Assembly: GCA_017428055.1 (NCBI GenBank)
Contig: JAFRRN010000050.1
Coordinates: 1-64,000, forward strand
Reading direction: 5' to 3'
DNA length: 64,000 nucleotides
From: Prevotella sp.
GTDB taxonomy: Bacteria > Bacteroidota > Bacteroidia > Bacteroidales > Bacteroidaceae
Positions 1-64,000 of the stretch are shown here, one piece after another. The stretch's first letter is position 1. Every line of letters starts with the position of its first letter. A model generated the notes under the pieces. It made no database searches. It was not told where the DNA came from and was given only the letters and a program-made list of their open reading frames with translations. The position numbers and the translations under genes were made by a program.

Positions 1-695
1 ACGTAACGCTGCGCCTCGGTAAGGCCATTCCCGCCATGGTCGTACAACTCCACCATCCTGCGCAACTCGCACTCGTCAAGATACACCACCTCGGGCTTCT
101 GCTTCCTGATCCTGATCTGGTCAAACGTCGTCCGCTCGATGTAGCCGTCACGCTTCGCCGCCTCCACGAACACCTTGAACACGGCAAGGTTCTTGTAGGC
201 GGTAGACTCCTTCTTGCCGCCCCTGCGCAAATGGGCAAGCAGCCGCATGCCGAAGTCGTAGTCAATCTCGCGGAACGTCAGGCCAGGCGCGAAGTCGCGC
301 AACACGCGCATCACCGTGCGATACGTGCTCAGCGTGTTGTCCTCCTTCACGCGCTGCACCTTTTTATAATAATGGTTCATGTAGTCGAGAAACGAGTCGA
401 ACTCCGAAGGACAGTCCCAGTAACGACGGAAACTCTCCTTCGTGAGACGCTCGTCACGCAAACGGGCCTTCACTAAAATGTCATTCACCTTGGAGCGCAT
501 CTGCCCGATGATCAGGTTCTTGTCGCCGGAACCCTTGCCGCGAACCAACTCGCGCTCGGCATCCCACTCGCTCTCAAGAACCTTCACGCCAGTGGCAAGG
601 CGGATGGTCTCACGACTGATGTAGACCACAACATACAGCTGCGACCTACCCTGCTTGTCACCGCCGTTGCGGCGAAACACGGATATCTTTCCCAT
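1..695 (-). CDS. Tyrosine recombinase/integrase, N-terminal part (runs off the window)
   Basis: Reading leftward from the ATG at 695, about 231 residues are open to the window edge. The protein begins MGKISVFRRNGGDKQGRSQL, followed by the arm-binding style segment LYVVVYISRETIRLATGVKV and a SAM-like core-binding helical region (SEFDSFLDYMNHYYKKV, then STAYKNLAVFKVFVEAAKRD). This layout is typical of Bacteroidales phage/ICE integrases. The catalytic domain with the R-H-R-Y residues would lie beyond position 1 and is not seen. A strong AGGAGG lies about 8 nt upstream of the ATG, which is uncommon in this phylum. The gene starts 180 bp from the 3' end of tRNA-Glu, so it probably integrates an element at that tRNA. 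Partial only because of the window edge. Confidence 0.85.
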   Translation of the reverse strand, partial: MGKISVFRRNGGDKQGRSQLYVVVYISRETIRLATGVKVLESEWDAERELVRGKGSGDKNLIIGQMRSKVNDILVKARLRDERLTKESFRRYWDCPSEFDSFLDYMNHYYKKVQRVKEDNTLSTYRTVMRVLRDFAPGLTFREIDYDFGMRLLAHLRRGGKKESTAYKNLAVFKVFVEAAKRDGYIERTTFDQIRIRKQKPEVVYLDECELRRMVELYDHGGNGLTEAQRY

Positions 696-831
696 TTTCC
701 TAACCTCCTGCTCTTTCGTGCCGACATCCGTACATGCACAGCGCCAAAAAAGCACCATCACATGCATACATCCATCGAAGCCGGCCTAACTCGCAATCAT
801 GAGGGAACAAGCTAAAAGACAGGAACTTACG

Positions 832-863
832 AAAAAAAACGGCACCCCCGAAAGACCGCCGTT
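832..863 (-). terminator. Intrinsic terminator of the tRNA operon
   Basis: On the minus strand a stem AACGGC...GCCGTT (arms 858-863 and 838-843) is followed by a run of eight T (832-839). It sits 12 bp past the 3' end of tRNA-Glu and before the integrase gene, so it should end the two-tRNA transcript. Confidence 0.75.
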
Positions 864-874
864 CCACAGATTCG

Positions 875-946
875 TAGTGGATAGGGGAATCGAACCCCTA
901 TGCCAAGATTGAGAATCTTGTATCCTAACCATTAGATGAATCCACC
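875..946 (-). tRNA. tRNA-Glu (anticodon CTC)
   Basis: A 72-nt cloverleaf on the minus strand: acceptor GGTGGAT pairs with ATCCACT (G-U at the first pair), anticodon stem CAAGA/TCTTG with loop TTCTCAA (anticodon CTC), T arm AGGGG-TTCGATT-CCCCT, discriminator A. CCA is not encoded. It follows tRNA-Ser on the same transcript. Its 3' end faces the integrase at 1-695 and is the likely attachment site. Confidence 0.95.
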
Positions 947-981
947 GTGTTATCGTTATGTTATTTGCTTTAAGTGCCTTG

Positions 982-1068
982 CGGAAGCTGGGGGATTCGA
1001 ACCCCCGGTACGTTTACACGCACGGCAGTTTAGCAAACTGCTGGTTTCAGCCACTCACCCAAACTTCC
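982..1068 (-). tRNA. tRNA-Ser (anticodon GCT)
   Basis: An 87-nt minus-strand tRNA with acceptor GGAAGTT/AGCTTCC, anticodon stem GCAGT/ACTGC with loop TTGCTAA (anticodon GCT), a long variable arm as expected for serine tRNA, T arm GGGGG-TTCGAAT-CCCCC and discriminator G. It lies 35 bp upstream of tRNA-Glu and shares its promoter and terminator. Confidence 0.95.
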
Positions 1069-1102
1069 CTTCCGTACTTGCATCAACGCTTTAATGCGGT
1101 TG

Positions 1103-1134
1103 CAAAAGTAATATTTTTTTTCATTCCCCTCAAA
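1103..1134 (-). promoter_or_regulatory. Promoter of the tRNA-Ser/tRNA-Glu operon
   Basis: On the minus strand TTTG (1131-1134), a 20-bp spacer and TACTTTTG (1103-1110) match the Bacteroidetes TTTG-N20-TAnnTTTG consensus. The predicted start of transcription is about 30 nt before tRNA-Ser. Confidence 0.8.
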
Positions 1135-1217
1135 TTATAAGGAAGTTTTTTACCACCAATTAATCTTTATTAACAAAATTGGAAATAACTCAATACCCTA
1201 TGTGTGAATAGTTATAC

Positions 1218-1700
1218 TTATTGATACATATCATTCTCCACAAATGATAGAGGCAGTAAGTCATTCACACTTTGGATGACATATACGCCTTTAGTACCAT
1301 AAAGTAAGATTCGGACGGGACTTTGGTAACGATCTTCAATTTCAAGTATCACCTGCCTACAAGCACCACAAGGCGAAACAGGCATCGGTACAAGTCCGTT
1401 CTCGTTTTTTGCAGCAATGGCAAGGGCAGTAATGGCAAATTCGGGACATTGAGCTTGCGCTGCAAAAATAGCAGTCCGTTCCGCACAAAGCCCAGATGGG
1501 AATGCTGCATTCTCCTGATTGGCACCAATCATCATCCGTCCATCAGCTAATCTGAGAGCTGCTCCCACATGGAAATGGCTATATTTGGCATAAGAGTTTG
1601 CTGTTGCCTCAATTGCCTTATCCACGAGTTCCCGATCACCAGACTCCAATTCCTCATAGGAGCAGAAAGTGATATTGATTTCAATTTTGACATTTTTCAT
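1218..1700 (-). CDS. cdd: Cytidine deaminase
   Basis: A 160-residue zinc-dependent deaminase of the pyrimidine salvage pathway, converting cytidine and deoxycytidine to uridine and deoxyuridine in the cytoplasm. The signature is plain: HVGAAL near residue 44, CAERTAIF carrying the first zinc cysteine and catalytic glutamate, and PCGACRQ with the other two zinc cysteines. Length is normal for the small tetrameric type. Its ATG overlaps the TGA of the upstream lipoprotein gene (ATGA at 1697-1700), so it is probably translationally coupled and last in the operon that starts with the TetR gene at 4488. Confidence 0.93.
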   Translation of the reverse strand: MKNVKIEINITFCSYEELESGDRELVDKAIEATANSYAKYSHFHVGAALRLADGRMMIGANQENAAFPSGLCAERTAIFAAQAQCPEFAITALAIAAKNENGLVPMPVSPCGACRQVILEIEDRYQSPVRILLYGTKGVYVIQSVNDLLPLSFVENDMYQ

Positions 1701-3148
1701 GGCTGTTTATTGTTAAGGTTTGTTTTTATCCGTTCAAAACACCCCACATCTGGCCTTTCGTCACGCATCTTTCCATCCCGGTCAAGGGGCAAAGAAGAGG
1801 TGGCATCAGCTTTGTCGATGGCAGGACTTATGCTATCAAGGTGGAAATCATACTTTTGTTTCCCATGGTCAATCTTTGCAAAATGTTTCCTCCCATACAT
1901 AGTTGTATCTTCAATGTCCTCAAAAATGACATACTTGAAGTTCACGCTGTCATCTGTTGTGATGGTTGGGGTACGAATAATGCAATGGTTAAAATGATAA
2001 TTAAAAGCCATATTGTCGTGAGGCTCTCCCATCATCTCATCATCGGAAAATCCCGTGATAAGGGAATTATGGCAGGAGAAAGATTCCAAAGGAAACTCTT
2101 TGGCACTAAACCTTAAAGCCACACCTCTATTGGAATCAAAAGGATAAAACTGTGCCAATGTAGTATTGTTGACCGACACCCTACCTCCATTAACAAAAAA
2201 GCAATCATATTGAGTGTTCGTAATTTGGCAGTTCACGATTTGAACCTGACAATAGTTAGCCCTCACCCCATACCCCTGACAATTGTGTACCGTAGAAGAA
2301 ACCAAAGAAAGCGTGCTCTTTTCCACGTCGCAAGAATCCATAACAATTCCATCGTATGTACTATGTATATCGGTGTAGTTAATAACATTCCCATACGATG
2401 ACTCATGGATGTAAATGCCCATCCATTGCCCCGACACATCGTTGTATGGCAAATAGTCGAACATATTGTCTATGCGGTCGCCACGAAGGATTACATTGGC
2501 ATCGGGTGTGCCTTCACACATCAATTTACCATAGACATCTATCCCTGCATCATTATGGAAATAAAGCGTCGTGCCAGCCCCTATCGTCAACGTGGCGAGG
2601 CTATCTACGACCAAACCACCATAGATGATAATAGGTTTATGGCTCACCAATGTCGAGTCATTTTGTATATGTACATAATTATATTGTAGTGCATCCCAAG
2701 TATAGGCATTCAGATTCACACGCTGCTGTACCCCACTCTCCAGGGTGAATAGTAAATTATCTTCTATTAATTGCGGCGTATCTTCATAGGACATTGTGGA
2801 TGTCAGTTCCACAAAAATGCGAATGCTATCTTTGTTACGCACCTCCACCTCGTTAGTTTGAAACCCATTCGTCACTCCGAGATACGTGCCATCGACATTC
2901 ACTCGAAACCCTGTTTGGTTACCATGTTCCAATCGGATGTTGGTACAACGTATGCCGTCTCCAGAACGATTGAAAGCCCATAAAGTCTTTGTGGTGGTAG
3001 GCACGTTGCTGAAAACCGTATCCAACGAAACCGTATCTGTGGTAAAAGTCAGTAAATTGCTTCTTGAAGTAGTGAACGAGTCATCATCGCTACACGAAAA
3101 GAGCAGCAACAACCCTCCAAAAAACAGAAATGTCTTCAATGTTCTCAT
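1697..3148 (-). CDS. Lipoprotein with right-handed beta-helix repeats
   Basis: A 483-residue surface or periplasmic lipoprotein. The ATG at 3148 gives a clean signal peptide with lipobox LLFSC (Cys19); a TTG further upstream at 3163 is less likely. Residues about 30-145 look like a beta-sandwich. From about 165 to 400 the chain has parallel beta-helix character (GAGTTLYFHNDAGIDVYGKL, IVMDSCDVEKSTLSLVSSTV). The end, SPAIDKADA followed by LPLDRDGKMRDERPDVGCFE, is the closing motif common in Bacteroidetes beta-helix lipoproteins. No catalytic residues of a known lyase were recognised, so the substrate is unknown. It is coupled to cdd by a 4-nt overlap and lies 51 bp after the HAD gene. Confidence 0.75.
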   Translation of the reverse strand: MRTLKTFLFFGGLLLLFSCSDDDSFTTSRSNLLTFTTDTVSLDTVFSNVPTTTKTLWAFNRSGDGIRCTNIRLEHGNQTGFRVNVDGTYLGVTNGFQTNEVEVRNKDSIRIFVELTSTMSYEDTPQLIEDNLLFTLESGVQQRVNLNAYTWDALQYNYVHIQNDSTLVSHKPIIIYGGLVVDSLATLTIGAGTTLYFHNDAGIDVYGKLMCEGTPDANVILRGDRIDNMFDYLPYNDVSGQWMGIYIHESSYGNVINYTDIHSTYDGIVMDSCDVEKSTLSLVSSTVHNCQGYGVRANYCQVQIVNCQITNTQYDCFFVNGGRVSVNNTTLAQFYPFDSNRGVALRFSAKEFPLESFSCHNSLITGFSDDEMMGEPHDNMAFNYHFNHCIIRTPTITTDDSVNFKYVIFEDIEDTTMYGRKHFAKIDHGKQKYDFHLDSISPAIDKADATSSLPLDRDGKMRDERPDVGCFERIKTNLNNKQP

Positions 3149-3199
3149 ATAACGATAACGCAATAAAAGACAAAATATTGTAAAACACCCATCCCTATG

Positions 3200-3853
3200 T
3201 CACACACTCCATGATATAGCATTCACCAATGTCTCATAATCCATTGAGAGATAATTGTGGATAACTAAGTTACAATATGGTGATATAGCATCTTCAGAAT
3301 TAGTCGTGGAAAGACCCACGACAAACATACCTGCTCCCTGGACAGAAAGTAAGCCATTAAAGCTATCCTCGAAACCCATGCAATCCTCAGGGTTACAACC
3401 TAACATAGCAGCACCCGTTAAGTAACATTCTGGCGATGGCTTGCTCTCTTTGAAAGACTCAGCGGTCAGAATCTGGTCAAAATAGTCTCGTATCTCAGAA
3501 CGATGACGGAAGACCGATTCCATCTTCATACGGTTACTGCTGGTAACTAATGCCGTCTTGATGCCATGAGTGCGAAGGTCTTCGACAAAGGAACTAAAGC
3601 CATCCACATAGTTAAAATACATCTCCCGCTCAAAGTCATTAAGCTCTTCCACAATTGTTTTCTGTGCATAGGCATTATCGGCAAAAAAGTCACCCATGAT
3701 CTGTGTCAACGTCTGACCTTTGATGACATTCTCCATCCCTTCCTTATCAGGGAAATACCGTCGCATCTGCTTACCCCAGAAGACACTGTATTGCGGTTCG
3801 GTATCAAACACCACACCGTCTAAGTCAAACAATGCCGCCTTTATTTCTTTCAT
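3200..3853 (-). CDS. HAD-superfamily phosphatase (beta-phosphoglucomutase-like)
   Basis: A 217-residue HAD subfamily IA hydrolase, likely acting on a small phosphorylated metabolite in the cytoplasm. Motif I is FDLDGVVFDTE at residues 9-19, where the first Asp is the nucleophile and the second the general acid. Motif II is LVTSSN with the serine/threonine. Motif III/IV are KPSPECYL and GFEDSFNGL. A helical cap lies between residues 20 and 90. The second Asp and the DTE context fit the phosphoglucomutase/phosphatase group, but the substrate cannot be told. Its start overlaps the stop of the TetR gene (ATGA at 3850-3853). Confidence 0.85.
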   Translation of the reverse strand: MKEIKAALFDLDGVVFDTEPQYSVFWGKQMRRYFPDKEGMENVIKGQTLTQIMGDFFADNAYAQKTIVEELNDFEREMYFNYVDGFSSFVEDLRTHGIKTALVTSSNRMKMESVFRHRSEIRDYFDQILTAESFKESKPSPECYLTGAAMLGCNPEDCMGFEDSFNGLLSVQGAGMFVVGLSTTNSEDAISPYCNLVIHNYLSMDYETLVNAISWSV

Positions 3854-4488
3854 CTACCACCTCCTTCCTCAAGCAATCGATCCATCAACTTGATACCTTT
3901 CTCTGTAGAAAAGCCACGGACAAAGAGAAAAATGATATTCCTAAAAATATGTTCAAGGCTATATTCATTATACATCCTCGACTCCATCACAAAACGAATA
4001 GCATCCTCGCCAATACGCGAGATAATATCGTAATCGATATCACTACGGAAAAAGCCCTCCTTGACACCTTCCCGAAAAAACACCACTGCCTTCTTTTGCT
4101 GTTCCACATGACGGCTACGCATATATTCCATCACTGTACGGTATCTTTTCAAATCCTCAAAAAAAACGGGATTGACATTCGAGAACTCCTTGATTTGCAT
4201 CCTGTAAAATTCCATGATGACATTCAAGGCACCATTCTCTTTCCGTGTCGTAAAAGCGTGAAGACATTCCTCCCGCCGTTTCTCCTCATGACAGATGCCC
4301 TCAAGCAGCAAAGACTGCTTATCCGAATAGATTTCATAAAGTGTTCGTTTGGATATAGAGAGAAGTCGTGCGATGTCATCCATCTTCACACTCCGGATGC
4401 CATTCCTCTTAAACTCATACATGGCAACCTCAAGAATCCTTCCCTTTAACTCCCTCCGATATTCCGTCGGATTCACTGATGTTCGCAT
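3850..4488 (-). CDS. TetR-family transcriptional regulator
   Basis: A 212-residue regulator. Residues about 12-60 form the TetR helix-turn-helix: RILEVAMYEFKRNGIRSVKM, then DDIARLLSISKRTLYEIYSD. The rest is an all-helical ligand and dimer domain without a recognised ligand. It is the first gene of a leftward operon (TetR, HAD, lipoprotein, cdd) and is divergent from the glycosyltransferase at 4576. It may control either or both promoters in the 87-bp gap; no clear palindromic operator was seen there. Confidence 0.88.
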   Translation of the reverse strand: MRTSVNPTEYRRELKGRILEVAMYEFKRNGIRSVKMDDIARLLSISKRTLYEIYSDKQSLLLEGICHEEKRREECLHAFTTRKENGALNVIMEFYRMQIKEFSNVNPVFFEDLKRYRTVMEYMRSRHVEQQKKAVVFFREGVKEGFFRSDIDYDIISRIGEDAIRFVMESRMYNEYSLEHIFRNIIFLFVRGFSTEKGIKLMDRLLEEGGGR

Positions 4489-4510
4489 ATTCTTATTCTA
4501 TGTCATGGTG

Positions 4511-4518
4511 CAAACTTA
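4511..4518 (-). promoter_or_regulatory. -7 promoter element upstream of the TetR operon
   Basis: TAAGTTTG on the minus strand fits TAnnTTTG and would start transcription about 15-20 nt before the TetR ATG. No convincing -33 element. Confidence 0.5.
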
Positions 4519-4562
4519 CAAAAAAAGACTGACACAGAAAAGAAATTATCAGATTATTTGCT

Positions 4563-4570
4563 TATCTTTG
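4563..4570 (+). promoter_or_regulatory. -7 promoter element of the glycosyltransferase cluster
   Basis: TATCTTTG is followed by CATCG and then the TTG at 4576. Transcription should begin within a few nt of that TTG, so the first glycosyltransferase mRNA looks leaderless. No -33 match was found. Confidence 0.55.
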
Positions 4571-4575
4571 CATCG

Positions 4576-5466
4576 TTGAAGTTGTCAATCATCATACCCG
4601 TTTACCAAGTTGAGCAGACACTCAGGCGTTGCATCGACAGTGTTCTCTCACAATCGTTCACTGATTGGGAGATGATTTTAGTAGATGACGGTTCCCCCGA
4701 CGGATGCCCAGACATCTGCAATGACTATTCAAATAACTATGACAAAATCATCGTTATCCACAAAGACAACGGAGGATTGAGCGACGCACGCAATGCCGGG
4801 ATCAATGTTGCCAATGGCGAATATATCACTTTCATCGATAGCGACGATTATTTGGGGGATGAAACGCTGGCAAAAATCATGATTATCATGTATAATCACC
4901 CAGAATATGACATATTGGAATATCCCGTATTCGAGCATTTCAGCCACCTGAAGAAAGAACACCACCTTACTTTTGAAAACCGCGAATATCGCGACATGCG
5001 TTCCTATTGGCTTGACGCAAAGACTTACTGCCACACGTATGCATGGAACAAGATTTACAGGAAATCGCTTTTCACTTCCGTTAAATTCCCATTCGGAAAA
5101 CTTTTTGAGGATGCTTATACTCTCCCATTGTTGTTAAAAAAGGCAAAGGTGGTTGCTACCACCGATCAAGGGATGTATTTCTACACTCACAACGCTGACG
5201 GAATCACTGTAAATGCAGACGGCAAGGCGTTGGCAGGTTTGTTGGAAGCCCACCTCAAGGTGTTGCCAGAAATGGCTGATGCCGAGTATTACGCCCACGT
5301 TTTGAACATCCAATTAGACGTTTATGAGCAGACTGGCGATGACCCGATTATTCCCATCCTACCCTACTACACCACATGGAAGCTCAAGTTGCTACACATC
5401 ATCGGAATCAAACGACTATGCAAACTGAACAAAACACTCCACTCGTTGATGAGACGGAAAAGATAA
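4576..5466 (+). CDS. Family 2 glycosyltransferase
   Basis: About 296 residues. The GT-A nucleotide-binding fold is clear: LSIIIPVYQVEQTLRRCIDS at the N-terminus, ILVDDGSPDG, GLSDARNAG and the metal-binding DSDDYL (DxD type). It should transfer a sugar from a nucleotide sugar to a cell-surface glycan at the cytoplasmic membrane; donor and acceptor are unknown. There is no ATG before the first beta strand. The start is therefore TTG at 4576 (or TTG at 4558), and the promoter -7 box at 4563-4570 favours 4576. The next gene overlaps its 3' end, so the three glycosyltransferases look co-transcribed. Confidence 0.85.
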   Translation: MKLSIIIPVYQVEQTLRRCIDSVLSQSFTDWEMILVDDGSPDGCPDICNDYSNNYDKIIVIHKDNGGLSDARNAGINVANGEYITFIDSDDYLGDETLAKIMIIMYNHPEYDILEYPVFEHFSHLKKEHHLTFENREYRDMRSYWLDAKTYCHTYAWNKIYRKSLFTSVKFPFGKLFEDAYTLPLLLKKAKVVATTDQGMYFYTHNADGITVNADGKALAGLLEAHLKVLPEMADAEYYAHVLNIQLDVYEQTGDDPIIPILPYYTTWKLKLLHIIGIKRLCKLNKTLHSLMRRKR

Positions 5467-6407
5467 GTTTCATCATCACCTATTATAATATTGATGTTGA
5501 CCTTTTACGCCAATGCGTAGATAGTATCATAGCTTTGTCACTGCGCCCATCGGAAAGGGAAATCATCATCATCGACGACGGCAGCGAAGTGAGTCCCCTC
5601 ATCGACTTGGAAACTTATAAAGACAATATTATCTACATCCGTCAACCCAACCAGGGGCTGTCCGCCGCTCGCAATGCCGGCATCCGCTATTCCACAGGTC
5701 GCTACATCCAATTTCTCGATGCCGATGACCACCTCATCCAGACAGCCTACGAGCATTGCCTCGACATTGTGAGGTACAAGAATCCCGACATTGTATTGTT
5801 CCAACTCACCAACAAAGAGCATAATGATGTCGAGGTGGCATTCGCTGGCCCTGTCGAAGGGGGCGAATACATGAGGCAAAACAACCTACGGGCATCGGCA
5901 TGTGGCTATATCTTCCGCAAGGCGACGCTGGTTAACCTTCGCTTCCGCAACGGTATCTTGCACGAGGATGAGGAGTTTACTCCCCAACTCATCCTCCGTG
6001 CCGAACGACTTTTCCACACCGAGTCGAAAGCCTATTACTACCGCAAGCGCAACAAGTCGATTACCAACAACGGTGACCTCAAATGGCGAGTGCGCCGTCT
6101 AAACGACATGGAGCAAATCATCCTTCACCTCAATGAGACGGCCGACCCCTTGCCACAGGGAGACCGCGAGGCCTTGCAACGACGCGTAGCGCAACTCACG
6201 ATGGACTATATCTATAATATCATCACCCTGACACACGACGGTTCGTATCTCGAGAAGTGCATCGACCGCTTGCACGACAAGGGATTGTTCCCCTTGCCCG
6301 ACCGTGACTACACCCGCAAATATAAATGGTTTCGCCGCCTGTCAATGACAAAGAGCGGGCGCAAGGTCCTCTTGCTCACCATTCCAAGGAAAGGAATGGT
6401 GTCTTGA
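5418..6407 (+). CDS. Family 2 glycosyltransferase
   Basis: About 329 residues from the ATG at 5418; an upstream ATG at 5376 would add 14 residues with no homologous look. The GT-A core shows ISFIITYYNIDVDLLRQCVD, IIIDDGSEVSPL, GLSAARNAG and DADDHL. The C-terminal third is basic and helical. It overlaps the upstream glycosyltransferase by 49 bp, which implies tight coupling. Likely a second transferase in the same surface-glycan pathway; substrate unknown. Confidence 0.85.
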   Translation: MQTEQNTPLVDETEKISFIITYYNIDVDLLRQCVDSIIALSLRPSEREIIIIDDGSEVSPLIDLETYKDNIIYIRQPNQGLSAARNAGIRYSTGRYIQFLDADDHLIQTAYEHCLDIVRYKNPDIVLFQLTNKEHNDVEVAFAGPVEGGEYMRQNNLRASACGYIFRKATLVNLRFRNGILHEDEEFTPQLILRAERLFHTESKAYYYRKRNKSITNNGDLKWRVRRLNDMEQIILHLNETADPLPQGDREALQRRVAQLTMDYIYNIITLTHDGSYLEKCIDRLHDKGLFPLPDRDYTRKYKWFRRLSMTKSGRKVLLLTIPRKGMVS

Positions 6408-6454
6408 CGGTATTACGTTATAACGAAATATCGACATTACGACATTACGAAAAA

Positions 6455-7567
6455 ATGAAAATCCTACTTCTCGGTGAATACAGCAACGTACATGCCACGT
6501 TGGCAGAGGGGCTGAAAGCCCTCGGGCATGAGGTGACAGTTGTCTCTAATGGCGACTTTTGGAAAGACTATCCCCGTGACATCGATCTTTCGAGGCGTTA
6601 CACCAAATGGGGAGGCATCCAATATCTCGCCAAGGTGTATTCGCTCTTGCCCAAGTTTAGGGGGTATGACATCGTGCAACTCATCAACCCGATGTTTCTT
6701 GAACTGAAAGCCAACCGCATATTCCCCATCTTTGACTACCTGAAAAAGCATAACAAAAAAGTCATCCTGGGAGCATTTGGCATGGACCATTACTGGGTAA
6801 ATACTTGCACGAACATCAAGCCCCTGCGGTACAGCGACTTCAACATCGGCGAAAAAACACGCACCGACGAGCCAGCCGTCCGCGAGCAAAAAGATTGGAT
6901 AGGCACCGACAAGGAACGGCTTAACAAACACATTGCCAACGAGTGCCATGCCATCGTGGCGGGTCTGTATGAATATCAAGTGTGTTATGAGATGTTTTTC
7001 CCGAGGAAGACGACGTTCATACCTTTCCCTATCAAGGGAGAGTTTAAGAAGAATGATGAAAAACCAAGTCCGCAACCAAGCCGCATCAAGATGTTCATCG
7101 GCATCAGTAAGGGGAGGAGCGAATACAAGGGGACGGACATCATGCTACGGGCGGCAAGGCGTGTGCAATCGAAACACCCAGACCTCGTGCAACTGCAAGT
7201 GGCAGAAGGCATCCCTTACAACCAATACAAGGAAATGATGGAGGGCAGCGACCTCATCCTTGACCAGCTATATAGCTATACACCATCGATGAACCCCTTG
7301 CTCGCCATGAGCAAAGGCATCATCTGCGTAGGCGGCGGCGAGCCAGAGAATTACGAAATCATCCATGAAGACACATTGCGTCCCATCATCAACGTATTGC
7401 CCTATGAGGAAAGCGTATTCAATGCCTTGGAAGAAATCGTGCTACATCGTGAGCGCATTCCCGAACTCAAAAGGCAAAGCATCGAGTATGTAAGGAAACA
7501 CCATGACTACATCAAAGTGGCACGACAATACGAGAACCTGTATCAAGGATACAACAATCAATATTGA
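6455..7567 (+). CDS. GT-B glycosyltransferase (group 1/GT4-like)
   Basis: 370 residues starting at the ATG at 6455 (MKILLLGEYSNVHATLAEGL). The glycine-rich first loop and LKALGHEVTVVS are typical of GT-B transferases. The C-terminal half carries FIGISKGRSEYKGTDIM and the donor-site region ending in GGGEPENYEIIHE, including the glutamates that hold the nucleotide sugar. It lies 47 bp after the second GT2 gene, in a gap holding two direct copies of CGACATTA. It ends 5 bp from the convergent glucosaminidase gene, with no separate terminator seen. Confidence 0.85.
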   Translation: MKILLLGEYSNVHATLAEGLKALGHEVTVVSNGDFWKDYPRDIDLSRRYTKWGGIQYLAKVYSLLPKFRGYDIVQLINPMFLELKANRIFPIFDYLKKHNKKVILGAFGMDHYWVNTCTNIKPLRYSDFNIGEKTRTDEPAVREQKDWIGTDKERLNKHIANECHAIVAGLYEYQVCYEMFFPRKTTFIPFPIKGEFKKNDEKPSPQPSRIKMFIGISKGRSEYKGTDIMLRAARRVQSKHPDLVQLQVAEGIPYNQYKEMMEGSDLILDQLYSYTPSMNPLLAMSKGIICVGGGEPENYEIIHEDTLRPIINVLPYEESVFNALEEIVLHRERIPELKRQSIEYVRKHHDYIKVARQYENLYQGYNNQY

Positions 7568-7572
7568 TTATT

Positions 7573-8493
7573 TCAATACACCCGAAGCTTATCACCTACC
7601 TTCAAGTCGTAATCGAGCGGCAACTTGTTTTTCTTATAGAGATACTTCACACGCATCCCATACCTTTGGGCGATGCTATACATGCTTTCCCCGGGCTGCA
7701 CGACATGCGGATGGTTCTTGTATTGCTTGGGCGCACGTTTTTGTTTCTTCTTCAAGTAGATAATCTCACCCTCCTCTATCGAATCTTTCTTTTTGCGCTC
7801 ATTGTACTTGGCAATCTTGCGGTAAGAGAGTTCTGTTTCCTCGCCAATCGACTTAAAAGTGTCTCCCTTGCGGGCGATGAGATAATAATTCTTGTTGAAG
7901 ACATGAATCGGATGGAGGCCAGTACTGCCTCGTTCCGTCTGGGTAGTGGCAGAATGCTGCACCATGAAACGGTCGTAGCTGTTTGCGCGGTCATACACAT
8001 TCAAATCATATAATTCGATGATCTGAATCAACTTCGTGGCATATTGTGGGTTGGTGGCATAGCCGCAATCCTTCAATCCCTGTGCCCAGCCTTTATAGTC
8101 TGTACGTGAAAGTTTAAACAAACGTTTGTATCGTTGTGAATTGACCAGGAACTTACTATGGTCTTCATAACTTTCCAAGGCATCCTTGTAGGCACGGAAG
8201 CACTCCCCGGCGGCATCGTCATCATGATAGGTTTTCGCTCCCGTCCACCCATGACACTTGATGCCAAAGTGGTTGTTTCCCTTTCGACATAGTTCGCTCT
8301 TCCCCGCACTGCTCTCCAAGAGTCCTTGGGCAAGGGTAATACTGGCTGGAACTTTGTATCTGAGCATCTCATAGATAGCCAAGTCCTTATATTGATAGAT
8401 GTAATCCTGGTAGTTTTGGGTTTTCTTCATCTGCGCTGAGACCGACAAGGAAACCACAATAGACATCATGAAAAAAATAATCCTGTTCATCAT
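7573..8493 (-). CDS. N-acetylglucosaminidase (GH73-like) with LysM domains
   Basis: About 306 residues, exported. A signal sequence (IIFFMMSIVVSLSVSAQ) is followed by a glucosaminidase domain at about residues 35-170: ASITLAQGLLESSAGKSELC supplies the catalytic Glu, and NHFGIKCHGWTG is the family motif. Two LysM repeats follow (YYLIARKGDTFKSIGEETEL and HVVQPGESMYSIAQRYGMRV) and bind peptidoglycan. It should cleave between GlcNAc and MurNAc during wall remodelling. The start is set by the promoter box at 8518-8525, which excludes the upstream TTG. Confidence 0.9.
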   Translation of the reverse strand: MMNRIIFFMMSIVVSLSVSAQMKKTQNYQDYIYQYKDLAIYEMLRYKVPASITLAQGLLESSAGKSELCRKGNNHFGIKCHGWTGAKTYHDDDAAGECFRAYKDALESYEDHSKFLVNSQRYKRLFKLSRTDYKGWAQGLKDCGYATNPQYATKLIQIIELYDLNVYDRANSYDRFMVQHSATTQTERGSTGLHPIHVFNKNYYLIARKGDTFKSIGEETELSYRKIAKYNERKKKDSIEEGEIIYLKKKQKRAPKQYKNHPHVVQPGESMYSIAQRYGMRVKYLYKKNKLPLDYDLKVGDKLRVY

Positions 8494-8517
8494 AAAACGT
8501 AATGACTTTGTGATTTG

Positions 8518-8525
8518 CAAAAGTA
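8518..8525 (-). promoter_or_regulatory. -7 element of the glucosaminidase gene
   Basis: TACTTTTG on the minus strand, about 25 nt before the ATG at 8493. It is divergent from the box at 8577-8584. Confidence 0.55.
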
Positions 8526-8576
8526 CGGAAAATCATAAAAAAACACAAAAACACCATGGCATTTAAGAATAATTAG

Positions 8577-8584
8577 TACTTTTG
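8577..8584 (+). promoter_or_regulatory. -7 element directly before the HPPK-like gene
   Basis: TACTTTTG ends only 4 nt before the ATG at 8589. Transcription would start at or next to the A of the start codon, which predicts a leaderless mRNA. Confidence 0.6.
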
Positions 8585-8588
8585 CAAT

Positions 8589-8981
8589 ATGGATAAGACG
8601 AGGCAAGTGATATTGGCATTGGGAACAAACCACGAGCAAGAGCTAAACATGAGCCAAGCAAAAGAAATGCTTTCGCGGCTCTTGGACGGAATCCGTTTTT
8701 CCTCTTTAGCATGGACAGCCCCTATCGGCATTGTCTCTGACCATTTTCTGAACTGCCTTGCCATAGGGGGAACGTCTTTGAGTCTCCCTTCCCTCCTATC
8801 TGCCATCAAGCGTATCGAACGGAAATGCGGTGATACTACATCACTCCGACAAGAAAACATCGTGTGCATGGACATTGACATCCTCATGTATGACGACAAA
8901 CGAATGCACCAAGGCGACTGGCAACGCCCCTATATCCAACAACTAATGAATGAATTGACGGCTAACATACAACACCCATGA
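8589..8981 (+). CDS. folK: HPPK-like 6-hydroxymethyl-dihydropterin pyrophosphokinase
   Basis: 130 residues, shorter than the usual 155-165. It starts VILALGTNHEQELNMSQAKE, like the LGSN opening of HPPK, and carries ENIVCMDIDILMYDD, matching the PR..DIDLL motif that binds magnesium and ATP in folate synthesis. The family's conserved arginine-rich loop is poorly preserved (WTAPIG, ERKCGDTT), so activity is uncertain; it may be a reduced form common in this group. Its stop overlaps the start of the M64 peptidase (ATGA at 8978-8981), an unexpected partner. Confidence 0.65.
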   Translation: MDKTRQVILALGTNHEQELNMSQAKEMLSRLLDGIRFSSLAWTAPIGIVSDHFLNCLAIGGTSLSLPSLLSAIKRIERKCGDTTSLRQENIVCMDIDILMYDDKRMHQGDWQRPYIQQLMNELTANIQHP

Positions 8982-10252
8982 AACAGATCATCACGTTTAT
9001 CTTGGCAACCTTGTTTGCCACCCACATCCAAGCACAACAGTTTGAAGACTTTTTCGAGGACAAGACCCTGCGCATTGACTATACCTTTGCCGGCAACACC
9101 TACCGGCAAGACATCTACGTGGACAAGCTCAATGTCAGCCCACGATGGTACGGCAAACGCCAACGCCTCACGGAACTGCCCATCGAGGGTAACGGGCAAA
9201 TCACCGTCAAATGTCACAAGACGGGCGAAGTCATCTATCGCAACTCTTTCTCAACCCTGTTCCAAGAATGGCTCTCCTACCCTGAATGCCACGAGGTAAG
9301 CAAGTCCTTCGAGAACGTCTTTCTCGTTCCCATGCCCAAGGACACCGTGGATGTCACCCTCGACCTACGCAACAACCGCCGCGAGATCATGGCGACCATT
9401 ACGCATCAAGTGGTACCTACAGACATCCTCATCCGACACATCGGCGAGAAAGGCGTGACACCTTACACCACCGTCCAACAAGCCATCGACACCACCCGTT
9501 GCATCCACATCGCCTATTTGGCGGAAGGATACCAACAACACGAGATGCCGACATTCCTCGACGATGTCCATGTAGCCATGGAGTCATTGTTTTCACATGA
9601 GCCATTCAAGTCATTACGCGACCGCTTCCACATCGTCGCCGTGCAGTCGCCATCACAAGAGAGCGGCATGAGTGAGCCGGCGAAGGGCATTTGGAAGAAC
9701 ACTGCCCTGCATTCCCACTTCGACACATTCTATAGCAGCCGCTATCTCACCACGCTCCACATCAAGGACATGCACGACCTCTTGGCTGGCATCCCCTACG
9801 AGCATATCATCGTATTGGTCAACTCCAAACGCTACGGCGGAGGAGGCATCCTCAATTCCTATACCCTCTCGACCATCCACAACGAGCGGTCGCATCCCGT
9901 CGTCGTACATGAGTTCGGACATAGCTTCTGCGGACTGGGCGACGAATACGCCTACGAGGTAGAGGAAGTGCCGATGTACCCCAAGGACATTGAGCCGTGG
10001 GAACCCAACCTGACCACCCTTGTTGACTTTTCCAGCAAATGGCAGGACATGATGGAAAAGAAGACTCCCATCCCCACGCCCATCACGGAGAAATACAAGG
10101 CCAAGGTGGGCGTATACCAAGGCGGTGGGTATAATGTGCATGACGTTTACCGCCCAATGCAAGACTGCCGTATGCGCACCAACGAGAATCCTGAGTTTTG
10201 TCCCGTATGCCAACGGGCACTTACACGCCTCATAGACTTCTACACCAAATGA
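8978..10252 (+). CDS. Secreted M64-family (IgA-type) metallopeptidase
   Basis: 424 residues. A signal peptide (MKQIITFILATLFATHIQAQ) is followed by an N-terminal beta domain (about 25-140) typical of M64 peptidases. The catalytic domain (about 150-420) has YLAEGYQ near 188 and the zinc site HEFGHSFCGLGDEY at about residue 311, with two His ligands and the catalytic Glu. The C-terminal CRMRTNENPEFCPVCQ is the usual cysteine-bearing end. The family includes Clostridium IgA proteases; in Bacteroidales the substrate is generally unknown. Translationally coupled to the HPPK-like gene. Confidence 0.88.
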   Translation: MKQIITFILATLFATHIQAQQFEDFFEDKTLRIDYTFAGNTYRQDIYVDKLNVSPRWYGKRQRLTELPIEGNGQITVKCHKTGEVIYRNSFSTLFQEWLSYPECHEVSKSFENVFLVPMPKDTVDVTLDLRNNRREIMATITHQVVPTDILIRHIGEKGVTPYTTVQQAIDTTRCIHIAYLAEGYQQHEMPTFLDDVHVAMESLFSHEPFKSLRDRFHIVAVQSPSQESGMSEPAKGIWKNTALHSHFDTFYSSRYLTTLHIKDMHDLLAGIPYEHIIVLVNSKRYGGGGILNSYTLSTIHNERSHPVVVHEFGHSFCGLGDEYAYEVEEVPMYPKDIEPWEPNLTTLVDFSSKWQDMMEKKTPIPTPITEKYKAKVGVYQGGGYNVHDVYRPMQDCRMRTNENPEFCPVCQRALTRLIDFYTK

Positions 10253-10296
10253 AAGTTGAAATATTAAGTGAAAACAATAAAAACTTTTATATTCCA

Positions 10297-10349
10297 AACG
10301 AACACGAATAACTCGAATCTAACGAATATTCGTATTATTCGTGTTCGTT
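10297..10349. repeat. Dispersed palindromic repeat, copy 1
   Basis: Perfect 15-bp inverted arms (10297-10311 and 10335-10349, AACGAACACGAATAA) enclose a second palindrome ACGAATATTCGT (10322-10333). The same motif order occurs at 41262-41332. It fills the gap between the M64 and TPR genes. Confidence 0.8.
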
Positions 10350-10354
10350 CCTAT

Positions 10355-11095
10355 ATGGATAAACTATTTGTGTTCACCTACTTAAAAGGTTTAAAAGTTA
10401 AAAAAGACTGGCGGCGCATTGTTCTTTTACTTTTTTACCTTTTTACCTTTTTACCTTTAATACCCCAATCATCCGACAGCGAGATGCTGGGCAAGGCCCT
10501 TGACTATTTCCAAGGCGGCAAGTTCCATGAGTCGTTGCTCCTATTTGAGAAACTCGACCAAAAGTATAAGATCAATCCCCGCTTCCGTGCCTACATGGGC
10601 GTGTGCTATTATTATGACTGGGAATATGAGAAAGCCTGTGAATACTTGGACTCTATCATCCCGCAGATGGATCCTTTCGCCCCACATGAGCGTTCCGTCT
10701 ATTATTATTCCAATGCCGAGAGTCACTTCAACCTCAACCAATACGAGGAGGCAAAGGCTTATTATGAGCGGATGCTCAACGTCTGTTATGACAACGAGAA
10801 ATCTGATGGCCTTTATCGTTTAGGCTATTGCTACTTGTTCACCGACGACAAGGAGACGGCATACGAATATTTCGCCTCTGCCCTCGCCTATTATAGACAA
10901 TATCGTACGGGCGACAGCCAAGCCCGTATCAACCAACTCACACAGATGGTAAAAGGATTCCAAGTTGTGCCATTCATAGAAGAGGAAAACGAGGCCATCC
11001 GCGACACCATCCGCAACCGCATCATCCAAGACATCCACTTGGACGACATCTTCCAAAACTACTACAACATTGAGTTGGATGATGAAGGAAGATAA
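10355..11095 (+). CDS. Exported TPR-repeat protein
   Basis: About 246 residues from the ATG at 10355. An upstream ATG at 10268 would translate the palindromic repeat and is unlikely. A basic start and hydrophobic run (RRIVLLLFYLFTFLPLIPQ) act as signal peptide or anchor. Then come at least three TPR units: MLGKALDYFQGGKFHESLLL, RAYMGVCYYYDWEYEKACEY and YYSNAESHFNLNQYEEAKAY. TPRs mediate protein contacts; no partner is evident. The hydrophobic segment is encoded by a tandem low-complexity repeat (10384-10459). Converges on the Pif1-like helicase. Confidence 0.75.
   Translation: MDKLFVFTYLKGLKVKKDWRRIVLLLFYLFTFLPLIPQSSDSEMLGKALDYFQGGKFHESLLLFEKLDQKYKINPRFRAYMGVCYYYDWEYEKACEYLDSIIPQMDPFAPHERSVYYYSNAESHFNLNQYEEAKAYYERMLNVCYDNEKSDGLYRLGYCYLFTDDKETAYEYFASALAYYRQYRTGDSQARINQLTQMVKGFQVVPFIEEENEAIRDTIRNRIIQDIHLDDIFQNYYNIELDDEGR
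10384..10459. repeat. Low-complexity hairpin repeat inside the TPR gene
   Basis: Three tandem copies of TTTTTACC (about 10433-10457) face AAAAGGTTTAAAAGTTAAAA at 10384-10403, forming an imperfect inverted repeat. It codes for the signal-peptide region of the TPR protein. Confidence 0.6.
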
Positions 11096-11114
11096 TTGTC
11101 ATGGTGTTGCATAG

Positions 11115-13163
11115 TTACACATCAGAGAAATGTTGCTTATTGATTAAATGCAACAGGTATTCCACAGCCTTGGGAGCTTTCTCACGAGCCATCAACAACT
11201 TTTGAGTGAATTCCTCCTCTGACATATCTGAATTAAAATCATCCACCAACTCTCGGGGTTCGTCAGAAGTCTTCACCAATGCCAATCCCTTACGCTTCAT
11301 CAGAAACCGAAGAGATGTGCACCCCTTGTTATACTTCGGCTTTACCTTGATTAATTCTTGCATCAAGTTCAGACCAGGGTCTCCGATGTGGAGTTCATTC
11401 AGCATGGCAATCATATAAAGCACCTTCGCGTCTGGCGTTGACATGTCGAACACGTCGCCCATCAAAACATTCACGGCATCAGCCTCCTGGTAGCGTTCGA
11501 GTTTGGTAAGACAGCGCGACTTCACATAGAGTGCTTCTTGGCACTGATGCTGAGCCAGCACACTATCCACGTAATTCAATGCTTGCTCATACTCCCCAGC
11601 ATAGAGGCTTAACAAAGCTACAAGGAATTTTGGTGCCCAATGGTTAGCCTCTTTCAGTTTTGTTGGTATCTCCTGAACACATCCATAGAGATTATCATCA
11701 CAGATGATGGTATCAAGGAAACGCTTTGCCTGTTGCATGGCTTCCTTGATGTCACCATCTTCCGCTTTCTTCTGTACCAACATCAGATATTTCTTGGCAG
11801 CCTCGTCGTAGTCATGATGATTGAGTAACTGATAGACAGCCTTTCCACTTTCAATCTCGTTGTTAATCATCTTCTCGTCGTTATACCCAACAGCATACGA
11901 AAGTACTTCCTTGCTTGTACGTGCGTATTGGGGGATGATACAACGAGAGAGGAACAAACCATCGAGCGAACGAACACGACTCAATGCTACATAGAGTTGT
12001 CCTGCTGCAAACATTCCCTTGCTCAGATCAAGAAACATCTTGTCGAACGTCATTCCTTGGCTCTTATGCACCGTGATTGCCCATGCCAAACGAAGTGGAT
12101 ATTGCGTGAAAGTGCCTATCTGTTCTTTCTTCATCTTACGTGTCTCATGGTCATATTCATAACTGTAAGATTCCCACGAACAACAGGGCACAACGTATGT
12201 GTTTTCACCGTCGATGGTAACTTGGATTTCTTCTTGGCTCAACTTGCTTATGGTTCCAATCGTTCCGTTCGCCCAACGCTTAAATTGGTCGTTTCGGGTA
12301 AACATGACTTGGGCTCCCACTTTCAGTTTCAAGGTCATTTCCACAGGAAAACGTTTCTCCTCAAACTTTCCCTGCACCGTACCCTCGTAAGTATATTCCT
12401 CTGCCTCTATCTCATCAAGTTTGCTTTGGTTAATGGCATCGGCGGTTTTGTTGACAGAAGCCAATGTTATAACCGCCCCGTCTTTCTCTGTAGGTTGCCC
12501 AACACGCTCATTCAAGTGTATCAAGATTTCTGGAGTCACCTTGTTTAGACGTATGTTTTCTAAGATATGAAGAAACTTCTTATCTTCTTGACGATAGATT
12601 TTCTGGAACTCTATCTTCACTAATCGCATTCGCTTGATGGCATCAGCCTTGTAAAAGAAGAAATCTCCCGTATGATAGAGGTCTTTCATTAACTCTCGCT
12701 CTGCACCATACTTCACTACAGGCGGTAATTGAAACATATCGCCCACAAAAACGATCTGTTTGCCACCAAAGGGCTTTGTTGTGCGAAGTACCTTTCGCAT
12801 CGTATAGTCGATGGCATCAATAATGTCACAACGTACCATCGACACCTCATCTATGATAATGGTGTCCGTGTGGAGCAATGTGAGGATTCTTGTCTGGCTC
12901 ATCTTACCCATTGTGCCGGGAGTACAAACATCCATTGGCAAACCGAAGAATGAGTGAATAGTATCTCCACCTGCCAAGATAGCTGCTACACCCGTTGGTG
13001 CCAAAGTGATAAACTGCTTGTCCACCATCTTCTGAACCTTCCGCAAAAACGTAGTCTTACCAGTTCCTGCCCGACCAGTAAGGAAGAAACTGCTATTGGT
13101 GTTGGCAATCAGTTCGTATGCCAACACTTGCTGTTGGTTCTCTTTGTCTATCATGTTTTCCAT
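11115..13163 (-). CDS. Pif1-like superfamily 1 helicase with C-terminal TPR-like region
   Basis: 682 residues. Walker A GRAGTGKTT lies at residues 30-38, LAPTGVAAILAGG at about 54-66, Walker B IIIDEVSM at about 100, and VFVGDMFQLPPV is motif III. AITVHKSQGMTFDKM and YVALSRVRS are the C-terminal helicase motifs. This is a 5'-3' DNA helicase of the Pif1/RecD2 group acting on replication or recombination intermediates. Residues from about 440 on are helical and TPR-like (AKKYLMLVQKKAEDGDIKEA), an addition seen in Bacteroidales versions. It starts 2 bp after the stop of the unknown gene at 13166-13672 and is last of a three-gene operon. Confidence 0.88.
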   Translation of the reverse strand: MENMIDKENQQQVLAYELIANTNSSFFLTGRAGTGKTTFLRKVQKMVDKQFITLAPTGVAAILAGGDTIHSFFGLPMDVCTPGTMGKMSQTRILTLLHTDTIIIDEVSMVRCDIIDAIDYTMRKVLRTTKPFGGKQIVFVGDMFQLPPVVKYGAERELMKDLYHTGDFFFYKADAIKRMRLVKIEFQKIYRQEDKKFLHILENIRLNKVTPEILIHLNERVGQPTEKDGAVITLASVNKTADAINQSKLDEIEAEEYTYEGTVQGKFEEKRFPVEMTLKLKVGAQVMFTRNDQFKRWANGTIGTISKLSQEEIQVTIDGENTYVVPCCSWESYSYEYDHETRKMKKEQIGTFTQYPLRLAWAITVHKSQGMTFDKMFLDLSKGMFAAGQLYVALSRVRSLDGLFLSRCIIPQYARTSKEVLSYAVGYNDEKMINNEIESGKAVYQLLNHHDYDEAAKKYLMLVQKKAEDGDIKEAMQQAKRFLDTIICDDNLYGCVQEIPTKLKEANHWAPKFLVALLSLYAGEYEQALNYVDSVLAQHQCQEALYVKSRCLTKLERYQEADAVNVLMGDVFDMSTPDAKVLYMIAMLNELHIGDPGLNLMQELIKVKPKYNKGCTSLRFLMKRKGLALVKTSDEPRELVDDFNSDMSEEEFTQKLLMAREKAPKAVEYLLHLINKQHFSDV

Positions 13164-13165
13164 AG

Positions 13166-13672
13166 TTATCGCTGTTCTAATGATGGAAGAATTTGAGTTA
13201 AACGAGTATTGAAATCAGGATCAAGAAAACTCTTGTAGCATCCGTCAATGAGACTCTTTGCATGTAAGGCTACTTGTTCTTCAAACACGTAAGTTCTTTG
13301 TGTCTTTGCAATACCCGTCAAAAAGTCCTTGACCATTTGCATAGACTCTGTGCGGATAAAATCCTCATTACGGAAAGTCTTGTCGTAGTCACGTTTTTGG
13401 ATAAGTTCCAACTTTGTACCATTGAAAGCATAGAGTTCAATGCTGTCAATATATGTCCAATTGTGGTAAAGACCAACTTTCTCCACCATGACGATACGGT
13501 CACAGAAGCGCACTCCACAATAATAGCGATGTCCGCTGGCACTTTCGTGTTCATCGCAAATAAACATTCGTTGGCTTTCATCCCAAACAGGGATATGAAT
13601 GCGTGGTGTTCCAAATGTTGGCAAAATGTTGTCAAACAGGTTTTTGTTGATTGCTTTTGTTAGTGTTGCCAT
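13166..13672 (-). CDS. Unknown protein, paralogue of the gene at 13732-14178
   Basis: 168 residues from the ATG at 13672 (MATLTKAINKNLFDNILPTF). Not recognised as a named family. It has alternating beta strands (RYYCGVRFCDRIVMVEKVGL, IDSIELYAFNGTKLELIQKR) and a C-terminal helix (MQMVKDFLTGIAKTQRTYVF). The same plan and the KDFL.G....Q..YV block occur in the neighbouring protein, so the two are paralogues. Its close spacing with the Pif1-like helicase (2 bp) suggests a joint role, but none can be named. Confidence 0.7.
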   Translation of the reverse strand: MATLTKAINKNLFDNILPTFGTPRIHIPVWDESQRMFICDEHESASGHRYYCGVRFCDRIVMVEKVGLYHNWTYIDSIELYAFNGTKLELIQKRDYDKTFRNEDFIRTESMQMVKDFLTGIAKTQRTYVFEEQVALHAKSLIDGCYKSFLDPDFNTRLTQILPSLEQR

Positions 13673-13731
13673 TGTCTTCTTGGTTTTTGTTTGGTTAAAC
13701 TTCGTGTTATTCTTCTCACAAGCAGTCACCC

Positions 13732-14178
13732 TTAAGCCAACTGCTTGCGTTGAGTCTCCTCGATGGCAGACCGTGAAAAGGCAAGGAGATCTTGTTCGCT
13801 GACGTATGCTCCCTGCAACTTCAGCTGTCCCTCCAAGAAGTCTTTCAGCATCAGGATGCTCTGCTCCTTGGCAAAGTACTCAGAGAAGTCTCGCCAGTTG
13901 CTGCCACCCCAAAACTTCTGTCCGATGATCTTGGCTTTTGTTCCGTCCCAGCAGAACAACGTAATGCCGTTCAAGAAGGTACGGGCATAACCTTGCCCGA
14001 TATTGTAGAAAACTGCAAGGCGATTTGACAAGCGGATAGCCTTGTAGTACGTGTTTCCTGCTGCGCTGGTATAACCAAGTGTGAGGTACACGTTCTTGGC
14101 AGCATTGTAAGTGAGTGACTCGCCCGAAAGGGCTGGAAGGCTTTTCGCTACGATGGTCTGAAGTGCGGTGTTGTTCAT
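13732..14178 (-). CDS. Unknown protein, paralogue of the gene at 13166-13672
   Basis: 148 residues from ATG 14178 (MNNTALQTIVAKSLPALSGE); an alternative start at 14205 adds nine residues. It shares with its neighbour the order YYKAIRL, a central strand pair ITLFCWDGTKAKIIGQKFWG and the C-terminal MLKDFLEGQLKLQGAYV. No signal peptide or membrane segment, so cytoplasmic. First gene of the three-gene helicase operon, with a good promoter about 75 bp upstream. Function unknown. Confidence 0.7.
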   Translation of the reverse strand: MNNTALQTIVAKSLPALSGESLTYNAAKNVYLTLGYTSAAGNTYYKAIRLSNRLAVFYNIGQGYARTFLNGITLFCWDGTKAKIIGQKFWGGSNWRDFSEYFAKEQSILMLKDFLEGQLKLQGAYVSEQDLLAFSRSAIEETQRKQLA

Positions 14179-14253
14179 AACGTTCAGATTTACGGTTCCC
14201 ACCACTAAACTTTTGCAGCATCAATCTCGAGGTGGTTTCGATGATTGACGCTA

Positions 14254-14284
14254 CAAAAGTAAGACAACTTTTTCAAGCCAGCAA
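14254..14284 (-). promoter_or_regulatory. Promoter of the helicase operon
   Basis: TTG (14282-14284), 20-bp spacer and TACTTTTG (14254-14261) on the minus strand. The roughly 70-nt leader holds an imperfect palindrome, CAATCTCGA...TCGATGATTG (about 14222-14248), that could be an operator or leader hairpin. Confidence 0.65.
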
Positions 14285-14300
14285 GAAAAATAACCTTGCG

Positions 14301-14327
14301 AATGGTTCCGTTCTATTTGGAACCGTT
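14301..14327. repeat. GGTTCC hairpin, left flank of the two-ATPase system
   Basis: AATGGTTCC - GTTCTATTT - GGAACCGTT, a 9-bp stem with one wobble pair, 5 bp beyond the stop of the ATPase at 14332. The same hairpin, with loop GTTCT conserved and in the same orientation, is at 20504-20532. It may be a transcription end signal or a cassette boundary; no T run follows directly. Confidence 0.75.
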
Positions 14328-14331
14328 ATTT

Positions 14332-16110
14332 CTATTTCTTCCTTATATTATAAGCTATCCATTTTTTGGGCTTTGTTTCATCATATTGTTCATAACCAGC
14401 TGTAAAGAATACTTTGTCACCATTAGAAAAATTCGTATAATTTGTTTTCCTCATTTGCAATGGCCATTTAGCCAAATTACAATGGATGTTTTTATAGCCC
14501 TCTGTAGTTTCCACAACAACTCCTTCATACTCCTTACCGGCCACTAATGCAAGGCCTTTTGATTCCCTTAAACTAATCATCTCAGAAAGTTCACTGATAT
14601 AGGCTTTGAGCATTTCTTTCTGCATATTAGAGAAATGCTCTTGTTCAATAGGATGCATACCATGGTTTATTAGCAGAAGTAATTGTCCTTCGGTCATTGA
14701 TGTTGGTTCACATTCACGATGGTTGTACATTTGGCGAAGTGCCCTCACCATATTTGAAAAATCTCTTACCAAAAAACCTTCAGGCAGGCTATTGCCTTTG
14801 TTGCTTCCTTCATAATAAAGTTTGTATAACGCGCCTGAAAAGGCATCCATTGTGGGTTCATTATAACAAATAATCTTTAAAGTTTCAAATTCAGAGACAT
14901 CTTCTGTGGAGGCACTAAATGGTATCAAATCTGGATGATACGATTTGTTAACATTGTTGCGGAGGCGCCCTATTTGTTCTACTAAAACGTCAATCTCCTT
15001 TTGAACTGTGTCGTCAGGGGTTTCCAGTTCTTTATTATTTCTATATGCAATAAGATAGTCTTTCAAATAGCCCATTGTGATTTTGTAACCATCTCCGACC
15101 TTTGATAACAATCCCTTTGACATCAAGGCATTAACACCGTCAGGGATGACTTCAAATTGTTTCGGTCCATCACAAAGAACTGCCAATACATTGCGTTCTG
15201 ATTCCGACATAAAACGACTATTAACTATTTCACTTAAATAGTCTCGTATTATAGTGTAATCGGGCATAGACACCACGTTCTTATTTAAAAAGCAAGAGCC
15301 AACATATTTTTCGAAATAAGGAACGCCTCCAGTCTTATCTATTACAGTATCTCCTATGTTCATTAATAATTTGCGCAAATGTGAATCCTCTATAAGCATG
15401 CATTCATTGTTCCACATGTTCGTGCTTTCCTCTATTTCTAGTGGATATAATGTTACATTCTGTAAGCCACAATTTAATTCTGGAGATCCAACATCTGTAC
15501 ATATTGCACTCCAAGTTGTAGTTCCAGCAATCCAAAACTTCATTTTGCATGACTTATCTGTAGCAGCTCCACGTATCCTTGCAAAATCCGCAGGGCTTTC
15601 CAACGCTTCCAGTAACAAATAGTCAATTTCGTCCAATAATAAAAGAACATATTTTCCTGTTTCTGCAACTTTATCAGCTAAAAAGAATATGGCTTCTTTT
15701 TGATATTCAGTATTCCACTCCTTCATCTGAATCAACATATCTAACATGTCATTAGATACATATAATTTACAACGGCGAGAAATCTTAAAAACTCCTTCTG
15801 GCAACAAGCCATCTGTGCACATTTTTGAGGCTAATAAAGCAGCTAAATATCTGTAGACATCCGCAGTGTTTTTCTTTATTCCTGTTTGGGTCTTTACATC
15901 AAAGTATACAGGATAAGCATTATATTCTTTATTAGAATTAATATGGAATTCCATAGCTTTTAACAAGCATGTCTTTCCAAAACGTCTTGCCCCAATTATG
16001 CCGGCATTCTCTCTTCTTTTAGCACAAGAAACAAGTGTTTCTATTTGGCGTTTACGCCCATATAAATTAGTAACATCTGTAATATCGACTCCTACAATAA
16101 ATGGCTCCAT
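14332..16110 (-). CDS. AAA/STAND-type ATPase with C-terminal OB-like tail
   Basis: 592 residues from the ATG at 16110 (MEPFIVGVDITDVTNLYGRK); a start at 16137 would overlap the upstream stop. The N-terminus YGRKRQIETL is typical of AAA_14/ATPase_2-like STAND proteins. Walker A IGARRFGKTCLL is at about residues 39-50 and Walker B LLLLDEIDYLL at about 156-166. The middle (about 300-500) is helical with a winged-helix-like stretch (VIPDGVNALMSKGLLSKVGD). The last 70 residues (EYEGVVVETTEGYKNIHC, then FSNGDKVFFTAG) resemble a cold-shock/OB fold that could bind nucleic acid. No nuclease or other effector motif was seen. It starts 10 bp after the giant ATPase and must work with it. Visibly AT-rich. 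Confidence 0.8.
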   Translation of the reverse strand: MEPFIVGVDITDVTNLYGRKRQIETLVSCAKRRENAGIIGARRFGKTCLLKAMEFHINSNKEYNAYPVYFDVKTQTGIKKNTADVYRYLAALLASKMCTDGLLPEGVFKISRRCKLYVSNDMLDMLIQMKEWNTEYQKEAIFFLADKVAETGKYVLLLLDEIDYLLLEALESPADFARIRGAATDKSCKMKFWIAGTTTWSAICTDVGSPELNCGLQNVTLYPLEIEESTNMWNNECMLIEDSHLRKLLMNIGDTVIDKTGGVPYFEKYVGSCFLNKNVVSMPDYTIIRDYLSEIVNSRFMSESERNVLAVLCDGPKQFEVIPDGVNALMSKGLLSKVGDGYKITMGYLKDYLIAYRNNKELETPDDTVQKEIDVLVEQIGRLRNNVNKSYHPDLIPFSASTEDVSEFETLKIICYNEPTMDAFSGALYKLYYEGSNKGNSLPEGFLVRDFSNMVRALRQMYNHRECEPTSMTEGQLLLLINHGMHPIEQEHFSNMQKEMLKAYISELSEMISLRESKGLALVAGKEYEGVVVETTEGYKNIHCNLAKWPLQMRKTNYTNFSNGDKVFFTAGYEQYDETKPKKWIAYNIRKK

Positions 16111-16120
16111 ATTAAAATTA

Positions 16121-19100
16121 TTAAAGTGAAAATTCAAGACTTAAATCTCTATGATGAACAAACCACCAACGACGAAAGAGATCAACATTTAGCCTGTAGA
16201 CTTCTCGCGTTTCATCTGTAAACTGACGAAGGACCCTTTTTTCTTCAAGACTTTTTAATGCACGTGTCATATTTAAACGCTTATCATCTGGCAATTTATA
16301 CTTGTCCCATAATCTAACCAATTCATCCATACTTACGCCACGTTCTATTTGAGTACTTTCCCTTATTAAGTAAGAAATACTGGAGATAAGTTGATGTTCT
16401 GCAACATTATCTGGCGATATCTGGTTGTTATGGAAGTTTGTTTCATCTATGGCTTCCCACGTATCACTTTGTTTAGGATGAGTTTCTCCAGTAAGAATCC
16501 TAATTACGTAATCAACTTCGTTATAGCCAAGATGACGCTTTTTATGTGCAACAGCATATTTTCCACAATCAAGACAAATCCATTGTATCCAATATGGTAC
16601 ACATCCAGACAATGCCCTTATATATGCTTTCGCTTTTTCGTCAAAAATGAGGGCATCACAAGCATCAATTAATTCATCTGCATATATTTGAGCAATTTCG
16701 TTAATATGCATTGGACGAGTATTTGTCATTTGCCCTTCAATTCCAAACTCCTTTTCCTTAGGCAGTTCTTTTATATCATAAGTTCCTGCATATACGAAAC
16801 ATGCTTTCGATTTAAGAGCCAAATCTCTTAAGTCAGACATAAATGTAGCATCTACCAGCCCCTCTTTTAACATGGGTCTGATATTTGAAAATTCATCAAT
16901 GGTTATCAAAGGAATAATACCTTTAGAGTTTAGCGTGGCAATTATGATGTCCAAATCGGATTGACGAAGCAATTCCGGCAGTTGATTATTAGCATATCTT
17001 TGATCAATACAGTCTTGTATGTCTTCTGGCAATTTATTATAGATATTAATTTCAATTAAATTAGTCCACAGCTCTGTTACTGTAGAATTCTTAAATGAAA
17101 TCTTTGAGAAATCCCATCTGAAAGTTTTAATTGTTTTGGTTGAATCTTCATGTAATGGTTTGCCATCAATCCTTTCGCATAGATAGTCTAATATTGAAGA
17201 TTTTCCTGTACGTGTCAAGCCATATAAAATATATGTTTGAGTACGGTCTATAGATAGATAATGATTGATTAAAGTTGAGAGTTTTTCTTCACGCCCTTTA
17301 AATATATTTTCTTTTGGTGTATCAGATATTTTCCAAGGAATTTGAATGTCATCCAATAAGACGTCTTCGCTTTCAATTTCATATGTTGCTTCAGATTCAA
17401 TTGGAGTAAGGTCTCTCCCTTGGTATTGTGCGGTAAGTTTAAAAACCACGTCAACAGCCTCCCAATTGGAGAAATCTGCCGAAATAAACTTTTCACCACA
17501 GCAATCACCAGCAGCTAATTCTTGGTTATGGGTAATAGAATAGTCTTTTCCGTTTATAGAAGCAATAACATTAAATGATTGTGCTGTAGAATCTCCAATA
17601 TTCGTCACAACAAAATCTATAACACCTTGTCCTTCTTCTGAAATTTTTATATAACACGGCTCTGGTGATATTTGTAAAATTGGCAAAGTTCTTGCGTCTC
17701 TTTCCTCTATCTGCCGTCCAATCTCTCTTAGCCACTTTTCTTGTAAATGATAAAAGAATATCCTACCATAATACGTAGTTGTATCAGATACAAGTTTTTG
17801 ACTTTTTATTAGAATTTGCTGAGAGCTGACTAAATTTCGATAACGTTCATTTTCTTTTCGACCTGCATAGGGTCGGAGAATGTTTATGATTTCCTGTATA
17901 GAATCAAATGCTAAATTGTCGGTTTTAGACATTAAATCTCTGAACTCACTAACCAACTCCCATTTCGTTTCATATGAGACAATGTCACGTGGACTAAAAT
18001 CCCATGCAAGGCAATCATCCAGCCTTGATTTCAATTCTTTGATCCGTATTTGGCGGTTTTCAAAAGTTTTTCGTAAGAATTCACCTGGAGCATATGTAAT
18101 ATCAACTGATGATTTTTCCATAGTATTGATTATCTCATACGCATTGTCACGGAATCTTATATCTCTCAGTTTATCGTAAAAGGGTCCAGTTCCATCTTGG
18201 TCATTTGCCAAAGTGTTCCAAGCCCTTTCAACAGTAGATCCAATAGCTATACAAGCTCTAAAGAGGACTTTCTGACTTTCTACATTATCATCATTAAGGC
18301 ATTCTTTCAATTTTGCTTTTAAGGTTCCTTTGTACCAATCTGAATCAGGCGTTTTTCCGCCATCGACTTGTGATGCCAAGCTTTCAATTTTTAAATACTT
18401 AAGCAAAAGTTCTTGTAGATACCTTTTCAAATTCAAATCATTATATAATCCCAAGGCTTCAAGGTAGTAACTCTTTGCACTATCACATTCAGCTATTAAA
18501 CGCGCTCTGCTATCTGGATATTGTTGTACAGATTCTGTAATTTTTGATACTAAAGAGTTCCCTTTCATACGAGCATAATGTGCTACACAATGCTTATATT
18601 GAATAGATCCGTCTTTGTTTGCTCTATAAAAAGCAGCCGCTGCATCTAAAAATAATTGAGCTCTTGATTCAAAAGTTTTCGTATTATCTTTGCTTGATCC
18701 ATGTGCTCTGTCATATAATCTATCAAAATCTTGTCCTTCGGAAAACTCGCTGTTGTTCGCATGTTCTTCAACGTCTTGTTGAAGCATTTTACTTACAACA
18801 ATTTTGGAGCTGGTCATTTCATAAACTGAATCAATAAGGAAAGAAGAGGTTGTTTCAGAAGATATCTGGCTGTTTTTTGCACTATTTATCTGATTACGAA
18901 GATTTTCGATAGCGAGGTTTTCTGGTTTTAACCACTTTGCGCAGTCCAAAGCTTGAAGAGCTTCGTCAAATAGCATTATTTTATTCATAATCCTCGCCAA
19001 AGTAATATACAAATGACTTAACGTATTTGGTTTAGTGTCTTCTAATTTCTCATTATAAGCAATAAGTTGAGCTAGACAATTCATCGCAGCTTCGTTATTT

Positions 19101-20440
19101 CCAAGAGCAATTTCAGTATTAACCATTCGATCTAAATAACTTCGCAGATACTTGGGAGTTGGACAGCTAATAGCCAATACTTCATATGAGCGTTTTAGGC
19201 ATTGTTCACGTTCACCATTACGGATTAATCCATCTAATTCTTTCTCAATTTCTCGACATTCGCTTTCAGTCAATTTATTCTTATTTAATGGTAGGGCTTC
19301 TATTGTTGCTTTGTCTGTTATAATTAGAGGTTTACGAGGGGCATTAGAAGGAGTTACCTGTAGGATAGCTGTTGTTGGCACTTCTTCATGAACAGGAATC
19401 GCTTTATAAACAGAACGGTTCTTGTAAAGACTTCTTACATCATCCAAATTTAGACAATCCCCAAAAGAATGCTTTATTCTTGGCTTGATTTTTGCACTCA
19501 GCCGGACAGACATTTCTTTTGCATCATCGTTATCTGGATATTGCTCCAAAATATCTTCCAAAATATCAAATGCCTTTTGATAGGTTCGCTCATTATCACT
19601 TAACAAATCAGCCATAGCAAGTAATTCGCTTATGGGACCAGGCAAACATATGCCAACGGCTTTTGATCGTAAATCTTTAGATCCCTTAGCAGTCCTAACA
19701 TTAGCTAATGTCTTAGTATACACAACATGTATCCCCAAAAGATTATCTGTTTTAGACAAATCATCATCACATATGTCAAATAATGAAAAATATACGCTAT
19801 CGTGCAAATTCTGATCCCAAATCCAACCATGCCTCTCTTTCACTGACATTACAAATCCTACAGCTTTGACCATATTTGAATTATCTTCATCTCCAGAATA
19901 TGCCCTCACAAGAGTTTTTAAAGTTTCTCTAGTTGTGGCTAATGGTTGTGGTCCCAATGCCATAAAAAAAGGATTATTCTTATTTTGTTTAGTCTCTTTT
20001 CTTGATATTGGCTCTATTGGTTTTTCATTTAATGCTTGATTCTTTTTCTCATTAACATGAACAGCTTCTCTTTTTCCTGCTTTTGAATCTATTCTAGTTA
20101 AGTCAACATACCCTTTTTCATATGCAGGAGCATTCTTTCTAACTTGCACTTCTATGACAGTGCTATTTTTTAATCCGTCTTCTTTGAGAGTGTTTCCTGC
20201 TTTCTGCATGGTTTCGTCATTTTGTTCGGTTCTAACGTCTAATGGACGAATAGCTTCTTCAAAATCCATAATACTATCTTCTGAAATAGAAATAGGTTTA
20301 CGTCCTTCCTCAAAAGGACGTATTTTGATACGGGAATCCAATATCTCAAGTATTGTCCCTTCTTTTATACCAAGACGACAGGTAATTCGAATGGGATCTC
20401 CAATCTTGTAATCTTCTTTTATTGCCTCAATATTTGTCAT
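16121..20440 (-). CDS. Giant multidomain ATPase: SH3-like, cold-shock-like, TPR, CARDB-like, AAA, winged helix
   Basis: 1439 residues, cytoplasmic. In order: an SH3/KOW-like start (11-60, YKIGDPIRITCRLGIKEGTI); a polar linker; a cold-shock-like domain at about 190-265 (GFVMSVKERHGWIWDQ, DSVYFSLFDI); a long helical TPR-type region to about 900; a CARDB-like beta sandwich at about 921-1040 (VIDFVVTNIGDSTAQSFNVI); an AAA/STAND NTPase with Walker A YGLTRTGKSS near 1073-1082 and Walker B PLITIDEF near 1177-1184; and a winged helix at the end (VSMDELVRLWDKYKLP). This is the build of a sensor ATPase, with nucleic-acid binding inferred from the cold-shock fold. It has its own promoter (20458-20488) and is followed 10 bp later by its partner ATPase. 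I know no characterised system with this pair. AT-rich, beside an AbiL-like module. Confidence 0.8.
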   Translation of the reverse strand: MTNIEAIKEDYKIGDPIRITCRLGIKEGTILEILDSRIKIRPFEEGRKPISISEDSIMDFEEAIRPLDVRTEQNDETMQKAGNTLKEDGLKNSTVIEVQVRKNAPAYEKGYVDLTRIDSKAGKREAVHVNEKKNQALNEKPIEPISRKETKQNKNNPFFMALGPQPLATTRETLKTLVRAYSGDEDNSNMVKAVGFVMSVKERHGWIWDQNLHDSVYFSLFDICDDDLSKTDNLLGIHVVYTKTLANVRTAKGSKDLRSKAVGICLPGPISELLAMADLLSDNERTYQKAFDILEDILEQYPDNDDAKEMSVRLSAKIKPRIKHSFGDCLNLDDVRSLYKNRSVYKAIPVHEEVPTTAILQVTPSNAPRKPLIITDKATIEALPLNKNKLTESECREIEKELDGLIRNGEREQCLKRSYEVLAISCPTPKYLRSYLDRMVNTEIALGNNEAAMNCLAQLIAYNEKLEDTKPNTLSHLYITLARIMNKIMLFDEALQALDCAKWLKPENLAIENLRNQINSAKNSQISSETTSSFLIDSVYEMTSSKIVVSKMLQQDVEEHANNSEFSEGQDFDRLYDRAHGSSKDNTKTFESRAQLFLDAAAAFYRANKDGSIQYKHCVAHYARMKGNSLVSKITESVQQYPDSRARLIAECDSAKSYYLEALGLYNDLNLKRYLQELLLKYLKIESLASQVDGGKTPDSDWYKGTLKAKLKECLNDDNVESQKVLFRACIAIGSTVERAWNTLANDQDGTGPFYDKLRDIRFRDNAYEIINTMEKSSVDITYAPGEFLRKTFENRQIRIKELKSRLDDCLAWDFSPRDIVSYETKWELVSEFRDLMSKTDNLAFDSIQEIINILRPYAGRKENERYRNLVSSQQILIKSQKLVSDTTTYYGRIFFYHLQEKWLREIGRQIEERDARTLPILQISPEPCYIKISEEGQGVIDFVVTNIGDSTAQSFNVIASINGKDYSITHNQELAAGDCCGEKFISADFSNWEAVDVVFKLTAQYQGRDLTPIESEATYEIESEDVLLDDIQIPWKISDTPKENIFKGREEKLSTLINHYLSIDRTQTYILYGLTRTGKSSILDYLCERIDGKPLHEDSTKTIKTFRWDFSKISFKNSTVTELWTNLIEINIYNKLPEDIQDCIDQRYANNQLPELLRQSDLDIIIATLNSKGIIPLITIDEFSNIRPMLKEGLVDATFMSDLRDLALKSKACFVYAGTYDIKELPKEKEFGIEGQMTNTRPMHINEIAQIYADELIDACDALIFDEKAKAYIRALSGCVPYWIQWICLDCGKYAVAHKKRHLGYNEVDYVIRILTGETHPKQSDTWEAIDETNFHNNQISPDNVAEHQLISSISYLIRESTQIERGVSMDELVRLWDKYKLPDDKRLNMTRALKSLEEKRVLRQFTDETREVYRLNVDLFRRWWFVHHRDLSLEFSL

Positions 20441-20457
20441 AATAAATGTTTTTAATG

Positions 20458-20488
20458 CAAAGATACAACTATTATATTATCGGTGCAA
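20458..20488 (-). promoter_or_regulatory. Promoter of the two-ATPase operon
   Basis: TTG (20486-20488), 20-bp spacer and TATCTTTG (20458-20465) on the minus strand, about 18 bp before the ATG at 20440. It makes the ATPase pair independent of the upstream AbiL-like genes. Confidence 0.7.
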
Positions 20489-20503
20489 GCATTTCCATCA
20501 TAC

Positions 20504-20532
20504 AAACGGTTCCGTTCTTCGTGGAACCGTTT
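20504..20532. repeat. GGTTCC hairpin, right flank of the two-ATPase system
   Basis: AAACGGTTCC - GTTCTTCGT - GGAACCGTTT, perfect 10-bp arms. It is the second copy of the element at 14301-14327 and lies between the RloB-like stop and the promoter of the giant ATPase. The rest of the gap (20441-20633) shows nothing else. Confidence 0.8.
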
Positions 20533-20633
20533 GGACAACCAATGTTCTCAGTATAATTTGGAACAATATATTAAGAATAGGTATGCATCCAAAAGAATAT
20601 TGCTGGCTAAATTAACATTTCTTCAAGTTTAGA

Positions 20634-21794
20634 TCAACATGTAGATAATTGAAATTTTGACATATCAAAATTCACATCGATATGGTCTTCTCTGGCACAG
20701 AAATAGATATTATTATACCAATGTATCTTCAAATAGTAAACATCAGAAATAAGCATATCATCCAATTTTATATAATAGTCTTTATGTGGCAATACTACTA
20801 TCTCTTCCAAGTTATCTTTTATTAGCCACTCAACATTTATTTTGGGTTCATTATCTGTTATGGCTTTCCATACAGAAATACTATTTGCAGGAATAACCAT
20901 TTTGATTTGTGAGTCGTTTTTGAAAACAACCGTATTACCCTTTCTTTGTAAAGAATGAACCTGACTGTTTCCCACCTTATGGTATAAAATGTCACTATGT
21001 TCTAATGAATGATACCCCAACAACCTCAATGTCAATCTATATGAATCAAGATAGGGGTTTCGTAAATAGACTTCTGTGTCATTTGGTTGTGTCGCAAGAC
21101 TATGCCACTTCAAACGATGAGAGTTGAAAATGCCATACCACAGATTTCGGATAAAAGAAAATGCTTGTCCATTTTTGCTGTTCTGCCAAAAACCATGACT
21201 TCGTGCATAGCCATTAATACATTTGTCACCATTACATGCTTTACCCGGTATGGCACTTTGTAGACCGCAGTTGAAATACCGCGTTTTTCCGTTTCGATTT
21301 TCATGACACTCAGATTTGAGGAAGGCTTGCGTGTTATACTCAAAATGTTGGAGAAGATACATTTCAAAACATCTGCTGGAAAAAGCCAAATTGAGATTCT
21401 TATGTAAGTGCCTTTGATGCCGTACTTTTTCAAAAGCTTGCTGATGATGAGGATGATCGTCTTTATCGAACACTACCCAAACCTCAGAGAACACATCCAA
21501 TTGGGCAATTCCAGAATCGACCCAACATTCAGGCATCGGACCTCTCAAAATAACCTCGTTCGTTTTAGTCGGCATGTTCTCCAATTGACGCTTTATCTTT
21601 TTTCGTCCATTAATATCGCTGTCTGCATCTGAAAGACTCGCCGGCACTGGGAATATGCTACACTGATAGTCCAAAGGCCAACGTTCACGTTCCATCCAAG
21701 CTATAAGGTCACGGTAGAAATAAGGTTCAGTCTTCTCTCCTTCACAAATTATGCAGATGGAATAATCTGGTTGTAGGTGTTCAATCTTCCTCAT
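20634..21794 (-). CDS. RloB/AbiLii-like protein with a C-terminal extension
   Basis: 386 residues from the ATG at 21794 (a GTG at 21797 is the alternative). The N-terminal 230 residues match RloB: IICEGEKTEPYFYRDL (about 15-30) and VWVVFDKDDHPHH (about 105-117) are the TOPRIM-like Glu and DxD motifs, and FSSRCFEMYLLQHF is the usual third block. RloB/AbiLii pairs with an AAA ATPase in abortive-infection AbiL systems. Two features are unusual: four cysteines within 30 residues (C163, C176, C187, C192) that could bind zinc, and about 145 extra residues after 240, mostly beta, where typical RloB ends. Overlaps the RloA-like stop by 14 nt. Confidence 0.8.
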   Translation of the reverse strand: MRKIEHLQPDYSICIICEGEKTEPYFYRDLIAWMERERWPLDYQCSIFPVPASLSDADSDINGRKKIKRQLENMPTKTNEVILRGPMPECWVDSGIAQLDVFSEVWVVFDKDDHPHHQQAFEKVRHQRHLHKNLNLAFSSRCFEMYLLQHFEYNTQAFLKSECHENRNGKTRYFNCGLQSAIPGKACNGDKCINGYARSHGFWQNSKNGQAFSFIRNLWYGIFNSHRLKWHSLATQPNDTEVYLRNPYLDSYRLTLRLLGYHSLEHSDILYHKVGNSQVHSLQRKGNTVVFKNDSQIKMVIPANSISVWKAITDNEPKINVEWLIKDNLEEIVVLPHKDYYIKLDDMLISDVYYLKIHWYNNIYFCAREDHIDVNFDMSKFQLSTC

Positions 21795-23013
21795 CACGGA
21801 ACATGTTTTCTATCGATTCAATTTTAGGAAGACCACCAAAACGCTTTGCCATATACCACTCTTTAATGTTCGTGTTTTCATCAACACCATCGAAATCGGC
21901 AAGTGAATATAACTCTGAAGAACCATCCATTTTCTTTTGCATCAGCCAAATCTGATCAAGTCGAAGACTTTTCTCATCCATTAAATTGATGTCATGAGTG
22001 GTTAGTATTAGTTGGGCATGTTTCTTATTGATACGCTCACTCTGGAACATCTTAATAATGAACTCTGTGATATACGTATGAAGAGAGGCATCAAGTTCAT
22101 CGACAAACAAAGTATTGCCCTTATCCAATGCTTCGATAATCTTTATTCCAAGAAGGAAAAGATGACGAGTTCCCAACGACTCATAAGTAGAAGCATTAAA
22201 ATCTACAGAAACAATACTTCCGTCGTTTCTGATTTGGTCATGTACGAATATTAGATCCTTGTATTCGGCTTGGTCACCTGGAATCTTAAAACCTTTTATT
22301 CCTGTATCAAGATAAGACAAGAATTGGAATAACTTTCCTCCATAATGTTTGTGCTTCATAAGTAAATCCTTGGCATTATCCCACAGCATTTTAGTCATAC
22401 TCTGGTTGTAGCTATTCACCATTTGAATATTCTGCATCTCCAAGGCAATGTCCGAAACAACAGGAGTGTTCACTGCCTGTAGAAAACTCAATCCCAACTG
22501 ATTCTTTCGAACCGTACTTTGTGGCAATGTAAAATTGCTTATACCATCCTTAAGTATTAACTTATGTGTGTTATTCGAGTATATCCTTTCAAATAGGACA
22601 ATCTCTTCTTCACCAATTAACTTTGTCAATGATTCTTCTTGAATCTCGACAGCATTAAAAACCAATTTATACGAATAAAGAATGGTGTTTTTATCCAATA
22701 GCCTGATTTTTAATGATGATGGAGCATCTAAAGTATCTTCATAAAGCGAAAAAGGCATATACTCTTTAATACCATCGTTTTCTCCTCTGAAATTACCTTC
22801 TATTAGAAGACGCTGAAAACAATAAAGACCACGAATTAAGTTTGTTTTACCTGATGCATTAGCACCGTATATGACACCAACTTTCAGGCATTTACCGTAA
22901 TCATTGATACGAAAATAATTCTGGTTCTTTGCATTGGTTTCAGTACCCTCCATAGAAAAGACGACTTTCTCTTTAAAAGAATACATGTTCTTAAATTCAA
23001 TATCGTATATCAT
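21781..23013 (-). CDS. RloA/AbiLi-like AAA ATPase (AAA15/OLD-related)
   Basis: 410 residues. Walker A IYGANASGKTNL is at about 48-59, after the family start MIYDIEFKNMYSFKEKVVFS. TLFVDELDASLHTYI is Walker B with the catalytic Glu, and LILTTHDINLMDE is the H-loop, all of the ABC/SMC-like class used in OLD, PARIS and AbiL systems. ATP-driven sensing of infection and activation of the RloB partner is the expected role by family. No TOPRIM is fused here; it is in the next gene. Own promoter at 23037-23044. Adjacent to a WYL regulator. Confidence 0.85.
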   Translation of the reverse strand: MIYDIEFKNMYSFKEKVVFSMEGTETNAKNQNYFRINDYGKCLKVGVIYGANASGKTNLIRGLYCFQRLLIEGNFRGENDGIKEYMPFSLYEDTLDAPSSLKIRLLDKNTILYSYKLVFNAVEIQEESLTKLIGEEEIVLFERIYSNNTHKLILKDGISNFTLPQSTVRKNQLGLSFLQAVNTPVVSDIALEMQNIQMVNSYNQSMTKMLWDNAKDLLMKHKHYGGKLFQFLSYLDTGIKGFKIPGDQAEYKDLIFVHDQIRNDGSIVSVDFNASTYESLGTRHLFLLGIKIIEALDKGNTLFVDELDASLHTYITEFIIKMFQSERINKKHAQLILTTHDINLMDEKSLRLDQIWLMQKKMDGSSELYSLADFDGVDENTNIKEWYMAKRFGGLPKIESIENMFRDEED

Positions 23014-23036
23014 GGCTTTGGTTTTTAATTTGAAGG

Positions 23037-23044
23037 CAAAGATA
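23037..23044 (-). promoter_or_regulatory. -7 element of the RloA-RloB operon
   Basis: TATCTTTG on the minus strand, between the WYL gene stop and the ATPase ATG at 23013. The upstream DNA is very A/T-rich without a clear -33 box. Confidence 0.55.
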
Positions 23045-23080
23045 CAAAAAAATTTTTAATATATTGAAAACTCTTCTTTT

Positions 23081-24202
23081 TTAATCAAAACTTCTTTCAT
23101 ATTGGGCTATTAACTGCTTTAGAGTGTCTTTTATCAGTCTGCGGAGTTGATGAGGTTGCATCACTTCAAGGTTTTCGCCATACATCAGGATGCGACCTCG
23201 CAATTCACGATTGGGTTCTATCGTTAATGTGACTTCTCCATAACAGCCATCTTCGTGTTCGCCAAAGGGGAGTGTTTCTTCTTGGCTATGGTGCAAGGGC
23301 TTGGTGAGAAGTAATCCATGCTGATATTTCGTCTTGGTGTGGATAACCACTTGCTCTACTTTTGCTCCCTTTTCGTGGGTAACACCTATTATGTTACGAA
23401 AGAAGTTCTGATAAAAACCTTTTTCTGCTGGTATGTATTCCACATCATCAACCTCGCAAACCTCACCAACGATTCTATCCAACGGCACATTATAGGCTTG
23501 ATAAGGTTCGCGCATTCCCGAGCTTTGCTCGCCTACCCGTAGCCTTTCTGCCTCTCCGAACACAAACCATCGGCCATTATACTCCTTGAGGAATTGCGGA
23601 TGGAAAGTCAAGGTGAACGTCTCTTGGCCGAAAGGTTGATAGTCAAATCTCAACACACGTCGATTCATGATCGCCTGATTGAAGAATGGCAACAAATGAA
23701 TATTGGTAAGGTTTTGTTCAAGGCTGGAACGGATATAGCTTGTACCGCTCTCCGCCTCTTTATGAGTATCAAGTAGCAACTGGGTGTTCTCGAAGAAAGA
23801 AGAAAACCAAGTCGTGGGCAAGATGCCCGCCGATGCCTTGCAGAACGAGACATAATCTTCCAAGGACTTCTGTACCACCGCATTGCGTTCTGCCTCCAAC
23901 GGGTCATCGTTCTCGCCAACATATCTGAAAGCCTTGCCCTTTCCTCTCTTTCCATTATCCACAATGCAACCAGGGCAAGTTCTTTCCAAAGCATCCAGCA
24001 CTTCTGGGAAGGCTTTTTTTAATTCCCCATATCCCACCTCACTACTATAGGATATTTTCTCGTAATAACCTTCAGGCCTTCCATAATAAGCAGCGAGGAT
24101 GTCGGCGTATGCCAAGTAATCCCGCTTCATCAATTCCCGATAAATCAGGTTTACAAACTCCGCTCTCAATCCGCATCCTGCAAAGATATTCTTACTTGGC
24201 AT
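23081..24202 (-). CDS. WYL-domain transcriptional regulator
   Basis: 373 residues. The N-terminal half contains a divergent DNA-binding region (RAEFVNLIYRELMKRDYLAY). The WYL-type sensor domain spans about 180-270: VLRFDYQPFGQETFTLTFHP, then LKEYNGRWFVFGEA. A C-terminal WCX-like extension ends with LRGRILMYGENLEVMQPHQL. WYL regulators often sense nucleic acids or nucleotides and repress neighbouring phage-defence genes (BrxR, CapW types). Its position just upstream of the AbiL-like pair suggests it controls that module. A TATCTTTG box lies inside its own first codons (24181-24188, minus), so a shorter start is possible. Confidence 0.85.
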   Translation of the reverse strand: MPSKNIFAGCGLRAEFVNLIYRELMKRDYLAYADILAAYYGRPEGYYEKISYSSEVGYGELKKAFPEVLDALERTCPGCIVDNGKRGKGKAFRYVGENDDPLEAERNAVVQKSLEDYVSFCKASAGILPTTWFSSFFENTQLLLDTHKEAESGTSYIRSSLEQNLTNIHLLPFFNQAIMNRRVLRFDYQPFGQETFTLTFHPQFLKEYNGRWFVFGEAERLRVGEQSSGMREPYQAYNVPLDRIVGEVCEVDDVEYIPAEKGFYQNFFRNIIGVTHEKGAKVEQVVIHTKTKYQHGLLLTKPLHHSQEETLPFGEHEDGCYGEVTLTIEPNRELRGRILMYGENLEVMQPHQLRRLIKDTLKQLIAQYERSFD

Positions 24203-24232
24203 TTTTAGTCAAATTGTTTAGGTTGAATAACA

Positions 24233-25861
24233 TCATTTCGTTCTCTTCTTGAACAAAAGTGTATGGTATGTGCCTATGGAAGTGACATCCTTCTCGTCAA
24301 CGACGATATAGTCGAACACCACCAACAACGAGTCATTGCGGTAGTTCAACAAACTCTCGGGATGGCTTAACAGCTTGGGATTGTCACGTACCATCGAGCC
24401 GATGGGATATTCTATCAGTCGCTTATCCCTATCGTAAACTGTCATCACGCCATTGTCAAAACGACATTGAAAATCATCCGATGGAAGGAGGATAGTGTAC
24501 TCACCTAAGTCGACAGGATGGGTGCGATCCACCGAACTTGTAGTGGGGTCTGACTGACGATCGAAATGAAACTGATATTCGTTCTTATCCCATCTTCCAT
24601 ACTGCGCCTCAAAATCCTCATATCCCATATCACTCCGCACATAGTTGATGATGCTACACGCCTCTTGGTAGCGTTCGCAGAGCAGGCTGTCACGCTTAAT
24701 GCGTGGCATGTCTATCTCCTCAACGAACTTTCCCGTCTGGGCATCGACCAGTTTCAACTCATGCGCAATATCCTTCAGCCGTTCCTTCTGGCAACGGAAG
24801 CCTATACTCTTGGCGGAGATGCCTGGGATATAGGTGAAGACGATGATGGCTGCGCCAAGGATGAGTGCCATCCACTGGAAACGCCGTGTGCGTTGCCATA
24901 GCAACATCACGACGAAGAGCGTCATCAACACACCAGCCACCAACAGATAGAAACGGCTCTCTGTGAAACTATACAGGCGGATGCGGTAGATGGAACCCAC
25001 CCAATACAGGATGAGCGGCGGCAGGGTTATCCATGTCAGATGCCGATAGAACCAATCGAAATAGCGTCTTTCAAGGACATATTGTGCCAAATACCCAACG
25101 AGGGCAGCCGTCACAAATCCCATCACCATCCATGCCACGCCTCCCTTGGGCAAGTCCCATGTGAAGACAATCTTGATGAAATAAGCATAGAGAATCACCG
25201 TAAAGACAATGATGGCGGGCGACAAGATGAAGTTCAATATGAGCCGCAACACCTTGGCGGGTTCACTCCCGCCGTCCTCCGCCTCCCCCTGACTGATGAG
25301 GGTACAACAGACTTGCGGGGCGATGAAAAACGCGATGAACTGAAAGATATGCTGGTAAACCTTAAAGGAATGGTCAATGCCGAAGATGTAAAAAAAGGAT
25401 GAAAGGATGGCTAACGCGGCAGCATAGAGCAAACCCGAGATGACCAACCCAAAGAACAACTGTGTCACCACATGCAACGCATGGGCGGCAAAGCGTCGGT
25501 TGTCCATCTTTCGTATTCCCACGACCAGCAGGATGGCAGCCAGAACGTAGGTAAAAGCGAAGCCGCAAGTCCACAAAAACGGTTTCAGGTTGAGTGCCAT
25601 CAGCGGGAGAAACAGGAATCCCGATGCCACGTATGCCCATCGATTCACCTTCCCCAACCAAAATGTCAGCACCACGAGTGGCACAAACAGCCAGAGGATG
25701 TCGGCATTCACACCGCTCACCATATCGCCTACTGCACTGTCATACGCTAACTTTTCCGTATGCCAAAAGGCAATGCCAAAGAATGCCAAGCCCATTGCCG
25801 CCTCCACTGGGAATTCCTTTGGGCTGCGCAATAGTTGTTGAATAATTGTTTTCAGTTTCAT
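24233..25861 (-). CDS. DUF4153-like integral membrane protein
   Basis: 542 residues with about eleven hydrophobic segments over residues 15-355 (for example DILWLFVPLVVLTFWLGKV and FQFIAFFIAPQVCCTLISQG) and a soluble C-terminal domain of about 180 residues. The pattern fits the DUF4153 family of Bacteroidetes membrane proteins, whose function is not established. It ends 30 bp before the WYL gene on the same strand, so read-through is possible, but it is richer in G+C than the defence genes and is probably a core gene at the edge of the island. Confidence 0.65.
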   Translation of the reverse strand: MKLKTIIQQLLRSPKEFPVEAAMGLAFFGIAFWHTEKLAYDSAVGDMVSGVNADILWLFVPLVVLTFWLGKVNRWAYVASGFLFLPLMALNLKPFLWTCGFAFTYVLAAILLVVGIRKMDNRRFAAHALHVVTQLFFGLVISGLLYAAALAILSSFFYIFGIDHSFKVYQHIFQFIAFFIAPQVCCTLISQGEAEDGGSEPAKVLRLILNFILSPAIIVFTVILYAYFIKIVFTWDLPKGGVAWMVMGFVTAALVGYLAQYVLERRYFDWFYRHLTWITLPPLILYWVGSIYRIRLYSFTESRFYLLVAGVLMTLFVVMLLWQRTRRFQWMALILGAAIIVFTYIPGISAKSIGFRCQKERLKDIAHELKLVDAQTGKFVEEIDMPRIKRDSLLCERYQEACSIINYVRSDMGYEDFEAQYGRWDKNEYQFHFDRQSDPTTSSVDRTHPVDLGEYTILLPSDDFQCRFDNGVMTVYDRDKRLIEYPIGSMVRDNPKLLSHPESLLNYRNDSLLVVFDYIVVDEKDVTSIGTYHTLLFKKRTK

Positions 25862-26134
25862 CCTATTTATATTTTAATAAGGTAAAAAAAGAGAAAAGGT
25901 GAAAAAACTTGCGCATGTTTTTTAATTCTTTCAACTTTCATTATCGTTCCTGATGCAAAAATATTAAAAATATGGCAAACGAATCACCAAACGTACTTTT
26001 TTATGTGCATTTTTACCATTAATCGATATTCTAACCAAAAAATCCCCCTTATCCAACAATTATTGCCCATCATTGACAGTAAATCCACCTACTTTTGCAT
26101 CGATAATTGTAAAAACTAACCAACAAACAAATTT
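25862..26134. other. Divergent intergenic region
   Basis: No gene is seen. A possible leftward -7 box TATTTTTG at 25956-25963 (minus) could serve the DUF4153 gene. The rightward box at 26090-26097 serves the secreted protein. Confidence 0.45.
26090..26097 (+). promoter_or_regulatory. -7 element of the secreted protein at 26135
   Basis: TACTTTTG followed by CATCG, then a leader of about 35 nt rich in A and C before the ATG at 26135, a common leader type in Bacteroidetes. TTGACA at 26073 is too close to be a normal -33. Confidence 0.6.
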
Positions 26135-28933
26135 ATGAAGAAATCATTACAGCATTCCATGAAAGCCATCATCTTGGCAGTCAGCACTTTGTTCGCTGCC
26201 AACACCATGGCTGACAACGTGATTGGTCAACCCGTGACCGAATTCTCCGATCCTGCCACCATGCAATTGGACTATCCTTACACTTTGCAAGGCAGCACAC
26301 GCACCCTACTTCGCACCAAGCTTCTGACATTCAAGATTGAAGTTCCCGCCGATGGGTTGTATGGCGTAGAGTATTTGGTCAATGTCACAGGTAACAATGT
26401 CCAACTCGGTGCCACAGCCTCTACTGAAGCAGACGTTTACTCCGCTCCCGACTGGACAGACTTCGCACATGTCACATCCAAGACCGATGATGATTTGGTA
26501 ACGCCCAAGAATCCTGAAGATGAGATTATTGAGGACGAAGAAGCCCCTGTGGATTCCACAGAGGCAGTGGAAATAGGAACACCCATCCGCCTCTATTCGG
26601 CAGTCAACCTTACCGCAGGTGTAAATTATGTACATGTGTGGATGCATGTATATTGGCGCAACGACAACATCGCCCCTCAAAAAGTGCAATTCAAGAGTGT
26701 GCGCCTGATGGGACAAGGATCTGGCGAAGTGGCAGCGTTGGCAGCCCGTGCGAGCCAGAAAGCATACCGCGTCAAATATTTCACCAGCCTGCAAGATGCC
26801 ACTACCGCCACGATGGTGAGCGACTATGATGCCTTGGTAAGTGCTATTGGAAACGACTACACGAATGTCTCCACAGCCGCCATTGAGGCAGACATCGCCG
26901 CCGCAGAAGCCAAAGAGCAGGATGTGCGTCACGGCAAGGGTGTCGTAGTGACACAAGACTCCACACGAATCGACCTGTTGCTCTATCATAGCGAATATAA
27001 CAACCCGAACACGATGGATCCTCTCGGTGGCTACGATGAGAGCGGAGCATACGAGATGGAAAATGGCTTGGAAGATTACCCTGCCCAATTGGAGTTCACC
27101 CGAAACAACTACTTCACCTATAAATTCACAGCTGGCACCAGTGGCAATTGGTTTATCCAATACTACGCCAGCAGCAACAACGCCGCCACCATTGACATGA
27201 CCATCCTGGAGGATGACAGCACCACGGTGGCTATGCCCCTTTACAAGTTGAGTACTGCCAATGGTTCTTGGACAAACTACGAACTGATGAGCAATCCCGC
27301 CATTGCCAAGTTTGCCATGGAAGAGGGAAAGACCTACATCCTCCACATGTATTACAACCAATACACCAACGTGCGCGACATCCTCGTGAGATTCATTCCC
27401 AAACAAACTTACGACTCCAACCAATTGTGGGATTTGTGCAATGAGGCAGAACTGACCATCAACAAATACGCCGAGGGTACCGTCTATTATTACACCGTAG
27501 CCGACCGTACCTTGCTCGACAACCTCTCTGCTGCCCTTGACCAGGCATACGAGGCATTGGAAAACGAGGATGCGACAGCCATTTCCGAGGCATACGAGAA
27601 ACTGACAGATGCCATTACCGCCCTTGTCGGCCTCCAGACCATCAACGCCTTCCCCACCGAGATGGGAGAGACCTTCGACGTGACAGCATACGAAGAAAGC
27701 AAGAACTGCTCATACAAGACCGATGGCGGCATCATGCAACTTGATAGTTTCCAAAGTGGTGGCTACATGGTCTACAAAGTCTACAACGGCACAGACGCTG
27801 AATACAACGTAGACTTTGAGTTCGCACACCAAAGCTCCGGCGCACAGATGGAGTTCATCGTCTATGTCAATGAAAACGATATCGACTTCACCGTAGCCGA
27901 TGCAAAGACCGAAGCATACGAAAGCACGGGAGGCTGGCAGACATTCGAGCCTAAGAGCCTACACATAGGAGCCATCCCCACAGGATATGTCTACCTGAAA
28001 ATTACCGGGACAGGTCCTTCATACGTGGGCAATCCCCGCCAGTTCGTGTTCACTCCCATTGAGGGAACAGAGGGTGCCGGCGCAATTGCCTTGGAGGCTG
28101 CCAAGCAAGAATATTATTCTCGTTTCACCCCTGAAAACTTGCAAGCACTCGTGAACGAGGCACAGGAAGCCATCGCCCCATACGCTCCTGGCACAGTATA
28201 CGACTATACCATTATCGACCGCTCCCCCATTGACAACGTGGAAGCTGCCATTGAGCAAGCCAATGAGGCCATCGCAAGTGGAGATGCCGAGGCTCTCACG
28301 TTAGCATACAACAACCTTCGGGCAGCCATTGACGGACTGTCTACCATCCGTGCCTACAACTACATTCCAAACACAACGGAAAACACATTCAACCTCGCCA
28401 TGGGCGACTTTGACCTCTGGCGCATGGAAAGCGGCGGAAACATCGGCTTTGGCTATGCCAACGGAAGTGTTACCTACACCATCTACGCCACCATCGACGC
28501 GAAGTACGATATGGAGGTTTCAATGTCCAATCCCGCCGAGGGGGCATCCATCCGTACCACGGTCACCGCTGGCGACAACGAGGCAAGCATCTTCGAACAA
28601 GTATTCGATGTTCCCAATACAGGCAGTTGGGATCGCGATGAGATAATACGTGTAGAAGGCATCCCAATGCCACAAGGTTTCGTGAAGGTGAAGCTCTATG
28701 GCGAGACCGCCGCAGGGCAATGGGTAGGCAACACATACGGCATCACCTTTACAAAGGTGGATGGCACCGAAGGCGAAGGATCCAAGGCTCTCGCTGATGG
28801 CATTACCAATGTGAGAACCACCTATGCCCCCGCCCGTATCTATGGCATCAATGGTCAATACATGGGTACAAGCTTCCGTTCACTCCCGAAAGGTATATAC
28901 ATCATGGATGGCAAGAAAATCGTCATCAACTAA
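26135..28933 (+). CDS. Large secreted protein with carbohydrate-binding-like and FIVAR-like modules, type IX sorting tail
   Basis: 932 residues. A signal peptide (KAIILAVSTLFAANTMA) leads into several beta-sandwich modules resembling CBMs (about 30-200, 300-430, 510-640, 740-880). Between them are two related helical segments of FIVAR type: LLDNLSAALDQAYEALENED and PIDNVEAAIEQANEAIASGD, each preceded by GTVY.YT..DR. The end, ARIYGINGQYM then KGIYIMDGKKIVIN, matches the C-terminal sorting tail of Prevotella type IX substrates. No catalytic domain was found, so a glycan-binding surface protein is inferred. Next to the pectin regulator and pectinase fusion gene. Confidence 0.7.
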   Translation: MKKSLQHSMKAIILAVSTLFAANTMADNVIGQPVTEFSDPATMQLDYPYTLQGSTRTLLRTKLLTFKIEVPADGLYGVEYLVNVTGNNVQLGATASTEADVYSAPDWTDFAHVTSKTDDDLVTPKNPEDEIIEDEEAPVDSTEAVEIGTPIRLYSAVNLTAGVNYVHVWMHVYWRNDNIAPQKVQFKSVRLMGQGSGEVAALAARASQKAYRVKYFTSLQDATTATMVSDYDALVSAIGNDYTNVSTAAIEADIAAAEAKEQDVRHGKGVVVTQDSTRIDLLLYHSEYNNPNTMDPLGGYDESGAYEMENGLEDYPAQLEFTRNNYFTYKFTAGTSGNWFIQYYASSNNAATIDMTILEDDSTTVAMPLYKLSTANGSWTNYELMSNPAIAKFAMEEGKTYILHMYYNQYTNVRDILVRFIPKQTYDSNQLWDLCNEAELTINKYAEGTVYYYTVADRTLLDNLSAALDQAYEALENEDATAISEAYEKLTDAITALVGLQTINAFPTEMGETFDVTAYEESKNCSYKTDGGIMQLDSFQSGGYMVYKVYNGTDAEYNVDFEFAHQSSGAQMEFIVYVNENDIDFTVADAKTEAYESTGGWQTFEPKSLHIGAIPTGYVYLKITGTGPSYVGNPRQFVFTPIEGTEGAGAIALEAAKQEYYSRFTPENLQALVNEAQEAIAPYAPGTVYDYTIIDRSPIDNVEAAIEQANEAIASGDAEALTLAYNNLRAAIDGLSTIRAYNYIPNTTENTFNLAMGDFDLWRMESGGNIGFGYANGSVTYTIYATIDAKYDMEVSMSNPAEGASIRTTVTAGDNEASIFEQVFDVPNTGSWDRDEIIRVEGIPMPQGFVKVKLYGETAAGQWVGNTYGITFTKVDGTEGEGSKALADGITNVRTTYAPARIYGINGQYMGTSFRSLPKGIYIMDGKKIVIN

Positions 28934-28983
28934 CCTTTCTCCCAAGAAAAGACAATTTGTTAGAAATGATAGTTAATAATAGG

Positions 28984-29016
28984 AAAGGGGGCAAGCCGCA
29001 AGGTTTGCTCCTTTTT
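28984..29016. terminator. Bidirectional terminator between 26135 gene and hybrid regulator
   Basis: AAAGGGGGCAAGCC - GCAA - GGTTTGCTCCTTTTT: a strong stem with a GCAA tetraloop and a T run on the plus strand, and A/T-rich flank on the other. It sits between the two convergent stops. Confidence 0.8.
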
Positions 29017-32000
29017 ACGTATTTTCTTTCACATGTTCCCGGTATTCTGATGGCGTGAGTCCTGTCTGTTTCTTGAAACACTTGCCAAAATACTTGGCAT
29101 CACTGAAACCCACGGCGTATGCGATTTGAGAGAAAGGCTCACTGCTTTTGGAAATCATCTCCTCGGCATGTTGGATCCGAATGTGTCGCAACAATTCCAC
29201 TGGACTCATGCCCACGATGCTTTTCACCTTATTATAAAATACGGTACGCCCCATATTGACGGCAATCGCCAAGTCTTCTATCCGAAGTTCGGAAACAGAG
29301 AGGTTATCTTCAATATATGCCAACAAACGTTCCATCATTTGCTTGTCAGAATCAACGATGTTCGTTGCACGGAGCTTTAATGACAATCCCTCTTCCTTCC
29401 TTTCGTCGCTATCCACAACTTGGTTGATTTTCTCCAAGTTGCTCTGTTGCAACAGCCGCTGGTTACTGATGATGTTTTGCATCCGTTGCTTGAGGTAAGT
29501 GGCAGAAAACGGCTTGGTTATATAATCGTTCACCCCGGCCTTGAGACCTTCCAATCGGTCGTCGAGCGAAGCCTTGGCGGAGAGGATGACTATGGGAATG
29601 TGCGACGTGTCACGGTTTTCCTTGATACGGTGTACCATCTCCAGTCCATCCATCTCGGGCATCATCACATCGGTGAGGATAAAATCAGGTTGCCCGCTCA
29701 ATGCCTTTTCCAACCCATCTTGTCCGTTGACAGCCTCCGTCACGTCATAATCAGAAGAGAGAATGCTGACAAGAAAAGAGCGGAGGTCGTCATTGTCTTC
29801 CACGATGAGAAGCCTTAACATGGGTTGAGGGTTGCCATTCTGAACATGTCCCGACTGAATATGGGACAACGATTGAACCTCTGTTTCCATCTCATTTACG
29901 TTCTCATCACTGATGTAGGTGTTATGTTCCTTGCTATACGTCAGCATACGGTTCACCAGCCCCAACATGCGGTGGGCATTGCGTTTCACCATCTCCAAGT
30001 GCTGACGCGCAGTGTCAGATAGCCCACCAGCATCAAGAACTTGGGTGACAGGTCCCCCTATGAGCGTTAGCGGTGTGCGCAACTTATGACTGATGTCCGT
30101 AAAAAATTCCGTTTTCATGTCATTGAGTTGCCTCTCCATCGAAGCACGGGTGCGTAAGCGATAAATCCACACGGCAATGCCGATGGCGGCAAGAAACAAG
30201 AGGAGATAGAGTAACTTGGCCCACCATGTCTCCCAAAAGGTAGGATGTACATAAATATATAATGTCTTGATGTTGTCACTCCATACACCCCACGGATTGG
30301 TAGAGCGGATGAGCAACCGATGTTTGCCGGCAGGGAGATTGCTAAACGAAATACTATGCTCGCTTCCCAATTCGTTCCAATGTGGGTCTAAACCATCCAA
30401 CATATAAGCATAGTGAATCATATAATTGTCATGATAGTCGAGTGCGGCAAACTGGATGGTGAAACTACGCTGGTTGGCTGGCACATCGAGCGAGTCTCCT
30501 GATAAAAGATGGGCAGTCGCTTGCGAGCCATGGAAATAGACACTTTTGAAAACCAACGGCAACGTGGTAGCATCCCATTGGATTTTCTCAGGATGGAAAC
30601 TGACAAAGCCGCTGGTCGTGGCAAACACCAACTGACCCGTACGTGGGTTATAGGCGGGCTGAGCCTCGGTCAATTCAACCAAATCACCTAAATAACTGGG
30701 ACCAAACCGTCGCGCATGTCCCGTTTTGTCCTCATACATGACAATACTATTCTCATGCCCTATCCAAAGATTGCCAGTCTTGTCCTCAATCATGGAAAGG
30801 ATGGTTCCATCATCCACACTCTCTTCCAACTGATGAACTCCTCTCATCTGTAACTTCGCTTGCAGGGGGTTGCCCACAATTTCCTGCATTCCGCCACCCA
30901 CCGTTGCCACCAACACCCTGCCTTGACGGTCAACATGGGTTTGCATCACATCGCTGGTAAACAAGGAGGCAGTGTCGCCCGGCACATGCTTGTGGGCATA
31001 GAAACGAATGGACGAGGGGTCGGTGAATTTCTCCGAAAAGACCACCAAGCCATTGGAGGCAGAAACGATGATAGAGCCTTTAGGTGTCTCTGTCAATCGT
31101 CTCACCTTATAATAATCAACCACGGGATAGCCTTTCAATTGGTTGTCCGCATGGACAAATGTGACCTTACCATCCTCATCGGTCTGCATGAGGGATATTC
31201 CTCTCTCGAAAGTCCCCACCCAAATACGGTGTTGGTGGTCTTCATGGACGGCATAAATTTCATTGCTACAGAGGGAATAGGGGGCGGCTGCATCATGCCG
31301 ATAGTGGCTGATGCGACCATTGGGCAACAAGCAATACAAGCCATCCCCCTTGGTGCCTATCCACATTCTCCGTTGGCTATCTTCAAAAAGGCAATAGACA
31401 TGGTGTGAGAACAGGGTCAAACTTTGATGGATTTTCCCGTCAGGATGAAGATAACCCAATAACCTACCTTCCTTCATCACGGCAATATGCCCTGTGATGT
31501 CGCCTACCCATAAACGGTCTTCGCTATCGAAACAAAGGCTTCGCACCTGTTGCATCCCATTCATTGGGATATGGTTAAACATGACACGCCCAAAGTTGAC
31601 CACCGCCATGTCATGCTCACCCGAAAACCACAAGTTGCCAAAGCTATCAGAAAAACAGCGGTCGATGGAAGGCATACCGGCATGGGTACGTATCGAATGG
31701 GGAACCATCCGGTGTTCCTGCTCGTCAAAATGACCAAAGAACCCATTTTCCAGACCGACCCACACCGTTCCGTATGCGTCTTCATGTACAAAATTCTGGG
31801 TACTCTGAGAGAAGGGAAACAACCGCCCATCCGCCATAAGACGCTCCACATTCTTATCTTCAGGTGTCATGAGGAGTACCTCTCCTTGGTCGGTGAACAC
31901 CCATACACGATGTTTCTTGTCTACGTAAAGTCCCAAGGGCGACATCTTGGTGGGAAGAGGGGTCTGTACCTGTGAATGGCTACTGACATCGTAAACGTGC

Positions 32001-32824
32001 AAAGCCTTATCCGTCAGTACAGCCAATCGGCTCTCCCCCACCTTACTTAATCCTACAATACGTTGGCTACCAGATAATATTCCATGCAAAGGGAGAATAT
32101 CTTTCCTCACAGAGTCATAATAACCAATCTGTCCGTCATGCGAGGCAAAGAACACCTGACCCGCCACCTGCTTGACATAGAGATAGGCAACCTTCGAGTT
32201 GACATGTCCCCCGACAAGCGTCACACCACCATTGGTGAGAATCCATTCACGGCCATCCTCATCCAATTCAACACCATAGACCTCCAATCCTTTGAGTTGT
32301 CCCTCCTTCTGCCTGTACATTTGCACCGCCCCATCATGAATACCTTGACGCTCATCCACAAAAAAACAAGGGGTTTCCTTGTCGCGACTCAATAGCCACG
32401 TATGCCCATTGGGCAAGGCAACGATGCGTTGGCAACTAAACAAGGCACCATAAAGACGATTCACTTGCTCAGAGACATTGACGAATCGACATGACACACG
32501 GTCAAAGAGAAACACCTGACGGTCATACGTCAGACACCAGACATTGCCCAATGCAGACTTGGAAATCTTCAAGATGCGGTTGGTGGTCAATGTCCGCTCA
32601 TGCCCCATCCTGTCACTGAAGGTGGTGAACGTATAGCCATCATAACAACTCAATCCATTCCATGACGAAAACCACATCAGTTGGTCATCACTTTGTTCGA
32701 TGCTTGAAATGACATTCGACGCAAGTCCATCACGCAAGGTAAAGAGCCGCACATTGCAATACGGCTGTGAGAAGACATGCTGTGTAGTCAACAAAACCAG
32801 TAAAGCCAACAAATATTTTCTCAT
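29015..32824 (-). CDS. Hybrid two-component regulator (HTCS) lacking the kinase ATP-binding domain
   Basis: 1269 residues. In order: signal peptide; two seven-bladed propeller halves with regulator-propeller repeats (GLASNVISSIEQSDDQLMWF, WIGTKGDGLYCLLPNGRISH); a Y_Y_Y domain (about 790-850); a membrane helix (LLYLLLFLAAIGIAVWIY); HisKA with His913 in FFTDISHKLRTPLTLI, where the usual HEL is HKL; a receiver domain (about 1004-1118, phospho-Asp1052 in LTDVMMPEMDG); and a C-terminal AraC helix-turn-helix. Between HisKA and receiver there are only about 38 polar residues (966-1003). The HATPase_c domain, with its N and G boxes, is missing with no frameshift. HTCS proteins sense glycan fragments and activate nearby degradation genes; here pectin is implied by the divergent CE8-PL1 gene. 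It cannot autophosphorylate by the normal route. Confidence 0.9.
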   Translation of the reverse strand: MRKYLLALLVLLTTQHVFSQPYCNVRLFTLRDGLASNVISSIEQSDDQLMWFSSWNGLSCYDGYTFTTFSDRMGHERTLTTNRILKISKSALGNVWCLTYDRQVFLFDRVSCRFVNVSEQVNRLYGALFSCQRIVALPNGHTWLLSRDKETPCFFVDERQGIHDGAVQMYRQKEGQLKGLEVYGVELDEDGREWILTNGGVTLVGGHVNSKVAYLYVKQVAGQVFFASHDGQIGYYDSVRKDILPLHGILSGSQRIVGLSKVGESRLAVLTDKALHVYDVSSHSQVQTPLPTKMSPLGLYVDKKHRVWVFTDQGEVLLMTPEDKNVERLMADGRLFPFSQSTQNFVHEDAYGTVWVGLENGFFGHFDEQEHRMVPHSIRTHAGMPSIDRCFSDSFGNLWFSGEHDMAVVNFGRVMFNHIPMNGMQQVRSLCFDSEDRLWVGDITGHIAVMKEGRLLGYLHPDGKIHQSLTLFSHHVYCLFEDSQRRMWIGTKGDGLYCLLPNGRISHYRHDAAAPYSLCSNEIYAVHEDHQHRIWVGTFERGISLMQTDEDGKVTFVHADNQLKGYPVVDYYKVRRLTETPKGSIIVSASNGLVVFSEKFTDPSSIRFYAHKHVPGDTASLFTSDVMQTHVDRQGRVLVATVGGGMQEIVGNPLQAKLQMRGVHQLEESVDDGTILSMIEDKTGNLWIGHENSIVMYEDKTGHARRFGPSYLGDLVELTEAQPAYNPRTGQLVFATTSGFVSFHPEKIQWDATTLPLVFKSVYFHGSQATAHLLSGDSLDVPANQRSFTIQFAALDYHDNYMIHYAYMLDGLDPHWNELGSEHSISFSNLPAGKHRLLIRSTNPWGVWSDNIKTLYIYVHPTFWETWWAKLLYLLLFLAAIGIAVWIYRLRTRASMERQLNDMKTEFFTDISHKLRTPLTLIGGPVTQVLDAGGLSDTARQHLEMVKRNAHRMLGLVNRMLTYSKEHNTYISDENVNEMETEVQSLSHIQSGHVQNGNPQPMLRLLIVEDNDDLRSFLVSILSSDYDVTEAVNGQDGLEKALSGQPDFILTDVMMPEMDGLEMVHRIKENRDTSHIPIVILSAKASLDDRLEGLKAGVNDYITKPFSATYLKQRMQNIISNQRLLQQSNLEKINQVVDSDERKEEGLSLKLRATNIVDSDKQMMERLLAYIEDNLSVSELRIEDLAIAVNMGRTVFYNKVKSIVGMSPVELLRHIRIQHAEEMISKSSEPFSQIAYAVGFSDAKYFGKCFKKQTGLTPSEYREHVKENT

Positions 32825-32878
32825 TATGGCTGACCGTTATAGGATTGAACTGATAGATAAAAACGGATGAAACCCATG

Positions 32879-32886
32879 CAAAAATA
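32879..32886 (-). promoter_or_regulatory. -7 element of the hybrid regulator
   Basis: TATTTTTG on the minus strand, about 55 nt before the ATG at 32824. Confidence 0.45.
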
Positions 32887-33002
32887 CAAAGATTATCAGA
32901 CTTTTGACGAATAAAAGGTGAAATAATCATTACGAAAGGTGTATTTTTTGACGAACCAACCAATTGGGATAATTATTCCACCTCCTCTCAATCAATATAT
33001 CG

Positions 33003-33010
33003 TATCTTTG
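33003..33010 (+). promoter_or_regulatory. -7 element of the pectin esterase/lyase fusion gene
   Basis: TATCTTTG followed by CACAG, with a leader of about 25 nt rich in ACAA before the ATG at 33039. No -33 match, which fits a promoter needing an activator such as the adjacent hybrid regulator. Confidence 0.6.
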
Positions 33011-33038
33011 CACAGAAATCATTTAAACAAACAACAAC

Positions 33039-36000
33039 ATGAACGTGAAGACCATCCATTCATTCCGCTGGGCATCTCTGATGGTGCTGATGCTCGCCAT
33101 CACACAGACGATTTGCGCGGTGACAGTAGACATCCCCACCAAGGCAGGGAATTACATTTCCTGGAACGATGCCACAGGCAGCCATTTCACCGTGGAGAAC
33201 AACGGTGCCAACGTGGGCAGCACGGGAAAGAACACCACATTGAGTTTCAATGTCAACAACACCCAACAACAAGACTACCTGCTCACATTCAAGACGGGGT
33301 CGAAGATGGAAGCCCAAATGAAGGTGACATTGACTGATGCCCTTGGCAACGTGGCATTGGACCGAAACGTGAAGATAGAGAACACCAATAGTTGGTCGCC
33401 CACCGTCCAACACCAATTCATCCTCGAACAACTGCAACGTGGAACATACACTTTGAAGTTCACCGTGACGCAGACAACGGGAAACTATGCGGGCAACTGG
33501 GGCGACTTGGCATTCTACACCCTCGACAACATAGATGCCATCCCCGGCAAGTTGGCACTGGCAAACGGCAGTTATGGCGGCGGGGTGGTTAATGAGGGTG
33601 CCAACGTGGGCTACATTCGCGATGGCGGCATGGCATCCTATACCTTCAAGAACACGCAAGAGGGTGTCTATATGCTCGCCATGGAGGTGGCACGATATGG
33701 CACGGGCGGCACCGTGGACATTACCGTTTCAGATGCGGAGACACAGGCTGTAGAGGCACAAACCACATATACCGTGGCAGCGGATGCCCCCGGCAGCTAT
33801 ACCCCAGTGGCCATCGCCCTTCCGGGGGAGATAGCCAAAGGCCTGCACATCCTGACATTCCGTTTCCATGATGGTTCGGGATATATCTGCAACTACCGCG
33901 AGGTGGAACTGCGTTATTATGCCAAGCACCTGGCAATCATCAACGGGATCAGCATTTCGGGGCAGACCGTCACAAGCGGCAATGACACCGATTGGCAGTG
34001 CAACCTACCCGCCTCATACAATGCGCCAACCACGACATTCAAGGTGGATAAAGCTTTCGGAACAGTTTCTTGCACCAGCCCGGACATCGACATCACAGAC
34101 CTTGGCGATGGCACATTCTCCATCCCCACCCCCGCAAGGGGCGAGGCAGCCATCATCAAGATGGCACTCACCGCCGACGAGGACGCAGGAGCTGCCGCAC
34201 CCAAGCGTGAATACACCCTCCGCCTTTTCCACATTGGCGACATCACCATGACCGACTTGTCGATTGACGGCACGGCGGTTGACTTGACGGAAGCCATCAA
34301 CCAACCACCCTACAAGGCCACATTCAACGGCAACATCTATACCCAGTTGCCCAAGGTGGTGGCAAGATTCATCGACGGGACGACGGTCAACGGCCAATGT
34401 ACAGCGGTTGATGGAATGGAAGCCACATACACCATCGACGGGAAAATGGGCGATGACACCCGAACCTACCAGCTCACTGTATGTGGTTTACACCTATATA
34501 ATAAAGGTGAAAACGACCAAACGGTGACGCTGAAATACACCGGCGCGGGGAAGAACAATAATGGATGGAGCGACGGCCTCTATGCCATCTCACGCATCGG
34601 GGACGGCTGGGAAAACAGCAGTTTCAAGATGGACACTGGCAGTTACACACTATCCGTACCCGCCAATGTGGTGGTGAAGCAACTCATCTTGAAAGACTTC
34701 AACGCCAATTACAATGGTGGCGAACTGACAGACGTGGCATCGCAAGGCGCAAAGGCATGGATTCCCACCAAGCATGACTACCAAGAACCCGATGCGACGA
34801 TGTATGACCTCATCATCAACATCGACAACCATGAGGCAGGACAGCCCATCACCTTCACGCTGAACGGCGGCGGACAGCCCGTGGCATGGTTTGAACTGAC
34901 CGTCGAACAAGTGGCAATATCCTCTGCCCCCGTGCTGAAAGGAACAAATGTCACCCCCACCACGAACAAAAACCATTGCGTCGTGCAACTGACATTCGAC
35001 CGCGAAATGACCGACACCGAGGCACAAGTCGTCTCCGACACAGGCATCGCTAACACGCTGAAAGCCCCTGGCGGCTCCACCATCTTGGAGTTTGCCGTGT
35101 GGAACTTGCCATACAACAGCCATCACACATTCATCGTGCCAGCCAACAACGCCAAAGACCGTTACGGCAATGGCAACACCGAGGCCATCAGCCTCGACAT
35201 CAACGTGGGCAACAAGGCAGAAGTGAGGAAAGCCACTTACGACTATGTGGTGGGCAACGTGGCAGAATGGAAGAGGGCATTGGGTGCCGTCAACGCATCC
35301 AATGGCAACAGCACGGCGACGCGCAAAACCATCTTCGTGCGCAATGGCGACTATGACTTTGGAAGCGAGGAGCAGTCGCTGAAAGCATATAATGTCAGCA
35401 TCATCGGCGAGAGCCGCGATGGGGTTGTCTTTCACGGCAACCGTGATGGCATCACGAACCCCATCCTGAACATCAACAATACGGGAGGCAATTACCTACA
35501 AGACTTCACCGTTCGAAACGATAAGGACTTTGGCAAGGCCCGCTCAGGCGTGGGTGTCGCCATCTCGGGCGGGAAGAAAGCCGTGATGAAGAACATCGCC
35601 ATGCAAAGCCAACAAGATACACAAGTGACAGGCGAGAGTGGCTATTACCTGAATTGCAAGATTTACGGGGCGGTAGATTACATCTGCGGTGGCGGCAACC
35701 ATTTCTACGACCACTGCGAACTGGTGATGACCAACCCCGGCCCTATCACGGCACCCGCCACAAGCAGTATGCTGAAATGGGGATACGTCTTCCAACATTG
35801 TACCGTGAATGGCTATGGCAGTTTCAATGCCGACAAGAACTATGACCTTGGGCGACCTTGGCAGAACGAGCCTCGCGCCTATTTCCTCCACACACAGATG
35901 AATGTCAGGCCATCGGATGCCGGCTGGCGGGGCATGAGCACACTGCCCACCCATTTCTATGAATACAAGTCGGTGGACAAGGATGGCAACCTGCTCGACC

Positions 36001-38375
36001 TGTCTGTACGACAAAACTCACCCACCAGCACCAACCACTACTCCCCGATTCTCTCTGACGAGGAGGCAGAAACGTACACGGTGGAAAATGTGCTTGGCGG
36101 TAGCGATAGTTGGTTGCCAACAGAAGAGACCGTTACCACCGCAGCCCCCAACGTGAGAGTGAACGGCATGACATTGACATGGGATGACGTGGAAGACGCC
36201 CGATGCTACGTGGTGTTCCACGAAGGGGCATATATCGCCAACCTGACAGACCGTACATTCACAGTCAATGAGACTGGTCGTTACACCATTCGCACCGCCA
36301 ACTTGAACGGAGGCTTGGGAGAGGGAACGGATGTCGATGTCACAGAGGACGAGGAACCCATCACCTTGAAAGAGAAAACACCCGCCTTCCCCGGCGCAGA
36401 GGGGTACGGACGATACGTGACAGGCGGACGAGGGGGCGAGGTGTACCATGTCACCAACCTGAACGACTCGGGCACCGGCTCCTTCCGCTGGGCATGTGAG
36501 AAGAGCGGGACACGTACCATCGTGTTTGACGTGAGCGGCACCATCCACTTGAAATCACAACTCAAACTGCGCAATGGCAACGTGACCATCGCGGGACAGA
36601 CCGCCCCCGGCGACGGCATCTGCGTGGCAGACTGGGACTTTACCATCGCCGCCACCAATGTCATCATCCGCTATATGCGCTTCAGGCCCAGCGACACATC
36701 GGGCGGCGAGCCCGACGGACTGGGGGGCATGGACGGCAAGAACGTCATCGTAGACCATTGTTCGGTGTCGTGGAGCGTGGATGAATGCCTCTCTGTATAT
36801 GGCAACGAACACATGACAGTGCAATGGAGCATCATCTCGCAAAGCCTCAGGAACTCCACCCACGTGAAATCCGCACACGGCTATGGCGGCAACTGGGGAG
36901 GCAAGGGTGCCACGTACCACCACAACTTGCTCGCCCACCACGACTCACGAACGCCACGTTTCGGCAACCGCCCCACCTTTGTGCAGCAAGACACCACCGA
37001 CTATCGCAACAATGTCATCTACAACTGGGCGGGCAACGGATGCTATGGCGGCGAGGGAATGAAGGTCAACATGGTGAACAATTACTACAAGCCCGGACCG
37101 GCAACCGACGGGCGGGCAACGGGTTCCCGCCAGCCTCTCGCCTATCGCATCTGCGGTCTGGGCGTATCGACCAAGGAGGGAGACGGAAGCTATCACATCT
37201 GGGGCAAATACTATGTCAACGGAAACGCAAACCCGGACTATCCCGACTTGGTGAACAAAAACTGGGAGATGGGCATCTACCCGCAAATCACCTCGACCAA
37301 CTGGGGGTATACAGCCACCACCAAGGACACCATGCGGATAGACGAGCCGCTGCCTTTCATCTACGTAACCACCCATACGCCGGAGCAAGCATACGAGAAA
37401 GTGCTGGCTTACGCCGGCGCATCGCTCCACCGGGACAACGTTGACGAACTGGTAGTCAGCGACACACGAAACCGCACGGCGACATACACAGGCAAGGGCA
37501 GCGGCGACTGGCCGGGCATCATCGACACTCCGTTTGACCTGAAACCGATAGGTGCGGACGACGACTGGACACCCTGGCCCATGCTTAACAGCACCACCGC
37601 CCCGCAAGACACCGACGGCGATGGTATGCCCGACGGCTGGGAGGATGCCCACGGGTTGGATTCACACGACAAGACCGACGGCATCATACGCAACGAGGAG
37701 GGGTATACCAACCTGGAACTATACCTCAACTCAATCGTGGCAGACATCACCGCCGCCCAAAATGAGGGTGGTGAACCTTTGGGATTCATCGAATATGCCA
37801 CGGAAGAGGACATCACGGGGGCATTGGCCATCCCCACCGACGCGCTCAATTTGGACAAGGCAGAGATTAAGTTGAACGCAAACGGCAAGAATGCCGCCAA
37901 GGTATTGAACAACTCCTTCGACAGTTTCAGCCACGGCGACATGGCATCGTTCCTCTTGAATTGCACGGAATCGGGCATCTACTCATTCAACTTCGATGCC
38001 GCCACCACCCGTAGCGACTTCAAGCTCCAATTCACTATCACGGACGCGACGAGCGGGAAGGTGGAGACCAACAAGACCATCAACATCAGCAACACGGGCA
38101 ATTGGCAGTCGTATAAGAGTTATTCATTCGACACGTCCGACATGGGCGAGGGCATCAAACGCCTCGACATGACCTGGCTAAGCAGCAATGGGCAATACAC
38201 GGGCAACGTGAAGAACATCGCCATCACCCTCAAGTCGCCAACCGACATCAAGGCGAAAGAGGATGGCGACAGCCAAAAGGAACAACCCATATACAACCTA
38301 CAAGGGCAACGCGTGACACAGGCGACCCGCCCAGGCATATACATCGTGGGGGGCAAGAAAACCATCATCCATTAA
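33039..38375 (+). CDS. Pectin methylesterase (CE8) - pectate lyase (PL1) fusion, secreted
   Basis: 1778 residues. After the signal peptide (about 1-28) come two CBM-like sandwiches (30-300) and further beta modules. The CE8 methylesterase lies at about 728-990, with QDTQV, GAVDYICGGG (the DFIFG-type Asp) and LGRPWQ (catalytic Arg) all present. A short Fn3-like spacer follows. The PL1 lyase is at about 1114-1487 (FPGAEGYGRYVTGGRGGEVY, VDHCSVSWSVDE, RTPRFGNRPTF). Then a calcium-type DTDGDGMPDGWEDAHGL (about 1524), another CBM-like domain (1600-1740) that resembles the first, and the sorting tail IYNLQGQRV...GIYIVGGKK. It should de-esterify homogalacturonan and cleave the product in one polypeptide at the cell surface. 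Confidence 0.9.
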   Translation: MNVKTIHSFRWASLMVLMLAITQTICAVTVDIPTKAGNYISWNDATGSHFTVENNGANVGSTGKNTTLSFNVNNTQQQDYLLTFKTGSKMEAQMKVTLTDALGNVALDRNVKIENTNSWSPTVQHQFILEQLQRGTYTLKFTVTQTTGNYAGNWGDLAFYTLDNIDAIPGKLALANGSYGGGVVNEGANVGYIRDGGMASYTFKNTQEGVYMLAMEVARYGTGGTVDITVSDAETQAVEAQTTYTVAADAPGSYTPVAIALPGEIAKGLHILTFRFHDGSGYICNYREVELRYYAKHLAIINGISISGQTVTSGNDTDWQCNLPASYNAPTTTFKVDKAFGTVSCTSPDIDITDLGDGTFSIPTPARGEAAIIKMALTADEDAGAAAPKREYTLRLFHIGDITMTDLSIDGTAVDLTEAINQPPYKATFNGNIYTQLPKVVARFIDGTTVNGQCTAVDGMEATYTIDGKMGDDTRTYQLTVCGLHLYNKGENDQTVTLKYTGAGKNNNGWSDGLYAISRIGDGWENSSFKMDTGSYTLSVPANVVVKQLILKDFNANYNGGELTDVASQGAKAWIPTKHDYQEPDATMYDLIINIDNHEAGQPITFTLNGGGQPVAWFELTVEQVAISSAPVLKGTNVTPTTNKNHCVVQLTFDREMTDTEAQVVSDTGIANTLKAPGGSTILEFAVWNLPYNSHHTFIVPANNAKDRYGNGNTEAISLDINVGNKAEVRKATYDYVVGNVAEWKRALGAVNASNGNSTATRKTIFVRNGDYDFGSEEQSLKAYNVSIIGESRDGVVFHGNRDGITNPILNINNTGGNYLQDFTVRNDKDFGKARSGVGVAISGGKKAVMKNIAMQSQQDTQVTGESGYYLNCKIYGAVDYICGGGNHFYDHCELVMTNPGPITAPATSSMLKWGYVFQHCTVNGYGSFNADKNYDLGRPWQNEPRAYFLHTQMNVRPSDAGWRGMSTLPTHFYEYKSVDKDGNLLDLSVRQNSPTSTNHYSPILSDEEAETYTVENVLGGSDSWLPTEETVTTAAPNVRVNGMTLTWDDVEDARCYVVFHEGAYIANLTDRTFTVNETGRYTIRTANLNGGLGEGTDVDVTEDEEPITLKEKTPAFPGAEGYGRYVTGGRGGEVYHVTNLNDSGTGSFRWACEKSGTRTIVFDVSGTIHLKSQLKLRNGNVTIAGQTAPGDGICVADWDFTIAATNVIIRYMRFRPSDTSGGEPDGLGGMDGKNVIVDHCSVSWSVDECLSVYGNEHMTVQWSIISQSLRNSTHVKSAHGYGGNWGGKGATYHHNLLAHHDSRTPRFGNRPTFVQQDTTDYRNNVIYNWAGNGCYGGEGMKVNMVNNYYKPGPATDGRATGSRQPLAYRICGLGVSTKEGDGSYHIWGKYYVNGNANPDYPDLVNKNWEMGIYPQITSTNWGYTATTKDTMRIDEPLPFIYVTTHTPEQAYEKVLAYAGASLHRDNVDELVVSDTRNRTATYTGKGSGDWPGIIDTPFDLKPIGADDDWTPWPMLNSTTAPQDTDGDGMPDGWEDAHGLDSHDKTDGIIRNEEGYTNLELYLNSIVADITAAQNEGGEPLGFIEYATEEDITGALAIPTDALNLDKAEIKLNANGKNAAKVLNNSFDSFSHGDMASFLLNCTESGIYSFNFDAATTRSDFKLQFTITDATSGKVETNKTINISNTGNWQSYKSYSFDTSDMGEGIKRLDMTWLSSNGQYTGNVKNIAITLKSPTDIKAKEDGDSQKEQPIYNLQGQRVTQATRPGIYIVGGKKTIIH

Positions 38376-38511
38376 CATCCGAATGGATATGCAATGAAAA
38401 ATATTGACAAAAACGCCATCGGGATTATGTGCAAAGTAGTAGTTAAACGGTGTTAAACGCCGCTTTCCATACGCCTCGTTGGAGACGAAAATATCCATTT
38501 AACATTTTTTC

Positions 38512-38608
38512 TGTGGCATCCGTCGGCGGCGGATGCCACATTTATCCTCCACAGATGCGGCATTTGTCGGGCGCGGATGCCGCCCAAAATATGTTAAAAT
38601 GCCGCATC
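38512..38608. repeat. Pair of GC-rich hairpin repeats (gap 38376-38761)
   Basis: Unit 1 is TGTGGCATCCG - TCGGCGG - CGGATGCCACA (38512-38540, perfect 11-bp arms). Unit 2 is a diverged copy, GCGGCAT...ATGCCGC (38557-38583). A third segment, AAATGCCGCATC (38597-38608), is an exact 12-bp complement of 38554-38565 and competes with unit 2. The rest of this 385-bp gap shows no gene. The first hairpin may end transcription of the fusion gene. Confidence 0.7.
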
Positions 38609-38761
38609 GGTGGACATCAAACAACACCTTCTTACAAACAAACCCTTGACATTCAGCACGTTATGAAATGCGTCACCATTCGCTTATTTACGCCCAAAGA
38701 TTCAGTTGATGGCAAATAACGCAACCATGGAGACCCTATTTGTGATAAAAAATTGACATTT

Positions 38762-39628
38762 TCATGCGTCCTTGATGGCACCAATTTCCTGCCGATATTC
38801 CGTGGGAGTGAGGCCCGTCTCGCGCTTGAAGAACTTGGTGAGGGATGAGGGATGGGGGAAATTGAGGCGGTCGGCAATCTGCGAAGCTGTCTCATCGCTA
38901 TAGGCAAGCCATACCTTGATCTCCTTGACGACGGTCTGGTTGACCCATTGCATGACCGTCTTGCCGCTCAATTGCTTGATGAGGGTACTCAAATAATGCG
39001 GGGCGATGCACAGACGGTCGGCATAGAAGGGGATGGTACGCTCGCGCGAGGCGTGGCGCGATACCAAGGAGATAAAGCGGCGGAGGGTCTCCTCCTGGTG
39101 GCTGGCGGGCTTGGTGGCAGTGCTTTCCGCCTGTTGGAGGCTCACGAAATGCAGCAGCGACTCCACTTGCATACGCACGTTCTCATCGGGAAAGGGTTGC
39201 TGCTGGGCAAGCGACCATATCAACGAGAGGTGTTGGTCGATGATTGTGCGCGTAGAATCTTTCATTAATGAAGAATGAAGGATGATTAATTCTTCATTTC
39301 TTGACGATGGATGGAATGAGAAGGCATCCAACTGGAAGTCGGGCGAGAGCGACCGTTTCTCAATGAGCGTGTCGCCGAAAAACACCACCAAGTCGCCCGC
39401 CACGAACTCATACTCCACCAAATTGAAGGTGTATCTCGCCACACCCTGCCGCACCAACACCACCCTACCGTCACGCAGGAGGTAAGGTTGGGAGGGCACA
39501 AGGAACTCCCTGCTGGCGAAACCAAACTCGCGGAGCATGAAGAAGTCATCATGGAGGAAGAGGTGGCCCTGTTCTTTCCACTGCTCGGTATGGCTATACA
39601 GTTCGAGGGCGATGGTGTCTATGAGCAT
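38762..39628 (-). CDS. AraC-family transcriptional regulator
   Basis: 288 residues from ATG 39628 (MLIDTIALELYS). A start at 39652 is excluded because the -7 box at 39650-39657 overlaps it. The N-terminal cupin-like half (LVRQGVARYTFNLVEYEFVA) senses an unknown ligand. The C-terminal double helix-turn-helix is clear: FYADRLCIAPHYLSTLIKQL, then SQIADRLNFPHPSSLTKFFK and RETGLTPTEYRQE. Near residue 120 the chain NEELIILHSSLM is encoded by a short dispersed repeat (39261-39298). Divergent from the FadL-like porin and possibly its regulator. Confidence 0.85.
   Translation of the reverse strand: MLIDTIALELYSHTEQWKEQGHLFLHDDFFMLREFGFASREFLVPSQPYLLRDGRVVLVRQGVARYTFNLVEYEFVAGDLVVFFGDTLIEKRSLSPDFQLDAFSFHPSSRNEELIILHSSLMKDSTRTIIDQHLSLIWSLAQQQPFPDENVRMQVESLLHFVSLQQAESTATKPASHQEETLRRFISLVSRHASRERTIPFYADRLCIAPHYLSTLIKQLSGKTVMQWVNQTVVKEIKVWLAYSDETASQIADRLNFPHPSSLTKFFKRETGLTPTEYRQEIGAIKDA
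39261..39298. repeat. AATGAAGAAT repeat inside the AraC gene
   Basis: AATGAAGAAT (39267-39276) and ATTCTTCATT (39289-39298) are perfect inverted 10-mers, next to the palindrome TTCATTAATGAA (39261-39272). Similar GAAGAATGA / TTCTTCATTCTTCAT strings occur between genes near 42985 and 46500-46535. Confidence 0.6.
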
Positions 39629-39649
39629 AATGATATACGATTGTTTGGG

Positions 39650-39657
39650 CAAAGATA
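39650..39657 (-). promoter_or_regulatory. -7 element of the AraC gene
   Basis: TATCTTTG on the minus strand, 22 nt before the chosen ATG at 39628; it decides the start. Confidence 0.6.
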
Positions 39658-39734
39658 GTCATAATTTCTAACAATTCTTACAATCGGGCAAGTATTTCGG
39701 TGGAAAAGCCAATAAAAAAATGGGGGGAAATGGA

Positions 39735-39742
39735 TAATTTTG
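39735..39742 (+). promoter_or_regulatory. -7 element of the FadL-like gene
   Basis: TAATTTTG followed by CAACC, 25 nt before the ATG at 39767; it rules out the longer TTG start at 39740. Confidence 0.55.
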
Positions 39743-39766
39743 CAACCGATTTTATTTGACAAGACA

Positions 39767-41146
39767 ATGAAGAAAACTTTTTTTGCCATATTGGCACTCC
39801 TTTCCTGCAACATGATGCTTGCGGGCGGTCTGATGACCAACACCAATTACCACATCGCATTCGACCGCATGATGGCACGGGGCGCAACCTTCGACATCGA
39901 TGCCGCCTACTCCAACCCTGCCGGTCTGGCATGGGGATACGACGGGTTCCAGATGTCACTCAATTTCCAAAAGCCATGGCAAAACCGCGACATCGAGACG
40001 ACAATCCCTGGGTTCCTCGGATCGGACTTTTCCAAGAAATACGAAGGAAAGGCTTCCGCACCCATCGTTCCCGCCCTGTTTGCCTCTTATAAGCAAGACC
40101 GATGGGCCGTCTCCACGATGATTGGCATCGTGGGAAGCGGCGGTTTCGTGAAATATGACGATGGTGTGCCAATGTTCAACATCCCCATCACCGCCATGAT
40201 GGCACAGAAAGGACTCATGCCGGGGCAGTACACGTTGGACTCCGAGATGAAGGGCAAGCAGTATATCTACGGCGGGCAGGTGAACTTCACCTATAAGATT
40301 GCCGACTTCCTGTCGGCAGCCGTGGGACTCCGCGCCAACTATTACGACGGCTACTATCGCGGACATGTGGTCGCCACCCATCCCCAAATGGGCAGCCTCG
40401 TGAATCTCCAACTCGACTGCAACCAGCGTGGATGGGGCTTCAATCCCATCATTGCCGCCGACTTCCACAAGGGTCCTGTCACCATTGCCGCCCGTTACGA
40501 GTTCCGTACAAAACTCAATGTGCCGAATGACACGAAAGAACTCATCGTGGGAACGATGGGACAAGACACCGACGTAAAGGCATTGGCAGAGCAATTAGGT
40601 ACGGAAAAGACCGTGGCAGCTTTGTCGCAGACGGCGTTAGGGAGCATGGCATCGAAGATCACGGGCTACCTCCCCGACGAGAAGACACGTTATGACATGC
40701 CCTCGCTTTTGTCTGTGGCCGTGGGTTATGAGTTCACTCCCCAGCTTCGCGCGACGGCTGAATACCACTTCTTTGATGACAAACACGCGAAGATGGCGGG
40801 CAACCGCCAAGACGAATTGACTGGCGGAACCAACGAATTCCTATTGGGCGTGGAGTATGACATCAACGATAAGTTCACCGTAAGTTGCGGCGGGCAGCGC
40901 ACCGACTATGGCTTGAGCGACGGCTACCAGCAGAACACGTCCTTCGCATGTGATAGCTATTCCGTGGGACTCGGTGGTGCTTGGAACATCACGGAGAAGA
41001 TTCGTCTGAACATGGGGTACTTCATGACCATCTATAGCGACTACACCAAGGCACAAGACCAATACCTTGGCTTGCCCTATAGTGGCAAGGAAGTCTACTC
41101 CCGCACCAACTATGTGGTGGGCGTAGGTGTTGACTACAAGTTCTAA
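39767..41146 (+). CDS. FadL/OmpP1-type outer membrane protein
   Basis: 459 residues from ATG 39767. A signal peptide (MKKTFFAILALLSCNMMLAG) is followed by the FadL-like hatch opening with DAAYSNPAGLAWGYDGFQMS, the conserved NPAG motif. Many amphipathic beta strands follow and the protein ends in a terminal aromatic, VGVGVDYKF, as outer-membrane barrels do. The family carries long-chain fatty acids or other hydrophobic compounds across the outer membrane. Single gene, with a dispersed palindrome downstream (41262-41332). Confidence 0.85.
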   Translation: MKKTFFAILALLSCNMMLAGGLMTNTNYHIAFDRMMARGATFDIDAAYSNPAGLAWGYDGFQMSLNFQKPWQNRDIETTIPGFLGSDFSKKYEGKASAPIVPALFASYKQDRWAVSTMIGIVGSGGFVKYDDGVPMFNIPITAMMAQKGLMPGQYTLDSEMKGKQYIYGGQVNFTYKIADFLSAAVGLRANYYDGYYRGHVVATHPQMGSLVNLQLDCNQRGWGFNPIIAADFHKGPVTIAARYEFRTKLNVPNDTKELIVGTMGQDTDVKALAEQLGTEKTVAALSQTALGSMASKITGYLPDEKTRYDMPSLLSVAVGYEFTPQLRATAEYHFFDDKHAKMAGNRQDELTGGTNEFLLGVEYDINDKFTVSCGGQRTDYGLSDGYQQNTSFACDSYSVGLGGAWNITEKIRLNMGYFMTIYSDYTKAQDQYLGLPYSGKEVYSRTNYVVGVGVDYKF

Positions 41147-41261
41147 AGAGGGAAGATAGAGGTTTACTATCTGCGGAACGGCTTTTCCGCTCGCAATGAT
41201 ACACACGCCAAATACGGGTAGATATGCCGATTTGCCCCTATAATGGGTATGGATGAACGAG

Positions 41262-41332
41262 GATGAACGAACACGAATGTCTCGAATAAAACGAATTATT
41301 CGCAATATTTGATAGATTCGTGTTCGTTCATC
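41262..41332. repeat. Dispersed palindromic repeat, copy 2
   Basis: Perfect 17-bp arms GATGAACGAACACGAAT (41262-41278) and its complement (41316-41332). The interior, CTCGAAT..AACGAATTATTCG, matches copy 1 at 10297-10349. It lies between the convergent FadL-like and ATPase genes and could end transcription of either. Confidence 0.8.
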
Positions 41333-41371
41333 GCTTCAATTGAATCGAATGATTCTAAAATTGTTATTTGC

Positions 41372-42793
41372 TTATCCAAACAAGTCGTCCATGGTTATCT
41401 CCTTTTGCACCATGTTGTAGTAGTTGTTATGGACAATGCCGTTTGTTGTTATCATGACAAGGTGAAGGGTACGTTTGTCCTTTGACAATTCTTGGTACGC
41501 CTCAATTTTGTTTTGCAAGTCCTTTGCGTAATCCTTGTCGATGGTGAAGATGGTTGTGGAATGCTTCATCTCACAGATGTCGGTAAAGCCGTCTGCCCGT
41601 TGTATCACTAAGTCAATTTGCGCCCCGCGCCGTTCATCAGAACCTCGGGCAAACCATGAACACACGTTTGTCTGTACACCCGCGATGCCCAGTGCGGCTT
41701 TCATTTGGGCGACATGTTGTAGGCAAACTCGCTCAAAAGCATGACCCTTCCACACATGATGAGATGATGACATGAAAGTGTTTGACCAATAATGCTCATC
41801 GGTGAAGGCATTTTTCTTGATGCAGTGGTAATAAAATAATGTGTAGTTGTCTATCAACTGATACAGTGCGTTTGTTTCTGCGGTATCGGCAGAGGCAAAG
41901 CGACGGATGAAACCGCACTCTTCCAGTTCTTCCAGAATGGTGGAGAAAGTTCCTCCGTCTGTGAGTTTGCTCGCCATAAGTATATCTTCCCTTGTCATGC
42001 CAGACTTTTTGCCGTTGCTCAAGCATTCGATGACTTTCAGGTAATTTCCCGGATTTCTAAACAGAATCGCATATAGAGCCTCAAACTCATCGTGCAACTG
42101 TGCCGTCTCATTGAAGAACAATTGGTCAACATTCTGTGCCACGCTCAATCCTTTCTTCAGGAAACTCCAGTAGTAGGGTATGCCACCAAAAATCATATAG
42201 AGTTCCAATATGTCCTTCCTGCCAAGAGCGAGATTGGCACCCTTGGCAAAGAGTTCACACTCACGGAGCGTGAATGGAACGAGTTTGATGCGGTTCGTCA
42301 GTCTTCCGCGAAGCCCTCCCTTGTCCTTCATGAGTTTCTTGCTAATCCATGAAGTGGCACTTCCGCAAACGATAAGTACGATGTCTTTCTCACGTCGTGC
42401 CGTTGCCCATCCGTTCCAAAAATTTTCCAATGCACCAATTAGGTTTCCCTTTGGTGTGTCCATCCAAGGGAGCTCATCAATGAAAATAACTTTTTTGCCC
42501 CCTGGAGCATTATTGATAAGTTGCTTTAACAATTCGAAGGCTTCAATCCAAGTCTTTGGTATGGCACACTTCATGCCAACCGCCAATAGAGAGTTGCGGA
42601 ACGCCGTCAGTTGTTGGCGGAGCGTTCCTTTGGCAACTCCCGTGTGCTGAAAGCAGAAATGGTAGTTGAAGGTCTCTCGGATGAGATACGTCTTGCCCAC
42701 ACGCCGTCTGCCATAGACGGCACAAAATTGTGACTCTTCTTTATCAAGCAGCCCTAATAGTTCACGTCGTTCTTTTTCACGTCCGATAATCAT
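41372..42793 (-). CDS. ATPase_2/DUF234-type ATPase with C-terminal nuclease-like domain
   Basis: 473 residues. Start MIIGREKERRELLGLL, Walker A YGRRRVGKTYLIRE (about 28-41) and Walker B VIFIDELPWMDTPKG. The residues IVCGSATSWI and LTNRIKLVPFTL are typical sensor regions of the archaeal-type ATPase_2 group. A winged helix follows (KSGMTREDILMASKLTDGG). The C-terminal part, GAQIDLVIQRADGFTDICEM ending in K, has the D...ExK layout of DUF234/PD-(D/E)XK domains. The family is common in Bacteroidetes and its role is not established; a defence or toxin-like role is possible. The promoter lies inside a set of TTCCGCTG boxes. Confidence 0.8.
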   Translation of the reverse strand: MIIGREKERRELLGLLDKEESQFCAVYGRRRVGKTYLIRETFNYHFCFQHTGVAKGTLRQQLTAFRNSLLAVGMKCAIPKTWIEAFELLKQLINNAPGGKKVIFIDELPWMDTPKGNLIGALENFWNGWATARREKDIVLIVCGSATSWISKKLMKDKGGLRGRLTNRIKLVPFTLRECELFAKGANLALGRKDILELYMIFGGIPYYWSFLKKGLSVAQNVDQLFFNETAQLHDEFEALYAILFRNPGNYLKVIECLSNGKKSGMTREDILMASKLTDGGTFSTILEELEECGFIRRFASADTAETNALYQLIDNYTLFYYHCIKKNAFTDEHYWSNTFMSSSHHVWKGHAFERVCLQHVAQMKAALGIAGVQTNVCSWFARGSDERRGAQIDLVIQRADGFTDICEMKHSTTIFTIDKDYAKDLQNKIEAYQELSKDKRTLHLVMITTNGIVHNNYYNMVQKEITMDDLFG

Positions 42794-42813
42794 AGATGTA
42801 TTATTGGATAAAT

Positions 42814-42884
42814 TTCCGCTGCAAATATAGGAAAAATTAAGCTATATTCAGCGGAAAATGGCATTTTTATTTGCTTTTCCGCTG
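42814..42884 (-). promoter_or_regulatory. Promoter with three TTCCGCTG operator-like boxes
   Basis: The -7 box TATATTTG (42822-42829, minus) of the ATPase gene is flanked by TTCCGCTG (42814-42821) and its inverse CAGCGGAA (42849-42856), with paired AAATATA/TATATT inside the arms. A third TTCCGCTG is at 42877-42884. This arrangement suggests repression by a dimeric DNA-binding protein, perhaps the ATPase itself. Confidence 0.55.
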
Positions 42885-43010
42885 GAAATAGCTCATTGTT
42901 GACATATTTAGCATGAATAACGTTTATTCAAAATCTGAATAAAAACCGCTCTATTTGTCCATAATTCTGTCACATTATTGTTATCATTGAAGAATGAAAA
43001 AGAATGAAAA

Positions 43011-43958
43011 CTATAAGTTAAATGCCACGTTGACCAGTATGGAAGAACTGGAAACGTGGTATTTTCCGTATGCTAAATTGAGTTTGAAGCGGTCGAGGTT
43101 GATGCCGCCGCCAAGGGTGAAGCCCGCGCCATGGGAGCTTTCATTGCCATCAGCCGACAGGACGGTAATCTCGTTTCCCCTCCGGAAGTTATATCCCGCC
43201 CCCACCCATATCTGCGGGGAGAGGATGATGTCGGCACCTAAGGTGACGTGCTTGATGAATTTGTAATCCCAATGGTTGAGGTCTACCAACGTGAGAGAGA
43301 AGCGGAAAGGCGTATGCGTGAGCCGCTTAGACACTCCCGCCTGTAGGTCGATGGGCATCGGCTCATAGTCATCATTGTATGCCTTGAGCTGTCCGCCAAG
43401 GTTTTTCACCACCAAACCGACGGAAAAGTCCTTCTCCGGGTCATAGTAATTGAGTCCCAGGTCTACACCCATGGCGATGGAATTATACTCCCCGATGTAG
43501 GAAGTGATGAACTTGGCGGTGATGCCGCCCGTCAACTTATTCGTCAACAGATAGGAGAAATAGCCACAGAGGGCAATGTCCTTGGCGGAGAAGTCGCCCA
43601 CCTGCACGTTGTCGGCGGTCATCTCTTTCATCTTGCCATAATTGATATACTGCGCACTGGCGGCAACTGAGGCTTTCTCCTTGATAATCTTGGTAAACGC
43701 CGCGCTGGCTGTGTTAGCCCCCGACATGTAATTCATGTAATTGAGGAGGACAGTCTTGTCCTCCACCGTATAGAGCAAGGCGGGATTATGGAAGATCAGG
43801 GAAGCGTCGTCTTCTATCAATGTCACGTTGTCACCACCCAACGCGGCGGCATGGGCACTGATGGGAAGGCGCAGGAAGTTATAGGATGTCTGGCTCTCTT
43901 GTGCGTCCAACGATGACACAAAGACCAACAGCAATATGGAAAAAAGGACTTTTTTCAT
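43011..43958 (-). CDS. porQ: Type IX secretion system protein PorQ
   Basis: 315 residues. A signal peptide (VLFSILLLVFVSSLDAQ) is followed by YNFLRLPISAHAAALGGDNV and DASLIFHNPALL, the opening shared by PorQ/PorV barrel proteins, and the protein ends in the outer-membrane strand ILVNVAFNL. PorQ belongs to the attachment complex that anchors type IX cargo to the cell surface. It supports the reading that the GIYI..GKK-tailed proteins here are type IX substrates. Preceded by a TATCTTTG box. Confidence 0.85.
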   Translation of the reverse strand: MKKVLFSILLLVFVSSLDAQESQTSYNFLRLPISAHAAALGGDNVTLIEDDASLIFHNPALLYTVEDKTVLLNYMNYMSGANTASAAFTKIIKEKASVAASAQYINYGKMKEMTADNVQVGDFSAKDIALCGYFSYLLTNKLTGGITAKFITSYIGEYNSIAMGVDLGLNYYDPEKDFSVGLVVKNLGGQLKAYNDDYEPMPIDLQAGVSKRLTHTPFRFSLTLVDLNHWDYKFIKHVTLGADIILSPQIWVGAGYNFRRGNEITVLSADGNESSHGAGFTLGGGINLDRFKLNLAYGKYHVSSSSILVNVAFNL

Positions 43959-43979
43959 TCAAATTCATCAATTTATCGG

Positions 43980-43987
43980 CAAAGATA
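43980..43987 (-). promoter_or_regulatory. -7 element of porQ
   Basis: TATCTTTG on the minus strand, 21 nt before the ATG at 43958. Confidence 0.6.
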
Positions 43988-44089
43988 CACCATTTTTTAA
44001 AATATCTGCATTATTTTTGCACTATCTTTTACGATGTAACGTTATTCATATAACGGAAAGGCATCACTTTTAGTATATTAAGACCATCG

Positions 44090-44794
44090 ATGGAAAAGAA
44101 GAAATCAGACAAGGCGAACTTGGAAAACAAGCGAGGATTGTTTTTCTTGTTGGGGGTCGTCTTCGGCATAACACTGCTCGTTGTCGCCTTGGAATGGTCT
44201 TTCGAGACGGACGACTATGCGCTTGATGAGGTGTTCTTCGACGAGATGGCACAAGACCTCGAACTCTTACCGTCACAAGATGGCGAGGAGAAGGAAATGA
44301 TAAAGCAAGCCTCACCCGTGACTACACAAATCATCGCCACGGAAACAGGCCAAGATAATACGGAGGTAGCAGAGGCAAAGACAGACATCAATACCATTGC
44401 AAGCACCGAACCCATCGAACAAACGGAGGACATTGAGTCCATCCCCCCTACCCCAACGACGGAAACGACCAACGACTCTGTGGTCCATTTCCGCATCGTG
44501 GAACAAATGCCAGAGTTCCCCGGCGGCATGACAGCCTATATGAAATGGCTCACCAAGAACCTCAAATACCCCGACATTGCCCGTGACCAGCGGTTGCAAG
44601 GGAAAGTCATCGTGCAGTTTATCGTCAACAAAGACGGCACCATCGCCGATGCCAAGGTGGTGAAGTCGGTCACGCCGTCGCTCGACCGCGAGGCGATGCG
44701 CGTGATACGGATGATGCCCGCATGGAAGCCGGGCATACAAGACGACAAGCCCTGCCGCACGATGATTGCCGTCCCCATCGTATTCAAACTATAA
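44090..44794 (+). CDS. TonB-family energy transducer
   Basis: 234 residues. A short basic cytoplasmic start, one membrane helix (GLFFLLGVVFGITLLVVALE, about 15-34), a long acidic and Thr/Pro-rich periplasmic linker, and the C-terminal TonB fold at about 150-234 (YMKWLTKNLKYPDIARDQRL, GKVIVQFIVNKDGTIADAKV, PAWKPGIQD). It should pass proton-motive energy to outer-membrane transporters. First of three close genes (15-bp gap to the prenyl synthase). Confidence 0.88.
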   Translation: MEKKKSDKANLENKRGLFFLLGVVFGITLLVVALEWSFETDDYALDEVFFDEMAQDLELLPSQDGEEKEMIKQASPVTTQIIATETGQDNTEVAEAKTDINTIASTEPIEQTEDIESIPPTPTTETTNDSVVHFRIVEQMPEFPGGMTAYMKWLTKNLKYPDIARDQRLQGKVIVQFIVNKDGTIADAKVVKSVTPSLDREAMRVIRMMPAWKPGIQDDKPCRTMIAVPIVFKL

Positions 44795-44809
44795 ATCCAT
44801 TCATAAACC

Positions 44810-45775
44810 ATGTACACAGCAGACGAAATCCTACATCAAGTGAATGCCTACATCGACCACTTGCCATACGACCGCAAGCCCGAGTCGCTCTATGCACCCA
44901 TCAAATATGTGCTGTCATTGGGAGGAAAGCGCATCCGTCCCATCCTAATGATGCTCAGTTACAACCTCTACAAGGATGACCCCGAGCGCATCCTCGGGGC
45001 GGCCTGCGCCATCGAGACCTACCATAACTATACGCTCTTGCATGATGATTTGATGGATAACGCTCCCATTAGGCGCGGACACCAGACCGTCCATGCCAAA
45101 TGGGATGCCAATACCGCCATCCTCTCAGGCGACTCGATGCTCGTGACAGCCTACCAACAGATGCTTGAAACCCACAACTTCCAAGCACTGGAGCTATTCA
45201 CGGAGACGGCCCTTGAGATTGGCGAGGGACAGCAATATGACATGGACTTCGAGACACGCATGGACGTGACAGAGGAGGAATACATCGAGATGATTCGCCT
45301 GAAGACCAGCGTATTGCTTGCCTGTGCCATGAAAATCGGTGCCATCCTCGCTGGCGCAACCGATGAAGATGCCAACAACCTATATAGATTTGGGGAGCAA
45401 ATCGGGCTTGCCTTCCAGTTGCAAGACGACTACCTCGATGTCTATGGCGACACGGAAGTGTTTGGCAAGGCGATTGGTGGCGACATCACGTCGAACAAAA
45501 AGACCTATATGCTTATCAATGCCATCAATCGCGCAAACGACAAACAACGCGAGGAACTGGGCTATTGGCTGTCGGCAACAGACTTCGATGCCAAGGAAAA
45601 GATCGATGCCGTGACACGATTGTACGACGAGATAGGCATTGACCGTCTCGCCCAGCAAAAGATAGAGTATTATTTTGAACAAAGCCGCAAATACCTTGAT
45701 GCCGTCAACGTGCCGGAAGAACGGAAAACGGAACTGCGTAAATATGCGGCGGAAATGATGAAAAGGAGGTTCTAA
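44810..45775 (+). CDS. Polyprenyl synthetase (farnesyl/geranylgeranyl diphosphate synthase type)
   Basis: 321 residues. Both aspartate-rich motifs are present: DDLMD in LLHDDLMDNAPIRRGHQTVH and DDYLD in FQLQDDYLDVYGD. GGKRIRP near residue 38 is the diphosphate-binding site. It condenses isopentenyl diphosphate with an allylic diphosphate in isoprenoid synthesis, for quinone or undecaprenyl precursors. Chain length cannot be read with certainty. The stop TAA shares its last base with the next ATG (TAATG at 45773-45777). Confidence 0.9.
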   Translation: MYTADEILHQVNAYIDHLPYDRKPESLYAPIKYVLSLGGKRIRPILMMLSYNLYKDDPERILGAACAIETYHNYTLLHDDLMDNAPIRRGHQTVHAKWDANTAILSGDSMLVTAYQQMLETHNFQALELFTETALEIGEGQQYDMDFETRMDVTEEEYIEMIRLKTSVLLACAMKIGAILAGATDEDANNLYRFGEQIGLAFQLQDDYLDVYGDTEVFGKAIGGDITSNKKTYMLINAINRANDKQREELGYWLSATDFDAKEKIDAVTRLYDEIGIDRLAQQKIEYYFEQSRKYLDAVNVPEERKTELRKYAAEMMKRRF

Positions 45776-46473
45776 TGCCATACAGAAGACTACCCAAGAC
45801 CGACGCAGCACGGCTCAAGGCTCTCAAAACGCTGTTGGAAAGCGACGTACTGTATTCCATCAGGAACAGGTTTCTCGACTACCAGCTCGTCAATCGCGCC
45901 CAACCAGCATACGAGAGGCTGTTTACCGCTAACGAGCAACTCAAGCTCAGCAACCAAGCACAGATGCGAGTGACGCCCAAAATAGAGAAAGCACAGCGCA
46001 ACGCTGCCCTCTTCGTGAGCCATTTCATACAAGTGCTGCTCATGGCGGTTGAGCGTGGAGAAATCCCCACAAAGGCTCTCACCCTCTACCAATTGCCTGA
46101 AGACACGACGGCTGTGCCCAACATCAAGTCGATAGACCGCCTCTTGGATTGGAGCGACAAAATCGTCCAGGGCGAGAAGGAACGTATCAAACAAGGCGGA
46201 AGACCCATCTACAATCCCGCCATCGGTACAGTAACGACTCACATCGAGGTTTTCAAGGACACGCTTGAGCAACAGAAAAAACTACAAGCCCGCACCCAAC
46301 GGGTGCAAGACGAGCTGAACAACATCCGCCCAGAGGTGGACGAAATCATCCTCGAGGTATGGAACCAGGTGGAGAAACACTACGAGAACGAGCCGCCCGA
46401 AGTACGTTACCCCGAATGCAGAAAGCTCGGTATCGTGTATTATTACCGCAGGCATGAGCCACATGATTATTGA
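45775..46473 (+). CDS. Unknown conserved-looking protein coupled to prenyl synthase
   Basis: 232 residues, not recognised. No signal peptide or membrane segment. It is largely helical, with a likely coiled coil at about 165-200 (FKDTLEQQKKLQARTQRVQD) and a basic start. AGGAGG 6 nt before the ATG, within the end of the prenyl synthase gene, and the 1-nt overlap show strong coupling. A motif GRPIYNPAIGTVTTHIEVF may mark the family. Function unknown; the operon suggests a cell-envelope or isoprenoid link, which is inference only. Confidence 0.65.
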   Translation: MPYRRLPKTDAARLKALKTLLESDVLYSIRNRFLDYQLVNRAQPAYERLFTANEQLKLSNQAQMRVTPKIEKAQRNAALFVSHFIQVLLMAVERGEIPTKALTLYQLPEDTTAVPNIKSIDRLLDWSDKIVQGEKERIKQGGRPIYNPAIGTVTTHIEVFKDTLEQQKKLQARTQRVQDELNNIRPEVDEIILEVWNQVEKHYENEPPEVRYPECRKLGIVYYYRRHEPHDY

Positions 46474-46561
46474 AAAAACTCTTTTTCATAAACGTAGAAT
46501 GAAGAACCGTAAACACACGATTCTTCATTCTTCATATATCTACCTATAGGTATAACCAATA

Positions 46562-49500
46562 TCAATCTTGATTGAGCACTATCTCAACCAATGTCACCAC
46601 ATCTGAAATATTGATTGTACCATCGCCATTCACATCGGCAGCGGCATAAATGAATGGGGCTGGATTCTTCTCCAACACATAGTTGGTGAGGAAGACAACA
46701 TCGGTGATATTGACAAGACCGTCGCCATTGACATCGCCCAACAACACTTCAACTTTACCCAAGCGGAAATAACCTTGTTTCCATCTAAAGAAATCACCCG
46801 ACGTGTCAACGCCAAAATCGAAGCCTTCGGGGGCGAACAACTCACAAGGAGCGGCGGCTGTGCCAATGCCCGAACAAGCGCTTGCTGGCAAGACATTCAT
46901 GCTCTCATGGATATAGAGCTGTGTCAACGCATTGCAACCATAGATCACATTTGAGAAACTTGCCGCATTGGTCATGTCAAGATGGCTCAAGTCAAGGCTT
47001 GTCAACGCACCACAATTATAGAACATCTGTGTCATATTGGTGACATTCGTCGTATTTAGGTAAGCCAAGCCATTTATGCCAGTTAGATTTGCCATACCAG
47101 AGAACCAACGATAAGTGGACGTTGGACGGGCATTGGCGAAAGAAGCATCAAAGGCTACCTCGGTAATTGAGGCATTCGACGCACTCCATGCCGGGTTGCT
47201 TGTAGCGTTCATGGCCATAGGCGTGACATCCCGATTCCAAGGCTGGTCATCGTAATAGAATGTCAACTTGTCATCAGTAAGCGTTGCGTATGCTACCTCG
47301 GTACCTGGCAAATAGAATGTACCCGAATTCCATTTAAAGGACAAATTGGAAGTATCTACACCAAAATCAAAACCTTCTGGGGCATAAATCAGACATGGCG
47401 CAGTGGTTGCACCTATTCCTCCGCACACGCTTGTATATGCTGCTACCCCTGTCATGCCCCCTGAAATATGTAGTTCTTTCAACCCCTTACAATTATACAA
47501 CATGGATGCGGCATTCGTCACACTGCTCATATCAAAGCCACTCAAGTCAAGACTTGTCAAGCCTGTACATCCATAGAACATCTTTTCCATGTTTTCCGTT
47601 GCCGATGTGTTCAGGCTTTCCATGCCCTCAATGTTTGTCAAATTGACCATACCTACAAACCATTGACTGGTGGAAACAGGACTTGTCGCCGCAAAGGACT
47701 CATCAAATACCACTGTTGTTACAGACTCCCTAACGCTATACCAACTCGGTGAACCAGAAACATTGATGCGATACTTCATCTCTGGACGCTCCCAAGGCTT
47801 TTCATCATAATAGAATGTCAATGCGCCATCGACCAATGTAGTGTATGCCAACGTTGTTCCATTGAGGAAGAAATAACCACTATTCCACCTGAAATACAAA
47901 GCCGACGTATCTACTTCCCCAAAGTCAAAGCCCTCGGGAGCATGGAGGATGCATGGGGACGCTGCCGTGCCAACGACATTACATGCGGAAGTATAGACTC
48001 CCGTCATGGTAGCAGGGATATACAAATCCCTCAAGCCGTTACAATTACCGAGCAGATAATTGGCACTCGTTACGTTAGACATATCGAAAGAGCTAATGTC
48101 AAGGATTGCCAATCCACTACAACCAGAGAACATGCTATTCATCGTAGTCACGTTAGAAGTGTTGAACTTACTCACATCAAGGCTTTCCAAGCTGCTGCAA
48201 CCATTGAACATGTTATTCATCGTGGTCACATTGGAAGTGTTGAACTTATCCAAATCAAGACTCGTAAGCTGACTACAATTATAGAACATAGCTTCCATGG
48301 TCGTGACGTTAGACGTGTTCAAGTATTCCAATCCCTTGATTTCCGTAAGGTTGGTCATCCCATAAAACCATCGATAGGTACTTGTCGGACTCACCTCCGC
48401 AAAGGATGGGGCAAACTCTGCGGTATTAACTTCCGTGTTGGAAGAATACCAAGCAGGGGAATTGGTCGTGTTCAAGGTCATCGGGATTGTGCCGTGTAAC
48501 CAGAGTTGGTCATCATAATAGAAAGACAATGTTCCATCTTTGAGAATGGCGTATGGTGTCTTTGTTCCTACCAAATAGAAATAACCGTAATACCACCTGA
48601 AATATAGTCCAGATGTTTCCACGCCAAAATCATAGCCTTCAGGGGCATAGACCATACAGGGAGACGTGGAAGTTCCGATGCCATTGCAACCGTATGTCCC
48701 TATATCAGGAACGCCCAAAGGGATATACAGGCTTTTCAAACTGGCACAACTTGTCAGCATATTTGATGCCGAAGACACATGAGACATGTCGAAAGACCTC
48801 AAGTCAAGACTCGTTAGCCCACTACACCCATAAAACATCGTATTCATTTCTGTCACATTCGTTGTGTTGAAATGACTCACGTCAAGGCTTGTCAAGCCAC
48901 TGCATCCCGAGAACATCGACCTCATGGTTGTCACCTGAGACGTGTTGAAATGGCTCACGTCAAGGCTTTCCAATGCACTACATCCATAAAACATGCAATA
49001 CATTGATGTCACTTCAGAGGTGTTAAGATTCTCTATGCCAACAACATTCTTCAAGTTTGCCTGGTTATAAAACCAATATGCTGTGGTTTGGGGACGTGCT
49101 TCGGCAAATGAGCTGTCAAAGACGACATCGGTAATGGTGTTCATGGTATACCATGATGAATAATAATTTCCTTCATTCATCTCATAGAGAGTGCCATTCC
49201 GGGTGTCCTTCTTCGTGTCGTGATAGAACGTTAAGGTTTTCTCATCCGTTGACAACACGGCATAGGTACTCTCCTCAAATGGCTGGATATTGATAACAGC
49301 ATACTTATTCTGGTTGTAATCATAATAGGAAGGATTCAAGGCTGTCATGGCATACCATCCGTCACAAAAGCCACCCCAGCCCCAGTTGATATGGTAAGTG
49401 TCATCATTGGCATCATAACCATCGCAAATGAAAGCATGGCTACCATTGCCACTGCCACTAATTATCACAGGTTTTCCATCCGTCAACTGACCATATACCA

Positions 49501-50422
49501 TTTCATCCCATTCCGATGCGGTATAATCTTCCTCCTTGACCATAGACATTCCAATATTGTAGCCAAAGTTGTATTTGAGCGCATGGACGCACTTGCCAAG
49601 ACTTCCACTCGTGCCATCCGCATCATAATCAGCTTGTATGGCCTGGCCACAGTAGCGGAACAGTTGTGAAACGGCAGCCTTGCTTGCCGTAGTGGTGGGG
49701 GTGTCATCTGTCATATCTGCCCAGTCGAAAGAATCAAGGGCATCAAGGGCACTAACATAATACCCATTCTTTGCGGTGGTGTAGGCATCCAAAGCCTTCG
49801 ATCCACAAGGGAAAGTCTTGCCATCCTTGCCCTTTGTCGCCCAGAAATATGTCATCTGCGCCAATACTGTTGCCATGCAACCCGTCAAGCATCGTGTCCC
49901 ATTGAAGATACATTGGTCATTAAATGGGGCATTCTGGTTCCACGTGGAGGCAAGCATGTAATCGATGTTGGTGCGGCTTTTCTTGGGAGCCATTCGCAAA
50001 CCACTTGTCCCTGCTTGGTTAGACTGTGCCCAACCAATTTGTGCCGCATAGTCATCGAGCAACGCCTTGATGTTTGTCGGGATGTTGCCAGCATCAAAAC
50101 TACCCTTGTCGCAATAACCAAGGATAGGCACAGCCACATCATCTCCCGACACGATGACAAAGCCATTGCCTTCGCCAATGTTAAAGGCATACAACGCCGC
50201 ATCCTCATCGCCATTCGCGACAGATGTTGATGGGGATTTCATGGTAAATGCGAGCGACAGAGGCTGCTTTCCCTTGACACGCCTTGCCTTGGTAGAGGTG
50301 AAAAACTCCTGTGCTTTCTGCTTGGCATCATCCACCGTGATAGGATTTGCCAATACGACATTGCCCGACAATGCCCATACCATCGCCAGCAATGACACTT
50401 TCAATAATCCAAGTCTTTTCAT
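46562..50422 (-). CDS. C10-family cysteine protease with BspA-like repeats and dockerin-like tail
   Basis: 1286 residues. Signal peptide, then a Spi/streptopain propeptide (ANPITVDDAKQKAQEFF, GNGFVIVSGDDVAVPILGYC) and the C10 catalytic domain with Cys in LTGCMATVLAQMTYFW (about 181) and His in GSHAFICDGYD (about 328), plus YHINWGWGG. From about 390 to 1210 four blocks of DUF285/BspA-like repeats follow (NTSNVTTMNNMFNGCSSLES), each ending in a YAPEGFDFGV segment. The C-terminus is a two-fold calcium-binding dockerin type I-like unit (GDVNGDGLVNITDV, ADVNGDGTINISDV). An exported protease, with repeats that probably bind host or bacterial surfaces. Downstream paralogue of 50514-53762. Confidence 0.88.
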   Translation of the reverse strand: MKRLGLLKVSLLAMVWALSGNVVLANPITVDDAKQKAQEFFTSTKARRVKGKQPLSLAFTMKSPSTSVANGDEDAALYAFNIGEGNGFVIVSGDDVAVPILGYCDKGSFDAGNIPTNIKALLDDYAAQIGWAQSNQAGTSGLRMAPKKSRTNIDYMLASTWNQNAPFNDQCIFNGTRCLTGCMATVLAQMTYFWATKGKDGKTFPCGSKALDAYTTAKNGYYVSALDALDSFDWADMTDDTPTTTASKAAVSQLFRYCGQAIQADYDADGTSGSLGKCVHALKYNFGYNIGMSMVKEEDYTASEWDEMVYGQLTDGKPVIISGSGNGSHAFICDGYDANDDTYHINWGWGGFCDGWYAMTALNPSYYDYNQNKYAVINIQPFEESTYAVLSTDEKTLTFYHDTKKDTRNGTLYEMNEGNYYSSWYTMNTITDVVFDSSFAEARPQTTAYWFYNQANLKNVVGIENLNTSEVTSMYCMFYGCSALESLDVSHFNTSQVTTMRSMFSGCSGLTSLDVSHFNTTNVTEMNTMFYGCSGLTSLDLRSFDMSHVSSASNMLTSCASLKSLYIPLGVPDIGTYGCNGIGTSTSPCMVYAPEGYDFGVETSGLYFRWYYGYFYLVGTKTPYAILKDGTLSFYYDDQLWLHGTIPMTLNTTNSPAWYSSNTEVNTAEFAPSFAEVSPTSTYRWFYGMTNLTEIKGLEYLNTSNVTTMEAMFYNCSQLTSLDLDKFNTSNVTTMNNMFNGCSSLESLDVSKFNTSNVTTMNSMFSGCSGLAILDISSFDMSNVTSANYLLGNCNGLRDLYIPATMTGVYTSACNVVGTAASPCILHAPEGFDFGEVDTSALYFRWNSGYFFLNGTTLAYTTLVDGALTFYYDEKPWERPEMKYRINVSGSPSWYSVRESVTTVVFDESFAATSPVSTSQWFVGMVNLTNIEGMESLNTSATENMEKMFYGCTGLTSLDLSGFDMSSVTNAASMLYNCKGLKELHISGGMTGVAAYTSVCGGIGATTAPCLIYAPEGFDFGVDTSNLSFKWNSGTFYLPGTEVAYATLTDDKLTFYYDDQPWNRDVTPMAMNATSNPAWSASNASITEVAFDASFANARPTSTYRWFSGMANLTGINGLAYLNTTNVTNMTQMFYNCGALTSLDLSHLDMTNAASFSNVIYGCNALTQLYIHESMNVLPASACSGIGTAAAPCELFAPEGFDFGVDTSGDFFRWKQGYFRLGKVEVLLGDVNGDGLVNITDVVFLTNYVLEKNPAPFIYAAADVNGDGTINISDVVTLVEIVLNQD

Positions 50423-50513
50423 AGAAATCGTTATTATGTTTAAATATATATGGTCGATGTTGGTATCTATGAACTATTCTTGATTAACTGCCAATAAGGG
50501 TGATAAAACCATA

Positions 50514-53500
50514 TTAATCCTGCCCAAGTATCTGATTAACCAAATCCACAACATCCGTAACATTAACTATACCATCCGCATTGACATCTGCAGCATCAAG
50601 GATAAATAATGACGGGGTGTTTCCCAAAACATGATTGGAAAGACAAACGACATCGGTGATATTTATAAGACCGTCACCGTTGACATCGCCAACCAATGGG
50701 TCATTAGCCAAGCAGAAATAGCCTTTCTTCCAAATGAAATAATCCCCTGAAGTATCTACACCGAAATCAAAATCATCAGGAACATGAATCACACACGGTG
50801 AAGATTCTGTTCCTACACCATAACATAAATCTGAATTGCATTTACTCGAATTGATGTAGGGTAATGAAAGGTCTTTAAGTTTTATACAATTAGCCATCAT
50901 TTTAGTAGTATAAAAAGCCGCAGTGATTTTTGACATATCCCACATGCTTATATTAAGACTTCCCAATTCACTACAACCATTAAACACGTACATCATATTT
51001 GTGACTTTGGAAGTTTCAAAATTGCTTACATCTATCTTGGAAAGATTACTGCAATTTGAGAATAGCCCTGCAAGATTCTTCACATTAGAAGTATTGAAGC
51101 TTGATAAGTCAATCGTTGAAACCCCAGAACAGCCAGAGAACATGTATTCAAGGTTTGTGACATTAGTAGTATTAAAGTTATTCAAATTCAAGCTTGACAA
51201 TCGACTACATTTACTAAACATATATCCCATATCGGTTACCTTTGATGTTTCAAAATGACAAACATCAAGGTTTGTCAGAGTGCTACATCCATTAAACATA
51301 TATCGCATATTCCTAACCTTTGATGTAACAAAACAGCTAATATCAAGATTCGTCAAACTGCTGCAACCAGAGAACATGTAACTCATATCAGTGACATTGG
51401 AAGTATCAAAGTTTCTCAAGCCTATATTCGGCAAACCGCTGCAACCAGAGAACATACTACCCATATTTGTTACTTTTGAGGTTTCAAAGTTGCCCAAGTC
51501 TATACTCAGCAAACCACTGCAACCAGAGAACATACCGCTCATATCTGTAACTTGGGATGTTTCAAAGTTGCCCAAGCCTATACTCGGCAAACCACTGCAA
51601 TCAGAGAACATACTACCCATATTTGTAACATTGTAGGTTTCAAAGTTGCCCAAGTCTATACTCGGCAAACCACTGCAACCAGAGAACATACCGCTCATAT
51701 CTGTAACTTGGGATGTTTCAAAGTTACTCAAGTCTATTTCTGACAAGCCACTGCAACCAGAGAACATACCACTCATATCTGTAACTTTGGATGTTTCAAA
51801 GTTACTCAAGTCTATTTCTGACAAGCCACTGCAACCTGAAAACATGTAACTCATATTAGTCACATTGGCAGTTGTGAAGCTGCTCAAATCTATACTTGAC
51901 AAACCATCACACCCTTCAAAAAGCCCACTCATGTCTGTCACATTTGAAGTGTCGAAAAAACTCAAATCTAAATCTAAGCTCCGATAATCCCAATATCCAA
52001 AATCACCAAGATCTACATAATTACTTGAACGAAAACAACCAGCAAACATGCGACTCATATTGGTAAGTTTAGGTGTATAAAATGCACCAAACCCACTATA
52101 CTCTAAAGATAATTGGCTACAATTATAAAACATATAACTCATATCTGTAACATTTTGTGTACCAAAATAGTCTAAAGGAACACGATATAGTTTAACACAA
52201 TTAGCAAACAGATGACTCATGTCTGTAACATTAGATGTGTCAAAATTATCATACCCACCAACATCAAATGATTCAAGATTAAAACAACCACTAAACATGC
52301 CACTCATATCTGTAACCTTTGACATATTGAGATTTTCCATATTAAAGATGTTAACTAATCCTCTTAACTCCGCAAACCAATTGCTTGTTGATGTGGGACG
52401 TGCATTTGCAAACGATTCATCAAACACGACATCAGTAATAGTCTCAATACCATACCATCCTTGATGCTTATCAGGAGTTTGCCACCAATATTGAGGTGTA
52501 TAATCATACTTTATTTCAAACACAGTACCTTCACGTGAATCTTTCTCATCATCGAAATAAAAAGTAAGTGTACTCTCATCAGCTGATAATACAGCATATT
52601 GTTTTCTTTTTTCAGGTTGAATATTAATTATTGCCTCTTTTGCATATTTTAAATAAACCGCACCATATCCTGCATGCATTTCGTACCATCCATCCAAATT
52701 ACCATCCCATCCCCAATTGAAGTGGAACTTCCCTGTATTCGCATCATATCCATCACAAATAAACGCATGAGAACTACACGCCATAAGGACAGGTTTTTCA
52801 TCTGCCAGTTGATTATAAATAATATCATTCCAATTTAATGCTTCTTGGTTAACAGAATCCACATAGGAAATATACTCAAACGACATACTGGAATAATATC
52901 CAAAATAATCACTTAATGCTGAAGTTACATCTTGCATATAGGCACCTGATCCATCTTCTGGAGTATAATCCATCTTTACAGACTGCCCACAATAACGCAT
53001 TAATTGGGCGACGGCTTCTTTACTGGCAGCGGTTGATGGATATCCATTATTCATGGTCATGTTTGTCCAATCAAAAGAATCAATTTGATCAAGTTCTCCA
53101 ACTGTATAATGATTAGTTATTGTATTATAAGATGGAATAGATTTGGATCCACATGGATAAGTCTCACCATGCGCACCTTTAGTCCCCCAGTAATACATTA
53201 CCTGTGCCATAGCTGTTGCCACACAACCTGTTGCACAATAATCTCCATCAAACACACATTGATAATTGTATGGACTTCTTTGTCCCCATTCTGAATCTAC
53301 CAGAACATCAACGGACGATTTAGCCTTTTTGGGAGCAATGGATTTCTTTGATGTAATAACACCATGAGCTTTTGCACTTGCAATTTCTTCTGCATAACTA
53401 TTGAGCCAAGCCTTCACATTGCACGGTAGGTTATCAGCATCAAAGCTACCCTTGTCACAATAGCCAAGGATCGGCACTGCCACATCGTCGCCAGAGACGA

Positions 53501-53762
53501 TGACAAAGCCATTGCCATCGTTGATGTTGAAGGCATAGAGCACGGCTTCGTCATCCGTGGCTGTGGCGGTGGTGCCTTTCATGGAATAAGCGAGAGAGAG
53601 ATTGAGATTTCCTTTGACGCGCCTTGCTTTGCCCGAAGAGAAGAACTCCAAGGCATTTTGCCTTGCATCATCCACCGTAATGGGATTAGCCATCGCCAAA
53701 TTGCCTGGCAACAAACACATTGTTGCAAGCAATAACACTGTAAACAATTTCATTGATTTCAT
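50514..53762 (-). CDS. C10-family cysteine protease with BspA-like repeat array and dockerin-like tail
   Basis: 1082 residues; same plan as its neighbour. Signal peptide; propeptide (ANPITVDDARQNALEFF); C10 domain with Cys in ATGCVATAMAQVMYYW (about 180) and His in SSHAFICDGYD (about 330), FHFNWGWDG; then about 20 BspA-like repeats in one block, six of them almost identical at DNA level; and a dockerin-like end (GDVNGDGLINITDV, ADVNADGIVNVTDV). First gene of the pair; 91 bp separate it from the second, where no promoter is seen, so both probably share the promoter at 53824-53855. The repeat region is more A/T-rich than the neighbouring genes. Confidence 0.88.
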   Translation of the reverse strand: MKSMKLFTVLLLATMCLLPGNLAMANPITVDDARQNALEFFSSGKARRVKGNLNLSLAYSMKGTTATATDDEAVLYAFNINDGNGFVIVSGDDVAVPILGYCDKGSFDADNLPCNVKAWLNSYAEEIASAKAHGVITSKKSIAPKKAKSSVDVLVDSEWGQRSPYNYQCVFDGDYCATGCVATAMAQVMYYWGTKGAHGETYPCGSKSIPSYNTITNHYTVGELDQIDSFDWTNMTMNNGYPSTAASKEAVAQLMRYCGQSVKMDYTPEDGSGAYMQDVTSALSDYFGYYSSMSFEYISYVDSVNQEALNWNDIIYNQLADEKPVLMACSSHAFICDGYDANTGKFHFNWGWDGNLDGWYEMHAGYGAVYLKYAKEAIINIQPEKRKQYAVLSADESTLTFYFDDEKDSREGTVFEIKYDYTPQYWWQTPDKHQGWYGIETITDVVFDESFANARPTSTSNWFAELRGLVNIFNMENLNMSKVTDMSGMFSGCFNLESFDVGGYDNFDTSNVTDMSHLFANCVKLYRVPLDYFGTQNVTDMSYMFYNCSQLSLEYSGFGAFYTPKLTNMSRMFAGCFRSSNYVDLGDFGYWDYRSLDLDLSFFDTSNVTDMSGLFEGCDGLSSIDLSSFTTANVTNMSYMFSGCSGLSEIDLSNFETSKVTDMSGMFSGCSGLSEIDLSNFETSQVTDMSGMFSGCSGLPSIDLGNFETYNVTNMGSMFSDCSGLPSIGLGNFETSQVTDMSGMFSGCSGLLSIDLGNFETSKVTNMGSMFSGCSGLPNIGLRNFDTSNVTDMSYMFSGCSSLTNLDISCFVTSKVRNMRYMFNGCSTLTNLDVCHFETSKVTDMGYMFSKCSRLSSLNLNNFNTTNVTNLEYMFSGCSGVSTIDLSSFNTSNVKNLAGLFSNCSNLSKIDVSNFETSKVTNMMYVFNGCSELGSLNISMWDMSKITAAFYTTKMMANCIKLKDLSLPYINSSKCNSDLCYGVGTESSPCVIHVPDDFDFGVDTSGDYFIWKKGYFCLANDPLVGDVNGDGLINITDVVCLSNHVLGNTPSLFILDAADVNADGIVNVTDVVDLVNQILGQD
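51368..51845. repeat. 78-bp tandem coding repeats
   Basis: CAGAGAACAT or a close variant recurs at 51368, 51446, 51524, 51602, 51680, 51758 and, degenerate, 51836, exactly 78 bp apart. Each unit codes for a 26-residue DUF285/BspA repeat (MFSGCSGL.SIDL.NFETS.V). The near identity points to recent expansion. Confidence 0.85.
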
Positions 53763-53823
53763 GGCTTTTGTATTTGAATAATGAATAAAAACTGACAGAA
53801 AGACATATTTAAATATGATTTTA

Positions 53824-53855
53824 CAAAAATAGTGAATTTCCTTGAAAAAACCAAA
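53824..53855 (-). promoter_or_regulatory. Promoter of the C10 protease pair
   Basis: TTTG (53852-53855), 20-bp spacer and TATTTTTG (53824-53831) on the minus strand, a full consensus match, with a leader of about 55 nt. Confidence 0.7.
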
Positions 53856-53872
53856 TGTGTCTTAGATTTGCA

Positions 53873-53926
53873 TAAAAAAAGTTATCCCTGTATAGACAAT
53901 GGGCTTGTCTTATACATGGATAACTT
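53873..53926 (-). terminator. Strong intrinsic terminator of the pectate lyase gene
   Basis: A long near-perfect stem (arms 53905-53926 and 53879-53899, AAGTTATCC at its base) with a 5-nt loop is followed on the minus strand by a run of T (53873-53880). It lies 15 bp after the stop of the lyase gene and insulates the C10 operon. Confidence 0.85.
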
Positions 53927-53941
53927 GAGATAGACCCAACG

Positions 53942-56509
53942 CTATTCTTGTCCGAGGATGAGATCCACCAAGGCTACCACATCGGAAATGTTGATGCCAT
54001 CGTCGCCATTTAAATCGGCGGCAGCGAGGATAAACGGGTCAGGATTCTTGCCCAAGACATAGTTGGTGAGGCAGACGACATCGGTGATGTTAACCAAGCC
54101 GTCGCCATTGACATCACCAATGAGGACATCGGGTGTGCTGCCGGGCAACTTCCCCTCGTCGAGCAGCACCACCGTCTCGCCATTTTTCTGCGTCGTAACG
54201 GTAGCATCGCCCGTGGTGTCGAAATAGAATCCCGTTGCCGTCATCTTCGACCCGTTGGCATTGACCACGTATTGGCGACCCGCATAGACGGGGAACTTGA
54301 TGACCGACAAGCCGCCAACACTCAGGTTCGTCCATGTACCGGAGCCATCCCATTCCATATAAATCTGTTCGGGAGTCATCACGCTGGCATAGCCCGCATC
54401 CGCCAGGCTATAGTTGGAGCCGCTGCCCTTCAGCTCATACCCATATTGTAATGGCAATTTGTCATCGTCTCCCTCGGCGGAGAAGATATATCCTACTGCC
54501 ACGCCTTCCTCAAACACCGTGTATGCCTTGTTGGAAGAGGCGCGGTGGGTCACGTAGAGATAGCCGTCGGCTGTGACATCAAACGTGAAGAACGCACCTG
54601 TTACAGGTACTGCCAACGTACTCGAAGGGGTACCATTGTTGGCATCTTTCGGGTTTCCATTACCCTGGATTCCTCCTGACCAAGAATATCCTGCCACGTT
54701 GATGGGACCGTAGGATGAAGACCTGAACGTGTCGTTAGCCCCCACACGTGCCGTCACGTATGCCGTCTTGCCGATGATGGTGCTGGCGGAGAGTGCCGTG
54801 CCGGAAGACGAGATGTTCAGTGCGGCAAACTCCGGGTTTTCCTTCGCACCGGTCTCGGCATTCACGCTGGCGTTGAATGGACAATAAGGCTTGTCGTCAT
54901 CCACCACGGGGTCATCCGGCTCATCGGAAAGCGAAGGATAATACTCACTCACGCTGCTGGCGGCATCGGCATTGCCCGCCTTCATGATGTCCTCAACCAG
55001 GGCATTGAGATAGACCTCCAAGTTGGTGTACCAGCCCTTGCTGTCAAGGGTATAAGTCTTCCCGTCGCTGGCATTGTTGGGATTCAATCCTTGGGCGGTC
55101 TCCCATTCGTCGGGGATGCCGTCTTGGTCGGTATCAAATCCTGACGCACGCGACCCCGTCCCGAAGTTATCCTCCGTGTAGCCGTTGACATCCGAGACGA
55201 GGTCGATGCGCCCCGCCTTCCCCGTCACAGAGCCCTTATACGTTGCCGTACCGTTCCTGGCTTCCGTGGCATAACGCTCATCCACATTGTCGCGGACGAG
55301 CGATGCGCCGGCGTATGCCAGCACCTTGTTGAACGCCGTGGCGGCACTATGCGTCGTCACCTCGCCCGTCGGGGCGGGATTGCTCATTTCGATAGGCACG
55401 CAGTCCGTGCCATCGGAGTTCTTGTAATAGGTCACATCGCTGCCATAATAATGATTGGGGTCAGGGCTGCACCGTTTCCCGTTGATGGTATACGTGCCGT
55501 CGTCGTAAGCGACATACGACCATCCCGCATTGGCGGTCGAGTTGATCTGGTTGCCGCTGAGGTAATAGCGGCTCGTCATCGTCCAATAAATGGGATTATC
55601 ACTCGCATTGCCACTCGCGCCAACGGTGACGGTCGTCAATCGGTTGGTGGTGGCTGCGGGGCCCGTCTTGAAGTAATTGTTCACCATGTTGATTTGCCCG
55701 CCGCCGGGTCCGCCATAGCATCCGTTGCCGCAGTTGTACACCACGCAGTTGCGAAAGTCCACATTCTCCGCTTGCACGGCATTCTCCCATTGGTACTCGC
55801 TGTATTTGGCATTGCTGGTGAACCCCTCCCAATTGTAACGCGCACCATTGAATCGCGGCGAGCGGTTGTTGACATGGCAGATCATGTTGTGATGGAACGA
55901 GGCGAGCTTGCCGCCCCAAATCCCACCATATCCATGCGCTCCCTTGCCATGCCCCGCATTGTTGAGGCTCTCGCCGATGGTACACCATTGCATGGTGAAG
56001 TTGTTGTTGTCGTAAAACGATGCCACCTCGTCGATGCTCCAAGAGAAGGAACAATGGTCCAGGATCATGCCCGTCTTCTGCCTTTGCCACAAGGCGTCGG
56101 CCCCGTCATCCACGTCTTTTTCCTGTCCTCGGCGGATGCGGATGAAGCGGATGACATTGTTCGCCCCCGGGCGCACGGTGTAATAACGAATCGTGATGCC
56201 CGGCGCAGGGGCTGTCTGTCCCGCAATGGTCGTGTTGTCGCCAATGGTCAATTCCTTGGTGAGGGCTATCACGCCACCCACATCGAACACCACGGTCTTC
56301 TTCGTTGACCCATTCACTGCCCAACGAAGCGTCCCTTGGGTAGTTGTCTTACCGTCATCCACGAGGGATGTCACGTGTCTCACCTCGCCGCCACGGCCTC
56401 CCGTGACATAGCGTCCATGCCCTTCGGCTCCCGGGAATGCCGGCACATCGTCTGCCCAGCCTTGCAAGGCACACATCACCAACATCACCGTTGAAATAAA
56501 TGTCTTCAT
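53942..56509 (-). CDS. Secreted PL1-type pectate lyase with dockerin-like tail
   Basis: 855 residues. Signal peptide (MKTFISTVMLVMCALQGWAD), then a PL1 catalytic beta-helix at about 22-430: FPGAEGHGRYVTGGRGGEVR, LDHCSFSWSIDEVASF and RSPRFNGARYNW match the same blocks in the CE8-PL1 fusion. A calcium-type DTDQDGIPDEWETAQGL follows near 465. A beta-rich region at about 545-780 is unrecognised, possibly carbohydrate binding. The end is a dockerin-like repeat (GDVNGDGLVNITDV, ADLNGDDGINISDV). It should cleave polygalacturonate by beta-elimination. Divergent from the GH43 genes across a repeat-rich regulatory region. Confidence 0.9.
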   Translation of the reverse strand: MKTFISTVMLVMCALQGWADDVPAFPGAEGHGRYVTGGRGGEVRHVTSLVDDGKTTTQGTLRWAVNGSTKKTVVFDVGGVIALTKELTIGDNTTIAGQTAPAPGITIRYYTVRPGANNVIRFIRIRRGQEKDVDDGADALWQRQKTGMILDHCSFSWSIDEVASFYDNNNFTMQWCTIGESLNNAGHGKGAHGYGGIWGGKLASFHHNMICHVNNRSPRFNGARYNWEGFTSNAKYSEYQWENAVQAENVDFRNCVVYNCGNGCYGGPGGGQINMVNNYFKTGPAATTNRLTTVTVGASGNASDNPIYWTMTSRYYLSGNQINSTANAGWSYVAYDDGTYTINGKRCSPDPNHYYGSDVTYYKNSDGTDCVPIEMSNPAPTGEVTTHSAATAFNKVLAYAGASLVRDNVDERYATEARNGTATYKGSVTGKAGRIDLVSDVNGYTEDNFGTGSRASGFDTDQDGIPDEWETAQGLNPNNASDGKTYTLDSKGWYTNLEVYLNALVEDIMKAGNADAASSVSEYYPSLSDEPDDPVVDDDKPYCPFNASVNAETGAKENPEFAALNISSSGTALSASTIIGKTAYVTARVGANDTFRSSSYGPINVAGYSWSGGIQGNGNPKDANNGTPSSTLAVPVTGAFFTFDVTADGYLYVTHRASSNKAYTVFEEGVAVGYIFSAEGDDDKLPLQYGYELKGSGSNYSLADAGYASVMTPEQIYMEWDGSGTWTNLSVGGLSVIKFPVYAGRQYVVNANGSKMTATGFYFDTTGDATVTTQKNGETVVLLDEGKLPGSTPDVLIGDVNGDGLVNITDVVCLTNYVLGKNPDPFILAAADLNGDDGINISDVVALVDLILGQE

Positions 56510-56566
56510 GAAAGAAAAAATAGTTTATTATCTGTTAGAATTTTTGATTTGTTCACTTTTGGCTTA

Positions 56567-56598
56567 CAAAGATACAACAAAGTGTTGAAATGACCAAA
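56567..56598 (-). promoter_or_regulatory. Promoter of the pectate lyase gene
   Basis: TTTG (56595-56598), 20-bp spacer and TATCTTTG (56567-56574) on the minus strand, a full consensus match; leader about 50 nt. Confidence 0.75.
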
Positions 56599-56698
56599 AG
56601 AATAAGGACGATTAGCCTTTTTTACCCCCTCCATCCCTCACTTTCCGCTTGCCTTCATACGTCTCTTGGGGGCGAATAATGACACCATACTGCCTGAC

Positions 56699-56803
56699 AA
56701 ACGTTTTGTTTATGGTCGCGCCATCTATCATAAACAATTTGTTTACCATGCAAAAACAACTTGTTTACGTATCGAAAACAAACTGTTTACCATACGTAAA
56801 CAA
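56699..56803. promoter_or_regulatory. 22-bp-periodic operator-like repeat array
   Basis: AAACAAnnTGTTTAC occurs at 56732, 56754 and 56776, exactly 22 bp apart; a half copy (AAACAA) is at 56798, and a related site AAACGTTTTGTTTAT at 56699, 33 bp before the first. Each site is an inverted AAACA/TGTTT. Spacing of whole or one-and-a-half units suggests cooperative binding of a regulator on one face of the helix. It lies between the lyase promoter and the GH43 promoter in the 452-bp gap, which has no gene. Confidence 0.75.
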
Positions 56804-56934
56804 CCGATTTCACGTACATCCCCTGCCAAGTTGCTATGTGTCGAATATGCCCATTGCATCGCATGAAGGAAACAGTTGTTACATTTACGATAGAATACGA
56901 TACACCATCGGTGGGTGATTCGTATATCTTTTCG

Positions 56935-56942
56935 TATCTTTG
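56935..56942 (+). promoter_or_regulatory. -7 element of the GH43 operon
   Basis: TATCTTTG 20 nt before the ATG at 56962; it decides against the longer upstream start at 56836. No -33 match, consistent with activator dependence. Confidence 0.6.
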
Positions 56943-56961
56943 TGGCGTTTACGAAAGAACT

Positions 56962-58986
56962 ATGATCATGAGACATCTATCCTTTGCCTTACTTTTGCTT
57001 GCCACATCGTCTGTGGCGGCACAGTCTTTCCCAGCGGTGGGTGGCGGCAACAATCCGTTTATCCACGACCAGTTCACGGCAGACCCCACCGCCCGCGTCT
57101 TCAACGATAGGGTGTATGTTTACCCCTCACACGACATTCCCGCACCTGAGGGGCAGCGGCAGGACTGGTTTTGCATGGCAGACTACCATGTGTTCTCTTC
57201 CCCCGACCTGTCGCACTGGACCGACCACGGTGTCATCATCACCCAAAACGCGGTGCCCTGGGTACGCCCGGACAGTTATTCGATGTGGGCTCCCGACTGT
57301 GTCTGCAAGGACGGGAAATATTATTTCTATTTCCCCTCAGCACCCAAGGAGGGGCGTGGGTTTGCCATTGGCGTGGCAACAGCAGACCGCCCCGAAGGGC
57401 CTTTCACGTGCGAGCAGGAGCCCATCAAGGGCGTGATGGGCATCGACCCATGTGTCTTGGTCGACGACGACGGCCAAGCCTACATCTACTGGTCGGGCAT
57501 GGGCATCCGTGGCGCACGTCTCAATGCCGACATGAAGAGGCTTGACGGCGAGCTCACCACCATACAAGGCGGAAACAACTCATTCGTCGTAGGCGGGCAA
57601 GCCATGGAAGGACTGCCCGAGGGATTCAAGGAGGGGCCATTCGCCTTCAAGCATGACGGGCATTACTACCTCACCTTCCCCTGGGTAAGGAAAGAGAATG
57701 GCACGGAAACCCTCGCCTACGCCATGTCGAAAAGCCCACTCGGACCATGGGAGTTCAAGGGCATCATCATGGCGGAGTCGGCAACAGGCTGTTGGACCAA
57801 CCACCATAGCATCGTGGAATTTCGTGGCCAATGGTACCTATTCTACCACCACAACGATTATTCCCCCAAGTTTGACAAGCTACGCTCAGCCCGTATCGAC
57901 CGCTTATCCTTCAATGCCGACGGCACCATCCAAGAGGTAAAACCCACCTTACGGGGCGTGGGAACGAGCAAGGCTACCGACCGCATCGACATCGACAGGT
58001 ACAGTGTGGCGGGAGGAGATGTTGCCCTGGCATACAACGACACGCTCATGCCCACCCGTGGCTGGCATGTCACGTTGTCACAAAAGGACAGTTGGCTGGC
58101 TTATACGGACGTGGATTTCCAAGGTGTCAACCCCTCATCCTACCTTGTTGCCAACGTGAAGGCAGACGACAATGCGACCATCATCATCCGTGAGGACAAC
58201 GCCAAGGGAAAGGTGATTGCCCGCATCCCCGTACAAGTGGAGAGCAACGGGGCTTTTCGCCGCGACCTTCGCAACCGATGGATGACTGTCACCTCCACGT
58301 TGGAGTACATCCCCCGCGCGACGTGCGGCCTGCATATTACCGTCGAGGGAGCGAATGTGGGCATTGACTGGCTGCAATTCAAGAACAGGGAAAGCTACTT
58401 CTTGCCGGCAACGGGCAATCCTGCCTCGCCCGACCAAGAGGGCTTTATCCGCAGATGGTCGTTGCTCGAACCCATCGACAAGCCCAACCGCAGCAATACC
58501 GCCTTTACCGACAGCTACCTGCGGGAGGCTTTCGCACAGCAGTATTTCCCTAACCAGATGACCATCATACCCAAGGACGGACAGAAGGTGAAAGTGGGAA
58601 AGCAGACATTGGCATGGCACACCCTCGATAGCCAGTTGTTCAATGTCAAGCTGTTCCGCTTTGCCGACCTGCTCCAAAAGCAACTCTATGGGGTCCTGTT
58701 TTGGGCTGTCACGGTCATAGACTGCCCTGAGGACATCGAGAATGTACGCTTGGCGGTGGGATCGAATGGCGCATCGATGTGGTGGCTCAATGGCGAGGAG
58801 GCACTTTTGCTATCGGGCGACAGGCGTATGGTGAAAGATGATGGCGTGTCACAGCGTCTGTCATTGCACAAGGGGCGCAACGTCTTGCGTGGCGCGGTCA
58901 TCAACGGGCCGGGCATGAGCGACTTCTGCGTCCGTTTCATCAATGAAAAAGGAGAACCCGTCACGAATTATGAAATAAGGTTTTAA
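56962..58986 (+). CDS. GH43 glycoside hydrolase with C-terminal accessory domains
   Basis: About 674 residues from ATG 56962 (or 56968, MRHLSFALLLLATSSVAAQS, a signal peptide). The five-bladed GH43 propeller fills about 25-330: catalytic-base region NPFIHDQFTADPTARVFNDR, GIDPCVLVDDDG, and the acid Glu in GFKEGPFAFKHDG. A CBM6-like module follows (about 360-480, ending in GIDWLQFKN), then a beta-rich domain of about 170 residues. The family includes arabinofuranosidases and xylosidases; with pectate lyases nearby, arabinan or arabinogalactan side chains are likely. Co-transcribed with the next GH43 (10-bp gap). Confidence 0.88.
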   Translation: MIMRHLSFALLLLATSSVAAQSFPAVGGGNNPFIHDQFTADPTARVFNDRVYVYPSHDIPAPEGQRQDWFCMADYHVFSSPDLSHWTDHGVIITQNAVPWVRPDSYSMWAPDCVCKDGKYYFYFPSAPKEGRGFAIGVATADRPEGPFTCEQEPIKGVMGIDPCVLVDDDGQAYIYWSGMGIRGARLNADMKRLDGELTTIQGGNNSFVVGGQAMEGLPEGFKEGPFAFKHDGHYYLTFPWVRKENGTETLAYAMSKSPLGPWEFKGIIMAESATGCWTNHHSIVEFRGQWYLFYHHNDYSPKFDKLRSARIDRLSFNADGTIQEVKPTLRGVGTSKATDRIDIDRYSVAGGDVALAYNDTLMPTRGWHVTLSQKDSWLAYTDVDFQGVNPSSYLVANVKADDNATIIIREDNAKGKVIARIPVQVESNGAFRRDLRNRWMTVTSTLEYIPRATCGLHITVEGANVGIDWLQFKNRESYFLPATGNPASPDQEGFIRRWSLLEPIDKPNRSNTAFTDSYLREAFAQQYFPNQMTIIPKDGQKVKVGKQTLAWHTLDSQLFNVKLFRFADLLQKQLYGVLFWAVTVIDCPEDIENVRLAVGSNGASMWWLNGEEALLLSGDRRMVKDDGVSQRLSLHKGRNVLRGAVINGPGMSDFCVRFINEKGEPVTNYEIRF

Positions 58987-58996
58987 CGTTACTATT

Positions 58997-60454
58997 ATGA
59001 AGACAAGAGCATTATTGTTGAGTTTAGCGTTTCTCACGTCGTTTGTTTCACAGACCATAGCCCAAGTGGGAGCGCCCTATATCCACGACCCTTCGACCAT
59101 TGCCGAATGCGATGGCAAATATTATACGTTTGGCACAGGAAGCGGCGGACTCATCTCCGACGATGGATGGACATGGCACGGAGGAGCTGTAAGGCCTGGC
59201 GGAGGCGCAGCCCCCGACGTGTTGAAGATTGGCGACCGCTACTTAGTCATCTACGGAGCGACGGGCGGCGGGCTCGGTGGAGGCCACAACGGGCGGATCC
59301 TGACGATGTGGAACAAGACCCTCGACCCCAACTCGCCCGACTTCCACTACTCCGAAGCGGCCGAAGTGGCAGCATCCGACGGGATGGAAGACAACGATGC
59401 CATAGACCCCTGCCTCCTGCTTGACCCCACGACGGGACGCTTGTGGGCGACTTACGGCACATACTTTGGCGACATCCGCCTCATAGAGCTTGACCCCGCG
59501 ACAGGCTTTCGCATCAAGGACAACAAGGAGAAGTCTATCGCCATCGACTGCGAGGCAACCGACCTCATCTTCCGCGACGGCTGGTATTACCTGCTTGGCA
59601 CACATGGCACATGTTGCGATGGCGTCAATTCCACTTACAACATCGTGGTGGGACGATCGAAACACGTCGAGGGACCTTATCTCGACAATGTGGGACGTGA
59701 CATGTACCACGGAGGAGGGCGACTGGTGATTGCCGCTGGCGACAGGGTGACAGGCCCGGGGCATTTCGGCCGAACCATCATCGACGAGGGGGTGGAAATC
59801 ATGTCATGCCATTATGAGGCAGACTTCGACCAAGGCGGCAGGAGCGTGCTTGGCATCCGCCCCCTGCTATGGAAGAATGGTTGGCCTATCGCTGGCGACA
59901 GATTCCGTGGCGGCTCATTCGAGATTGAGTCTGAACGACGGGGATATGCCCTTGAACTGGCTGTTGACTTCGTGCGCATGGCACAAAAACGCGAGGCATG
60001 GTGGAACTTAGACCCCAACACTCCCGTCGTCCCCATCCCCTCACAAACACTCTCCGAGGTGGTTGAAACCTGGCCCAAAGGCAACATCCCCGTGCGCTGT
60101 GGCGACTATATGTTCCGCCCACACCAACGATGGACCATCACCCCTGTGGCAGAGGCAGGTGGTTACTTGGGAAACACCTATTTCCGCATCGCCATCGAGG
60201 GAACAGACCGTACGCTTGCAGCCACGGCAGACATGGAACTCACCACCCTGCCCAACTTCACAGGCGAGGACGAACAGCTATGGCGCATCGAGCAACTGAC
60301 CGACGGAACCTATCGAATCATGCCCAAGCGCATCCCGGGACATGATGAGCTTAACACCCATTATGTCTTGTTCTCGCCAGCCGACAGCACTCCAACCCTT
60401 TCCGAATACGATTTCAACAGCGACAACTCAAAATGGAATTTCCGGAATCATTGA
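58997..60454 (+). CDS. GH43 endo-arabinanase-like enzyme
   Basis: 485 residues. Signal peptide (ALLLSLAFLTSFVSQTIAQ), then GH43 motifs: YIHDPSTIAECDGKYYTFGT (catalytic base Asp), DAIDPCLLLDPTTGRLW and DCEATDLIFRDGWYYL (acid Glu). GTHGTCCDGVNSTYNIVVGR is the block typical of arabinan endo-1,5-alpha-L-arabinanases. A C-terminal beta domain (about 380-485) resembles the extra domain of that subgroup. It should cut the arabinan side chains of pectin, working with the other GH43. No sorting or dockerin-like tail, so probably periplasmic. Confidence 0.88.
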   Translation: MKTRALLLSLAFLTSFVSQTIAQVGAPYIHDPSTIAECDGKYYTFGTGSGGLISDDGWTWHGGAVRPGGGAAPDVLKIGDRYLVIYGATGGGLGGGHNGRILTMWNKTLDPNSPDFHYSEAAEVAASDGMEDNDAIDPCLLLDPTTGRLWATYGTYFGDIRLIELDPATGFRIKDNKEKSIAIDCEATDLIFRDGWYYLLGTHGTCCDGVNSTYNIVVGRSKHVEGPYLDNVGRDMYHGGGRLVIAAGDRVTGPGHFGRTIIDEGVEIMSCHYEADFDQGGRSVLGIRPLLWKNGWPIAGDRFRGGSFEIESERRGYALELAVDFVRMAQKREAWWNLDPNTPVVPIPSQTLSEVVETWPKGNIPVRCGDYMFRPHQRWTITPVAEAGGYLGNTYFRIAIEGTDRTLAATADMELTTLPNFTGEDEQLWRIEQLTDGTYRIMPKRIPGHDELNTHYVLFSPADSTPTLSEYDFNSDNSKWNFRNH

Positions 60455-60487
60455 CCTTCTGCAATGGTTAATTCAAATAACAATTTA

Positions 60488-60550
60488 TCCCGGATTAGAG
60501 TTTTAAAGAATTGTACACCTACAATCATTCTTTAATTCTCTAATTCGGGA
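60488..60550. repeat. Large hairpin repeat, copy 1
   Basis: TCCCGGATTAGAG (60488-60500) pairs with CTCTAATTCGGGA (60538-60550), with an inner stem TTAAAGAATTGTA / TACAATCATTCTTTAA around a CACC loop. It lies between the convergent GH43 and hisB genes and may serve as terminator. The same sequence recurs at 61741-61793. Confidence 0.75.
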
Positions 60551-60637
60551 TTATCTTATAGAATGCTTAATGACCATCCAGTGACATTCCCATTAAGCAT
60601 CAAGCATTACTAAACATTAAGCTTTCAACATTAAACA

Positions 60638-61708
60638 TTATAACGCCCCCTTGGTGGAAGGCAGTTCGTAATGGTAGATGTCACGCCTCACAGCCATCTT
60701 CAAGGCACGTGCCAATGCCTTGAAGATGCCTTCAATCTTATGGTGTTCGTTGTCGCCCACCGCCTTGATGTTGAGGTTCATGCGGGCTGAGTCTGAAAGG
60801 CTCTTGAAGAAATGCAAGAACATCTCCGTAGGCATATCCCCTACCTTCTCGCGATGGAACTCGGCATCCCACACCAACCACGGTCTGCCGCCGAAATCCA
60901 ATGCCACTTGGCAGAGGCAATCATCCATCGGGAGGCAGTAACCATACCGCTCAATACCCCTCTTGTCGCCGAGAGCCTTGCCTATGCACTCGCCAAGTGC
61001 TATCGCCGTGTCTTCAATCGTATGGTGCTCATCCACAAAGAGGTCGCCATGGGTGTGTATCGTCAAGTCCATCTGCCCATGCTTACCAATTTGTTCGAGC
61101 ATGTGGTCAAAAAAGCCCAGTCCCGTCGAGATGTCGCATTTCCCTGACCCGTCGAGGTCTATGCGCACGTGGATGTCGGTCTCCTTGGTAGTGCGACGCA
61201 CCTCTGCAACCCTCTCACCAGCGAAAAGGATTTCAGAAATCTTTTCCCATGTCATGCCATCTTGACCCAGTATCAATGCCTTGCAACCGATATTCTCCGC
61301 GAGCTGGCGGTCGGTGTCGCGGTCGCCAATCACGTAACTACCCGCGAGGTCGTATTCCGGATTGTCGAGGTATGCCGTCAGCATCCCCGTCCCGGGCTTA
61401 CGCATGGGGGAGTTGTCCTCGGGGAAATGGCGGTCGATAAGCTGGTCGTCAAAGGTAATGCCTTCCCCTGCCAAGGTCTGCAACACGAAGTTATGCACTG
61501 GCCAGAACGTCTCCTCGGGGAATGATGGTGTCCCCAACCCGTCTTGGTTGGTCACCATGACAAAGCGGAAGTCAAGGTGCTGGCGGATGAACGACAAGTT
61601 GCGAAACACCCCCTCTACGAATTTCAGTTTCCCAAAGGCATCAATCTGCTCATCCTCCGGCTCGTGGATGAGCGTGCCGTCGCGGTCTATAAACAATATT
61701 TTCTTCAT
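60638..61708 (-). CDS. hisB: Bifunctional histidinol-phosphatase/imidazoleglycerol-phosphate dehydratase
   Basis: 356 residues. The N-terminal HAD phosphatase (1-165) has [12 protein letters not shown] (residues 5-16) and [10 protein letters not shown]; it performs the histidinol-phosphate step. The C-terminal dehydratase (about 168-356) has [32 protein letters not shown] and NEHHKIEG, the metal-binding His clusters of the manganese sites. Full length for the fused form found in enterobacteria and Bacteroidetes. It stands without other his genes here. Confidence 0.95.
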
Positions 61709-61740
61709 GGAATCTATATTCTTTAATGCTTAATAACACC

Positions 61741-61793
61741 AATTAGAGAAGTATACACCTAAAATAATCTTTAATTCCCTAATTCGGGATTAT
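61741..61793. repeat. Large hairpin repeat, copy 2 (degenerate)
   Basis: AATTAGAGAAGTATACACCT followed by TTTAATTCCCTAATTCGGGA matches copy 1 at 60488-60550 in the same orientation. It overlaps the last eight codons and stop of the membrane protein gene at 61771, supplying its C-terminus. Confidence 0.7.
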
Positions 61794-62682
61794 CCAACAT
61801 CTTGTTTTTTGCCTTGGCTTCCCTGTCAAGTTCGTTTCGCTTGATGGAGCCATAGACGTAATATATGACGAAATTCTCCCACACAAGGAGCATATAGAGA
61901 ATGCAATAGATAATGGTGACTGTCACGAAAAAGAGCCACGGGAAATAGGAAGGGAGCCCCGATGGGTCGCCCAATGCCATTCCGCGGAGCGATATCGCCT
62001 GTGCGGAAGTGAGGATTATCAAGGGCATTGCCAGCACCACCGACAAGACGAACATGATGAGTCCCAATACGAGGAATACGACAAAGAGGAATCCCCAATG
62101 CCTCAATCCCACCTTATACGCAGGGAAGAATGTACTTCTAAACGATCCCTCTTCCATCATGTAGGCGAAATAGGAATAGACGAAGGGAAGCAACAATAGA
62201 CCGAGGATAATGGTAAAAAACATAACGACACCTATTACCTTGACCACCAACATACTGATAGCCCCGGGCTGCTGCGCGTCTATCGGTCCCGACATGAAAT
62301 AATAGGCGGCGACAGCCACACCCAAGACGATGCCCAAGACAACCACCAGCACCAAATACGCCAGCACCACTTTCGATACCTTCACGACATTACGCTTGAG
62401 GCCTTGGGCATTCAGCAAGTTGAATAGAGCCGACGACAACCACACATAGACGACAAGCCCCAAGATGATGGCGGCGGGGGCAACATACGGGATGACCGAG
62501 GCATTCCTGCCAAGGCGGTCTGCGGAAAAAGAAATCGTCATGTTGGCCGCCATCACTATCGCCCCAACGAGAATGGGAAGCCAGAGGGCAGAGACTATCC
62601 TCCTGATGTTGCCGTTAAACAATGCCAAGGCAGCACTGACACACTTGGCAACATTTCGTGACTTAATCAATTCGTGATCCAT
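61771..62682 (-). CDS. Unknown polytopic membrane protein
   Basis: 303 residues with about six to seven membrane helices (for example IVSALWLPILVGAIVMAANM, YVAPAAIILGLVVYVWLSSA, VVLAYLVLVVVLGIVLGVAV, WGFLFVVFLVLGLIMFVLSV). Family not recognised. The C-terminal residues LDNPELGN come from the repeat at 61741-61793. It follows the methyltransferase gene by 27 bp on the same strand, so likely co-transcribed. Confidence 0.65.
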   Translation of the reverse strand: MDHELIKSRNVAKCVSAALALFNGNIRRIVSALWLPILVGAIVMAANMTISFSADRLGRNASVIPYVAPAAIILGLVVYVWLSSALFNLLNAQGLKRNVVKVSKVVLAYLVLVVVLGIVLGVAVAAYYFMSGPIDAQQPGAISMLVVKVIGVVMFFTIILGLLLLPFVYSYFAYMMEEGSFRSTFFPAYKVGLRHWGFLFVVFLVLGLIMFVLSVVLAMPLIILTSAQAISLRGMALGDPSGLPSYFPWLFFVTVTIIYCILYMLLVWENFVIYYVYGSIKRNELDREAKAKNKMLDNPELGN

Positions 62683-62709
62683 ATTCTTTCATGCTTAATT
62701 CATAATTGC

Positions 62710-63510
62710 TTAATGATTCATTTCCTGCAAAAGATTAATCCTTCGCGAAAACTCACTACAAGTGATGGCGGTAGCGATCGCCACGTTGAGGCTCTCGGCG
62801 GCTCGACGGCCTTGCGCGAAACATGGTATCACCAACCGATGGCTGACTCTCGCGGCAATCCCTGGCGAGATGCCGCTGCCCTCATTGCCCATCACAATGA
62901 CACCATGGGGCGAAAGCGATTGCCCATAGATGTTCTCGCCGTCGAGAAACGTGCCATAGACGGGGAAGTCCCCAGACAACGTGTCGAGCCATTCCGCCAA
63001 GTCGAGATAATGGATATGTACGTGGGCAAGACTGCCCATCGTCGCCTGCACCACTTTGGGATTGTACACGTCAGCGGTGTCGGGGCTGCATACGATATGG
63101 TCGATGCCAAACCAGTCGGCTATACGGATGATGGTACCGAGGTTGCCGGGGTCGCGAATGCCATCGAGGGCAAGAAACAGACGCGCTGAAAGAGACTCGC
63201 CGACAGACGACCAGTCGCCATTCGCCGCCACGCTCCCCCCATCCATGAGCGGAAACACCGCCAACACCTCCTGCGGATGCTGCAAGAAACTGACTTGGCT
63301 AAGCTCATCATCCGTAACGGCGACAACCTCTCCGCCCAAAGACGGATGGCTGCGAAGCCAGCCATCCGTGGCGAGAACCATCCGCGCGGGCAACACGCCC
63401 AGCAACTCGCCTACCACCTTAGGACCTTCTGCCACGAAAGCACAAGCCGACAAACGACCCTTCTTGCGACCCAAAGAGCGGATATACTTTGCCTTCGACT
63501 TACTCAACAT
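62710..63510 (-). CDS. SpoU/TrmH-family RNA 2'-O-methyltransferase
   Basis: 266 residues. An N-terminal substrate-binding domain (RKKGRLSACAFVAEGPKVVG) precedes the trefoil-knot SpoU fold: LALDGIRDPGNLGTIIRIAD (motif 1), IVMGNEGSGISP (motif 2) and IPCFAQGRRAAESLNVAIAT (motif 3). It methylates ribose in rRNA or tRNA using S-adenosylmethionine; the exact site is unknown. Promoter box TATCTTTG at 63527-63534 (minus), 16 nt upstream. Confidence 0.9.
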   Translation of the reverse strand: MLSKSKAKYIRSLGRKKGRLSACAFVAEGPKVVGELLGVLPARMVLATDGWLRSHPSLGGEVVAVTDDELSQVSFLQHPQEVLAVFPLMDGGSVAANGDWSSVGESLSARLFLALDGIRDPGNLGTIIRIADWFGIDHIVCSPDTADVYNPKVVQATMGSLAHVHIHYLDLAEWLDTLSGDFPVYGTFLDGENIYGQSLSPHGVIVMGNEGSGISPGIAARVSHRLVIPCFAQGRRAAESLNVAIATAITCSEFSRRINLLQEMNH

Positions 63511-63526
63511 ATATCATAAATTTGTG

Positions 63527-63534
63527 CAAAGATA
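63527..63534 (-). promoter_or_regulatory. -7 element of the methyltransferase gene
   Basis: TATCTTTG on the minus strand; the predicted leader is only about 10-12 nt. Confidence 0.6.
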
Positions 63535-63589
63535 CACATTTATTTATGAATATGGACGAGAAAAAGGACAAATGTCCACAAAGACAAGG

Positions 63590-64000
63590 CTATTCTATCT
63601 CCGGAACTTCAATTTGCGAGCCATAGCGATGATACTCATTGGCGATGGATTGCTCCTTGATATAGAGAGCCAATTCCACACGCCCGTTTCTCACAGGTGC
63701 CGACTGGGCGATATACTTATCATGGTTGGCAGCGGCAACGAACACCTCATCAGGCACAGACGCAGAGATGGTGCGTATGCGCTCATATTCGCCAATCGCT
63801 TGGCAGAAGGCATCCAGGCTTTCTTTCTTAATGGTGCCTGAGAGTTGCCCGACAAGTGGATGGTCGTTGTCAACGGAAATCGTCAACGGGGTGCCTACCG
63901 TCTTTGCGGCAAGTTGCACCATGTCCACCTGCGTGAGGGTTTCGTCGCCAAAGAGACGCAACACCATCCCGCCCTTGAGGGGCAGATAGCGGAACACGTT
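63590..64000 (-). CDS. C-terminal part of a large enzyme, possibly PutA-type dehydrogenase
   Basis: The reading frame is open from the right edge to a stop at 63590, so the gene begins outside the window; the visible part is about 136 residues. NVFRYLPLKGGMVLRLFG and TVGTPLTISVDN resemble the end of bifunctional proline dehydrogenase/glutamate-semialdehyde dehydrogenase proteins, but the catalytic domains lie outside, so the name is tentative. The last residues (YGSQIEVPEIE) carry no targeting signal. Confidence 0.45.
   Translation of the reverse strand, partial: NVFRYLPLKGGMVLRLFGDETLTQVDMVQLAAKTVGTPLTISVDNDHPLVGQLSGTIKKESLDAFCQAIGEYERIRTISASVPDEVFVAAANHDKYIAQSAPVRNGRVELALYIKEQSIANEYHRYGSQIEVPEIE

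Follow-up and report, generated by a model that had tools for sequence, protein, structure and literature searches.

A giant ATPase gene in a Prevotella sp. genome (assembly GCA_017428055.1, contig JAFRRN010000050.1, of which we analyzed a window of 64,000 nucleotides) raises the question of what such a protein does and whether it works with the second ATPase gene beside it. We predict that the two genes are probably an undescribed anti-phage alarm system, because relatives carry defenses at the same site and the head of the giant seems to have been exchanged on a conserved engine. A defense role for the pair is fairly likely. All features described below are on the minus strand.

Domain layout of the giant ATPase

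The giant is a real frame of 1439 amino acids (16121..20440), as a preliminary description of the sequence had it, found in the frame listing and backed by homologues and their alignment. The predicted protein includes an SH3/Sm-like barrel (residues 1-66, 20243..20440), a cold-shock-like block (residues 190-267, 19640..19873), a helical or TPR region (residues 268-916, 17693..19639; the fold model covers little of 318-391), a beta-sandwich first labeled CARDB-like (residues 918-1031, 17348..17689), and a STAND-type (ATPase_2-like) P-loop ATPase (residues 1041-1345, 16406..17320). The C-terminal part (16124..16405) has a conserved VDLFRRWW motif. The unusual domain order originally proposed holds for the SH3/Sm-like start, the helical/TPR region, the sandwich and the STAND-type ATPase; the cold-shock assignment has moderate support and the winged helix is placed by position only.

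The ATPase was correctly located near the C-terminus. Walker A, Walker B and a GxP-like motif (SGCVPY) are intact in all six giants of the alignment. A GxP motif after the NTPase core is a STAND hallmark, and the giant and partner as a set match known STAND-type ATPases in fold. In STAND NTPases the sensor repeats usually lie C-terminal to the NTPase. The repeats of the giant (268-916) are N-terminal to its ATPase (1041-1345), so the earlier likening to STAND ATPases with TPR sensors fits only loosely. The giant matches no family of PADLOC-DB 2.0.0 (AVAST and other systems) at E ≤ 0.1, and no McrB-type family is among the Pfam matches listed at E ≤ 1 for the giant and partner of the window.

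A STAND-type partner ATPase and its effector-like tail

The neighboring gene encodes a partner of 592 amino acids (14332..16110), counted from an ATG common to its homologues. A TTG at 16137 is probably the wrong start, since homologues start at the ATG (16110). The partner, too, is a STAND-type ATPase, and its helical tail resembles an effector. Walker A, Walker B and GG(V/I)P, a GxP-like motif, are present in all seven partner sequences, and both ATPases of the pair are motif-complete. Against PADLOC, the only partner matches are to PDC-S01, PDC-S60 and AbiLi (E 2.7e-4 to 0.02), in the first ~120 residues. A small OB-like barrel ends the protein (14335..14547); it occurs in 5/7 partners and has KH-S1 and RuvA among its fold matches.

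The helical domain of the partner (14548..15018) contains an invariant arginine, R468 (601-aa numbering, codon 14734-14736), and five residues past it the sole invariant histidine of the tail, H473 (codon 14719-14721). This R468-x4-H473 pair is found in 7/7 partners, and the predicted helices lie between 374 and 527, which is the R-x4-6-H arrangement in an all-helical domain expected of HEPN proteins. The tail may be HEPN-like. A Pfam search of four partner tails returned no HEPN family, and hhalign comparison with two HEPN families gave no signal, scoring below shuffles; a HepT-versus-HEPN positive control failed as well, and the automatically built sets were of low quality (15 and 3 sequences, each including one or more wrong frames). 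The distant partner at L049 has no helical tail, so the effector is not universal.

Genomic site and distribution

The pair is in a cluster with recognizable defense genes. Adjacent to the giant are AbiLii (RloB-like, 20634..21797; PADLOC E 1.3e-15, also Pfam RloB) and AbiLi (AAA_21, 21781..23013; PADLOC E 1e-77), and a WYL/WCX regulator (23081..24202) forms the upstream edge. The downstream edge consists of two small paralogues of 157 and 187 amino acids (13732..14205 and 13166..13729) and a gene that we take, from reading its sequence, to be a Pif1-like helicase (11115..13163). All six homologous loci found with the pair are at one Bacteroidales site, adjoining the two paralogues and the Pif1-like helicase. 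Four readable relatives that lack the pair have type III CRISPR, Septu, AbiL or a candidate DUF1016 nuclease at this position. PADLOC neighbors are only partial or weak at L005, with one weak at L007, and a neighbor scan of 17 chosen proteins from L002-L007 found no match at E ≤ 1e-5 for two L005 proteins, one L002 protein and one L006 protein. Taken from PADLOC, the neighbor scans and the site comparison, residence with defense genes is established, and the shared site is a defense hotspot. The defense setting claimed at the outset is borne out, and the homologues found are not mainly in housekeeping operons.

In the partner fold list, which spans residues 8-369, there are also matches to the non-immune proteins TnsC and Orc/Cdc6. 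The two genes could be read as an Orc/TnsC-like mobile-element or replication ATPase pair that moves or maintains the island and rides in the hotspot. We consider this improbable: reading the listed frames by eye showed no transposase next to the pair, and whatever else occupies the site is defense or candidate defense.

A WYL regulator is directly 3′ of the pair in 5/6 loci. WYL factors are tied to the DNA-damage response as well as to phage defense in the available text of one study (PMC10693628), and the pair could belong to a stress or toxin-like operon that answers DNA damage and not phage. Such a role seems quite unlikely, given that rarity and hotspot residence suit defense better and that, in the accessible part of another report, 48% of BrxR homologues adjoin known phage-defense systems (PMC9122601).

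The pair is rare, and pairing is strict in the loci found (giant and partner both kept in 6/6). With its own genome excluded, the giant is found in 0/59 relatives and 0/394 genomes of the phylum. Profile A1 weakly matches 13/392 other genomes of the order, most at zinc-ribbon positions; one of these 13 (G871, locus L049) is a real distant pair. Among 399 genomes of the family, the partner is found in its own genome and in G533, and four more have weak ATPase-only matches. G533 was not counted as independent of L007 because the two contigs are equally long and encode identical sets of proteins. A search with P0002 in the family of G871 (one genome) gave no relative. No relative was found on the plasmids searched with the giant and partner, or with the distant partner and distant ATPase part, nor among the phages searched with the giant; the viral contigs scanned with the giant, A1, A2 and P0001 yielded none that was confirmed. 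P0001 had 72 matches in 395 genomes of the phylum, nearly all of those listed being inside TPR repeats, and none was taken as a relative. In the open-licence literature we recognized no paper on the giant-partner pair, which does not prove that none exists.

A mosaic giant with an apparently exchanged head

The giant of the window is a mosaic, the first ~580 residues grouping with one lineage and the remainder with another. Its head appears to have been swapped from one lineage to another while the engine was conserved. Selection is purifying (dN/dS = 0.12).

The preliminary description had overlooked the second STAND-type ATPase of the partner with its effector-like tail, the apparent head exchange, the hotspot and the repeat order.

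The SH3/Sm-like barrel has predicted strands of moderate confidence. Residues 1-65 are 78% identical to L002 and L006, and the corresponding end of a distant relative from archaea gives a weak match to Hfq (E 0.004).

Residues 190-267 are a cold-shock-like block with moderate support from profile comparisons. The profile of the three giants with the same head has a cold-shock domain as its sole PDB match (E 0.19), and adding two distant relatives gives a cold-shock profile match at E 0.0018. The distant relatives resemble cold-shock domains at the place matching this block. When five segments of the giant were compared with five of L049, four scored best with their own counterpart, the ATPases alone strongly (97%); the cold-shock segment preferred its counterpart over the four other L049 segments weakly, and the SH3-like segment had no such preference. 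The assignment could be wrong and the segment an unrelated small domain, which we judge rather doubtful on the profile evidence above. Consistent with that alternative, fold prediction gives pLDDT of about 25 and no modeled fold, a Pfam search of the isolated segment returned no cold-shock (CSD) match, and hhalign of the trio against cold-shock proteins was not significant (3.9% probability, with 1/100 shuffles better), the signal being weak when the lineage of the window is taken alone. For the cold-shock fold first proposed, the evidence leans against refutation; the sensing of RNA or ssDNA suggested with it would be a predicted property. Among the 50 matches listed from the fold searches, no HEPN or cold-shock chain appears by description, but each list is taken up by a single domain.

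The alternative heads (L003, L005 and L007) have a helical block and a zinc ribbon (Zn_ribbon_3, best E 4.9e-7, in 3/6 rows) with no recognized cold-shock block, so the heads need not have nucleic-acid binding in common. Characterized Avs sensors recognize phage proteins, and an Avs4-portal structure is among the fold matches listed. The pair may be a defense system in which the head sees a phage protein, the barrels serve just to anchor the sensor on a nucleic-acid or translation complex, and the tail is no nuclease. We regard this as rather unlikely, as small barrels of nucleic-acid-binding type are seen repeatedly: in the head, in the same 5/7 partner tails and in distant relatives.

Predicted mechanism and significance

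In the reading we prefer, the giant would be the sensor, its SH3/Sm-like and cold-shock-like barrels recognizing a nucleic-acid feature of infection. From the head, the signal would travel along the helical repeats and across the sandwich until it reaches the STAND-type ATPase at the C-terminus. Nucleotide exchange there would switch on the STAND-type partner, and the R-x4-H tail of the partner, most likely a HEPN-type ribonuclease, would stop the infected cell. The WYL regulator may keep expression low until the cue, as BrxR-type precedents suggest. We put the chance that this holds as a whole, a WYL-controlled abortive-infection pair running from nucleic-acid-sensing head to sensor ATPase to ATPase-effector, at about even. 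More tentatively, the pair could be the bacterial equivalent of sensor/helper NLR pairs: of the two different STAND ATPases in the operon, one would have a nucleic-acid-sensing head that can be exchanged, with two head types on the same conserved engine, and the other an RNase effector. Strains would then recombine heads to re-aim the alarm, and the trigger and weapon would be kept; this is possible but on the unlikely side.

The best-known bacterial STAND sensors recognize phage proteins. If the predicted mechanism is true, STAND immunity in bacteria gains a branch that senses nucleic acids, with sensor and effector divided over two STAND ATPases in a single operon. Natural alleles that differ in their heads would allow the identity of the head ligand to be tested directly, and the hotspot next to the Pif1-like helicase offers a practical place to search for more Bacteroidales defense genes.

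Comparison with known systems

The best reading is that the pair falls within known STAND/NLR-like immunity. It shares a P-loop ATPase with Walker A/B and GxP-like motifs with STAND NTPases such as the archaeal ATPase_2 type (2qen, 2fna) and NLR resistosomes, the latter being immune switches like the proposed role of the pair. Unlike these, it has a head and repeats before the ATPase and two STAND-type ATPases per operon. Large ATPase-plus-repeat proteins in defense islands are also found among AVAST (Avs) and bacterial NACHT systems, whereas the pair has the reversed order, an effector-like tail on a second ATPase, and a giant with no PADLOC match.

Type I CoCoNuT systems, as given in the available text of PMC11090510, have an N-terminal cold-shock-like OB fold on a defense NTPase, similar to the candidate cold-shock-like block of the giant, but use McrB-type GTPases and McrC, and the pair has no McrB-like Pfam match. 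The NTP-dependent conflict systems in the accessible portion of PMC7159879 include STAND NTPases and cold-shock domains; OB domains are placed there under nucleic-acid-targeting effector domains, in contrast to the proposed sensor head of the giant, and that portion contains no protein with the domain order of the giant.

A Methanomethylovorans hollandica plasmid encodes METHO_RS12440/12435 (L051), homologous to residues 1-602 of L049 (26.7% identity, E 2e-32). Like the giant as assigned here, these proteins have an Sm/SH3-like start, a cold-shock-like domain and TPR; unlike the giant, they have no ATPase. Their neighbors are csa3, an HSP90-like gene, and helicases of the UvrD-PD-(D/E)XK and SNF2 types.

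Giant and partner genes

The genome encodes the giant, a STAND-type ATPase and predicted sensor, at 16121-20440 on the minus strand. The frame is intact, and its 1439 aa agree with the preliminary description. The partner, a second STAND-type ATPase with a helical tail, begins at the ATG at 16110, ten bases past the giant stop, a start used by all homologues; the mechanical frame list gives a TTG at 16137, which is probably not the start. A WYL/WCX regulator, AbiLi and AbiLii lie upstream of the giant on the same strand. The stretch at 14-24 kb containing the giant has 35-39% G+C, against mostly 42-57% in the remainder of the window, where 50-54 kb is a second low-G+C stretch. A G+C-rich part of the window includes a 1778-aa frame (33039-38375) overlapped by many antisense frames.

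No match to the giant was found among 59 other relatives or 394 other genomes of the phylum, and no full-length match among 392 other genomes of the order. Scanning 84,980 species genomes by pattern, an approach sensitive to close relatives only, found six loci with the giant: uncultured Prevotellaceae RUG405 (L002), Bacteroidetes RUG13549 (L003), Bacteroides rodentium (L004), Parabacteroides faecalis (L005), Xylanibacter ruminicola SIG140 (L006) and uncultured Prevotellaceae RUG483 (L007). Both genes are kept in all six, with a WYL gene directly 3′ of the pair in five (the exception is L003). The B. rodentium giant is two frames, split in the 5′ part (L004:8422-13189); that of P. faecalis is one. 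At L049, a distant relative locus with the pair, a frame overlapping the partner end (6714-7112) looks membrane-spanning and may encode another type of effector; the contig stops before the frame does.

Genomic site

Downstream of the pair, all six loci carry two small paralogues and a Pif1-like helicase gene. The window copies, tandem genes for proteins of 157 and 187 aa (13166-14205) that are about 27% alike, have no Pfam, PADLOC or NCBIfam match, and such genes form the hotspot edge in 10 of 10 other loci compared. The 187-aa paralogue is present in 6 of 60 relatives, including the window's own genome. Four of the other five are readable (the G025 contig ends too early), and all four lack the giant. 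In the interval from the WYL gene to the small pair, these four instead encode a DUF1016/YhcG nuclease (a PADLOC candidate only) and HATPase genes (L044); a HepT-like gene and type III CRISPR with Cas10, Csm3 and Cas1 (L045); a HATPase gene and AbiLi/AbiLii (L046); and PtuA/PtuB alongside Cas10/Cas6 (L047). The upstream WYL proteins of these loci and L006 are 64-72% identical to that of the window. The site is therefore a defence hotspot.

In L044 (5202-11635) and L046 (5884-13363), a large protein of 437-913 aa that ends in a HATPase is repeatedly paired with one of 350-420 aa that has, by eye, an ‘IWIDDEW’-like receiver start. These pairs are possibly undescribed defence cargo; one of the large proteins had no match in a PADLOC scan.

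We scanned 17 neighbouring proteins, selected from the six loci, with PADLOC. Strong matches were to AbiE (L006) and IetS-like (L004); two further loci matched candidate systems strongly, PDC-S02 in L002 and PDC-S01/S27 in L003, where an AlbA-type protein also matches a pAgo model. L005 gave partial or weak matches only (best Orf5, 1e-17 over about 90 residues) and L007 one weak match. In the window, AbiL adjoins the pair.

Mobility and mosaicism

The pair has 34-35% G+C in the six relatives versus 48-55% for flanking genes. At the DNA level L004 and L005 are 95.2% identical across 8.8 kb (giant 3′ part, partner, WYL, small pair and helicase); pieces matched further 5′ are 81-90% identical. 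A relaxase-like frame (by eye) downstream of the hotspot at L004:21368-22576 may point to a mobile element.

The window giant appears from its identities to be a mosaic. Over residues 1-65 and 370-520 its identity to L002/L006 is 78-82%, versus 21-25% and 46-52%, respectively, to L003/L005/L007, whose giants have a different type of head that bears a zinc ribbon. Over residues 545-1439 the figures are 63-64% for L003/L007, 56% for L005 and 44-45% for L002/L006. One breakpoint at residues 582-587 fits 193 of 236 informative sites (60 to 9 on its left side, 34 to 133 on its right), compared with 158 in the best of 2000 shuffles; the test describes rather than proves mosaicism, because shuffling assumes independent sites. 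Uneven rates along the protein, rather than exchange, could give such a pattern, but L002 and L006 differ from one another far less unevenly (83-86% identity in the head, 64-81% in the rest). Informative sites of the partner favor L003/L007 (51) over L002/L006 (23). In the giant, residues 1201-1380 are nearest to L005, so an additional exchange is possible.

Cold-shock-like block

The head combines an SH3/Sm-like barrel (residues 1-66) with the block at 190-267 that the preliminary description called cold-shock-like. Several profile matches favor that assignment. A single PDB sequence came up at E<=10 with a profile built from the window, L002 and L006 sequences, and it is a cold-shock domain (E 0.19). 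When the profile also included two distant relatives, cold-shock chains were seven of eight matches at this threshold (best 0.0018); the eighth was ParM (0.0021). L049 has a Pfam CSD match that falls short of the cut-off (E 0.001), its archaeal relative matches a cold-shock protein at 7.4e-5, and these two alone gave a 95% match to cold-shock proteins (hhalign). Giant residues 909-1295 align with L049 1100-1514 (97%, E 1.9e-11); on the same diagonal lie 8-41 with 7-41, 195-315 with 420-533 and 1393-1428 with 1599-1631, each below 1% alone, and a fifth alignment (284-351 with 902-971) is off it. Three results count against the assignment: the isolated block had no cold-shock Pfam match, structure prediction gave no model of it, and hhalign of the three closest sequences alone against cold-shock proteins was weak, with 1 of 100 shuffles scoring higher. 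We consider a cold-shock domain the likely identity of the block.

Relation to known systems and predicted mechanism

Like STAND/NLR proteins, the pair has STAND-type ATPases and would work as the same kind of switch. The usual STAND order places the repeats after the NTPase. The giant departs from this order and the pair is for that reason not placed in Avs or bNACHT, but is filed as a STAND/NLR variant. PADLOC-DB 2.0.0 (2023) contains no model for the giant. Type I CoCoNuTs carry an N-terminal cold-shock-like fold (PMC11090510), which the giant would share; the pair has no McrB-type match among its Pfam matches.

The analysis shows the domain layout, gene pairing, genomic setting, selective constraint and mosaic structure; the mechanism is inferred. 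The head would bind a nucleic-acid trigger, or one bound to nucleic acid, and the giant's repeats would relay the signal. Its ATPase would then switch, the partner ATPase would assemble, and the partner tail would act, possibly by cleaving RNA. Expression may be limited by the WYL protein; a precedent is BrxR, which regulates a phage-defence island, belongs to the WYL regulators and is a repressor (PMC9122601).

Possible related heads in other genomes

On plasmid pMETHO01 of Methanomethylovorans hollandica (L051), genes for a TPR protein and for a protein that combines Sm/SH3-like and cold-shock parts precede UvrD-PD-(D/E)XK, SNF2-helicase and HSP90-like genes; csa3 adjoins. This looks like an archaeal defence operon with the same head. 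In a same-genus genome (L087, G005 contig 27), a large frame begins with a weak match to cold-shock domains (E 2.3e-4); its length is 585 aa in the stretch fetched and 1191 in the search row.
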